Positions 1 to 44,088 of a DNA stretch of 44,088 nucleotides are shown here, one piece after another (positions within the stretch are counted from its first letter, which is position 1; the number at the start of each line of letters is the position of its first letter). The DNA comes from Meridianimarinicoccus zhengii (lineage in GTDB: Bacteria > Pseudomonadota > Alphaproteobacteria > Rhodobacterales > Rhodobacteraceae), in assembly GCF_003254465.1 (NCBI RefSeq), contig NZ_QDFI01000034.1:1-44088 (forward strand), in the 5' to 3' direction. The notes beneath the pieces are model-generated. The model was not told the DNA's origin. It did not search any database and worked only from the letters and a program-made list of their open reading frames with translations. A program made the translations under genes and the position numbers.

Positions 1-2
1 GC

Positions 3-56
3 CGTGCCCGTGGCGGCGGCGGCAATGGTGGCGGACGGTCGCGCAAGGCGGCCTGA
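3..56 (+). CDS. C-terminal tail of a Gly/Arg-rich protein (partial)
   Basis: Frame 3 is open from the window edge and ends in TGA at 54-56. It encodes a short basic, glycine-rich tail (RARGGGGNGGG then RSRKAA). Such tails are typical of RNA-binding proteins and DEAD-box RNA helicases, but only 17 residues are visible, so the protein cannot be named. A good rho-independent terminator lies about 50 bases downstream on the same strand, which supports this as the true end of a plus-strand gene. Confidence 0.45.
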   Translation, partial: RARGGGGNGGGRSRKAA

Positions 57-108
57 GCCGCGGCGGGTGCGGGGAGGCGCCGGGTCGAGCCCGGCGCGCC
101 ATCGCGCG

Positions 109-134
109 GGGGCATCCGTCGGGTGCCCCTTTTT
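109..134 (+). terminator. Rho-independent terminator of the left-edge gene
   Basis: A 9-bp stem (109-117 with 121-129, one G-T pair, 3-base loop) is followed by five T at 130-134. It is placed to end the plus-strand gene whose stop codon is at 54-56. Confidence 0.75.
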
Positions 135-163
135 CGTGGCGGTTCGTGGGGCGCACGGGCATG

Positions 164-186
164 AAAAAGGGGCGCTCGCGCGCCCC
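164..186 (-). terminator. Rho-independent terminator of glnBA
   Basis: Read on the minus strand, a 7-bp GC stem (GGGGCGC with GCGCCCC, 4-base loop) is followed by five T (complement of 164-168). It lies about 25 bases after the glnA stop codon. It sits back to back with the plus-strand terminator at 109-134. Confidence 0.8.
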
Positions 187-209
187 TTTCCCGTGTCTGT
201 GCCTGCCGG

Positions 210-1616
210 TCAGCAGCTGTAGTACATCTTGAATTCGACCGGGTGCGGGGTGTGTTCGAAGGCGTAGACCTCTTCCCACTTGAGCGCGAGATAGCCTTCG
301 ATCTGGTCCTTGGTGAACACGTCGCCCGCGAGCAGGAATTCGTGATCCGCCTCCAGGCATTCCAGCGCCTCGCGCAGGGACGCGCAGACGGTGGGGATGC
401 CGGCCAGTTCCTCTGGCTCCAGGTCGTAGAGGTCCTTGTCGGACGCCTCGCCGGGGTGGATCTTGTTCTTGATCCCGTCGAGCCCGGCCATCAGCAGCGC
501 CGAGAACGCCAGATAGGGGTTCGCCGCCGGGTCGGGGAAGCGGGCCTCCACGCGCTTGGCCTTGGGGCTTTCGGCCCAGGGGATGCGCACGCAGCCGGAC
601 CGGTTCGACGCCGAGTAGGCGCGCAGCACCGGCGCTTCGAAGCCGGGGATCAGGCGCTTGTAGCTGTTGGTCGACGGGTTGGTGAAGGCGTTCAGGGTCT
701 TGGCGTGCTTCAGGATGCCGCCGATGTAGTAGAGCGCCTCGTCCGACAGGTCGGCATACTTGTCGCCCGCGAAGAGCGGCTTGCCGTCCTTCCACACGGA
801 CATGTTCACGTGCATGCCGGTGCCGTTGTCGCCCGAGATGGGCTTGGGCATGAAGGTCGCGGTCTTGCCATAGGCCTGGGCCACGTTCTGCACGACGTAC
901 TTGTATTTCTGGATCTCGTCGGCCTGCTTGGTCAGCGTGCCGAAGATCAGGCCGAGTTCGTGCTGGCAGGAGGCCACTTCGTGGTGGTGCTTGTCCACCT
1001 TCATGCCCATCCGCTTCATGGTGGACAGCATTTCAGACCGGATGTCCTGCGCGTCATCGGTGGGGTTCACGGGGAAGTAGCCGCCCTTGATGCCGGGGCG
1101 GTGGCCCATGTTGCCCATCTCGTACTCGGTATCCGAGTTCCACGCGCCGTCCTGCGCGTCGACCTGGTAGGACACCTTGTTCATGCTGACCGAGAAGCGC
1201 ACGTCGTCGAACAGGAAGAATTCCGCTTCGGGGCCGAAGAAAGCCGCATCGCCGATGCCCGAGGATTTCAGGTAAGCCTCGGCCTTTTCGGCGGTGCCGC
1301 GGGGGTCGCGGCCATAGGGTTCGCCCGTCGCGGGTTCCACCACCGAGTTGTGGATGCACAGGGTCTTTTCCGCGTAGAACGGGTCGATGTAAACGCTGTC
1401 CGTATCCGGCATCAGCTTCATGTCGGATTCATTGATCGACTTCCAGCCGGCGATCGACGAGCCGTCGAACATGAAGCCTTCTTCAAGGAAATCCTCATCG
1501 ACCTGATCCGCCATCACCGTGACGTGCTGCAGCCTGCCACGCGGGTCGGTGAACCGGATATCGACGTATTCGATACCCTCGTCCTTGATCATCTTGAGTA
1601 CGGCGTCCTTGCTCAT
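210..1616 (-). CDS. glnA: Glutamine synthetase, type I
   Basis: Makes glutamine from glutamate, ammonia and ATP in the cytoplasm and is the main ammonia-assimilating enzyme. The 468-residue length is exactly that of the type I (GSI-beta) family. The N-terminal beta-Grasp region ([10 protein letters not shown]) is followed by the catalytic domain with [16 protein letters not shown], the ATP-site segment NGTGMHVN and the glutamate-site loop [10 protein letters not shown]. The adenylylation loop [10 protein letters not shown] places the target tyrosine at residue 397, the classical position, so activity is probably controlled by GlnE adenylylation. It follows glnB by 50 bases on the same strand, the usual glnBA operon in this group, and ends at a strong terminator. 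Confidence 0.98.
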
Positions 1617-1666
1617 CTCGGTGAGGTCCTCTTGCTGTGTAAAAGTTGCCGGGCGGAGGGCGACGG

Positions 1667-2140
<474 letters not shown>

Positions 2141-2144
2141 GTAA

Positions 2145-2816
2145 ATGGACGAAATGAAAAAACATGCGCAGATGCGCGGCGATGCGGTGCTGAGTGCCGC
2201 GGAAATGCGCGAAGTTGAAACGGCGGCGATGGCATCTGGCAGCGTCACGGGGGCGGTGCTGATGGATCGCGCGGGGCGCGGCGCGGTGGCGGCGATGCTG
2301 GATCATTGGCCCGATCTGGCAGCGGGCGCGCACCGGGCGGTGGTGCTGTGCGGGCCCGGCAACAACGGCGGGGACGGTTACGTGATGGCGCGCGATCTGG
2401 CCGCGCGCGGCTGGACGGTGGAGGTCTGCGCCCTTGGCGATCCGGTGCGGCTGCCGCCGGACGCCGCGGCGGCGCATGCTGCGTGGTGCGGGGTTGGCGC
2501 GGTGCTGCCGCTGGCCGAGGCGCCGGCGCTGATGCCGGGCGCGGATGTGGTGATCGACGCGCTGTTCGGGATTGGGCTGTCGCGCCCGCTGGCGGGCGAT
2601 GCAGCGGCGGTGCTGGATGCGGTGCCGCGAACCGCGCGCAAGGTCGCGGTCGACGTGCCCTCGGGACGGGATGCGGATACCGGGGCGGTGCTGGGCGCGG
2701 CGTTCGACGCCGACCTGACCGTGACCTTCCACGCGCCCAAGCCTGTCCACACGATGCTGGCCGCGGCTGGCGCTGCGGTCGCGGTCGTGGATATCGGCCT
2801 TGGGACGGCGGCGTGA
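2145..2816 (+). CDS. nnrE: NAD(P)H-hydrate epimerase (stand-alone)
   Basis: Interconverts the R and S forms of damaged, hydrated NAD(P)H so that the dehydratase can repair both. The 223 residues cover one complete YjeF N-terminal domain: GPGNNGGDGY (nucleotide-binding loop), DALFGIGLSRPL and VDVPSG are all present. In most bacteria this domain is fused to the dehydratase; here the frame ends with TGA overlapping the GTG start of the next frame (GTGA at 2813-2816). This is therefore either a real split pair or a single-base frameshift. The first ATG was used; another lies 12 bases downstream. Confidence 0.85.
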   Translation: MDEMKKHAQMRGDAVLSAAEMREVETAAMASGSVTGAVLMDRAGRGAVAAMLDHWPDLAAGAHRAVVLCGPGNNGGDGYVMARDLAARGWTVEVCALGDPVRLPPDAAAAHAAWCGVGAVLPLAEAPALMPGADVVIDALFGIGLSRPLAGDAAAVLDAVPRTARKVAVDVPSGRDADTGAVLGAAFDADLTVTFHAPKPVHTMLAAAGAAVAVVDIGLGTAA

Positions 2817-3676
2817 GCGCGCCGCTGCCGCCGCTGTCACCCGCGCTGGCCGCGCGGTTGGCCAAGCACGAGCACCAGCACAAGTACGATCACGGCCATG
2901 CGCTCGTGCTGGCGGGCGGGCCCGGCCATGGCGGTGCCGCGCGGCTGGCCGCGATGGCCGCGTTGCGGGTGGGCGCGGGGCTGGTGACGCTGGGCTGCCC
3001 GCCCGAGGCGCTGACCGAGAACGCGGCGCAGATGACATCGGTGATGGTGCGCCCGGTGCGCGGATCGGCGGGGCTGGAAGACGCATTGGCCGACCCGCGG
3101 CTGAACGCGCTGTGCCTTGGCCCCGGGCTGGGACAGGGGACCGAGCCGCGCAACATGGTGCGCGTGGCGCTGGCGGCGCGGCGGCCCGTGGTGCTGGACG
3201 CCGATGCGTTGTCGAGCTTCGCCACTGCCCCCCGCGCGCTGTTCGTGCTGCTGCACGGGGCGGCAGTGCTGACCCCGCATCTGGGGGAATTTACGCGGCT
3301 TTTCCCCGAACAGGCGGCGGGGCTGAAGGGGGCGTCGCTGGACGACCGGCGCGCGGCGGTGCGCGCGGCGGCGGCGCGTTGCGGCGCGGTCGTGCTGCTG
3401 AAGGGGGCCGTGACGCTGGCGGCGGACCCGGCGGGCCACATGGTCGAGTTGCACCTGACCGGGGAGCGGGCCGTGCCCTGGCTGGCCACCGGGGGCACGG
3501 GCGACGTGCTGGCGGGGCTGCTGACCGGGCTTCTGGCGCGCGGCTTCTCGCCCTTGCAGGCGGCCGAGGCGGGCGCGTGGCTGCATGCCGCGGCGGCGCG
3601 CGCGGCGGGGCCGGGGCTGATCGCGGAGGATCTGCCCGGGCGGCTGCCCGGCGTGCTGGTCGATCTGGGGCTTTGA
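2813..3676 (+). CDS. nnrD: ADP-dependent NAD(P)H-hydrate dehydratase (stand-alone)
   Basis: Dehydrates S-NAD(P)HX back to NAD(P)H, using ADP in the bacterial family. The 287 residues form a complete ribokinase-like domain: HALVLAGGPGHGGAARLA near the N-terminus, LTPHLGEF in the middle, and the phosphate-binding and catalytic motif ATGGTGDVLAGLLTG near the C-terminus. The start is a GTG that overlaps the nnrE stop codon by four bases, giving translational coupling. The strong match over the whole domain argues against pseudogene decay. See the finding on the split. Confidence 0.85.
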   Translation: MSAPLPPLSPALAARLAKHEHQHKYDHGHALVLAGGPGHGGAARLAAMAALRVGAGLVTLGCPPEALTENAAQMTSVMVRPVRGSAGLEDALADPRLNALCLGPGLGQGTEPRNMVRVALAARRPVVLDADALSSFATAPRALFVLLHGAAVLTPHLGEFTRLFPEQAAGLKGASLDDRRAAVRAAAARCGAVVLLKGAVTLAADPAGHMVELHLTGERAVPWLATGGTGDVLAGLLTGLLARGFSPLQAAEAGAWLHAAAARAAGPGLIAEDLPGRLPGVLVDLGL

Positions 3677-3774
3677 ACGCGTGCGGGGGCGCGATTTTCC
3701 CCCTCGCATCCCCCGAAGGCTCTTGCTAGAAGGCGCGGAATTCGGCGCCGCCCCGGCGGTCGCCCTGGCTTTTC

Positions 3775-3859
3775 GCGGGTGTGGCGGAACTGGTAGACGC
3801 ACCAGATTTAGGTTCTGGCGCCGCAAGGCGTGGGGGTTCAAGTCCCTCCACCCGCACCA
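3775..3859 (+). tRNA. tRNA-Leu (anticodon UAG)
   Basis: The 85-base gene has a 7-bp acceptor stem (GCGGGTG with CACCCGC) and an encoded CCA end. The anticodon stem CCAGA/TCTGG carries loop TTTAGGT with anticodon TAG at 3809-3811. A class II long variable arm is followed by the T arm containing GGTTCAAGTCC. It sits just upstream of tig on the same strand. Confidence 0.96.
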
Positions 3860-3886
3860 TGGACATGGGAAAGAGGACGAAACGAC

Positions 3887-5218
3887 ATGCAGGTCACCGA
3901 GACCCTGAAGGACGGGCTCAAGCGCGGTTACGAGATCACGCTTACCGCCGCCGAGCTTGACGCCAAGGTTGTCGAGAAACTGGCCGAGGCGCAGCCCCAG
4001 ATCGAGATGAAGGGCTTCCGCAAGGGCAAGGTCCCGATGGCGCTGCTGCGCAAGCAGTTCGGCCCGAAGGTGCTGGGCGAGGCGATGCAGGAAGCCGTCG
4101 ACGGCGCGATGTCGCAGCATTTCGAGGACACGGGCGACCGGCCCGCGCTCCAGCCCGAGGTCAAGATGACCAACGAGGCGTGGAAGGAAGGCGACGACGT
4201 GGTCGTGGCGCTGAACTACGAAGCGCTGCCCGAGATCCCCGAGGTGGAGCTGTCGGGCATCGCGCTGGAAAAGATGGTCGTGAAAGCCGATGACGCGTCG
4301 GTGGACGAGGCGCTGGCGAGCCTGGCCGGGACCGCGCAATCCTTCGAGGACAAGGAAGACGGTGCCGCGGCGGAGGATGGCGACCAAGTCGTGATCGATT
4401 TCGTCGGCAAGGTCGATGGCGAGGCGTTCGAGGGCGGTGCGGCGGAGGATTATCCGCTGACGCTGGGGTCGAACAGCTTCATTCCCGGTTTCGAGGAACA
4501 GCTTGTCGGCGTGAAGGCGGGCGAGGAAAAGGCCGTGACGGTCAGCTTCCCCGAGGATTACCAGGCCGAGAACCTGGCCGGCGAGGAAGCCGTGTTCGAC
4601 TGCACCGTGAAGGCGGTGAAGGCCCCGAAGGTGGCCGAGATCGACGACGAGCTGGCCAAGAAGTTCGGCGCGGAGGATCTGGACGCGCTGAAGGGCCAGA
4701 TCCGCGAGCGGCTTGAAGCCGAGTACGCGAACGCCGCGCGGTCGGTCATGAAGCGCCACCTGCTGGACCGGCTGGACGAGATGGTGAGCTTCGATCTGCC
4801 GCCGACGCTGGTCGATGCCGAGGCCAAGCAGATCGCCCACCAACTGTGGCACGAGGACAACCCGGACGTGCACGGCCACGACCACCCCGAGGTGGAGCCG
4901 ACCGAGGAGCATCTCAAGCTGGGCGAGCGGCGGGTGCGGCTGGGCCTGTTCCTGGCCGATCTGGGCCAGAAGCAGGAGATCCAGGTCACCGATGCCGAGA
5001 TGACCCAGGCGGTGATGGCGCAGGCGCGCCAGTATCCGGGGCAGGAGCGGCAGTTCTTCGAGTTCATCCAGCAGAACCAGCAGATGCAGCAGCAGATCCG
5101 CGCGCCGCTTTTCGAGGACAAGGTTGTGGATTACATCTTCGAACTGGCGAGCGTGACCGAGACGGAGGTGTCCAAGGACGACCTTCAGAAGGCGGTCGAG
5201 TCGCTGGACGATATCTGA
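3887..5218 (+). CDS. tig: Trigger factor (ribosome-associated chaperone)
   Basis: Folding helper that docks at the ribosome exit tunnel; it also has peptidyl-prolyl isomerase activity. The 443 residues match the family length. The ribosome-binding signature GFRKGKVP lies near residues 44-51. The FKBP-type isomerase domain follows ([20 protein letters not shown], then [14 protein letters not shown]), and the C-terminal part is the helical chaperone domain. The start at MQVTETL is supported by a purine-rich AGAGGACG just upstream; in-frame codons before it read into the tRNA. A classic terminator follows 23 bases after the stop. Confidence 0.97.
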
Positions 5219-5241
5219 TCGCAGCCGCGATCACGGATGAC

Positions 5242-5268
5242 GGGGCCGCCTTCGGGCGGCCCCTTTTT
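5242..5268 (+). terminator. Rho-independent terminator of tig
   Basis: A perfect 9-bp GC stem (5242-5250 with 5255-5263) closed by a TTCG tetraloop is followed by five T. Confidence 0.92.
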
Positions 5269-5278
5269 CATCGGTGGA

Positions 5279-5854
5279 TCAGGCGGGGGGCAGGACGCGG
5301 GCCAGCACCTCGGCCCGGTCGGCCGCGCCCATGCGGATCGCGAACGCCTCGCCCGATGCCACGCCGGACCCGGTCAGTGCGGTGATGTTCACCTGATGGG
5401 TGACAAGCACCAACCGCCGGTCCGCCGCGCCGCGCAGCAGGTCGCGCAGGGCGCGGGTCTGCGCCGTCCGGTCGCCGCGGCCCGCGAAGAAGGAATTGAG
5501 CACCGGCTCCGCCGTGACCGGCCCGAGGGCGAGCAACGTGGCCGTGTCCCGGCACCGGCACCATTGCGAGGTCAGCACCGCGTCGAACGGCGCACCGGTG
5601 GCGCGCAGCGCATCGCCCAACCGCCGCGCCTGCGCCCGTCCCCGGTTGTCGAGATTGCGCTGCGTGCTGCAATCGCCCAGCCGGAGCCCCGGCGGATCGC
5701 CCGTTCCGGGTGCCCGCGCGTGGCGCAGGATGACATGGGTGCTGGGCGCGGCAAGCGCCGCGGCGAAGGCATCCGGCACGGCGGGCGCCGCCGGGCGTGC
5801 GACGGGCAGGACGCAGGCGGCAAGGCCGGCAAGACAGGTACGGCGGGCGATCAT
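5279..5854 (-). CDS. Exported histidine phosphatase family protein
   Basis: A 191-residue member of the histidine phosphatase (phosphoglycerate mutase-like) superfamily. The phosphohistidine motif is LRHAR near residue 44, the second arginine motif is LTSQWCRCRDTA, and the late histidine is in LVTHQVN. The N-terminus is a signal peptide with two arginines (ARRTCLAGLAAC); LAAC also fits a lipobox, so it may be a membrane-anchored periplasmic lipoprotein. The substrate is not evident. The ATG was chosen because the signal peptide begins there; the open frame extends far upstream without coding character. The gene stands alone and converges on tig. Confidence 0.82.
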   Translation of the reverse strand: MIARRTCLAGLAACVLPVARPAAPAVPDAFAAALAAPSTHVILRHARAPGTGDPPGLRLGDCSTQRNLDNRGRAQARRLGDALRATGAPFDAVLTSQWCRCRDTATLLALGPVTAEPVLNSFFAGRGDRTAQTRALRDLLRGAADRRLVLVTHQVNITALTGSGVASGEAFAIRMGAADRAEVLARVLPPA

Positions 5855-5944
5855 GCGGGGAAACCTAGGCGCGGGCGCGGTTCCGACCAGCGGACGGGTC
5901 GCGGGCCATGGGCAGGGCCGCGGATTGGGGCTACATCGGGCGGC

Positions 5945-6505
5945 ATGACAGATTCGACCGACGATCCGCTTGCCCTCGGCATCCGCACCGGCCTGCCCGA
6001 TGCGCTGCGCGTGCTGGCCGACGAGTTGCCGCGCGCGGGCTGGGAAAGCCATCCCGGCTTTGCCGGGCTCGCGCAGTTCTGGATGGAGCGTCACCTGCTG
6101 TTCCGCCGCCTGATGGACGCATTGCAGACCGATGCCGAGGCGCGGCTCGACGGCGGCATGTCGGCGCAGGATCATGCGGCACGCGTGCAGCGGCTGGGCG
6201 GAATGCTCGTGGGCACGCTGCACGAACATCACGGGGTGGAGGACGCGGTCTATTTCCCGCAGATGCAGGGGATGGAGCCGCGGCTTCTGCGCGGCTTCGA
6301 GATGCTGGACCGCGACCACCATGCGCTGGACGACTGGCTTGCGCGCTTCACGACCGCGGCGAACACGGCCATCCGGCAGCCCGACCGGGACGCGGTAGGC
6401 GCGTTCCATGGGGAGCTTGCGCGCTTCGCGCCGCTCCTGTCGCGGCACCTGGAGGACGAGGAGGACCTCGTCGTCCCGGTCATCCTGCGCACGGGCCTGC
6501 GGTAG
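5945..6505 (+). CDS. Hemerythrin HHE-domain protein
   Basis: A 186-residue four-helix protein of the hemerythrin-like family, which binds a non-heme di-iron centre and handles oxygen, nitric oxide or iron. Likely ligands are seen in order: H in MERHLLF, HEHHGVEDAVYF, DRDHHALDDW and RHLEDEEDLVVP. No signal peptide is present, so it is probably cytoplasmic. It starts about 90 bases from the divergent phosphatase gene and converges on the next gene. Its exact role cannot be read from the sequence. Confidence 0.85.
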   Translation: MTDSTDDPLALGIRTGLPDALRVLADELPRAGWESHPGFAGLAQFWMERHLLFRRLMDALQTDAEARLDGGMSAQDHAARVQRLGGMLVGTLHEHHGVEDAVYFPQMQGMEPRLLRGFEMLDRDHHALDDWLARFTTAANTAIRQPDRDAVGAFHGELARFAPLLSRHLEDEEDLVVPVILRTGLR

Positions 6506-6508
6506 CGG

Positions 6509-6913
6509 TCAGCCCCCGAAGGTGGCGATGGCCGCGGCCATGGAGGTCAGTGCGGCGGCCAACTGGGCAATCAGCACGGTGCGCGCGACGGGCGGCGGCA
6601 AGGGGCGGCCCGCCTGCATCCGGCCCCATGCGGTGCCCGCGAGCGCGGTCAGCACCACCGCGGCGGTCAGCTTCAGATGCCAGCTTCCGCCTAGGTCCAT
6701 CGACGCACCGTAGCGGGTGATCCACATCGGGATGCCCGTGAGCCACAACAGGCCAATGGCGGACACGCCCACGGTGGCGATGGGCCGGATCGCGGGGCGG
6801 ACATGGGGCGCGGCCTGTGGGTCGGCCTTGGCGCGGGCCATCAGCACCAGCACCGCCGCGCCGCCGCCGAAGGCCAGCGCGAAGCCGACGTAATGCAGAA
6901 GCGTCAGGATCAC
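6509..6913 (-). CDS. Four-helix integral membrane protein
   Basis: A 134-residue hydrophobic protein with about four predicted membrane helices (near residues 5-25, 45-66, 78-98 and 110-130). It starts HYVGFALAFGGGAAVL, reminiscent of CopD or DUF2269-type membrane proteins, but no catalytic motif is seen. The start is a GTG overlapping the stop codon of the HugZ-like gene (GTGA), so the two are translationally coupled and may act together, for example in heme or metal handling. Function unknown. Confidence 0.65.
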   Translation of the reverse strand: MILTLLHYVGFALAFGGGAAVLVLMARAKADPQAAPHVRPAIRPIATVGVSAIGLLWLTGIPMWITRYGASMDLGGSWHLKLTAAVVLTALAGTAWGRMQAGRPLPPPVARTVLIAQLAAALTSMAAAIATFGG

Positions 6914-7410
6914 GGGGCAGGCTCCAGCCCGAGATCGGCGGGCGTCAGTCGATAGGCCTTGCCGAAGCCGCCGTTGAGTGCCGCGTCCGTCACGGTCAGC
7001 CGGGCGAAGCTGAAATCGGTGAAGTCGATATAGAGCTTCGCCTTAGGCACGAGGCCGAGGTAGTGCGCACGCAAGGCATCCCAGCCGTCGGCGCCGTGTT
7101 CGATGAACTGCGCCCGGCAGGCGAGTGTGATGCGCGGATGGGTGAGCGGGTCGCCCTTGTCCCCCGGCTCACCCAGCAGAAGCGAACAGGCCGCGTCGGC
7201 GCGCAGCGCGCCGGTATGCGACGACAGGTCCGACACGAGCGTCAGCGGGTGCTGATCCGGTCCCGGCACCACGGCCACGCGCGTCACCGACGGCGCGCCG
7301 GTCGCGGGGTCGACCACGCCGAGCGCGCCGAAGCGGGCGTCGCGCAGCAGGGATCGCCCGAGCGCCCGGGCGTCGTCGTCGGTGGGGTTTATGGGGTCGC
7401 GTTTGGCCAT
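6910..7410 (-). CDS. HugZ-like pyridoxamine-5'-phosphate-oxidase-fold protein
   Basis: A 166-residue split-barrel protein. The N-terminal half (RFGALGVVDPATGAPSVTRVAVV) is the FMN-binding split-barrel core. The middle (LLLGEPGDKGDPLTHPR) and the C-terminal GGFGKAYRL resemble the HugZ heme-utilisation family, whose members bind or degrade heme. No signal peptide is present, so it is cytoplasmic. It overlaps the downstream membrane-protein gene by four bases. Whether it binds FMN or heme cannot be decided from sequence; closeness to hemA and to a heme peroxidase fits a heme link. Confidence 0.78.
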   Translation of the reverse strand: MAKRDPINPTDDDARALGRSLLRDARFGALGVVDPATGAPSVTRVAVVPGPDQHPLTLVSDLSSHTGALRADAACSLLLGEPGDKGDPLTHPRITLACRAQFIEHGADGWDALRAHYLGLVPKAKLYIDFTDFSFARLTVTDAALNGGFGKAYRLTPADLGLEPAP

Positions 7411-7448
7411 GGCGTCAGGGTAGCGGCGGGCACGGTGGGTGCAAGGGG

Positions 7449-8768
7449 TCAGCGCTCCACGGGCAGACCGCTGGGCACTGCGTCGGGGATGCCGAGCCGC
7501 CCGTCGATGGCGGCGGGGTCCGTCAGCGCATGGAGAAAGGCGAGGAGCGCGTCGAGATCGGCCCCGGATACATTCGCGCGCCAGTCCACCGCCGCCGCCG
7601 TGATCGCCGCGGTCTCGGACGGAGTGTCGAGGATCGCCCAGTCCTCCGCACCCGGCACGGGCGGCAGCACGGCATTGTCGCGGTCGTAGCCGTCCATCGC
7701 GCTCTTCGGGTGGGCATGGGCGGCGAGGAAATCGCGCAGGTCGTCATGCGCGCCCGCATGGCCCCAAGGACCGGTGCGGGTGACATTGCGCAGGGGCGGC
7801 GTGCGGAAGGCGAAAAGGTCCGCCGGGTCGCCGGTCACGCGGTAGCGGCCTTCGTCGCGCGCATGCTGCTCGAACCGCGCGGTCTTGCCGGGGCCCAATT
7901 GCGGGGTGCCCATGGCATGGAAGGATTGGTCGGTCAGGAACGGCCCCGCGTGGCAGGTGGCGCAGCCCGCATCGCCGTAGAAGAGCGCCATGCCGTTTGC
8001 CGCAGCACCTGTCAGCGGGGCCTCGCCGCGCAGGTGGCGGTCGAAGGGGCTGTCGTCGCTGCGCCATTCGAAGGCCATGAAGGCGGCGATGGCGTTGGAG
8101 ATGTCGGTGAACCCGATCTCGTCCGGGGTCGTGACATGGGGATAGACGGCTGTGAAGCGGTCGGCATAGGCGGGGATCGCAGCGACGCGGCGGGCGATGA
8201 TGTCCCACGCGCCGCCCGGCCCGGTGATGCGGCCCTGCCGTACCGCCTGTGCCACGTCGTTTTCGCTGTAATGGCCTGCCATCTCGTCGGGGCTGAGGAC
8301 CGGGAACATGGTCTGCGCCGACACGATGCCGGAAAAGCCCGCGGCCATGTCGTCTTCCAGCGGCGTGCGGAAGCCCGCCTTGCGGGTCGGGTCCGTCTCG
8401 ACGCGGCCATCGTGGAAGATCGACGCCAGGTCGCGCGCCCCGAGATTGAAGAGCGCGGGCGAATTGCGCGGAATCCGGCGTTCGGGCAGGTTGTCGGGGA
8501 CGGGCTGCCGGTCAGGGCCGAGCCCGGTTCCGCCCTCGCCCAGCGACAGCGACACCCCGTCGCCGGTGGCGAAGCGCGGGTGGTGGCAGGTGGCGCAGGA
8601 AATGTTGCGGTTGCCCGACAGGATCGGGTCGTAGAACAGGTGCCAGCCCAGATTCGCCTCGGCCCGGTTGACGGGCAGGTAGTCGGCATCGGTCAGGGCG
8701 CGCGGCATGTCCGCGAACGCCGTGGCGGGCAGCAGGGCAAGCAGCAAGGCGAGCAACGGGCGGATCAT
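7449..8768 (-). CDS. Di-heme cytochrome c peroxidase (MauG/CcpA family)
   Basis: Periplasmic enzyme of the family that reduces hydrogen peroxide with electrons from cytochrome c. The 439-residue product starts with a clear signal peptide (MIRPLLALLLALLPATAFA). Two heme c attachment motifs are visible, CATCH at residues 58-62 and CATCH at 269-273, as expected for the two-heme family. Other family segments are FYDPILSGNRNISC, RNSPALFN and FRTPPLRNVTRTGPWGH. It is longer than the roughly 320-350 residues of classical CcpA, so a MauG-like or other peroxidase subfamily is possible. It lies just downstream of hemA on the same strand, separated by a hairpin. Confidence 0.9.
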   Translation of the reverse strand: MIRPLLALLLALLPATAFADMPRALTDADYLPVNRAEANLGWHLFYDPILSGNRNISCATCHHPRFATGDGVSLSLGEGGTGLGPDRQPVPDNLPERRIPRNSPALFNLGARDLASIFHDGRVETDPTRKAGFRTPLEDDMAAGFSGIVSAQTMFPVLSPDEMAGHYSENDVAQAVRQGRITGPGGAWDIIARRVAAIPAYADRFTAVYPHVTTPDEIGFTDISNAIAAFMAFEWRSDDSPFDRHLRGEAPLTGAAANGMALFYGDAGCATCHAGPFLTDQSFHAMGTPQLGPGKTARFEQHARDEGRYRVTGDPADLFAFRTPPLRNVTRTGPWGHAGAHDDLRDFLAAHAHPKSAMDGYDRDNAVLPPVPGAEDWAILDTPSETAAITAAAVDWRANVSGADLDALLAFLHALTDPAAIDGRLGIPDAVPSGLPVER

Positions 8769-8803
8769 GGCACGACCATGCGCGCGACGGGCGGCAAAGA
8801 CCA

Positions 8804-8827
8804 GCCCCCGCCGTGATGGGCGGGGGC
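8804..8827 (-). terminator. Hairpin after hemA (probable terminator)
   Basis: A perfect 9-bp GC stem (8804-8812 with 8819-8827, 6-base loop) lies 8 bases after the hemA stop codon. On the minus strand it is followed by TGGTCTTT rather than a clean T-run, so termination may be partial and some transcripts may run into the peroxidase gene. Confidence 0.6.
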
Positions 8828-8834
8828 GGGGGTG

Positions 8835-10049
8835 TCAGGCCACGGCGCGCGACAGGGCGCACTGGCTCCAGAGGGAGTTCAGCGCGGCAACGAGATGGTC
8901 GATATCGGCATCCGTGTGCAGCGGGCCGGGGGTGAAGCGCAGACGCTCCGTCCCCTTGGGCACGGTGGGGTAGTTGATCGGCTGCACGTAGATCCCGAAA
9001 TCCTGCATCAGGATGTCGGCCAGCATCCGGCACTTGACCGGGTCCTTGATCATCACGGGTATGATGTGGCTCGGGTTGTCCATGTGCGGAATGCCCGCGG
9101 CATCGAGCTTGGCGCGCAGTTGCGCGACTTGCCGCTGCTGGCGGGCGCGTTCCATCTGGCTTGCCTTGAGGTGCTGGATCGACGCGCGCGCGCCCGCGGC
9201 CACGGCGGGCGGAAGGGCGGTGGTAAAGATGAAGCCCGACGCGAAGGAGCGGATGAAGTCGCACAGCGCCGCAGAGCCGGTCACGTAGCCGCCCATCACG
9301 CCGAACGCCTTGCCCAGCGTGCCCTCGATCAGGGTGATGCGGTCGGCCAGCCCTTCGCGTTCCGAAATGCCGCCGCCGCGCGGACCGTAGAGGCCAACCG
9401 CGTGCACCTCGTCGAGATATGTCATCGCGCCGTGCTTTTCCGCGACCTCGACGATTTCCTGCATCGGGCAGATGTCGCCGTCCATGGAATAGACCGACTC
9501 GAAGGCCACGATCGGGGTCGATCCCTCGGGCAGGGCCGCGAGCTTGCGGTCCAGATCCTCGGGGTCGTTGTGGTTCCAGATGCGCTTGTCGGCGCGGGAA
9601 TGGCGGATGCCCTCGATCATGGAGGCGTGGTTGAGCGCGTCGGACAGGATCACCGCGTTCGGCAGGCGCGATCCCAGCGTGGACAGTGCTGCCCAGTTCG
9701 ACACGTAGCCGGACGTGAACAGCAGGGCCGCATCCTTGCCGTGCAGGTCCGCGAGTTCGGCTTCCAGCAGGCAGTGTTCATGGGTGGTGCCGGAAATGTT
9801 GCGCGTGCCGCCCGCGCCCGCGCCGCAGGTGTCGATGGCGTGCTTCATCGCCTCGCGCACGGCGGGGTGCTGGCCCATGCCGAGATAGTCGTTGGAACAC
9901 CAGACCGTCACCTCGTCCGGGCTGGCATCGTCGTGGCAGGCGGCACGGGGAAAGTCGCCGCAGCGCCGTTCCAGTTCCGCGAAGACGCGATAATTGCCGT
10001 CATCCCGAAGGGCGTCGAGCTGTTCGGTGAAAAGGGCATCATAGTCCAT
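8835..10049 (-). CDS. hemA: 5-aminolevulinate synthase
   Basis: Condenses glycine with succinyl-CoA to 5-aminolevulinate, the committed step of tetrapyrrole synthesis in alphaproteobacteria (Shemin route). The 404 residues match the family. A PLP-dependent fold is evident from [22 protein letters not shown] and the cofactor lysine in GTLGKAFG (about residue 247). It is the last gene of the bch-puh run and its ATG overlaps the 3' end of puhE, so precursor supply is tied to bacteriochlorophyll gene expression. A second ALAS gene may exist elsewhere, as in other members of the group. Confidence 0.97.
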
Positions 10050-10854
10050 GGGCGTCCTCCGGCCTCAGTTCTTTCTTGTTGGTTTCGGGCGCGGGCAGCA
10101 TCCAGCGCCAGAGTTTCTCATCCGGCAGCGGCAGCACCATCAGCCAGTGTTCGAGGGCGGCAAGCCCCGTCAGCGCCGCGAGCAGCGCGAATGTCACGGT
10201 TTCGGCCGGTGTGGTCGCCGTGGCGAGCCGTTCCAGCCAGCAGCCCGCGGCAAAGGTCAGGGCCGAGACCGAAACCGGGAAGACCCAGTTCATCCGCGCG
10301 ATGCGGAAATGGCTCGGCAGATGCGCGAGCGCCGTGGGCAGGAAATCCACGTTGATGCGCGGCACGCCCAGAAACAGGTTCAGTTTCGCCGAGACGCGCG
10401 CGAAGAACAGCACGACGAAGGTCCATAGCCCGGCTATGTTGTCGGCGTCCCAGCCCGCGACGGCCAGCAGCACCATGGCGGTGACCAGCAGCACCTCGTG
10501 ATGGGCGATGGTGCCCCAGGCGCGCAGGAAGCGTTCCCAGCCCGGCGTGTCCTTGGGGCAGGGATAGCGGTTGGGGCCGGTGATCTGACCCGTGAGGAAA
10601 GCCAGCTCGATCCAGCCCCAGATCGCCAGTGCCGAAAGGAACCCCCAGTACACCCCCGCGACCGAACCGTCGGCCAGCGTCACGGTATAGCCCCAGATGC
10701 CGAGGCCCAGCATCGGCAGCCCCCCCAGCGCGCAGGCGAAGCTTGCGCGCGCGCTGTGGCGGTCGGACCACTTGACCGCCGCCAGGATCGCCCCGGTGGA
10801 GAACCACCAGACGAACAGGGCGACAAGCGCCGCGATCCAGGGGTTGGCGAGCAT
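10039..10854 (-). CDS. puhE: Photosynthetic complex assembly protein PuhE
   Basis: A 271-residue integral membrane protein with about seven or eight hydrophobic helices, beginning [21 protein letters not shown]. It matches the PuhE family found after acsF in the puh operons of purple bacteria. In Rhodobacter, puhE affects bacteriochlorophyll production and reaction-centre assembly. The start ATG overlaps the acsF stop by one base (TGATG) and its 3' end overlaps the hemA start by 11 bases. A much longer open frame upstream is an artefact of high GC. Confidence 0.9.
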
Positions 10855-12005
10855 CAGTACGCGGGCTCCAGCCGCACGGAGGCGGGCGGCGAGTTGGGTT
10901 TGGACGGGATCGTGTAGAGCGACGCGAAGGCCAGCGCCGCACGGGCAGAGCCCCAGGTCTTGGCCAGCCAGCCCGAAACCCCGCCGCGCGCCTTGGCCGC
11001 TGCGATGTCCGCGTTCACGGTCTTGAGCGTCTCGAGGTTCCGTTTCCAGCGCGGATGGTCGATATCCACCGTCAGCGGGAAGATCTGCTTGGTCAGTTCG
11101 GACGTCTTGGTGAAGACCTCGTGCCCGTACCAGTCCGGATCGACGCCAAGGGCGGCGTGGAAGGCCGGGCGCTGGTGGTCGCGGATATGCATCGTGGCAT
11201 AGACCGCCGTGAGGAAGAACTTGATCCACAGCTTGTTGCCGCCGGAAGTCAGCTTGGGGTCGGTTTTCATCAGCAGCGCGAAGGCTTCGCCATGGCTGAA
11301 CTCGTCGTTGCACCACTCCTGGAACCACTTGAAGATCGGGTGGAACCGGTGTTCCGGGTGCTTTTCGAGATGCCGGTAGATCGTGATGTACCGGGCATAG
11401 CCGATCTTTTCCGACAGGTAAGTCGCGTAGTAGATGAACTTCGGCCGGAAATAGGTGTATTTCTTCTTCTGCGTCAGGAAACCAAGGTTCACCGCCACGC
11501 CCGCTTCACGCAGCGCGTCGTTGATGAAGCCCGCGTGCCGGGCCTCGTCGCGGGCCATCAGCTGGAAGAGCTGCGTGATGTCCTTGTTGGACCCGCGGCG
11601 CTTCATTTCCTTGTAGAGTACGCAGCCCGAGAACTCGGCGGTGCAGGACGAAACGAGGAAGTCGATGAATTCCTTCTTCAGCACCGGGTCCATGTTGTCC
11701 CAGTCGACCGTGTCCCAATCCGCGTTCTTCTTGAAATGGCCCTTGTTGGGGTCGGCCACCATCTGCGCGATCAGCTTGTCCCAGTCCTCGCGCACCGGGG
11801 TCACGTCGATCGCGTCAAGCTCGTCGAAATCGGTGGTGTAGAAGCGCGGGGTCAGCAGCGTGTTCTGCATCGCCAGATCGGTCGCGGCCTTGCTGTCGAA
11901 CTCGGCCTGCTTTTCCTGGATCGCGATGCTTTCCTCGGCGGTGGTGGCGTCGGCGGTGTGGGTCGCGCCTTCGGGGCGGGCGCCGACGGATGCTTGCATG
12001 TTCAT
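10854..12005 (-). CDS. acsF: Mg-protoporphyrin IX monomethyl ester oxidative cyclase, aerobic
   Basis: Forms the isocyclic E ring of bacteriochlorophyll using molecular oxygen. The 383 residues carry the di-iron carboxylate motifs of the family: EFSGCVLYKEM, then DEARHAGF, and a second pair around WCNDEFSHGEAF. The start MNMQAS overlaps the upstream bciE stop (ATGA at 12002-12005); an ATG two codons later is an alternative. It is the only cyclase in the window; the oxygen-independent bchE is absent from its Rhodobacter position. Pigment synthesis from this cluster would therefore need oxygen. Confidence 0.97.
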   Translation of the reverse strand: MNMQASVGARPEGATHTADATTAEESIAIQEKQAEFDSKAATDLAMQNTLLTPRFYTTDFDELDAIDVTPVREDWDKLIAQMVADPNKGHFKKNADWDTVDWDNMDPVLKKEFIDFLVSSCTAEFSGCVLYKEMKRRGSNKDITQLFQLMARDEARHAGFINDALREAGVAVNLGFLTQKKKYTYFRPKFIYYATYLSEKIGYARYITIYRHLEKHPEHRFHPIFKWFQEWCNDEFSHGEAFALLMKTDPKLTSGGNKLWIKFFLTAVYATMHIRDHQRPAFHAALGVDPDWYGHEVFTKTSELTKQIFPLTVDIDHPRWKRNLETLKTVNADIAAAKARGGVSGWLAKTWGSARAALAFASLYTIPSKPNSPPASVRLEPAY

Positions 12006-12298
12006 AGCGTCACCTCGTCGCTGAAGGAGAACTCGCACAGCTCCATCACCTCGAGATCACCGGTCATCCGGGTCCAGAAGCGTTCCAGCTTGCTCGCGCG
12101 GACGATCGTCGCGTCGCGCTGTTCGATCACGATCTCGCCGAAGGGCGCCATGATCTCGGGTCCGTGCACTTTCACCTCGTCTCCGGGGTAGATCACCGCC
12201 CCGTTGTCGAAACGCACATGCGCGTGCAGGCTTTCGAACTTGTGGCTGATCTCGACCGTGCAGGGTGCGCGTTCAACCTCTCGTGTCAGTAGTCCCAT
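12002..12298 (-). CDS. bciE: Aerobic cyclase accessory subunit BciE-like
   Basis: A 98-residue soluble protein with a beta-rich middle (ESLHAHVRFDNG, YPGDEVKVHGPEI, GEIVIEQRDATIV) and no membrane segment or signal. Its position directly upstream of acsF, its size, and its four-base overlap with acsF match the small protein shown in Rhodobacter sphaeroides to be needed by the alphaproteobacterial AcsF cyclase (BciE). The call rests mainly on context, size and remembered family features. If it is not BciE, it is still a conserved acsF-linked protein. Confidence 0.78.
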   Translation of the reverse strand: MGLLTREVERAPCTVEISHKFESLHAHVRFDNGAVIYPGDEVKVHGPEIMAPFGEIVIEQRDATIVRASKLERFWTRMTGDLEVMELCEFSFSDEVTL

Positions 12299-12322
12299 GG
12301 GGTTCCCTCCCTAGGCGTGGCG

Positions 12323-12787
12323 TCAGTCCAGAAGCGTTGCGAAGGCTCTGGTGTTGTCCGCGCCGAACCCCATCAGGTCGGCGCTCCAGTTGGTGGACGG
12401 GTCGAGCAGGGCGACGCGTCCGTTGGTGCCGCGGGTCAGGATGACGGGGCCATCGGCGGCGACCCCGTGCTTGGCGCGCTCACGTTGCAGCACGCGCCAG
12501 ACACCCGAGATGAACCCGCCCCGTTCGGGGGCGAGATCGGCGAGGATCGTGCCGTCTTCGGCGCGGACGGTCGCGGAGCCGTCCATCGATCCGTCAAGAT
12601 AGATGACCCGCTGTTGCGCCACCGGCACCACCGGGGGCGTCGCGACCCTCGGCCGGTCCAGCACCGTGTGCGCGGTCACGAGCACGAGGCAGGTCAGCAC
12701 CATCCCGAACATGATCTTGACGAGGAAGGTGGGCACCTTCGAGTCGTCCATGATCGTGCGTTCCTGGTTCTGCGGGGAAAAGGCCAT
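12323..12787 (-). CDS. puhC: Photosynthetic complex assembly protein PuhC
   Basis: A 154-residue protein with one N-terminal membrane helix (FLVKIMFGMVLTCLVLVTAHTVL, residues about 21-43) and a periplasmic domain with RVIYLDGSMDGSATV and GFISGVWRVLQRER. PuhC is needed for proper reaction-centre and LH1 assembly in Rhodobacter. The start is set at MAFSPQ because GGAGAGACC stands just upstream; an ATG 36 bases downstream is possible. It follows puhB by 13 bases. Confidence 0.9.
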   Translation of the reverse strand: MAFSPQNQERTIMDDSKVPTFLVKIMFGMVLTCLVLVTAHTVLDRPRVATPPVVPVAQQRVIYLDGSMDGSATVRAEDGTILADLAPERGGFISGVWRVLQRERAKHGVAADGPVILTRGTNGRVALLDPSTNWSADLMGFGADNTRAFATLLD

Positions 12788-12800
12788 TGTCGGTCTCTCC

Positions 12801-13439
12801 TTACTCGGCCGCGACGGCGGCGCTGCCGGGGGCGGGGTGGCGCGTGACCGTGGGGGTCGCCAGTTGCGCCTCCGCGGCTTCGGCGAGGATACGGGCCACG
12901 CCGTCGGCATCGGCGATGCAGCGCAGGGCGGGTTCGGGGCGGCTGAAATGCCACGGGCGCACATGGGGCCAGCACATGATGAAGCCCACGGGCATCCGGT
13001 CAGTGGTGCGTAGCGCGATGGTGCCGGTGCCGTTGCGGCGCCGGTCCATGTCGATGCTTTCGATCCGCGAATAGGGGATGTTGAGCGTCACGGTCAGCGC
13101 GGCGCCGATGCGCATGGCGACCCGGCGGTTGGTGATCGTGTAGACGGTGGTGCGCGCCTGCACCCAGCCGACCATGGCCAGAAGCGCGCAGACGATCGCA
13201 CCGAGGATGAGAAAGGGCAGGGCGGCCGCAACCGCCTTGTCCAGGGGCATCAGGTCCACCACCGCGATGAACCGCCAAAGGGCCAGCACGACGAAATAGG
13301 CCGCCACCCAGCCGAGGTTCAGGGAATCCCGGATCAGCGCCCAGGCGTCGGGACGGCCCTGCCACAGCAGGTGTTCGCCCTCGGGCGGGAGTTCGGGCAG
13401 GCCCTTCACGGGCTCGAAGGCGAAATCGTCATGGGGCAT
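12801..13439 (-). CDS. puhB: Photosynthetic complex assembly protein PuhB
   Basis: A 212-residue membrane protein. After a soluble N-terminus (LPPEGEHLLWQGRPDAW) come about three membrane helices (roughly residues 43-62, 70-92 and nearby), then a cytoplasmic bacterial PH-like domain (TTVYTITNRRVAMRIGAALTV, RIESIDMDRRRNGTG). PuhB acts in assembly of the reaction-centre/LH1 complex in Rhodobacter. It sits between puhA and puhC, the canonical order. Confidence 0.93.
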   Translation of the reverse strand: MPHDDFAFEPVKGLPELPPEGEHLLWQGRPDAWALIRDSLNLGWVAAYFVVLALWRFIAVVDLMPLDKAVAAALPFLILGAIVCALLAMVGWVQARTTVYTITNRRVAMRIGAALTVTLNIPYSRIESIDMDRRRNGTGTIALRTTDRMPVGFIMCWPHVRPWHFSRPEPALRCIADADGVARILAEAAEAQLATPTVTRHPAPGSAAVAAE

Positions 13440-13456
13440 CGCGGTGGGTTCCTGGA

Positions 13457-14227
13457 TCAGAGTTGCGGTTCAAGCCGCGCGGCCGAAGCGTAGAGCTTTC
13501 CGCCACCATAGTAGGCCGAGATTTTCTCTTCTTCGAGCATCGTGACCTGACGTGGTGACGCAGTCTCGGGCACGGCGGCGAAGTGGTGGCCGAAGATGGC
13601 GTGGATGCGCACGCGGCCGCCGGTGATCTTGGCGAAGGTCATGGGCACCAGCCGCTTGCCGTTGCCATGATCCGCGTCCAGTTCGATCTCGAGATAGCGG
13701 ACCAGCTGCTCGGGTTCGTCCACCCACATGTCGCTGATCTTGCCGACGATCACGCCGTCGCCCGCTTCGACCTTCATGCCGCGGGGATCGCGCCCGGCGG
13801 ACACCATGAAATGCTCCGACGCGGCCATGGGGATGATCTTGGGGTGGCCGTGGCCGTCCAGTTCCGGCACATCGCGGCGCGCGCACCAGCTTGCGGGGCC
13901 GACGCCATCGGCCAGCGGATCGCCCGTGGGTTCGAACGGGAAGCCGTCCGAGTTGTGGGTTCGCTTGAGTGCCAGATCCTTGTTGCGCGGGTCGGTCTGG
14001 CCGTTGGGATAGCTGACCTCGCCACGGCCATGGGCCAGCTTGAAGGTCTTGGGTTCCGGCATCGGCAGGCCGAGGCTGGAATTGGGCTTCCCGTCGTCGT
14101 TTTCCAGCGGGAAGCCTTCGCGCATGTTCTCGCGCTGGATGTAGATCACGAGCCCCACGAAGAAGGCCGTGAACAGCCACAGCGCGACGCTGGCGAGGTC
14201 GAGATTGCCGGTGATGTAGTAGTCCAT
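13457..14227 (-). CDS. puhA: Photosynthetic reaction centre H subunit
   Basis: The H subunit caps the cytoplasmic face of the type II reaction centre and shapes proton delivery to quinone QB. The 256-residue product has a single N-terminal membrane helix (LASVALWLFTAFFVGLVIYI), the family hallmark YIQRENMREGFPLE, and a cytoplasmic PRC-barrel domain (EAGDGVIVGKISDMWVD). Downstream are GKRLVPMTFAKI and VTMLEEEKISAYYGGG near the C-terminus. The partner L and M subunit genes (puf) are not in this window. Confidence 0.97.
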   Translation of the reverse strand: MDYYITGNLDLASVALWLFTAFFVGLVIYIQRENMREGFPLENDDGKPNSSLGLPMPEPKTFKLAHGRGEVSYPNGQTDPRNKDLALKRTHNSDGFPFEPTGDPLADGVGPASWCARRDVPELDGHGHPKIIPMAASEHFMVSAGRDPRGMKVEAGDGVIVGKISDMWVDEPEQLVRYLEIELDADHGNGKRLVPMTFAKITGGRVRIHAIFGHHFAAVPETASPRQVTMLEEEKISAYYGGGKLYASAARLEPQL

Positions 14228-14270
14228 GGTCTAGGTCCTTCCGGATGGTGTCGTGTTGTTCGGGGCGGGG

Positions 14271-15698
14271 TCAGGTCGGGAAATCCGCCAGACCGATGCG
14301 GGCGGGTGTCGGGTCGGTGGCCGCGGCGTGGCGCACCAGCGGCCCGAGAATGACGAGCGTGACGAAGAGAAGGCCGATCTCGATATGGTAGACGACCGAG
14401 TAGCCGGTGCTGGCGGTCTGGAGCGCCACGCCAAGATCGCCGGACAGCGCCATGCCGTTCACCCAGTCGCGCACCCCGCCGCCGATGGCGATGGCCAGCC
14501 CCGCGGCGGTGGCCTGCGCGGCCCCCCATGCGCCAAGCGCGAGGCCGCGGCCCGCGCGGCCGGTTTCCGGCATGGTCATGGCCGTGGTCAGTGTCGAGAC
14601 GGCGAAATAGCCCGCGCCGAAGCCGATCAGCCCGGCACCGGCGAAGAACATCGTGGTGGAGCCGAGCGGGCCGGCGAAGATCACCGCGCTGAACGCGACG
14701 ATCCCGACAAGGATACCGCTGCCCGCCATGCGATACGGATTGGCCCGTGCCGCGAGCCGCCGGGCCGCGAGCGCGAAGCCCAGAAGCGCGCCACCCGCCC
14801 AGACTGTCGTCAGCAGCGTCGTGGCCGACACGGACAGGCCCAGAACCTCGCCGCCGTAAGGTTCCAGCAGCACGTCCTGCATGTTGAACGCCATGGTGCC
14901 CACGAAGACGACCGCGAGCAGCCGTCCGGCGGTGCCGCCGCGCATGTAATCGGCCCATGCGTCGCGGAAGAGCGGCCGCGGCGCCTCGCGCTCGGCCTTG
15001 GACATCGGGCGCACCCGTTCCTGCCGCCAGAAGGCGATCAGGCTCAGGATGATGCCCGTCGCCGCAGCGCCCTGCACCACGCGCACGAGCCGGATCTGGC
15101 CGAAATCCTTCAACAGCCAGCCGATCACCACGGCCGACACCGCCATGCCCAGCAGGAACATGACATAGAGCAGCGCCACGACGCGCGGCCGGGTTTCGTC
15201 CGTCGCGCGGTCGGCGGCGAGCGCCAGACCGGCGGTCTGGGTCATGTGCAGGCCAAGGCCGGTCATCAGGAAGGCAAGCGCCGCTAGAACCTCGCCCGCC
15301 CAAGCCGGGCCGAGCGTCTGGTCGCCCGACAGCACGATCAGCGCGAAGGGCATGACGGCAAGCCCGCCCATCTGCCACAGCGAGCCGAACCACAGATAAG
15401 GGATGCGCTTCCACCCGATGGCCGACCGATACGTGTCGGACCGGAACCCCAGAAGCGCGCGGAAGGGTGCGACCAGCACCGGCAGCGCGATCATCACCGC
15501 CACGATCATCGCGGGCACCGACAACTCCACGATCATCACGCGGTTGAGCGTGCCCAGAAGCATCACCGACGCCATGCCCACCGACACCTGGAAGAGCGAC
15601 AGCCGCAGAAGCTGGCCCAGCGGCAGGTCGTCGCTCGCCGCGTCCGAGAACGGCAGGAAGCGCGACAGGCGCGGACGTGTGGGCGCGGCGGTGGTCAT
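14271..15698 (-). CDS. lhaA: Light-harvesting 1 assembly protein LhaA (PucC/BCD family transporter-like)
   Basis: A 475-residue protein with about 12 membrane helices, of the PucC/BCH2/LhaA branch of the major facilitator superfamily. LGTLNRVMIVELSVPAM and FRALLGFRSDTYRSAIGWKRIPY are family marks. LhaA helps assemble the LH1 antenna, perhaps by delivering pigment. The ATG overlaps the bchM stop (ATGA), and the gene lies directly upstream of puhA, the canonical position. A related protein is encoded by bch2 at 27877-29178. Confidence 0.93.
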   Translation of the reverse strand: MTTAAPTRPRLSRFLPFSDAASDDLPLGQLLRLSLFQVSVGMASVMLLGTLNRVMIVELSVPAMIVAVMIALPVLVAPFRALLGFRSDTYRSAIGWKRIPYLWFGSLWQMGGLAVMPFALIVLSGDQTLGPAWAGEVLAALAFLMTGLGLHMTQTAGLALAADRATDETRPRVVALLYVMFLLGMAVSAVVIGWLLKDFGQIRLVRVVQGAAATGIILSLIAFWRQERVRPMSKAEREAPRPLFRDAWADYMRGGTAGRLLAVVFVGTMAFNMQDVLLEPYGGEVLGLSVSATTLLTTVWAGGALLGFALAARRLAARANPYRMAGSGILVGIVAFSAVIFAGPLGSTTMFFAGAGLIGFGAGYFAVSTLTTAMTMPETGRAGRGLALGAWGAAQATAAGLAIAIGGGVRDWVNGMALSGDLGVALQTASTGYSVVYHIEIGLLFVTLVILGPLVRHAAATDPTPARIGLADFPT

Positions 15699-16368
15699 GG
15701 CCGGATCTCCAGCGCGTGGCTGAAATAGAACCCTTTGTGGACGCGCCCGAGGTCGCGGACTGCTGTCGCCTGCCTGCCCAGCGTGGCGGCCAGCCGTTCG
15801 GGGCAGTGGGGGACCATCACGGGCGCGCGGTCGGCGCGGGGAAACAGCTTGCCCGCCCGCCACATCGCCATCAGCAGGGCGGTGCGGGGCGCGACGGTGA
15901 ACGCGACCGAGCTTGCCACCCGCGGAGTCAGTCCCGCCATCGCCGCGGCGATATCCGCGTCAGTGTAATAGATCAGGCTGTCCATCGCCACGACATTGTC
16001 GAAGCGTCCCAGCGTGGGATCGAGCATGTCGCCCGCCGCGAAGGTCACGCGCCCCGCCAGCGCCCCGGGCAGCCGGTCGCGCGCGATGTCGATCAGCGCG
16101 GGCGAGATATCAACGGCCACCACGTTCGCCCCGCGCGCGGCCAGCTCGGCGGTCATCTGCCCCGCACCGCAGCCCGCATCCAGCACGCGCGCCCCGGTCA
16201 GGTCGTCCGGCAATGACGCCAGCAGCATCGCCCGCATCCGGTCGCGCCCGGCACGCACCGTCGCCCGGATGCGCGATACCGGCGCGTCCGAGGTCAGCCG
16301 CGCCCAGACATCCGTGGCGGTGCGGTCGAAATAATCCTCGACCCGCAGGCGTGTGGCGTCATAGCTCA

Positions 16369-16369
<1 letters not shown>
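15695..16369 (-). CDS. bchM: Mg-protoporphyrin IX O-methyltransferase
   Basis: Transfers a methyl group from S-adenosylmethionine to Mg-protoporphyrin IX, giving the substrate of the AcsF cyclase. The 224 residues contain the SAM-binding motif VLDAGCGAGQMTAELA and the ensuing VVAVDISPALI. Family features later include YYTDADIAAAM and GFYFSHALEI near the C-terminus. The ATG overlaps the bchL stop by one base (TGATG); an in-frame TTG just before it is not needed. It overlaps lhaA by four bases downstream. Confidence 0.96.
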
Positions 16370-24387
<8,018 letters not shown>

Positions 24388-24406
24388 TGGAGCCGGCTCG
24401 GGAATG

Positions 24407-24424
24407 TGTCAACTATAACTTACA
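24407..24424. promoter_or_regulatory. PpsR box in front of bchF
   Basis: An exact TGT-N12-ACA palindrome, the consensus of the PpsR/CrtJ aerobic repressor. On the bchF strand the box contains TATAGT (5 of 6 to a -10 element) about 25-30 bases before the start codon, so bound PpsR would cover the core promoter. A perfect 10-base palindrome TGTCCGGACA at 24429-24438 lies beside it. Confidence 0.8.
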
Positions 24425-24535
24425 GCTTTGTCCGGACATCGTCGGTTCGCCAGACGTCACGCATCGCGGCGGATTTCTTTTAAAGTGCTGCTACTAAATG
24501 ACAAATATTTCGACACCGCGTTTCGGCCCGCGAAA

Positions 24536-24574
24536 TGTCCATTGTCTTTGACATTCTGTCCCCTTTGGAGGACA
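24536..24574. promoter_or_regulatory. Tandem PpsR boxes and probable ppaA-ppsR promoter
   Basis: Two exact TGT-N12-ACA boxes, 24536-24553 and 24557-24574, start 21 bases apart, two helical turns. A perfect -35 hexamer TTGACA (24548-24553) ends the first box; at 17 bases spacing the weak -10 (GACACT) falls at the end of the second. PpsR binding would therefore block this promoter. With the box at 24407 this gives a near pair plus a distal site, suited to co-operative binding or looping. Confidence 0.78.
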
Positions 24575-24637
24575 CTTTCTTCAGCCGGTTTGCGCGCTTG
24601 CCAGATCGTGCGCGACCCACCCGCAAGGAGGCATCGG

Positions 24638-25429
24638 ATGCCGCCGGACAGCATGATCGAGCGCCCTGACACCCGTTTGTCCGATCCGACGCCTGTCCTG
24701 GTCCAGGAGGTTCTGCGCAAGCTTCGCGACAAGGAACGCGCGGCGCCCGCGCGCAGCGTGGCGCGCACATGCCCGCGGATCGTGACGGAATTCTTCGATG
24801 CGGCGCTCGCCCATGACTTCGATACGGCCCACGTGCTGCGTGGGATGCTCGATGCCGGTGTGCACGCCGATGACATCGCCGATGCCTATGTCCCAGCGGT
24901 GGCGCGCCGCCTGGGCTGCGACTGGGTCGATGACCGGCTCAGCTTCGCGCGCGTGACCGTCGCTGCCGGACGGTTGCAATCGCTGCTGGGGCGGCTGGCG
25001 CATCCCAACGACTCCATTCGGTCGGCCCATCCCGGGGCGCCCAACGTCCTTCTGGTGAGCTTCGAGGGCGATCAGCACACGCTGGGCTGGAAGCTCGTGT
25101 CGGTGCAATTGCGCCGCCGCGGGGCCGCGGCCCATGCCGTGCTCGATATCGCGCCGGACGCCGTGGCCGATATCACCGAGCAGGTGGGCTTCGATCTTGT
25201 CCTCGTGTCGGCATCGCGGCCGCAGGTTCTGGACCAGGTGGCGCGGATGGTCCATGCGCTGCGCGCCCGCATGATCGATGTGCCGCCCGTCGTACTGGGC
25301 GGAATCGTCGTGGACTTGCTTGACCCTGACGCGGCCCGGCCCGATATAGCAGCGGTAACCAACTGTCTTGACAGGGCTTTGTCTTGCAGAAAGCGAAAAT
25401 CGGCTCCCAGCCTTTCGGCTCGGGCGTGA
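24638..25429 (+). CDS. ppaA: PpaA/AerR, cobalamin-binding antirepressor of PpsR
   Basis: Regulator that binds cobalamin and opposes PpsR/CrtJ, linking photosynthesis gene expression to light and B12. The 263 residues comprise an N-terminal helical part and a C-terminal B12-binding domain beginning VLLVSFEGDQHTLG. The histidine at position 147 matches the B12-ligand histidine of the family (H145 in Rhodobacter capsulatus AerR). The start is fixed by AAGGAGG seven bases upstream. It is followed after eight bases by ppsR, the usual pair, and is preceded by PpsR boxes, so it is probably repressed by its own partner. Confidence 0.93.
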   Translation: MPPDSMIERPDTRLSDPTPVLVQEVLRKLRDKERAAPARSVARTCPRIVTEFFDAALAHDFDTAHVLRGMLDAGVHADDIADAYVPAVARRLGCDWVDDRLSFARVTVAAGRLQSLLGRLAHPNDSIRSAHPGAPNVLLVSFEGDQHTLGWKLVSVQLRRRGAAAHAVLDIAPDAVADITEQVGFDLVLVSASRPQVLDQVARMVHALRARMIDVPPVVLGGIVVDLLDPDAARPDIAAVTNCLDRALSCRKRKSAPSLSARA

Positions 25430-25437
25430 CGCGCCCC

Positions 25438-26874
25438 ATGACAGCGGCCGGTGCCTCGGGAACGCCGCAATCGGGCATGCCGTCATGGGGGGACATCGCG
25501 GCGTCGGACCCTCATCTTCTGGTGGACCTGGTCGCGGCGGCGTCGGACATCACGCTGATGCTGGATGCGGCGGGCCGTATCCTCGGTCTGCGCGTGAACC
25601 CCGCCAGTTCCGATTTTGGCAAGCTCGATCACTGGGTCGGGCGCCCGATCACCGATTTCCTGACGCCCGAATCCATCCCGAAGTTCGAATCCTCCCGCGA
25701 CCGGCTGGCGCAGGGCGGCCCGCCGTCGCGCCCGATCGAGATCAATCATCGCGACAATGCGGTCTGGGAGTTCCCGATCCGCTACGTGCTCCAGCCGGTT
25801 GGGACGGATGGGGCGCTTCTGATGATGGGGCGCGACCTGCGCCCGGTGGCGGAAACACAGCGCCAGCTCGTGCAGGCGCAGATCGCGCTTGAGCGGGGAT
25901 ACGAGGCGCAGCGCGAATTCGACAGCCGCTATCGGCTGCTGCTGGCTACCGTCACCGATGCGATCGCCCTTGTTTCCCTCAGCGACGGGCGCGTGACCGA
26001 TGCCAACGACCATGCCGCCGACCTGTTCGGCGGTGCACGCAAGGACCTGATCGGCACCGTCTTCGCGTCGCAATTCGCCGAGACGCGGCGCACCGAGATG
26101 GAGGCGCGGCTGGTCAACGCGGCCATGTCCGAGCGTGCCGAACCCATCCTGCTGACGACGGCGCGCACCGGGCGCCCGCTGGTGCTGGTGCCCAACGTGT
26201 TCCGCGTGGGCGGAGACCGGGTCGCGATCTGTCGGCTGGCACCGCAGAATGCGCCAACTGCGGCGGACATCCCGGCGGCCCTGCCGGACGCGCTGTTCGC
26301 CGCGGCCATCGAGGGTATCCTGTTCACCGATACGAAGGGCGTCATCCGCGATGCCAACGAACGGTTCCTGTCCATGGTCGACGCCGGCGCGCTGCCGTCG
26401 GTGAAATCCCGCACGCTGGGTGAGTTCCTTGCGCGCGGGCAGGTCGATCTTGGCGTGATCCTCGAGAACGTGCAGCGTCTGGGGGAGGTGCGGATGTATG
26501 CCACCGAACTCGTCAGCGATTTCGGATCGCGCGTGCCGGTGGAATTGTCGGCGACGCGGCTGCGCACCGGCGACGGGCCGCCGCTCATCGGGTTCGTTTT
26601 CCGCGATGCAAGCCGGGCCGAAACGATGCGCCTGCCACCCGCGCAGGGCGGCGGCGCGTCGCAGGCGAATATCCTCGAACTCGTGGGGTCGGCCTCGCTC
26701 AAGGAGATCGTGGCCGAAACCAGCGATGTGATCGAGAAACTGTGCATCGAGACGGCGATCAAGTTGACCAACAACAACCGCGTCGCCGCCGCCGAGATGC
26801 TGGGACTTTCGCGCCAGAGCCTGTATGTGAAGCTGCGTAAATACGATTTCCTGAAAAAGGGCGAGGACGACTGA
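25438..26874 (+). CDS. ppsR: Transcriptional repressor PpsR/CrtJ (PAS-PAS-HTH)
   Basis: Aerobic, redox-sensitive repressor of bch, crt and puc genes. The 478-residue product shows an N-terminal domain (LVAAASDITLMLDAAGRILG), a Q-linker (LVQAQIALERGYEAQREF), two PAS domains (from YRLLLATVTDAIALVS and AAIEGILFTDTKGVI) and a C-terminal Fis-type helix-turn-helix (NNRVAAAEMLGLSRQSLYVKL). Cysteines 265 and 436 occupy the places of the two redox-active cysteines of Rhodobacter PpsR (C251 and C424). No clear ribosome site marks the start; ATG at 25477 or the upstream TTG at 25384 are possible. Confidence 0.95.
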   Translation: MTAAGASGTPQSGMPSWGDIAASDPHLLVDLVAAASDITLMLDAAGRILGLRVNPASSDFGKLDHWVGRPITDFLTPESIPKFESSRDRLAQGGPPSRPIEINHRDNAVWEFPIRYVLQPVGTDGALLMMGRDLRPVAETQRQLVQAQIALERGYEAQREFDSRYRLLLATVTDAIALVSLSDGRVTDANDHAADLFGGARKDLIGTVFASQFAETRRTEMEARLVNAAMSERAEPILLTTARTGRPLVLVPNVFRVGGDRVAICRLAPQNAPTAADIPAALPDALFAAAIEGILFTDTKGVIRDANERFLSMVDAGALPSVKSRTLGEFLARGQVDLGVILENVQRLGEVRMYATELVSDFGSRVPVELSATRLRTGDGPPLIGFVFRDASRAETMRLPPAQGGGASQANILELVGSASLKEIVAETSDVIEKLCIETAIKLTNNNRVAAAEMLGLSRQSLYVKLRKYDFLKKGEDD

Positions 26875-26875
26875 C

Positions 26876-26957
26876 TGTCAGCGTGACGTGACAGTCTGTC
26901 TGTCAGTCTGGCGTTACTTTTTCTTGTGTCGACTCGGTCTGTCAGTCTAGCTTGACA
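26876..26957. promoter_or_regulatory. PpsR box cluster in front of bchG
   Basis: Exact TGT-N12-ACA boxes at 26876-26893 and 26940-26957, with a one-mismatch copy (final ACT) at 26901-26918. Part of the region is a direct repeat: TCTGTCAGTCTRGC occurs twice, 39 bases apart. The first box begins one base after the ppsR stop and the last ends two bases before the bchG ATG. No Shine-Dalgarno sequence is seen before bchG, and only weak promoter hexamers can be drawn. Confidence 0.78.
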
Positions 26958-26959
26958 GC

Positions 26960-27880
26960 ATGAGCGCCACGGACCTGCACACCCCGACCCATGCGCCCCG
27001 CCGCTGGCCAGACCCGCTGGCGGTGCTGGTGATGATCCGCCCCATCACGTGGTTTCCGCCCATGTGGGCCTATCTCTGCGGTGTCGTGTCGTCCGGCGTG
27101 GCGCCGACAAGCGCGCCAGGGCTGGTGCTGCTGGGGCTTGTTCTCGCCGGGCCGCTGGTCTGCGGCATGAGCCAGGCGGCCAACGACTGGTGCGACCGCC
27201 ATGTGGACGCCATCAACGAACCCGAACGCCCGATCCCGTCGGGCCGCGTGCCGGGGCGCTGGGGGCTCTGGATCGCGTTGATCATGTCGGTGCTGTCGCT
27301 GCTGGTCGGCTGGACCTTCGGGCCCTGGGGCTTCGGGGCGACCGTCGTCGGCGTCATCGCCGCCTGGGCCTATTCCGCCGAACCTGTGCGGCTGAAACGG
27401 TCGGGCTGGTGGGGCCCCGGGCTTGTAGGCCTGTGCTACGAAGGGCTGCCATGGTTCACGGGCGCCGCCGTGCTGTCGGCGGGTGCGCCCGCGCTGCCCG
27501 TGGTGGTGCTGGCCGCTCTCTATTCCATCGGCGCGCATGGGATCATGACACTCAATGACTTCAAGGCATTGGAGGGCGACCGGCAGACCGGTGTGAACTC
27601 CCTGCCCGTGGTGCTGGGGCCGGAACGCGCCGCGCGGCTGGCCGCGTGGGTGATGGCGGTGCCGCAGGTTGTGGTGGTCGCAGCACTTCTGTTCTGGGAT
27701 CGGCCCTATCATGCGGCAGGGGTCGCGCTGGTGCTAACGGCACAGGTCGCCGCGATGCGGGTGCTGCTGCGCGACCCGCGCGGCAAGGCGCCGTGGTACA
27801 ACGGCACCGGGGTCGTTCTCTATATCAGCGGCATGATGATTTCCGCTTTCGCGGTGCGCAGCCTCGGTGGAATGCCATGA
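26960..27880 (+). CDS. bchG: Bacteriochlorophyll synthase (polyprenyl esterase step)
   Basis: UbiA-family membrane prenyltransferase that esterifies bacteriochlorophyllide a with geranylgeranyl diphosphate. The 306-residue protein has about eight or nine membrane helices. The Mg-diphosphate-binding motif is NDWCDRHVDAINEPERPIPS, and a second aspartate motif NDFKALEGDRQTGVNSLPV follows. The start lies immediately after a PpsR box. Its stop overlaps the bch2 start by four bases. Confidence 0.96.
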   Translation: MSATDLHTPTHAPRRWPDPLAVLVMIRPITWFPPMWAYLCGVVSSGVAPTSAPGLVLLGLVLAGPLVCGMSQAANDWCDRHVDAINEPERPIPSGRVPGRWGLWIALIMSVLSLLVGWTFGPWGFGATVVGVIAAWAYSAEPVRLKRSGWWGPGLVGLCYEGLPWFTGAAVLSAGAPALPVVVLAALYSIGAHGIMTLNDFKALEGDRQTGVNSLPVVLGPERAARLAAWVMAVPQVVVVAALLFWDRPYHAAGVALVLTAQVAAMRVLLRDPRGKAPWYNGTGVVLYISGMMISAFAVRSLGGMP

Positions 27881-29178
27881 CCGTGCCGGGAACGCTGGGT
27901 TGGGCCGGGATCGTCCGGCTGGGGCTGGTGCAGATGGCGCTGGGGGCTGTCGTTGTGCTGTGCACCTCGACGCTCAACCGTCTGATGGTGGTCGAACTGG
28001 CGCTGCCTGCGCTGCTGCCCGGTTTCCTCGTGGCGCTGCATTACGGCATCCAGATCAGCCGCCCGCGCTGGGGTTTCCTGTCGGATACGGGCGGGCACCG
28101 GACCCGCTGGATCCTGCGCGGGATGGCGCTGCTGGCGGCGGGGGCGGTGCTCGCCGCGCTTGGCGTGGTGTGGCTGGAGCACAGTTTCCTGCCGGGGCTC
28201 GTGCTGTCCATCGCGGCCTATGCTCTGATCGGTGTGGGGGTCGGCGCGTCGGGCACGTCGCTGCTGGCGTTGCTGGCGACCGCCACCGCGCCGCGCCGTC
28301 GGGCGGCGGCGGCAACGATCACCTGGCTGATGATGATCGCGGGCATCGCGCTGACCGCGGGCTTCGTGGGCGCGCTGCTCGATCCCTACGGCCCCGCGCG
28401 GCTGATGACCATCGTGGCCGCCGTCGCCGCCAGTGCGATGGTGCTGAGTTTGCTGGCCACTTGGCGAATCGAAGCCGGGTTGACCGCGACTGCGCCCGAA
28501 CGTGACCCGATGCCCTTCCGCGACGGGCTGTGCGAGATCTGGGGCGAGCCGCGCGCGCGCGCCTTCACCATCTTCGTCTTCCTGTCGATGACCGCGTATT
28601 TCATGCAGGAACTGATCCTGGAACCTTACGCGGGTCTCGTCTTCGGGTTCACGCCGGGGCAGTCCACCTCGCTGTCGGGCGCGCAGAACGGGGGCGTGTT
28701 CCTCGGCATGCTCTGCGTCGGCATCGCCGCCACGGGGCTGAAGATCGGCAGCCTGCGGGGCTGGGTCACCGCCGGGTGTCTCGGCTCCGCCACGGCGCTG
28801 GCGCTGGTGGCCGCACTGGGGCAGGCGGGACCGGTGGTCCCGCTGATGGCCGTGGTGATCGGGCTGGGCTTCTTCAACGGTGTCTTCGCCGTCGCGGCCA
28901 TCGGGTCGATGATGGCGCTGGCCGGGCAGGGCCGCGGCGCGCGCGAAGGCACGCGCATGGGGCTGTGGGGCGCCGCGCAGGCGATCGCCGCGGGGTTCGG
29001 TGGCCTTGCGGGGGCGGCGGGCGTGGACCTCATGCGCCTGTTCCTGCCCGACCCGGCCGCCTTCGGCACGGTTTTCCTGTTCGAGGCGGCGCTGTTTCTT
29101 GCCGCCGCCGCCATGGCCCTTCGGGTGATCGCCCACGGCCCCACATCCATTGCCGCTCAGGCCATTGCTGGAGAATGA
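27877..29178 (+). CDS. bch2: BCH2/PucC-family membrane protein (orf428 type)
   Basis: A 433-residue, 12-helix protein of the LhaA/PucC/Bch2 branch of the major facilitator superfamily; STLNRLMVVELALPALLPG and RPRWGFLSDTGGHRTRW are the shared marks. The equivalent gene stands between bchG and bchP in Rhodobacter (orf428), and its role in pigment delivery or assembly is inferred from its paralogues. The ATG overlaps the bchG stop; a long upstream extension of the same frame is non-coding. Confidence 0.9.
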   Translation: MTVPGTLGWAGIVRLGLVQMALGAVVVLCTSTLNRLMVVELALPALLPGFLVALHYGIQISRPRWGFLSDTGGHRTRWILRGMALLAAGAVLAALGVVWLEHSFLPGLVLSIAAYALIGVGVGASGTSLLALLATATAPRRRAAAATITWLMMIAGIALTAGFVGALLDPYGPARLMTIVAAVAASAMVLSLLATWRIEAGLTATAPERDPMPFRDGLCEIWGEPRARAFTIFVFLSMTAYFMQELILEPYAGLVFGFTPGQSTSLSGAQNGGVFLGMLCVGIAATGLKIGSLRGWVTAGCLGSATALALVAALGQAGPVVPLMAVVIGLGFFNGVFAVAAIGSMMALAGQGRGAREGTRMGLWGAAQAIAAGFGGLAGAAGVDLMRLFLPDPAAFGTVFLFEAALFLAAAAMALRVIAHGPTSIAAQAIAGE

Positions 29179-29180
29179 CC

Positions 29181-30359
29181 ATGTATGATGTCGTCGTCGT
29201 GGGCGGGGGGCCGTCCGGTGCCACCGCGGCCGAGGATCTGGTTCGCTCCGGCGCGCGCGTGGCGCTGCTGGACCGCCAGGGCCGTATCAAGCCCTGCGGT
29301 GGCGCGATCCCGCCCCGGCTGATCGCGGATTTCGACATCCCGGACGAGCAGCTCGTGGCAAAGATCACCACGGCGCGCATGATCTCGCCCACGGGCCGCG
29401 CGGTGGACATCCCCATCGAGAACGGCTTCGTCGGCATGGTGGACCGCGAACATTTCGACGCCTTCCTGCGCGACCGCGCGACAGCGGCGGGGGCTGACAT
29501 GCGGATCGGCACCTTTCTGCGGGTCGAACGGGACGATGCGGGCACGCGGGTGATCTATCGCGACAAGGCCAGCGGCGACGAACGCGGCCTGCCCACGAAA
29601 CTGGTGATCGGCGCGGATGGCGCGCGGTCGCGGGTGGCGGCGGCGGAACTGCCGGGCGGCTCGAAGATCCCCTATGTCCTTGCGTATCACGAGATCATCG
29701 AGGCACCGGGCGCCGTGGGCGCCTATGACCCCGCGCGCTGCGACGTGATCTATGACGGCGCGATCTCGCCCGATTTCTATGGCTGGGTCTTCCCCCATGG
29801 CGGGCAGGCGAGCGTCGGCATGGGCACCGCGGTGGACGGCGTGGACCTGAAGGCTGCCACGGCCGCCCTCCGCGTCGCTTCGGGGCTGGAGGGCCGCACG
29901 ACCATCCGGCGCGAGGGCGCGCCCATCCCGCTCAAGCCGCTGGACCGCTGGGACAACGGGCGCGACGTGGTGCTTGCGGGCGACGCGGCGGGCGTCGTGG
30001 CGCCGTCCTCGGGCGAGGGGATCTACTACGCCATGATCGGCGGGCGTGTCGCCGCCTCGGCCTGCATGGCCGTGCTGGCGACAGGCAACGTGGCGCGGCT
30101 GAAACTGGCGCGGCAACTGTTCATGAAGGAGCACAAGACCGTGTTCCGGGTGCTGGCCTCGATGCAGAACGCTTACTACCGTAGCGACGACCGGCGCGAA
30201 CGCTTCGTGTCGCTGTGCCATGACATCGACGTGCAGCGCCTGACCTTCGAGGCATACATGAACAAGAAGCTGGTAGCTGCGCGCCCCATGGCCCATGTGA
30301 AGATCGGGCTGAAGAACCTGGCGCATCTGACGGGGCTGGTGAAACCGGGATATGTGTGA
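29181..30359 (+). CDS. bchP: Geranylgeranyl reductase (bacteriochlorophyll tail)
   Basis: FAD-dependent enzyme that reduces the geranylgeranyl tail to phytyl in three steps. The 392 residues begin with the Rossmann motif VVVVGGGPSGATAA and contain the family segment RIKPCGGAIPPRL. Later come GADGARSRVA and the second FAD motif VVLAGDAAGVVAPSSGEGIYYAM. GGAG at 29170-29173 has normal spacing to the ATG at 29181; an in-frame ATG at 29175 overlaps the bch2 stop but lies too close to that site. The isopentenyl isomerase gene (idi) that often follows is not present. Confidence 0.95.
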   Translation: MYDVVVVGGGPSGATAAEDLVRSGARVALLDRQGRIKPCGGAIPPRLIADFDIPDEQLVAKITTARMISPTGRAVDIPIENGFVGMVDREHFDAFLRDRATAAGADMRIGTFLRVERDDAGTRVIYRDKASGDERGLPTKLVIGADGARSRVAAAELPGGSKIPYVLAYHEIIEAPGAVGAYDPARCDVIYDGAISPDFYGWVFPHGGQASVGMGTAVDGVDLKAATAALRVASGLEGRTTIRREGAPIPLKPLDRWDNGRDVVLAGDAAGVVAPSSGEGIYYAMIGGRVAASACMAVLATGNVARLKLARQLFMKEHKTVFRVLASMQNAYYRSDDRRERFVSLCHDIDVQRLTFEAYMNKKLVAARPMAHVKIGLKNLAHLTGLVKPGYV

Positions 30360-30668
30360 ACCCCACCGGGGGGATACGAATTCGCGGAAAACCCGTGTCG
30401 AAAGCGCCCGAGATTTCCGACCGATCCCCCTGATCCGTAAAGGTTTGCACTGCTAGATACGGGGTGTGGCGCGATGAGCGTCACGCCCCGGCGTCCGTTA
30501 CTTGCCCCCACATTTGCGGCGCCGGGGACGTGGGGGGCATGTGGTGCCGGGAACCGGGACCAATCCGAACAGATCGTGACGGGCGGGGGCGATCCTCGCC
30601 CGTCCGGGGGTGGTCGGCGCTGCCATCTGCCGGGACAGCCCTTGCGGTCGCTCTGCTGCTGCCCGCGG
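30360..30668. other. Intergenic gap between convergent bchP and the phosphonate operon
   Basis: No convincing gene is seen in these 309 bases. It holds a strong hairpin at 30578-30604 (11-bp stem with one G-T pair, 5-base loop) that has no T-run on either strand. A looser long-range inverted repeat (GGGGGAT near 30369 with ATCCCCC near 30424) is also present. The hairpin may end one or both converging transcripts. This gap is the right border of the photosynthesis cluster. Confidence 0.6.
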
Positions 30669-32177
30669 TCAACCGATATGCCATGCCGTCAGCCGCCTGT
30701 CCGCACGGGTCATGCGCAGATCGAGCATCCGCGCGCGCATGTCGGCCACGCGGGGGGCGAGTGCCGGGTCACCTGCAAGGTTGCGCGCCTCGTCCGGGTC
30801 CGCGCGCCGGTCGAACAGCATGGGCGGCAGGCCGCCGTTGAAATGCACCAGCGTCCAGTCCCTGTCGCGCAGCACCGCCGCATTGGCGCGGTGTTCGTCG
30901 AGCCCAAGTGCGGTCTGGAACCGGGTCGGCGCGTGCGGCTCGGCCAGGTCGATTTCCGACAGCACCGCGTCGCGCCAGTCCGGGGGCGTGTCCCCGTGCA
31001 GCAGCGGCAGCAGCGACGCGCCGTCCATCGCCGGTGGCGGCGTGCCGCCCGCCATGTCGATCAGCGTCGGCGCGATATCGACCGACGACACGAACGCATC
31101 CCGCACGGTGCCGCCCGGCAGGCCGGGCATCCGGATCAGCAGCGGCACATGGTGTGCAGCCACTGCCACGTTGTCCTTGCCCCAATAGCCCATGTCGCCC
31201 AGCATCTCGCCATGGTCGGCCATCACGATCACCGCGGTCCGGTCCGCGATCCCCGCGGCATCGAGCCAGTCGAACAGACGCCCGAGGTGAAAATCGACCT
31301 CGGCCACCAGACCCAGATAGACCGCCCGCAGGGTCTGTGCCGTCGCCGCATCCATGTCCGCGCAGTCGCCGTCGAACCGGTGCCAAAGCCCCGCCTGTGC
31401 GGGGGCGGAAAACCAAGCGCGGCGGAACGGGTGGTCGGGGCCACCCGCCGCCACCGGCGCAGGCACGGCGCCGGGCGCCACGTGGCGGTTCCACGGGTCC
31501 GGGGCCGACAGCGGCGGGTGCGGGCGGATATAGGTGACATGGGCCGTCCAGACCGTATCGCGCCGGGCCTCCAGCGCATCGATCACGCGGTCGGTCAGGA
31601 ACGCGGTCTCGCTGTCTTCCGCCCGGATCGCCAGCGGGTCGTCTGGGCGCGCGGTGCGGCCCGCGGGCGGGATCGGGCGATACAGGTCGAACCAGCGGTC
31701 GGGCAGGGGACTTGGCATGTCGTAGCCCTTGCTGCGCAAGTATCCGATCCAGGCCAGTGGTGATTCGAACCGCATCTCCAGCAGTTCGCGGAAGCCCGCC
31801 GCGGGCATCTCGTAGCTGGCGAAATCCGGGTCGGCCAGATCGCGCCCAGTCGGGTCCGCCGCGACGTCGTTATAGCCGAACAGCAGCGGCTCGCGCCCCA
31901 GCTTGCGCCATTCGGTCGCCACGGTGGCGTGGTGGCGCGCAAGCGGCGTGCCGTTGCGGATGGACCGGTGATTGAAGGCGTAAAGCCCGGTCAGCAGGCT
32001 GGCGCGCGACGGGCCGCACGGCACCGTCGCGGTGAAGCACTGGTCGAACCGCACGCCTTCGGCGGCAAGCCGGTCGAGCGTCGGGGTCGCCGCGATGCCC
32101 GCCAGACGCCCGGCGACCACGTCGGCGCGCAACTGGTCGAGCGTGACGAACAGGATGTTCAGGCGGTCAGGCGTCAC
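30669..32177 (-). CDS. Phosphonate monoester hydrolase-like sulfatase-superfamily enzyme
   Basis: A 502-residue alkaline-phosphatase-superfamily hydrolase. Cysteine 54 in TVPCGPSRASLLTG fits the CxPxR rule for conversion to formylglycine, the nucleophile. Metal-site residues are seen at D14 (VTLDQLRAD), ADHGEMLGD and WGKDN; the active-site asparagine is likely N75 (RNGTPL). The region around C54, the segment LVHFNGGLPPMLFDRRADPDE and the end ADRRLTAW resemble rhizobial and Burkholderia phosphonate monoester hydrolases as remembered, more than choline sulfatase. The start is GTG, overlapping phnX by 11 bases. In this operon it probably releases 2-aminoethylphosphonate from an ester. Formylglycine-generating enzyme is not encoded here. 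Confidence 0.75.
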   Translation of the reverse strand: MTPDRLNILFVTLDQLRADVVAGRLAGIAATPTLDRLAAEGVRFDQCFTATVPCGPSRASLLTGLYAFNHRSIRNGTPLARHHATVATEWRKLGREPLLFGYNDVAADPTGRDLADPDFASYEMPAAGFRELLEMRFESPLAWIGYLRSKGYDMPSPLPDRWFDLYRPIPPAGRTARPDDPLAIRAEDSETAFLTDRVIDALEARRDTVWTAHVTYIRPHPPLSAPDPWNRHVAPGAVPAPVAAGGPDHPFRRAWFSAPAQAGLWHRFDGDCADMDAATAQTLRAVYLGLVAEVDFHLGRLFDWLDAAGIADRTAVIVMADHGEMLGDMGYWGKDNVAVAAHHVPLLIRMPGLPGGTVRDAFVSSVDIAPTLIDMAGGTPPPAMDGASLLPLLHGDTPPDWRDAVLSEIDLAEPHAPTRFQTALGLDEHRANAAVLRDRDWTLVHFNGGLPPMLFDRRADPDEARNLAGDPALAPRVADMRARMLDLRMTRADRRLTAWHIG

Positions 32178-32955
32178 CGTCGAGGCGGTCCAAGAGGGCG
32201 GGCAGGTCCGCCACCGTGTCGATGACGTGATCGGCCCCCGCCGCGTGCAGACGGTCTGCCGCCAAGGAGCGCAGGTCTGCGACCTCGGCTTCGGATTTCG
32301 CGGCCAGTTCCTTAGGTGTCAGCCCCACGAAATTGCCCGACAACGCCACGCCCACGGTCAGGCAGCCCGCGGCGACGCCTTCGGCAATGCCGGGTTCGGT
32401 GTCGTCCACCTTCACCACCGCGGCGGGCGGATAGACACGCAGGTCAATGAAGCACTGATACATCCCCAGCGGGCCGGGACGGCCTTCGGACAGGTCGTCG
32501 GCACAGACGAGGTTGTCGGGCGCGTAGCCCTGTTCGGCGGCGCGCGGCAGGACCCGTTCCATGATCGACCGGACATAGCCCGTGGTGGACCCGATCTTCA
32601 GCCCGCGCGCCCGCAGCGCCGCCACGGTTTCCGCGCCTTGCGGCACCAGGTCGGCGTAGCGCGCGACGACCTCTTCGTTCATGGGCACGAACACCTTGTA
32701 GATCGTGTCGGCATCGGCATCGGTCGGGGCCGCGCCATGGGCGGCCTGCCACTGTGCGGCGATGTCGGGATCGTTCAGCATGGTGCGGATATGGTCCCAT
32801 TTCGGCAGGCCCATGGGGGCGCGGGCCTGTGCCACGCTCGCCGTGACGTCGAAGCGCGCGAAGGCTTCGACGAAGACCCCCATGGGCGCGAAGGACCCGA
32901 AATCGATCATGGTGCCCGCCCAGTCGAACACCACCGCCTTGAACCGCTGCATCAT
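32167..32955 (-). CDS. phnX: Phosphonoacetaldehyde hydrolase (phosphonatase)
   Basis: Cleaves the C-P bond of phosphonoacetaldehyde to acetaldehyde and phosphate. The 262-residue HAD-superfamily protein has the nucleophile aspartate D11 in VFDWAGTMIDFGS and the Schiff-base lysine K52 in MGLPKWDH, which separates PhnX from ordinary HAD phosphatases. GSTTGYVRSIM and VKVDDTEPGIAEG are further family marks. The start overlaps the phnW stop by four bases, so the two consecutive enzymes are translationally coupled. Confidence 0.95.
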   Translation of the reverse strand: MMQRFKAVVFDWAGTMIDFGSFAPMGVFVEAFARFDVTASVAQARAPMGLPKWDHIRTMLNDPDIAAQWQAAHGAAPTDADADTIYKVFVPMNEEVVARYADLVPQGAETVAALRARGLKIGSTTGYVRSIMERVLPRAAEQGYAPDNLVCADDLSEGRPGPLGMYQCFIDLRVYPPAAVVKVDDTEPGIAEGVAAGCLTVGVALSGNFVGLTPKELAAKSEAEVADLRSLAADRLHAAGADHVIDTVADLPALLDRLDGDA

Positions 32956-34139
32956 GCCACCTCTGCCAGAAAGCGCGCGCGTTCCTGCATGTCCCTGTCA
33001 GACGGTGCCGCGCTGCGCACCCCCATATCCCTCAGCACCTCGGCCACCGCCGTCACGACGGCATCCATCACGCCCGTGTCGAACCGCCCGATGGTGCCCA
33101 CCCGGAAACTGTCGGCCACGGTCAGCTTGCCGGGATAGAGGATGAACCCCCGCGCCTTCATCCGGTCGTAGAAATCTGCGAAGCTGAAGGCCGGGTCGGC
33201 CGGGCAGAAGAAGGTCGTGATGATCGGCGACAGCCAGTCGTCGGCCAGCAAGGTCTCGAAACCCAGCCCCCGCATCCCCGCCACCAGCCGGTCGCGGTTC
33301 GCGGCATAGCGCGCGCCGCGCGCCGCGACCCCGCCCTCCGCCGCGTGCTCGTCCAGCGCCTGCAGGAAAGCTGCGACCGCATGAGTCGGCGGGGTGAACC
33401 GCCACTGGCCGGACCGCTCCATCTCGGCCCATTGCGCATGGGCGTTGAGGCTGAGCGAGGTCGCGTTGCGCGCCGCGCCATCCAGCACGTCCCGCCGCGC
33501 CAGCAGGAAACCGAACCCCGGGACCCCTTCGATGCATTTGTTGGCCGACGAAACCACTGCGTCGAACGCGATCTCGGACGGCATCACCGGCACGGCACCG
33601 AAGGCCGACATGCTGTCGATAAGGAGCCGCCGCCCTGCCGCCTGCGTTGCCGCGGCGATCTCGGCCAGCGGATTGAGGATACCGCTGGAGGTTTCGCAAT
33701 GGATCGCAACGACATGGGTGATGGACGGATCGGCGGCGAGGGCTGCCGCGACCTCGGTCCCGCGCGGCGGTAGGTAATCGCCCTTGTCGATCACCTCCGC
33801 CGCCCGGCCCATCTGGCGCAGGATGCGCGCTGCGCGTTGCCCGTAGGCGCCGTTCGCCAGCACGAGCGCGCGCCCGTCGCGCGGGACCAGCGTGCCCAGC
33901 ATCGCCTCCACGCAATAGGTGCCGGACCCTTGCAGCGGCACGCAGGTATAGTCGCCGCCCCCGTCGTCCAGCATCGCCACCAGCCGCGTGCGCAGGGTGG
34001 CGGTCATGGCGCGGAAGTCGCCGTCCCAACTGCCCCAGTCGCGCAGCATGGCGGCCTTCACGGCGTAAGAGGTGCTGAGCGGCCCGGGCGTCAGCAGCCA
34101 GGGTTCGCCCATACGCGGCGGCTCGATGGTGAGGGTCAT
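32952..34139 (-). CDS. phnW: 2-aminoethylphosphonate:pyruvate aminotransferase
   Basis: PLP enzyme that converts 2-aminoethylphosphonate and pyruvate to phosphonoacetaldehyde and alanine, the first step of the phosphonatase pathway. The 395 residues show LLTPGPLSTS at the N-terminus, the substrate region LQGSGTYCVEAML, PLP-contacting D175 (LLIDSMSAFG) and the cofactor lysine K201 (SSANKCIEGVPG). The ATG overlaps the stop of the upstream ATPase gene (ATGA), a direct sign that transporter and catabolic genes form one transcript. The C-terminus is some 25 residues longer than in common PhnW. Confidence 0.95.
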   Translation of the reverse strand: MTLTIEPPRMGEPWLLTPGPLSTSYAVKAAMLRDWGSWDGDFRAMTATLRTRLVAMLDDGGGDYTCVPLQGSGTYCVEAMLGTLVPRDGRALVLANGAYGQRAARILRQMGRAAEVIDKGDYLPPRGTEVAAALAADPSITHVVAIHCETSSGILNPLAEIAAATQAAGRRLLIDSMSAFGAVPVMPSEIAFDAVVSSANKCIEGVPGFGFLLARRDVLDGAARNATSLSLNAHAQWAEMERSGQWRFTPPTHAVAAFLQALDEHAAEGGVAARGARYAANRDRLVAGMRGLGFETLLADDWLSPIITTFFCPADPAFSFADFYDRMKARGFILYPGKLTVADSFRVGTIGRFDTGVMDAVVTAVAEVLRDMGVRSAAPSDRDMQERARFLAEVA

Positions 34140-35260
34140 TGCGCAGGTTCCGGAATATGGAGGTCGGCGGGTGCTTCGGCGCGTCCGAAGTCGAAGGTTT
34201 CGGCGTGGTGGCAGGCGACGTGATGGCCGGGTGCGATCTCGCGCCAGCGGGGTTCCTCGGCGCTGCACCGGTCGGTGGCGAAGGGGCAGCGGGTGTGAAA
34301 CCGGCAGCCGGGCGGAGCGTCGGCGGGGTTCGGGATCTCGCCCTCCAGCCGGTCGGGGGCGAAGACCGCATCGGGGTCGGCCAGCGGTACCGCTGACAGA
34401 AGCGCATGGGTGTAGGGGTGGCGCGGGCGGAAGAACAATTCGCGCGTGGGGGCGTATTCCACGAACTTGCCCACATACATCACTGCGACCCGGTGGCTGA
34501 TCTGGGCCACCACCGACAGGTCATGGGCGATGAACAGGAAGGACACGCCCATCTCGTCCTGCAGGTCCTTCAGCAGGTTGATGATCTCGGCCTGGATCGA
34601 CACGTCGAGCGCCGACACGCTTTCGTCGCACACCACGAAATCGGGTCGGGCCACCAGCGCGCGGGCGATACATATGCGCTGGCGCTGCCCGCCGGAGAAC
34701 GCGTGCGGAAAGCGGCGCAGATGTTCGAGGTTCAGCTTGCACCGCGCGGCGATGTCGCGCACGCGGGCGTCGATCTCGGCCCGGTCACGCATCAGCCCGG
34801 CGGCGACCAACGGTTCGGCGATGATGTCGCGCACGGTCATGCGCGGGTTCAGGCTGGAATAGGGGTCCTGAAACACGAGGCTCATGCGCGGGCGGAACGC
34901 GCGCAAGGCGGTGCCGCCAAGGCTGGCAAGGTCCAGCCCCCCTTCGCGGAACACCATCTGCAGCTTGCCGCGCACCTTGGACAATTCGGCGCGGTCCGCA
35001 TGAGTCAGGTCCAGATCGCCCGCCGCACCGTGATAGAGAACCCGGCCCCCCGTCGGCTCGATGGCGCGCAGGATCGCGCGGCCCACGGTGGTCTTGCCCG
35101 ACCCGCTTTCGCCGACCAGCCCCACGGTTTCGCCGCGCCTTATGTCGAAACTCACGCCATCGACCGCGCGCAACTGCCGTCGCTTGCCCGAGAAAAGCCC
35201 TTTGCGCCCGATCTCGAACGCAACTTCGAGGTTCTCCACTTCGATCAGGGTGTCGGTCAT
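34136..35260 (-). CDS. Opp/Dpp-type ABC transporter ATPase (DppF-like)
   Basis: A 374-residue ATPase of the oligopeptide class: Walker A GESGSGKTT (50-58), signature FSGGQRQRICIARAL, Walker B region FVVCDESVSALD and the C-terminal OppF-type cysteine region GCRFHTRCPFATDRC. It is unusual in having two copies of the stretch before the Q-loop: residues 81-106 and 107-132 align with each other, so the normal VFQDPYSSLNPR follows a decayed copy ending VFRE. It overlaps phnW and the other ATPase gene by four bases each. It powers uptake together with its partner ATPase. Confidence 0.92.
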   Translation of the reverse strand: MTDTLIEVENLEVAFEIGRKGLFSGKRRQLRAVDGVSFDIRRGETVGLVGESGSGKTTVGRAILRAIEPTGGRVLYHGAAGDLDLTHADRAELSKVRGKLQMVFREGGLDLASLGGTALRAFRPRMSLVFQDPYSSLNPRMTVRDIIAEPLVAAGLMRDRAEIDARVRDIAARCKLNLEHLRRFPHAFSGGQRQRICIARALVARPDFVVCDESVSALDVSIQAEIINLLKDLQDEMGVSFLFIAHDLSVVAQISHRVAVMYVGKFVEYAPTRELFFRPRHPYTHALLSAVPLADPDAVFAPDRLEGEIPNPADAPPGCRFHTRCPFATDRCSAEEPRWREIAPGHHVACHHAETFDFGRAEAPADLHIPEPAQ

Positions 35261-36264
35261 GCCACGGCCCTCGCGCGGTCGTGCAGGTGGCAGCGCACGG
35301 ACTGCCCGCCGCCCAGCCGCGTCAGCGGGGGTGGCGTGCGGTCGCAGACCCCTAGGATCGCCTGCGCGCAGCGGCTGCGGAACGGGCAGCCCGATGGCCG
35401 GGCGGAGGGGCTTGGGATTTCGCCGGGCACGGGTGTCAGGCGGTTGTCGATCCGGTCAAGCCGCGGGATCGCCGCGATCAAGCCCTGCGTGTAGGGATGC
35501 GCGGGGGTTTTCAGCAACTGCCGCACCGGCCCCTGCTCGACGATGGTCCCAAGGTACATCACCGCCACCTCATCGGCGACCTGCGCGATCACGCCCAGAT
35601 CATGGGTGATGAAGATCATCGCCATCCCGAGGTCGCGTTGCAGCCCCGCCATCAGGTCCAGCACCTGTGCCTGGATCGTCACGTCGAGCGCGGTCGTGGG
35701 TTCGTCCGCGATCAGAAGCCGCGGGCCTGCCGACAGCGCCAGCGCGATCATCGCGCGCTGCCGCATGCCGCCCGACAGTTCGTGCGGATACTGGTCCACC
35801 CGCGCGGCGGGGTTCGAGATGCCGACCTTGGTCAGCATCTCCACCGCCAGGTCGCGCGCCGCCGCCCCGCGCAGGCCCTTGTGCAGCCGGATCGTTTCCA
35901 TGATCTGGTTGCCGATGGTGTAGACGGGCGAAAAGCTCGCCATGGGTTCCTGGAAGATCATCCCGATCTCGCCGCCGCGCAGCCGCCGCAGCGCGCGCGC
36001 ACCGGGGCGCAGGGCGTGAACGTCGATCCGCGCCCCGTCGCGGTCGGTAAAGGCGATGCAGCTCTGGTCCCCGATCCGCGCGCTGACGGGCAGGAGCCGC
36101 ATCACCGCCTTTGTGCTGACCGACTTGCCCGACCCGCTTTCACCGACGATCCCCAGCGTGCGCCCCGCATCGACGCCGAAGCTGACGCCCTGCACCGGGG
36201 TGATGAGCCCTTCGTCGGTGCGGAACGACACGGTCAGGTTCTCGACCTCCAGCAACCGGCCCAT
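35257..36264 (-). CDS. Opp/Dpp-type ABC transporter ATPase (DppD-like)
   Basis: A 335-residue ATPase with Walker A GESGSGKS, Q-loop MIFQEPMASFSPVYTIG, signature LSGGMRQRAMIALAL, Walker B LLIADEPTTALD and the C-terminal cysteine motif GCPFRSRCAQAILGVC typical of OppD/DppD. The ATG is chosen at MGRLLEVENL; a very long open frame upstream is antisense-type noise. It lies 5 bases after the DppC-like permease gene and overlaps the second ATPase gene. Confidence 0.92.
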   Translation of the reverse strand: MGRLLEVENLTVSFRTDEGLITPVQGVSFGVDAGRTLGIVGESGSGKSVSTKAVMRLLPVSARIGDQSCIAFTDRDGARIDVHALRPGARALRRLRGGEIGMIFQEPMASFSPVYTIGNQIMETIRLHKGLRGAAARDLAVEMLTKVGISNPAARVDQYPHELSGGMRQRAMIALALSAGPRLLIADEPTTALDVTIQAQVLDLMAGLQRDLGMAMIFITHDLGVIAQVADEVAVMYLGTIVEQGPVRQLLKTPAHPYTQGLIAAIPRLDRIDNRLTPVPGEIPSPSARPSGCPFRSRCAQAILGVCDRTPPPLTRLGGGQSVRCHLHDRARAVA

Positions 36265-36269
36265 CGCGC

Positions 36270-37424
36270 TTACCCCGCCTGTCCGTAAGGGTCGGCCGCG
36301 TCGCGCAGTCCGTCGCCCACGATGGTGAAGGCCAGAACCGCCAGCACCACGAAGCCGGCGGGGATGAACAGCCACGGCGCCTGTTCGATCACCTGCACCG
36401 ATTGCGCCTGTTGCAGCATCACGCCCCATGACACGGCGGGCGGGCGCAGCCCCAGCCCGACGAAGGACAGCGCAGTTTCCGACAGGATCATGTAGGGGAA
36501 CGAGATCACCAGATCGACGATGATGAAGCTGGTGAAGCTGGGCAGCATGTGGCTGCCGATGATCCGCGCGGGCCGGGCGCCCGCCAGTTGTGCGGCCAGC
36601 ACGTAATCCTCCCCCCGGATCGACAGAAGCTGGCTGCGGATGCGCCGCGCCAGCGTCGGCCAGCCGAACAGGCCAAGGATCAGGGTCATGGCGAAATAGA
36701 CCTGCGTGGAGGACCATTCCTTCGGCATCGCCGCCGCGAGACCCATGTAAAGCGGGATGATCGGGATGACGCGCACCACCTCGGTCACGCGCTGGATGGC
36801 GCTGTCGATCAGCCCGCCGAAATACCCCGCGACCCCCCCGATCACGAGCGCCAGCACGAAGGAGATCAGCACCCCCAGCACCCCGATCGACAGCGAGGTG
36901 CGCGTGGCGTAGAGCGTGCGCGAGAACACGTCGCGGCCCAGCGTGTCGGTGCCCCACAGGTGCAGTTGCGCGCCATCCTCCAGCCCGAAGAGCCGGGTCG
37001 AGATGGGGATCGCCCCCAGCAGCATCGCCGGTTCGCCCGGCACGAAGAACGCGACATGGCGGCGTGTCTCCGGGTCCGGCTCCGCGGTGGCGCGCAGCGT
37101 TACGGGATCGCGCACGGTGCGGGTGCCGTGCACGAAGGGGCGCAGCGAACAGCCGTTCTGGTCGCAGAACATCGGCACCTGCGGCGGGCCGCTGACATAG
37201 TCGCGGTTGCGTTCGGTCGGTCCGTAGGGCGCGAAGAACTCGGCGAAGAGGCCCAGGAACGCCATGGTCAGCAGGATCGCCGCGCCCGCCATCGCCGCCC
37301 GGTGCCGCCGGAACCGCCACCAGATCAGCGTCCATTGCGAGGCCGCGTAATAGCGTTCGCGTTTCTCGCGTTCGCGGCGTTCGGCCGTGGTCTCCAGCGG
37401 CGTCTGCGGGTCCATCACGGTCAT
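36270..37424 (-). CDS. ABC transporter permease (DppC/OppC-like, large periplasmic loop)
   Basis: A 384-residue inner-membrane permease. After a basic cytoplasmic N-terminus comes one helix (AAMAGAAILLTMAFLGLF). A periplasmic loop of roughly 100 residues follows, with two cysteines (CDQNGC), then five helices. The ATPase-coupling EAA region is SEDY-like (IRGEDYVLAAQLAGARPARI). The loop ends with GTDTLGRDVFSRTLY, standard for OppC. The large loop marks a subfamily seen with big binding proteins, often oligosaccharide or complex-substrate importers. Three bases separate it from the DppB-like gene. Confidence 0.9.
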   Translation of the reverse strand: MTVMDPQTPLETTAERREREKRERYYAASQWTLIWWRFRRHRAAMAGAAILLTMAFLGLFAEFFAPYGPTERNRDYVSGPPQVPMFCDQNGCSLRPFVHGTRTVRDPVTLRATAEPDPETRRHVAFFVPGEPAMLLGAIPISTRLFGLEDGAQLHLWGTDTLGRDVFSRTLYATRTSLSIGVLGVLISFVLALVIGGVAGYFGGLIDSAIQRVTEVVRVIPIIPLYMGLAAAMPKEWSSTQVYFAMTLILGLFGWPTLARRIRSQLLSIRGEDYVLAAQLAGARPARIIGSHMLPSFTSFIIVDLVISFPYMILSETALSFVGLGLRPPAVSWGVMLQQAQSVQVIEQAPWLFIPAGFVVLAVLAFTIVGDGLRDAADPYGQAG

Positions 37425-37427
37425 GGT

Positions 37428-38420
37428 TCAGCCCCCCAGCCGGATGCGCGGGTCGAGCCACGCCAGAAGCAGGTCCGACACGAAATTCATCACCACGATC
37501 ACCACGGTCAGCATCAGCAGGATCGCGCCCGCGACGTTCATGTCGAGATCGAGAAAGCTTTTCAGCAGCAGGTCGCCCAGTTCGGTCAGCCCCAGCACCG
37601 CCGCCACGATGGGCAGCTCCGAAAAGATCCGGTTCACGTCGAAACCGATGGTGGACACCACCGGGTTCAGCGCCAGCCGCGCGGGATACTTCAGCAGCAG
37701 GCGCGTTTCCGGCACACCGCGCGCGCGGGCGGCGGTCACGTTCAGCTTGCCGATCTCGTCGGACATGGTCGCGCGCACGGTCTGGATCTGATAGGCCATC
37801 GCCGACCAGCCCAGCACCAGCGCGGGCAGCCACATGTGTTTCATCAGGTCCCACAGCTTGGCGGCGGACCAGGGCGCCTCGGCATATTCCGCGCTGAACA
37901 GTCCGCCCACGGACGCGCCGAACCACAGGTTCGCAAAGTAAAGCAGCACCAGCGCCAACAGGAAATTCGGCAGCGCGAGGCCCAGATAGGAAAACAGCGT
38001 CAGCCCGTAATCCGCCGCCCCGCCCCGGCGCACGGCGGCATAGATGCCGATGGGCACCGAAATCAGGTAGGTGATGATGAGCGTGGCGAACAGCAGCCCC
38101 AGCGTCAGCCAGACCTTCTGCCCGATCACGTTGTTGACGGAGGTGTCGAAGGCATAGGCCTGCCCGAAATCGCCGCGCAGCACGATGCCGGATATCCAGT
38201 CGAAATACCGCACGACCGCGGGCTGGTCGAGCCCAAGCTCCGCCCGGATCGCCGCGATATCGGCGGGTGTGATGGTCACGCCCGTGCCGGAAAACTTGCG
38301 GAAGGCATAGCGTTCCGCGAAATCGCCCGGCGGCAGTTCCATGATGAAGAACACCATGACGGACACCATGAACAGCGTCACGATCATCCCGAAAGAGCGT
38401 TCTGCAAGGAAGCGGACCAT
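37428..38420 (-). CDS. ABC transporter permease (DppB/OppB-like)
   Basis: A 330-residue permease with six membrane helices: MVRFLAERSFGMIVTLFMVSVMVFFIM is the typical OppB/DppB N-terminus. WISGIVLRGDFGQAYAF and the coupling region VTAARARGVPETRLLLKYPAR are also family marks. It is the first permease after the binding-protein gene and is separated from it by 59 bases containing a strong hairpin. Confidence 0.93.
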   Translation of the reverse strand: MVRFLAERSFGMIVTLFMVSVMVFFIMELPPGDFAERYAFRKFSGTGVTITPADIAAIRAELGLDQPAVVRYFDWISGIVLRGDFGQAYAFDTSVNNVIGQKVWLTLGLLFATLIITYLISVPIGIYAAVRRGGAADYGLTLFSYLGLALPNFLLALVLLYFANLWFGASVGGLFSAEYAEAPWSAAKLWDLMKHMWLPALVLGWSAMAYQIQTVRATMSDEIGKLNVTAARARGVPETRLLLKYPARLALNPVVSTIGFDVNRIFSELPIVAAVLGLTELGDLLLKSFLDLDMNVAGAILLMLTVVIVVMNFVSDLLLAWLDPRIRLGG

Positions 38421-38443
38421 GGGGCGGCTCCGGTCTCAGGGGG

Positions 38444-38471
38444 GCACCCCCGCCCCGCGGGGCAGGGGTGC
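38444..38471 (-). promoter_or_regulatory. Intercistronic hairpin between binding-protein and permease genes
   Basis: A near-perfect GC stem (7 bp, one mismatch, then 5 bp around GC) fills the gap after the binding-protein stop. No T-run follows on the minus strand. In ABC-importer operons such hairpins often protect the upstream message, so that binding protein is made in excess over membrane parts; that role is inferred here. Confidence 0.6.
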
Positions 38472-38479
38472 AGGTCGGA

Positions 38480-40540
38480 TCAGTTCTCGGCCAGGAACCA
38501 CTGCTGCGGACGGTAGGGATAGGTCCAGTAGAAGTCATAGGTCTTGGCCGTCAGCGGCTTGAGGTTCTGCAGATCGTTGCGATGGACGTAAGGCGACGGG
38601 ATGTCCGCGATCACGCCGACCTTCAGCAGGTTGTCCACGTGGATATCGACGATCTCCGCCCCGATCCGGTCGCTTTCGGCGCTGCCCAGCGGCTGGGTCA
38701 GGAACTGGCCGGCCAGGTCCCACAGCGACAGGATGTCGGCGGGCGGCTCCGTGCCTTCGGCGCCTTCCGTGTTCACCCAGGTCGCCCAGTCGAAGCCGCC
38801 GCCGGGGTTGAAGAAGTCGCCGAAGGGCGGCACCAGCATGGTCGCGTCCTGGCTGATGAACGGCCCCGAGATGCCGTCGTTCTTCCAGATGAACACATCC
38901 ACCTCGTTGCTGTTGGCCGAGGAGCGGTATTCGTCCGACGTGACCTCGCGGATGTCCACCTGAATGCCGAGATCCGACCAGTAGTCGCGGGTCAGTTCGT
39001 GCAGCTGCACCGGCGAGCCCTGGCTGGCGAAGACGATCCGCACCACCAGCGGCGCGCCGTCCGGGCGGCGGCGCACACCATCGGACCCGCGCTCCAGCCC
39101 CATCTCGTCCAGAAGCGCGTTCGCGCGCGCCGGGTCATGGTCGATGAACGCGGTGACATGATCCACGGTCACGAAGTTCACCGTCGCGGGTTCGGCGGGC
39201 ACCGATTGTGACGGCCGCCCTTGCCCGAGATAGACGATCTCCTTGATCTCTTCGCGGTCCATGCCCAGCGACATCGCCTGGCTGAAGCGCACGTCGTTGA
39301 AGATCGTGCGCAGCACCGGGTCCTTGTGGTTGCGGTTGAAGCCGTAATAGACCGTTTCCCCCAGCGTGGGCGCCAGCGTCGCGGTGTAGCCGCCGCGCGC
39401 CTCGTTTTCCTTCAGCAGCGGGAAGTCGTTCAGTTCCAGTGCCTGCTGCTTGAACACCACCTCGCCGTTGAGGATGCGCAGGTTCACGACCTCGCGCTCG
39501 GGCACGTAATCCTCGCGGATTTCCGGGATATAGGGCAACTGGTGGCCCGCCGTGTCCACCATGTGGAAATAGGGGTTGGCGACCAGGCGGCGGCCCTCGG
39601 TATTCTCCTCGACGACGATATGGCTTTCCAGCGTCGGCACCGCGTTGGCGCCGATGGCGGCGGCCTTCTCCGCGTCTTTCATCATCGCGGACGGCACGTC
39701 CTTCCAGTCGGAATTGCCGTAGTAGAAATTCACCGCCTCGCCTTCGCTGGCAAAGCCGTGCTCGGCGCGCAGTGCCGCGGCGTCCGCGTTGTACTTGTCC
39801 ATGAACCGGCCAAGGAAATGGCGCGGCTGGAAGGTTTGGCCGTAATCCACCGCCCAGCGGTTCAGCAGGTTCGGCTGCGGGCTGGCGAAGGTGAAGGTCA
39901 CGGTCACGTCATCCACCGCCTCGACCACCGCGGGTTCACCGCCGAACAGCCAGCGGTCGGGGGTCTTTTCGGTCACCGCCGGGTTCAGCAGGATGTCGTT
40001 GTACCAGAACGCGATGTCATGGGCGGTGAAGGGCGCACCGTCCGACCACTTGTGCCCCGCGCGCAGGGTGAAGGTCAGCTGGGTATAGTCGTCGTTCCAG
40101 GACCAGGACTTTGCCACGTTCGGCACGATGGTCTTCAGGTCGTCCGCATAGCGCACGAGGTTCACATGCCGGAACGACAGCATGTCGGATGTGCCCGATT
40201 CCGTGCCGCGCGACACGCCGGTGATGACACCGCCATAGCTGCCGATCGCCGCGTAGGGGGCCACGACCAGCGGCTCGGCGGGCAGGCGGTCGGCCAGCGG
40301 CGGCAGGTCCGGATTGCCGAGGATGCGGGCGTTCAGATCCGCGATGTCCGGGTTTTCCACGAAGGCGAGATCGCAGGACGCGGCGGCCTCGAACTCGGCC
40401 AGCTCGAACTGCTGCGGGAAGGCCGGGGTTAGCCCCTGCATGTCGGCCACGGTCACGGGCGGGCAGTCTGCCAGCGCGGCACCTGCGGCGAAACCTGAAG
40501 TCACGCCCAGAAGAAGGCGCGCACGGATCGAAAGGGTCAT
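38480..40540 (-). CDS. Periplasmic substrate-binding protein, SBP family 5, large
   Basis: A 686-residue extracytoplasmic binding protein, longer than the 500-550 of DppA/OppA. The signal peptide is MTLSIRARLLLGVTSGFAAGAALA, and GGAGC just upstream supports this ATG over one 51 bases earlier. The family 5 core is clear: LAKSW-type AKSWSWNDDYTQLTFTLR, HKWSDGAPFTAHDIAFWYND and FSQAMSLGMDREEI. An N-terminal stretch of about 80 residues precedes the core. It defines the specificity of the importer; the ligand is unknown, but co-transcription with phnW and phnX suggests a phosphonate conjugate. Confidence 0.9.
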   Translation of the reverse strand: MTLSIRARLLLGVTSGFAAGAALADCPPVTVADMQGLTPAFPQQFELAEFEAAASCDLAFVENPDIADLNARILGNPDLPPLADRLPAEPLVVAPYAAIGSYGGVITGVSRGTESGTSDMLSFRHVNLVRYADDLKTIVPNVAKSWSWNDDYTQLTFTLRAGHKWSDGAPFTAHDIAFWYNDILLNPAVTEKTPDRWLFGGEPAVVEAVDDVTVTFTFASPQPNLLNRWAVDYGQTFQPRHFLGRFMDKYNADAAALRAEHGFASEGEAVNFYYGNSDWKDVPSAMMKDAEKAAAIGANAVPTLESHIVVEENTEGRRLVANPYFHMVDTAGHQLPYIPEIREDYVPEREVVNLRILNGEVVFKQQALELNDFPLLKENEARGGYTATLAPTLGETVYYGFNRNHKDPVLRTIFNDVRFSQAMSLGMDREEIKEIVYLGQGRPSQSVPAEPATVNFVTVDHVTAFIDHDPARANALLDEMGLERGSDGVRRRPDGAPLVVRIVFASQGSPVQLHELTRDYWSDLGIQVDIREVTSDEYRSSANSNEVDVFIWKNDGISGPFISQDATMLVPPFGDFFNPGGGFDWATWVNTEGAEGTEPPADILSLWDLAGQFLTQPLGSAESDRIGAEIVDIHVDNLLKVGVIADIPSPYVHRNDLQNLKPLTAKTYDFYWTYPYRPQQWFLAEN

Positions 40541-40611
40541 GGCTTGCTCCGTTGAAAAAGTTGCGTTCACCATGAAAACACCCTGTGACAATTCAATGAA
40601 ATTCCCAAACT

Positions 40612-40626
40612 ATAGACAAATCCTAT
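40612..40626. promoter_or_regulatory. Probable LysR-type regulator site
   Basis: ATAG-N7-CTAT is a 15-base inverted repeat containing the T-N11-A core of LysR-family sites. It overlaps the stop codon of the LysR gene and lies 72 bases upstream of the binding-protein start, a suitable place for control of the transporter genes. It is the only AT-rich stretch nearby. Confidence 0.5.
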
Positions 40627-41519
40627 TGTTTGGCATGGCGCGCCTGCGGGAAATGCTGCGCCGTCAGGGCGAACAAGGCCGCGACCGGCGCGACATTGCG
40701 CATCTCGGGCAGACAGACGAGGAAATGGCCGACCTCCAGCGCGGGATCGCGAATCGGCAGGGCGCTGATCTGGGTGTCGGCCGGGTCGATCTCGCCGTCC
40801 ATGGCGATACCGCAGCCGATGCCTTCGATCACGGCGCCGCGCAGGGATTCCCACGACCCGAGGTCCAGCAGGTGCCGCATCGGCAGGCCCGATGCCTGTG
40901 CTGCGCGGTCGAACACGATGCGCGTGCCGGAACTCGCCTCGCGCCGGATCAGCCCGACCGTGGCGACATCCGCCCAGTCCAACGCATCGCGCGCCAGCAG
41001 CGGGTGGCCCACGGGCATCATCAGCACGATCCTGTCGCGGCGCAGTTCCAGCGCGGTCAGGTCCGGGTCGGGGGCGGGCAGGGTGACGAACGCCGCCTCG
41101 ATCTCGCCCCGGCGCAGCAGGTCCAGAAGGTCCGCCGACGCCTGCGAGCGCGCCTCGATCCGCAGCCCCGGATGGCGCGCGATGAAGGCCGACAGCAGCG
41201 ACATGACGAACTGGTGGGTGGAATAGCCGATGCTCAGCCGGCCCGCATCGAGCGAACTGGTGCGGTCGAGCATCGTTTCCATCTCGCCCACCAACGCCAG
41301 CGCGGCGCGCATCCGCGGCAAGAGCGACAATGCCACGGGGCCGGGCAGCATCCGGTGGCCTTCACGCTGGAACAGCCGCAGGTGATAGCGGTCCTCGATC
41401 TGGCGCAGCTGCGCCGAAACGGTGGGCTGGCTGACGCCCAGATCGCGTGCCGCTGCCCCCACCGCGCCAGTGCGGCAGATGGCTTCGATGATGCGGATCT
41501 GTGGCAGCGTCAGCGACAT
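40623..41519 (-). CDS. LysR-family transcriptional regulator
   Basis: A 298-residue regulator with an N-terminal winged helix-turn-helix (LPQIRIIEAICRTGAVGAAARDLGVSQPTVSAQLRQIE) and a LysR ligand-binding domain (from GRLSIGYSTHQFVMSLL). It stands upstream of, and in the same direction as, the transporter-phosphonate operon, 82 bases away, so it is the likely local regulator responding to the substrate or a breakdown product. Divergent arrangement is more common for LysR genes. The start at MSLTLPQ fits the fold; in-frame codons upstream look non-coding. Confidence 0.88.
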   Translation of the reverse strand: MSLTLPQIRIIEAICRTGAVGAAARDLGVSQPTVSAQLRQIEDRYHLRLFQREGHRMLPGPVALSLLPRMRAALALVGEMETMLDRTSSLDAGRLSIGYSTHQFVMSLLSAFIARHPGLRIEARSQASADLLDLLRRGEIEAAFVTLPAPDPDLTALELRRDRIVLMMPVGHPLLARDALDWADVATVGLIRREASSGTRIVFDRAAQASGLPMRHLLDLGSWESLRGAVIEGIGCGIAMDGEIDPADTQISALPIRDPALEVGHFLVCLPEMRNVAPVAALFALTAQHFPQARHAKQ

Positions 41520-41668
41520 GGGCCCCCCGTTCCGCATCCGTCCCGGTCCCACCATGGCGGCGGGGCCGGGCGCGGGCAAGGCGGACGATGGGGCGCTGCC
41601 CATGGCGCGGCGGCGCGGCGGGTCAGACCCGGCCGCCAACCCCATGCTGACCCGGTGTCGCAGTCAGG

Positions 41669-42313
41669 TCAGCCGATCATGCCGGGCAAGTCGCCCCAAT
41701 GGTCGAACAGGTGGTCGTGGAGCATCTCGTCCACTGGGCTCTTGCGGTAGCCGCCGGAAAACAGCGCGAAACGTATCCCCGCCGCGCGGGCGGTGGCCGC
41801 GTCCACCTCGCTGTCGCCTACGTAAAGCTGCGGACCATCGGGCATTGCGGCGAAAGCGCGGTGCAGCGGGGCGGGGTCGGGCTTCTTGACCGGCAGCGTG
41901 TCGCCGCCCACCACGACCTGCATCCGCTCCGCAAGACCGAAAGCGCGCAGGATGTCTCGCGTCGGGCCTTCGGGCTTGTTGGTGCACAGCCCGAACACGC
42001 AGCCTGCGGCCTCCAGCCGGTCCAGCGCCGCCTCCACGCCGGGATAGAGCACGGTCAGGTCCGCCGGTGCCGCGTTGTAGTGGCGCAGGAAGGCGGCCTC
42101 CATCTCTGCGTGGCGATCAGGATCTTCCGGAAGCCCCGCCGCCGTCATGATGCGCCGCACCAGCACCGGCACGCCGTTGCCGATGAAGCTGCGGGTCTGG
42201 TCGAACGTGATCTCGGGCAGGTCGGCCTCGGCCAGCATCCTGATGGCGGCGGCGTGCAGGTCGGGCGCGCTGTCGATCAGCGTGCCGTCGAGATCGAAGA
42301 CGATGGATGTCAT
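41669..42313 (-). CDS. gph: Phosphoglycolate phosphatase-type HAD hydrolase
   Basis: A 214-residue HAD phosphatase: motif I VFDLDGTLIDSAPDL, motif II GLCTNKP, motif III lysine in LPVKKPDPAP and motif IV YVGDSEVDAATARAAG. This is the Gph pattern, an enzyme removing 2-phosphoglycolate from oxygenation or DNA repair. The start MTSIVF overlaps the upstream thioredoxin-fold gene by four bases; a start 12 bases earlier is possible. The substrate is inferred from the family, and related HAD phosphatases cannot be excluded. Confidence 0.85.
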   Translation of the reverse strand: MTSIVFDLDGTLIDSAPDLHAAAIRMLAEADLPEITFDQTRSFIGNGVPVLVRRIMTAAGLPEDPDRHAEMEAAFLRHYNAAPADLTVLYPGVEAALDRLEAAGCVFGLCTNKPEGPTRDILRAFGLAERMQVVVGGDTLPVKKPDPAPLHRAFAAMPDGPQLYVGDSEVDAATARAAGIRFALFSGGYRKSPVDEMLHDHLFDHWGDLPGMIG

Positions 42314-42864
42314 GCGGCTTTCCACTTGATCGAGCAGCCCATGGACGGGGTCTGCTCCCTTGGGCCATGCCCGGTCTCGGCCACCTGCTTCATCGCGGCG
42401 AACAGCTCGCGCGGCGCGTCCGGCGGCCCCGGCTGCCGCCCCGACGCATCGAGCCGCCCGCGATACTGCAACCCGCCCTGCGCGTCGAACCCGAAGAAAT
42501 CCGGCGTACAGGCCGCGCCGTAAGCCCGCGCCACCGACTGGTCGGCATCGTGCAGGTAGGGGAAGGGAAACGCGCGGTCCCGCGCCATCGCCACCATGCC
42601 GTCGAAACCGTCGGCGGGATAGGTGTCGGCATCGTTGGCACAGATCGCCGCCACGCCGATCCCCAGCGGGGCGAGGTCGCGGGCATCCCGGGTGATCCGG
42701 TCCAGCACCGCCAGCACGTAAGGGCAGTGGTTGCAGATGAACATCACGAGCGTCCCACGCGGCGCCGCCACGTCCGCCAGCGTGTATGTCCGCCCGTCGG
42801 TGCCGGGCAGGCGGAAATCCGGCGCGGGCCAGCCAAAATCGCAGACCGGGGGTGTCACAGCCAT
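42310..42864 (-). CDS. Thioredoxin-fold redoxin protein
   Basis: A 184-residue cytoplasmic protein of the AhpC/TSA-redoxin type (APDFRLPGTDGRTYTLADV) with a CNHCPY active site, a CxxC variant common in a thioredoxin family of unknown physiological partner. ACTPDFFGFDAQGGLQYRGRLD is the typical strand region. The C-terminus ends with PSMGCSIKWK, the conserved third cysteine of this family. It starts one base after the MBL gene stop and overlaps gph by four bases. Confidence 0.85.
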   Translation of the reverse strand: MAVTPPVCDFGWPAPDFRLPGTDGRTYTLADVAAPRGTLVMFICNHCPYVLAVLDRITRDARDLAPLGIGVAAICANDADTYPADGFDGMVAMARDRAFPFPYLHDADQSVARAYGAACTPDFFGFDAQGGLQYRGRLDASGRQPGPPDAPRELFAAMKQVAETGHGPREQTPSMGCSIKWKAA

Positions 42865-42865
42865 G

Positions 42866-43831
42866 TCATTCGAACTCCATCTCCGTATAGACCACGCCCG
42901 CGTTCTTCGTCGCCAGCTCTTCGAACGTATCCAGATGGGCATAGGGCGACTGGTCCACGTAATAGGCGTCGGCCAGCGTGCCGCCATTGTCCAGATGCTC
43001 GGCGATCTTTTCGCGCAGGTAGACGAGGTAATCGTGGGTGTAGCGGCGCACCTGCGCCATGTTCGTCGGGTGCCCGTGGCCGGGGATCACGTAGGTGGCA
43101 CCAAGCGGTTCGAACGCGGTCTCCCATGTCTCGATCCAGCAGCTTGTGCAGGTATCGCCGAAAATGGGCGGCATGCGTTCGTGAAAGGCGATGTCGCCCG
43201 CGATCACCAGACCCTGGTCCGGCAGCCAAACCTGGATGTCGCCCGGCGAATGGGCGGGGCCGAGATGGAGCACCTCGATGCGCATGTCGCCCATCTCGAT
43301 CACCTCGCGGTCGGTGAAGGTGCGCGCGGGCAACTGGACCCGGGTCGGTCCCGCCCGGTCGCCCGCGTAATTGTGCAAGGCCTCAAGCCCCTGTGCACCG
43401 CGGTCTTCGAATTCATGCGCCGCGTCGGCATGGGCGAGGATCTCCACCCCCTGGTCGGCCCAGTAGCCGTTGCCGAGCATCGCGTGGCCCTGGCCGTTCT
43501 CGTTGATGACAAGCCGCACGGGCTGGTCGGTCACAGCGCGGATCTCGTCGTGCAGGGCGGCGGCCAGGGTGTCGGACGCGCCCGCGTTGACGACGACCAC
43601 CCCGTCGCCGGTCACGATGAAGCTCAGGTTGTTGTTGTGCCCGGCATTGTCATAGGTCGGCGGTGCGGTGGCGCCGATGGCGGTGAAGACATGGGGGATG
43701 ACCTCCACCGGCTTGTTGTAGAGCGCGGATTGCGGGTACTTGTCCGGAATGTCCTCGCTGGCCGGGGCAATGCCCGCCACTGCGGCCAGGCCGGCCGCCA
43801 GTGCGGCGGCGCATGCGATGCGTCGTGTCAT
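42866..43831 (-). CDS. Exported MBL-fold protein with altered metal motif
   Basis: A 321-residue metallo-beta-lactamase-fold protein with a signal peptide (MTRRIACAAALAAGLAAVAGIAPA); GGAGGAC just upstream fixes this ATG. The normal HxHxDH motif is replaced: INENGQGHAMLGN aligns with INTHxHxDHxxGN, leaving N112, Q114, H116 and A117. Later ligands seem kept (GPAHSPGD, IAGDIAFHE, IPGHGHPT), as does a CTSCW pair. It resembles SoxH/quinoprotein-relay MBL proteins in overall plan. It may be non-catalytic or bind metal differently. First gene of a three-gene operon. Confidence 0.8.
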   Translation of the reverse strand: MTRRIACAAALAAGLAAVAGIAPASEDIPDKYPQSALYNKPVEVIPHVFTAIGATAPPTYDNAGHNNNLSFIVTGDGVVVVNAGASDTLAAALHDEIRAVTDQPVRLVINENGQGHAMLGNGYWADQGVEILAHADAAHEFEDRGAQGLEALHNYAGDRAGPTRVQLPARTFTDREVIEMGDMRIEVLHLGPAHSPGDIQVWLPDQGLVIAGDIAFHERMPPIFGDTCTSCWIETWETAFEPLGATYVIPGHGHPTNMAQVRRYTHDYLVYLREKIAEHLDNGGTLADAYYVDQSPYAHLDTFEELATKNAGVVYTEMEFE

Positions 43832-44088
43832 GGGGTCCTCCTCCGTCATGCCGGACCAGTGTCACCCGATGGCGGTCAAGTTACCATATATTCCGATGCG
43901 TGCATTTCGTCGCGGGGCCGCACGGTGGCGGCGCGTCTGGGGTTCCGCCCTTCGCGGTCTTGCACCCGCGCCGCACGCTGCCCGCGCGCCCATGGATGGG
44001 AAGCTCCCGCCCGTCTTCGCCCCGGCGCTGCGCGCCCCGTCTCATCCCGCCCGGGCCGGGCGGCGCGTTTGCCGTGCCGCGTGTGGCC
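43832..44088. other. Right-edge non-coding sequence
   Basis: About 70 bases upstream of the MBL gene are comparatively AT-rich (around TTACCATATATTCC) and may carry its promoter. The rest is very GC-rich and holds no recognisable gene; an arginine-rich open frame running off the right edge from 43896 has no family features. Confidence 0.5.

Follow-up and report, generated by a model that had tools for sequence, protein, structure and literature searches.

The described systems closest to the locus studied here are the PhnWX phosphonatase pathway with its AepR-type LysR regulator, the solved phosphonate monoester hydrolases (PMHs), and several ABC importers. PMHs are known models of catalytic promiscuity. 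In the portions of the literature consulted, the solved enzymes were studied on model substrates and PMHs also act on phosphodiesters. The same partial sources present AepXVW, AepSTU, PhnSTUV and PhnCDE as ABC importers encoded with 2-aminoethylphosphonate (AEP) or phosphonate genes, and describe the known AEP importers for free AEP. According to excerpts of two papers, Sulfitobacter uses methyl- and hydroxyethylphosphonate esters as a phosphorus source by means of a C-P lyase and a suspected PMH as the candidate ester-cutting enzyme (PMC5649143), and a large share of phosphonate synthesis in bacteria is said to be devoted to AEP-decorated cell-surface molecules (PMC6697681).

We analyzed a 44,088-nucleotide stretch of Meridianimarinicoccus zhengii DNA (the window) and found a putative operon that probably imports an AEP ester intact and degrades it in the cytoplasm. 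All nine genes listed in an initial annotation were found again on the single strand it had reported; they occupy positions 30669-41519 of the minus strand in the order LysR, substrate-binding protein (SBP), permease B, permease C, ATPase D, ATPase F, PhnW, PhnX and PMH. The ATGA overlaps said to join the ATPases, phnW and phnX are real at the D/F, F/PhnW and PhnW/PhnX junctions. The PhnX and PMH genes share 11 nt; 3 nt separate permeases B and C and 5 nt separate permease C from ATPase D. The two larger gaps are the 82 nt between LysR and SBP (40541..40622) and the 59 nt between SBP and permease B (38421..38479), the latter containing a GC-rich inverted repeat. Promoter and terminator scans performed no better than on shuffled sequence. 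As in the PhnWX/AepR system, PhnW (2-aminoethylphosphonate-pyruvate transaminase; 32952..34139) and PhnX (phosphonoacetaldehyde hydrolase; 32167..32955) are adjacent, and both passed curated cut-offs (NF010006, 530.6 bits against 296; TIGR01422, 336.5 bits against 220). The LysR-family regulator (40623..41519) resembled the aminoethylphosphonate-associated group TIGR03339, its best NCBIfam match, at 182.6 bits, below the cut-off of 341.1. Unlike that system, the M. zhengii run also encodes an ester hydrolase and an importer of the Opp type. It shares with Sulfitobacter, as partly described, the proposed role of a PMH in cutting phosphonate esters, but differs in having AEP as the phosphonate, PhnWX as the pathway and the importer in the same run.

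Judged from its sequence, the importer is an Opp/Dpp-type ABC importer with an SBP of family 5. The 686-aa SBP (38480..40540) has an apparent signal peptide and matched SBP_bac_5; permeases B (37428..38420) and C (36270..37424) matched BPD permease models, one of them also OppC_N, and ATPases D (35257..36264) and F (34136..35260) both carry oligo_HPY (all Pfam). The SBP start was taken as an ATG; a longer TTG-initiated reading frame reaches 40591. No phosphonate-SBP model was matched, SBP_bac_5 being the only Pfam result for the binding protein and none occurring among the eight NCBIfam matches of the window. This composition sets the importer apart from AepXVW, AepSTU, PhnSTUV and PhnCDE as these are described. 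SPH1118, a pectin-binding protein, and its relatives (cluster C SBPs) have the SBP family and length in common with the M. zhengii protein, which differs in having additional N-terminal sequence, where a Cys pair is conserved, and in a segment, GTSDLLSVRHVN (clade consensus), predicted to lie at the ligand-contact region; our statements about the pocket rest on alignment. The Cys pair and this segment mark the SBP clade.

The initial annotation had suggested looking for the same gene order elsewhere, and the order SBP-B-C-D-F-PhnW-PhnX-PMH was present in six other loci (L036, L037, L038, L047, L101 and L104). The SBP-to-hydrolase order was also present on a mobilizable plasmid of sea-cucumber gut origin, where LysR is absent. 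Because the whole order recurs in this way, chance adjacency of the genes was ruled out. For the wider survey we assembled 125 loci (L036-L160), removed 4 duplicates and dropped L099 and L100, which had no SBP match, leaving 119. The SBP tree comprised 113 rows after removal of those with stops or fewer than 500 aa and addition of the M. zhengii SBP. Among well-flanked loci (at least 6.5 kb to either side), clade A, to which M. zhengii belongs, had an esterase in 12/20, an AEP gene in 13/20 and neither in 7/20, and clade B had an esterase in 34/43, a known AEP gene in 14/43 and neither in 8/43. Well-flanked clade-C loci had an esterase in 1/22 and an AEP gene in 0/22. More generally, the distant importers of clade C (at most 34% identity; 25 of 42 such places) showed a link to PMH or phn genes in 0/25 loci, and none at the genome level. 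A CehA-type gene lies near the clade-C locus L152, and weak sulfatase matches (28-29%) occur at L139 and L145.

The association also held across genomes. In a sample of 198 genomes from the family of M. zhengii, each with its own genus code, the clade A+B SBP was found in 36. PhnW was present in 29 of these 36 against 13 of the 162 others (Fisher 2e-18) and a PMH of at least 270 bits in 29 of 36 against 9 of 162 (Fisher 2e-20), values that overstate independence since relatives share genes by descent. SBP and PMH lay within 25 kb in 22/29 genomes, which are all 22 with both on one contig, and SBP and PhnW did so in 17/29. It had been proposed that homologous importers mostly lacking phn genes would undo the functional link; the clade A+B importers were instead tied to both PMH and PhnW. 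When incomplete contigs were included, 14/32 A loci and 19/62 B loci had no esterase or AEP gene nearby. In 14 genomes examined among these 33, PhnW above its cut-off was encoded elsewhere in 9 and a PMH-like protein (E <= 1e-60) in 11.

The hydrolase (30669..32177, GTG start) is assigned to the PMHs by its match to solved PMHs over sulfatases and by its catalytic residues; its activity is predicted. Its best PDB match, 4upk (420 bits), is named phosphonate monoester hydrolase, followed by 2vqr (RlPMH; 307 bits) and 2w8s (BcPMH; 303 bits). It scored 393.9 bits against the PehA equivalog NF045661, below the cut-off of 900. The catalytic residues of these chains (Asp, Gln, Cys, Arg, Asn, Tyr, His, Asp-His and Lys) are all retained, the Cys within the motif CGPSR. 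Thr107 of RlPMH is replaced by Asp (Tyr-Asn-Asp), as it is in 4upk (Tyr-Thr-Asp). In 58 PMH sequences, nine of them from loci with a PMH but not this importer (L161-L163, L165 and L167-L171), the Asn, His, Asp, His and Lys were conserved in 58/58, and the Asp, Gln, Arg and candidate formylglycine Cys in the 57/57 covering that site, the L072 sequence ending before the nucleophile. Neither the formylglycine-generating enzyme (PF03781) nor the anaerobic maturase (TIGR03942) had a match in the M. zhengii genome, and PF03781 was missing from 17 of the 30 importer-clade genomes searched (of 36). Six further hydrolases (L040, L046, L050, L052, L093 and L097) were 34-37% identical to the M. zhengii PMH; that of L046 was the one matched against the PDB. 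None of the 40 PMH N-termini inspected by eye showed an obvious signal peptide; the ester would therefore be taken up intact.

The esterase slot was filled by three PMH types, by a CehA/McbA-type or by an NPP-like phosphodiesterase; PhnW was in places replaced by a PbfD type and PhnX by PhnAY. Exchange of the esterase for other phosphodiesterases, together with the N-termini, fits import of an intact ester. The initial annotation had suggested an esterified or conjugated AEP as the nutrient. The linkage of importer, PMH and PhnW and the esterase exchanges favor the ester, whereas a phosphonopeptide is not favored because no peptidase occurred among the 20 annotated of 50 recurrent neighbor clusters (at least 3 loci each). 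Locus L182 has a gamma-glutamyltransferase gene as well as one resembling N-formylglutamate amidohydrolase. In genome G138 (L161), a different SBP5 importer lies beside PhnWX, an amidase and a PMH, which makes amide conjugates possible elsewhere.

The route put forward earlier, from import through ester cleavage and transamination to C-P cleavage, gains support from the clade-specific linkage. The SBP would capture a monoester of AEP and pass it to the B/C/D/F transporter for import. Possible ligands include the deacylated head group of a phosphonolipid, for example glyceryl-AEP, and AEP attached to a sugar fragment. The cytoplasmic PMH would then split the P-O-C ester into AEP and an alcohol; this activity is known for the family, and the substrate is our inference. 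PhnW would convert AEP and pyruvate to phosphonoacetaldehyde and alanine, and PhnX would cleave the C-P bond to give acetaldehyde and phosphate, steps expected because both belong to well-established enzyme families and passed curated cut-offs. LysR, perhaps also phosphate control, would turn the operon on. A same-strand LysR preceded the SBP, or AEP genes upstream of it, in 20/32 clade-A loci, several of the remaining loci being incomplete. The LysR-SBP gap holds the Pho-box-like sequence ATTTCATTGAATTGTCAC, with 10 of the 14 bases of what we take to be the Pho-box consensus; it could be a Pho box or instead a LysR site. Scored with this presumed consensus, Pho-box-like sites upstream of the SBP exceeded controls in clades A and B and not in C, reaching 13/14 in 7/60 clade-B loci.

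We next weighed other readings of the locus. It is unlikely that the importer serves mainly phosphodiester head groups such as glycerophosphoethanolamine and glycerophosphocholine, with the PMH as their phosphodiesterase and phn as a second use. Some clade-B loci do appear equipped for phosphodiesters of ethanolamine or choline: PMHs are also phosphodiesterases in the sources cited in part above, and 26/62 B loci have an esterase and no local AEP gene. Moreover, L119, L125, L130, L132 and L182 carry glutamine-synthetase-like, aldehyde dehydrogenase and Fe-alcohol dehydrogenase genes (L182 additionally its amidohydrolase-like gene), L059, L060, L109, L116, L123 and L182 an inositol-phosphatase-family gene and DeoR/GlpR-type regulators, and L063, L066 and L114 a choline-dehydrogenase-type gene. 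However, PhnW accompanies the importer in most genomes, as counted above, and clade A has PhnX in the same run. The amino-alcohol set itself adjoins PhnWAY in L125 and PhnY in L132, and the glutamine-synthetase-like and Fe-alcohol dehydrogenase genes also occur in L178, an AEP cluster that lacks this importer. A literature search on glycerophosphoethanolamine and glyceryl-AEP yielded nothing useful.

That the importer carries free AEP, with the PMH as an accessory for esters entering by another route, is distinctly improbable. AEP is called the commonest biogenic phosphonate in the literature seen in part, and some clade members lack any nearby esterase; yet in well-flanked B loci the esterase is commoner than an AEP gene, the PMHs have no obvious signal peptide, and none of the described AEP importers (AepXVW, AepP, AepSTU, PhnCDE and PhnSTUV) is termed Opp-type in the source passages available. 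We rejected as very improbable a true sulfatase beside an importer for a sulfated compound, with phnWX there by chance. The hydrolase does belong to the Pfam Sulfatase family, its relatives are annotated 'sulfatase-like', and 2vqr and the fourth PDB match, 4uph (298 bits), bear sulfatase names in the PDB (putative in the case of 2vqr). We take 4uph to be a PMH. The chains 4upk, 2vqr and 2w8s nevertheless far outscored 4upl (210 bits), 4upi (199 bits) and the choline sulfatase 6fny (88 bits), and the slot is also taken by other phosphodiesterase types with repeated AEP-gene linkage. 2vqr is itself listed as a PMH/phosphodiesterase in the part of PMC5066984 consulted. An ordinary peptide or oligosaccharide (pectin) importer with no functional link to phn is scarcely credible and was likewise rejected: its nearest solved relatives are 5ipw, named oligopeptide-binding, and SPH1118 (248 bits), but the linkage is specific to clade A+B, annotated neighbors lack a peptidase, and the SPH1118 pectin contacts R57 and R466, mapped by hand on the alignment, are Leu and Ser in M. 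zhengii, whereas clade C retains Arg in 13/25 and 25/25.

Import of an AEP ester remains our preferred reading, although 13 genomes have PhnW and 9 a PMH without this importer. More tentatively, and with less confidence than in the operon's function, the clade A+B importer may recognize an aminoethyl-phospho/phosphono-diester head group, taking up both phosphonolipid-derived glyceryl-AEP and phospholipid-derived glycerophosphoethanolamine through one transporter family, with PMHs as cytoplasmic head-group (phosphono)diesterases of a shared scavenging route. If so, phospholipid and phosphonolipid scavenging would have a common route in mostly alphaproteobacterial lineages. In M. zhengii the PMH gene stands with those for AEP catabolism and the importer, an arrangement that suggests a natural substrate, and the same kind of importer beside esterase and phosphonate genes in many relatives points to a natural PMH role. 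The A/B-clade SBP carries no annotation beyond 'ABC transporter substrate-binding protein' in two plasmid records; this clade would be a marker for finding bound-AEP use in ocean data. A conserved module of importer, esterase and C-P cleavage would reveal how bacteria scavenge bound AEP and would suggest a natural substrate for the much-studied PMHs.

Gene calls and profile matches recovered the nine genes, all on the minus strand at 30669-41519, that the initial annotation had described, from a LysR regulator through a family 5 binding protein (SBP), permeases B and C, ATPases D and F, PhnW and PhnX to a phosphonate monoester hydrolase (PMH), and the ATGA overlaps that it had placed between ATPase D, ATPase F, PhnW and PhnX were borne out on the sequence. 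The PhnX and PMH frames share 11 nt, and the starts of SBP, ATPase D and PhnW were refined to minus-strand ATG codons at 40540, 36264 and 34139, respectively. PhnW and PhnX passed curated cut-offs, while the LysR was nearest to the LysR group associated with 2-aminoethylphosphonate (AEP), with a score below the cut-off of that group. A GC-rich inverted repeat in the gap between SBP and permease B (38421-38479) perhaps serves differential expression. The operon adjoins bacteriochlorophyll-type genes at 17426-30359 (CobN/Mg-chelatase, a PAS-Fis regulator, an FAD protein and a nitrogenase-like protein that contains a protochlorophyllide reductase domain); from the roles that we take these genes to have, the host looks phototrophic. 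At 42866-43849 lies a metallo-beta-lactamase-fold protein whose nearest models, for 'quinoprotein relay system zinc metallohydrolase', it matches with scores under their cut-offs.

We scanned for SBP homologues in GTDB species genomes (65 loci) and in 198 genomes of the window's family, one genus code each. The SBPs comprise clade A (about 58-78% identity to the window SBP), clade B (about 44-50%) and remoter homologues, here termed C (at most 34%). In a quick tree with 113 SBPs, C was separated from A+B with an SH-aLRT of 100, and clade A alone had 91; one B sequence from a Chloroflexi MAG (L084) fell outside both. For this tree the program gave a long-branch warning. An A/B SBP was found in 36 of the 198 genomes. 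These included 29 of the 42 genomes with PhnW over cut-off (one-sided Fisher p 2e-18), 29 of the 38 with a PMH of at least 270 bits (p 2e-20) and 9 of the 16 with the rarer PhnX (p 4e-4), p-values that are too strong owing to common descent, despite the single genus code per genome. C-type SBPs were associated with neither PhnW (p 0.26) nor PMH (p 0.28) in the same 198 genomes. SBP and PMH lay within 25 kb in 22 of the 29 genomes with both, that is, in all 22 where they share a contig, and SBP and PhnW did so in 17/29. Among the 36 genomes, seven had no PhnW, seven no PMH of at least 270 bits and four neither (G063, G113, G127 and G195); in G113 and G127 the SBP has a CehA-type gene in its vicinity (L112, L113).

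Where a locus extended 6.5 kb or more to each side of the SBP, an esterase, an AEP-catabolic gene and both were found in 12, 13 and 12 of 20 for clade A, 34, 14 and 13 of 43 for clade B, and 1, 0 and 0 of 22 for clade C. With short contigs included, the counts were 15, 17 and 14 of 32 (A), 41, 17 and 15 of 62 (B), and 1, 0 and 0 of 25 (C). The sole clade-C case was a CehA-type gene on the opposite strand (L152), and two further C loci (L139, L145) had weak sulfatase matches (28-29%) below the 140-bit limit. Neither kind of gene was present locally at 14/32 A and 19/62 B loci; 14 of these 33 genomes were checked elsewhere, and PhnW over cut-off was found in 9/14 (11/14 with weaker matches) and a PMH-like protein in 11/14 (E <= 1e-60). 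A mobilizable plasmid from sea-cucumber intestine (L181, CP049030.1) has an SBP-to-hydrolase order identical to the window, with only generic annotation on transporter and hydrolase. In L161 (7963-14822), PhnW-PhnX-amidase-PMH is followed by a different family 5 SBP, perhaps a second, separate conjugate-uptake cluster, and a Nitrospira MAG contig (L100, 6618-10186) has LysR, PhnW and PhnX and after them, where the stretch ends, a weak (40%) match to the N-terminal part of the SBP.

The pathway steps are more conserved than the individual genes. The place of PhnW beside PhnX is held by a PbfD-type FAD enzyme in L046 (TIGR03364, 463 bits vs a cut-off of 285) and, by similarity, in L040, L050, L052 and L094, while several clade-B loci carry PhnW-PhnA-PhnY, often with PbfA (L105: NF049939, 664 bits vs a cut-off of 525). 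The window esterase is a 4upk-like PMH, its best PDB matches being 4upk (a chain with the name phosphonate monoester hydrolase, 420 bits), 2vqr (307), 2w8s (303) and 4uph (298; a chain that the PDB labels sulfatase and that we take to be a PMH). Lower scores were obtained with 4upl (210), 4upi (199) and the choline sulfatase 6fny (88). The window-type esterase is replaced by a 4uph-like PMH in L046 (574 bits), a 2w8s/2vqr-like PMH in L079 (471 and 462 bits), a CehA/McbA-type metallohydrolase in L044 (98 bits vs a cut-off of 80) and by similarity in L045, L112 and L113, and a PF01663 NPP-like protein in L061 (65 bits vs a cut-off of 23) and by similarity in L087 and L091. Such exchange of esterases would be expected if ester cleavage were an obligatory step.

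Among 58 PMHs, nine from loci without this importer, the catalytic D, Q, Cys and R were kept in all 57 sequences that cover them, N75, H220, D321, H322 and K334 in 58/58, and Y102 and D104 in 55/58. Since no obvious signal peptide was seen by eye in 40 PMH N-termini and the SBP apparently has one, the ester would need to enter the cell uncut, as suits an importer of the Opp type with its large cleft. PF03781 and TIGR03942 had no match at E <= 0.001 in the genome of the window, which is 99.97% complete; this genome has five Sulfatase-family matches yet none to a formylglycine-generating enzyme or anaerobic sulfatase maturase. PF03781 was missing from 17 of the 30 importer-clade genomes searched (30 of 36). 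As the PMH Cys is conserved, either another maturation route or an unmodified Cys would be at work.

A Pho-box-like sequence, scoring 10/14 against a consensus that we take to be that of the Pho box, lies ~62 nt before the SBP start, inside an 82-nt gap. Counting loci related by descent and with match starts as SBP starts, scores of at least 10 on either strand occurred at 20/32 A, 21/60 B and 4/25 C loci vs 48/345 random internal control stretches, scores of at least 12 at 8/60 B loci vs 2/345 such stretches, and sense-strand sites at 19/32 A and 17/62 B loci. With such loci and starts, and since a LysR site could look alike, this is no more than suggestive of a Pho box upstream of the SBP.

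Excerpts of PMC8316502 and PMC10574752 describe AepXVW, AepP, AepSTU, PhnCDE and PhnSTUV as AEP/phosphonate importers; 'oligopeptide' appears in neither paper, and 'monoester' appears once, in PMC8316502, on C-O-P bonds generally. PMC10590968 and PMC12366243 contain neither 'monoester' nor 'sulfatase'. In the parts available, PMC9381506 notes an arylsulfatase close to genes for phosphonate production, PMC5649143 names a PMH as candidate for marine-polysaccharide phosphonate esters in a Sulfitobacter with C-P lyase, and PMC4744853 describes an enzyme of phosphodiesterase type with phosphonate monoesters as possible substrates, with no importer link there. Among the titles and opening lines of abstracts listed, from a library with few subscription journals, none combined PMH and PhnW with an importer of the Opp type.

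The nearest solved SBP relatives were 5ipw and SPH1118 (7ver), the latter a pectin-binding protein according to the excerpt of PMC9314435. When the SPH1118 contacts were placed on the window SBP by hand mapping, its pectin-contacting Arg residues were not kept: Arg57 fell on L97 (Arg in 13/25 clade-C rows), Arg438 on Q483, Arg466 on S511 (a position with Ser, Pro or Thr in A/B and with Arg in 25/25 C rows) and Arg496 on a non-Arg residue. The A/B clade has the ligand-contact segment consensus GTSDLLSVRHVN, with T93, S98 and R100 in 88/88 rows (R100 in 2/25 C rows) and Q483 and E508 likewise in 88/88. This segment and the Arg contacts that are not kept argue, at the level of residues, against pectin and for one ligand class common to A and B SBPs.

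As to the ester, five clade-B loci (L119, L125, L130, L132 and L182, the last at 1600-8949) encode a glutamine-synthetase-like protein, an aldehyde dehydrogenase and an Fe-alcohol dehydrogenase beside the importer, from which we infer a putative gamma-glutamyl route for an ethanolamine-type amino alcohol. Other clade-B neighbours are an inositol-phosphatase-family protein with DeoR/GlpR-type regulators (L059, L060, L109, L116, L123 and L182) and a choline-dehydrogenase-type gene (L063, L066 and L114). With the ethanolamine-type set and AEP genes in one clade, a bolder and less probable reading would be that the ligands of A/B importers share an aminoethyl-P-O-R head group; for clade A, to which the window SBP belongs, the substrate is most likely an AEP ester.
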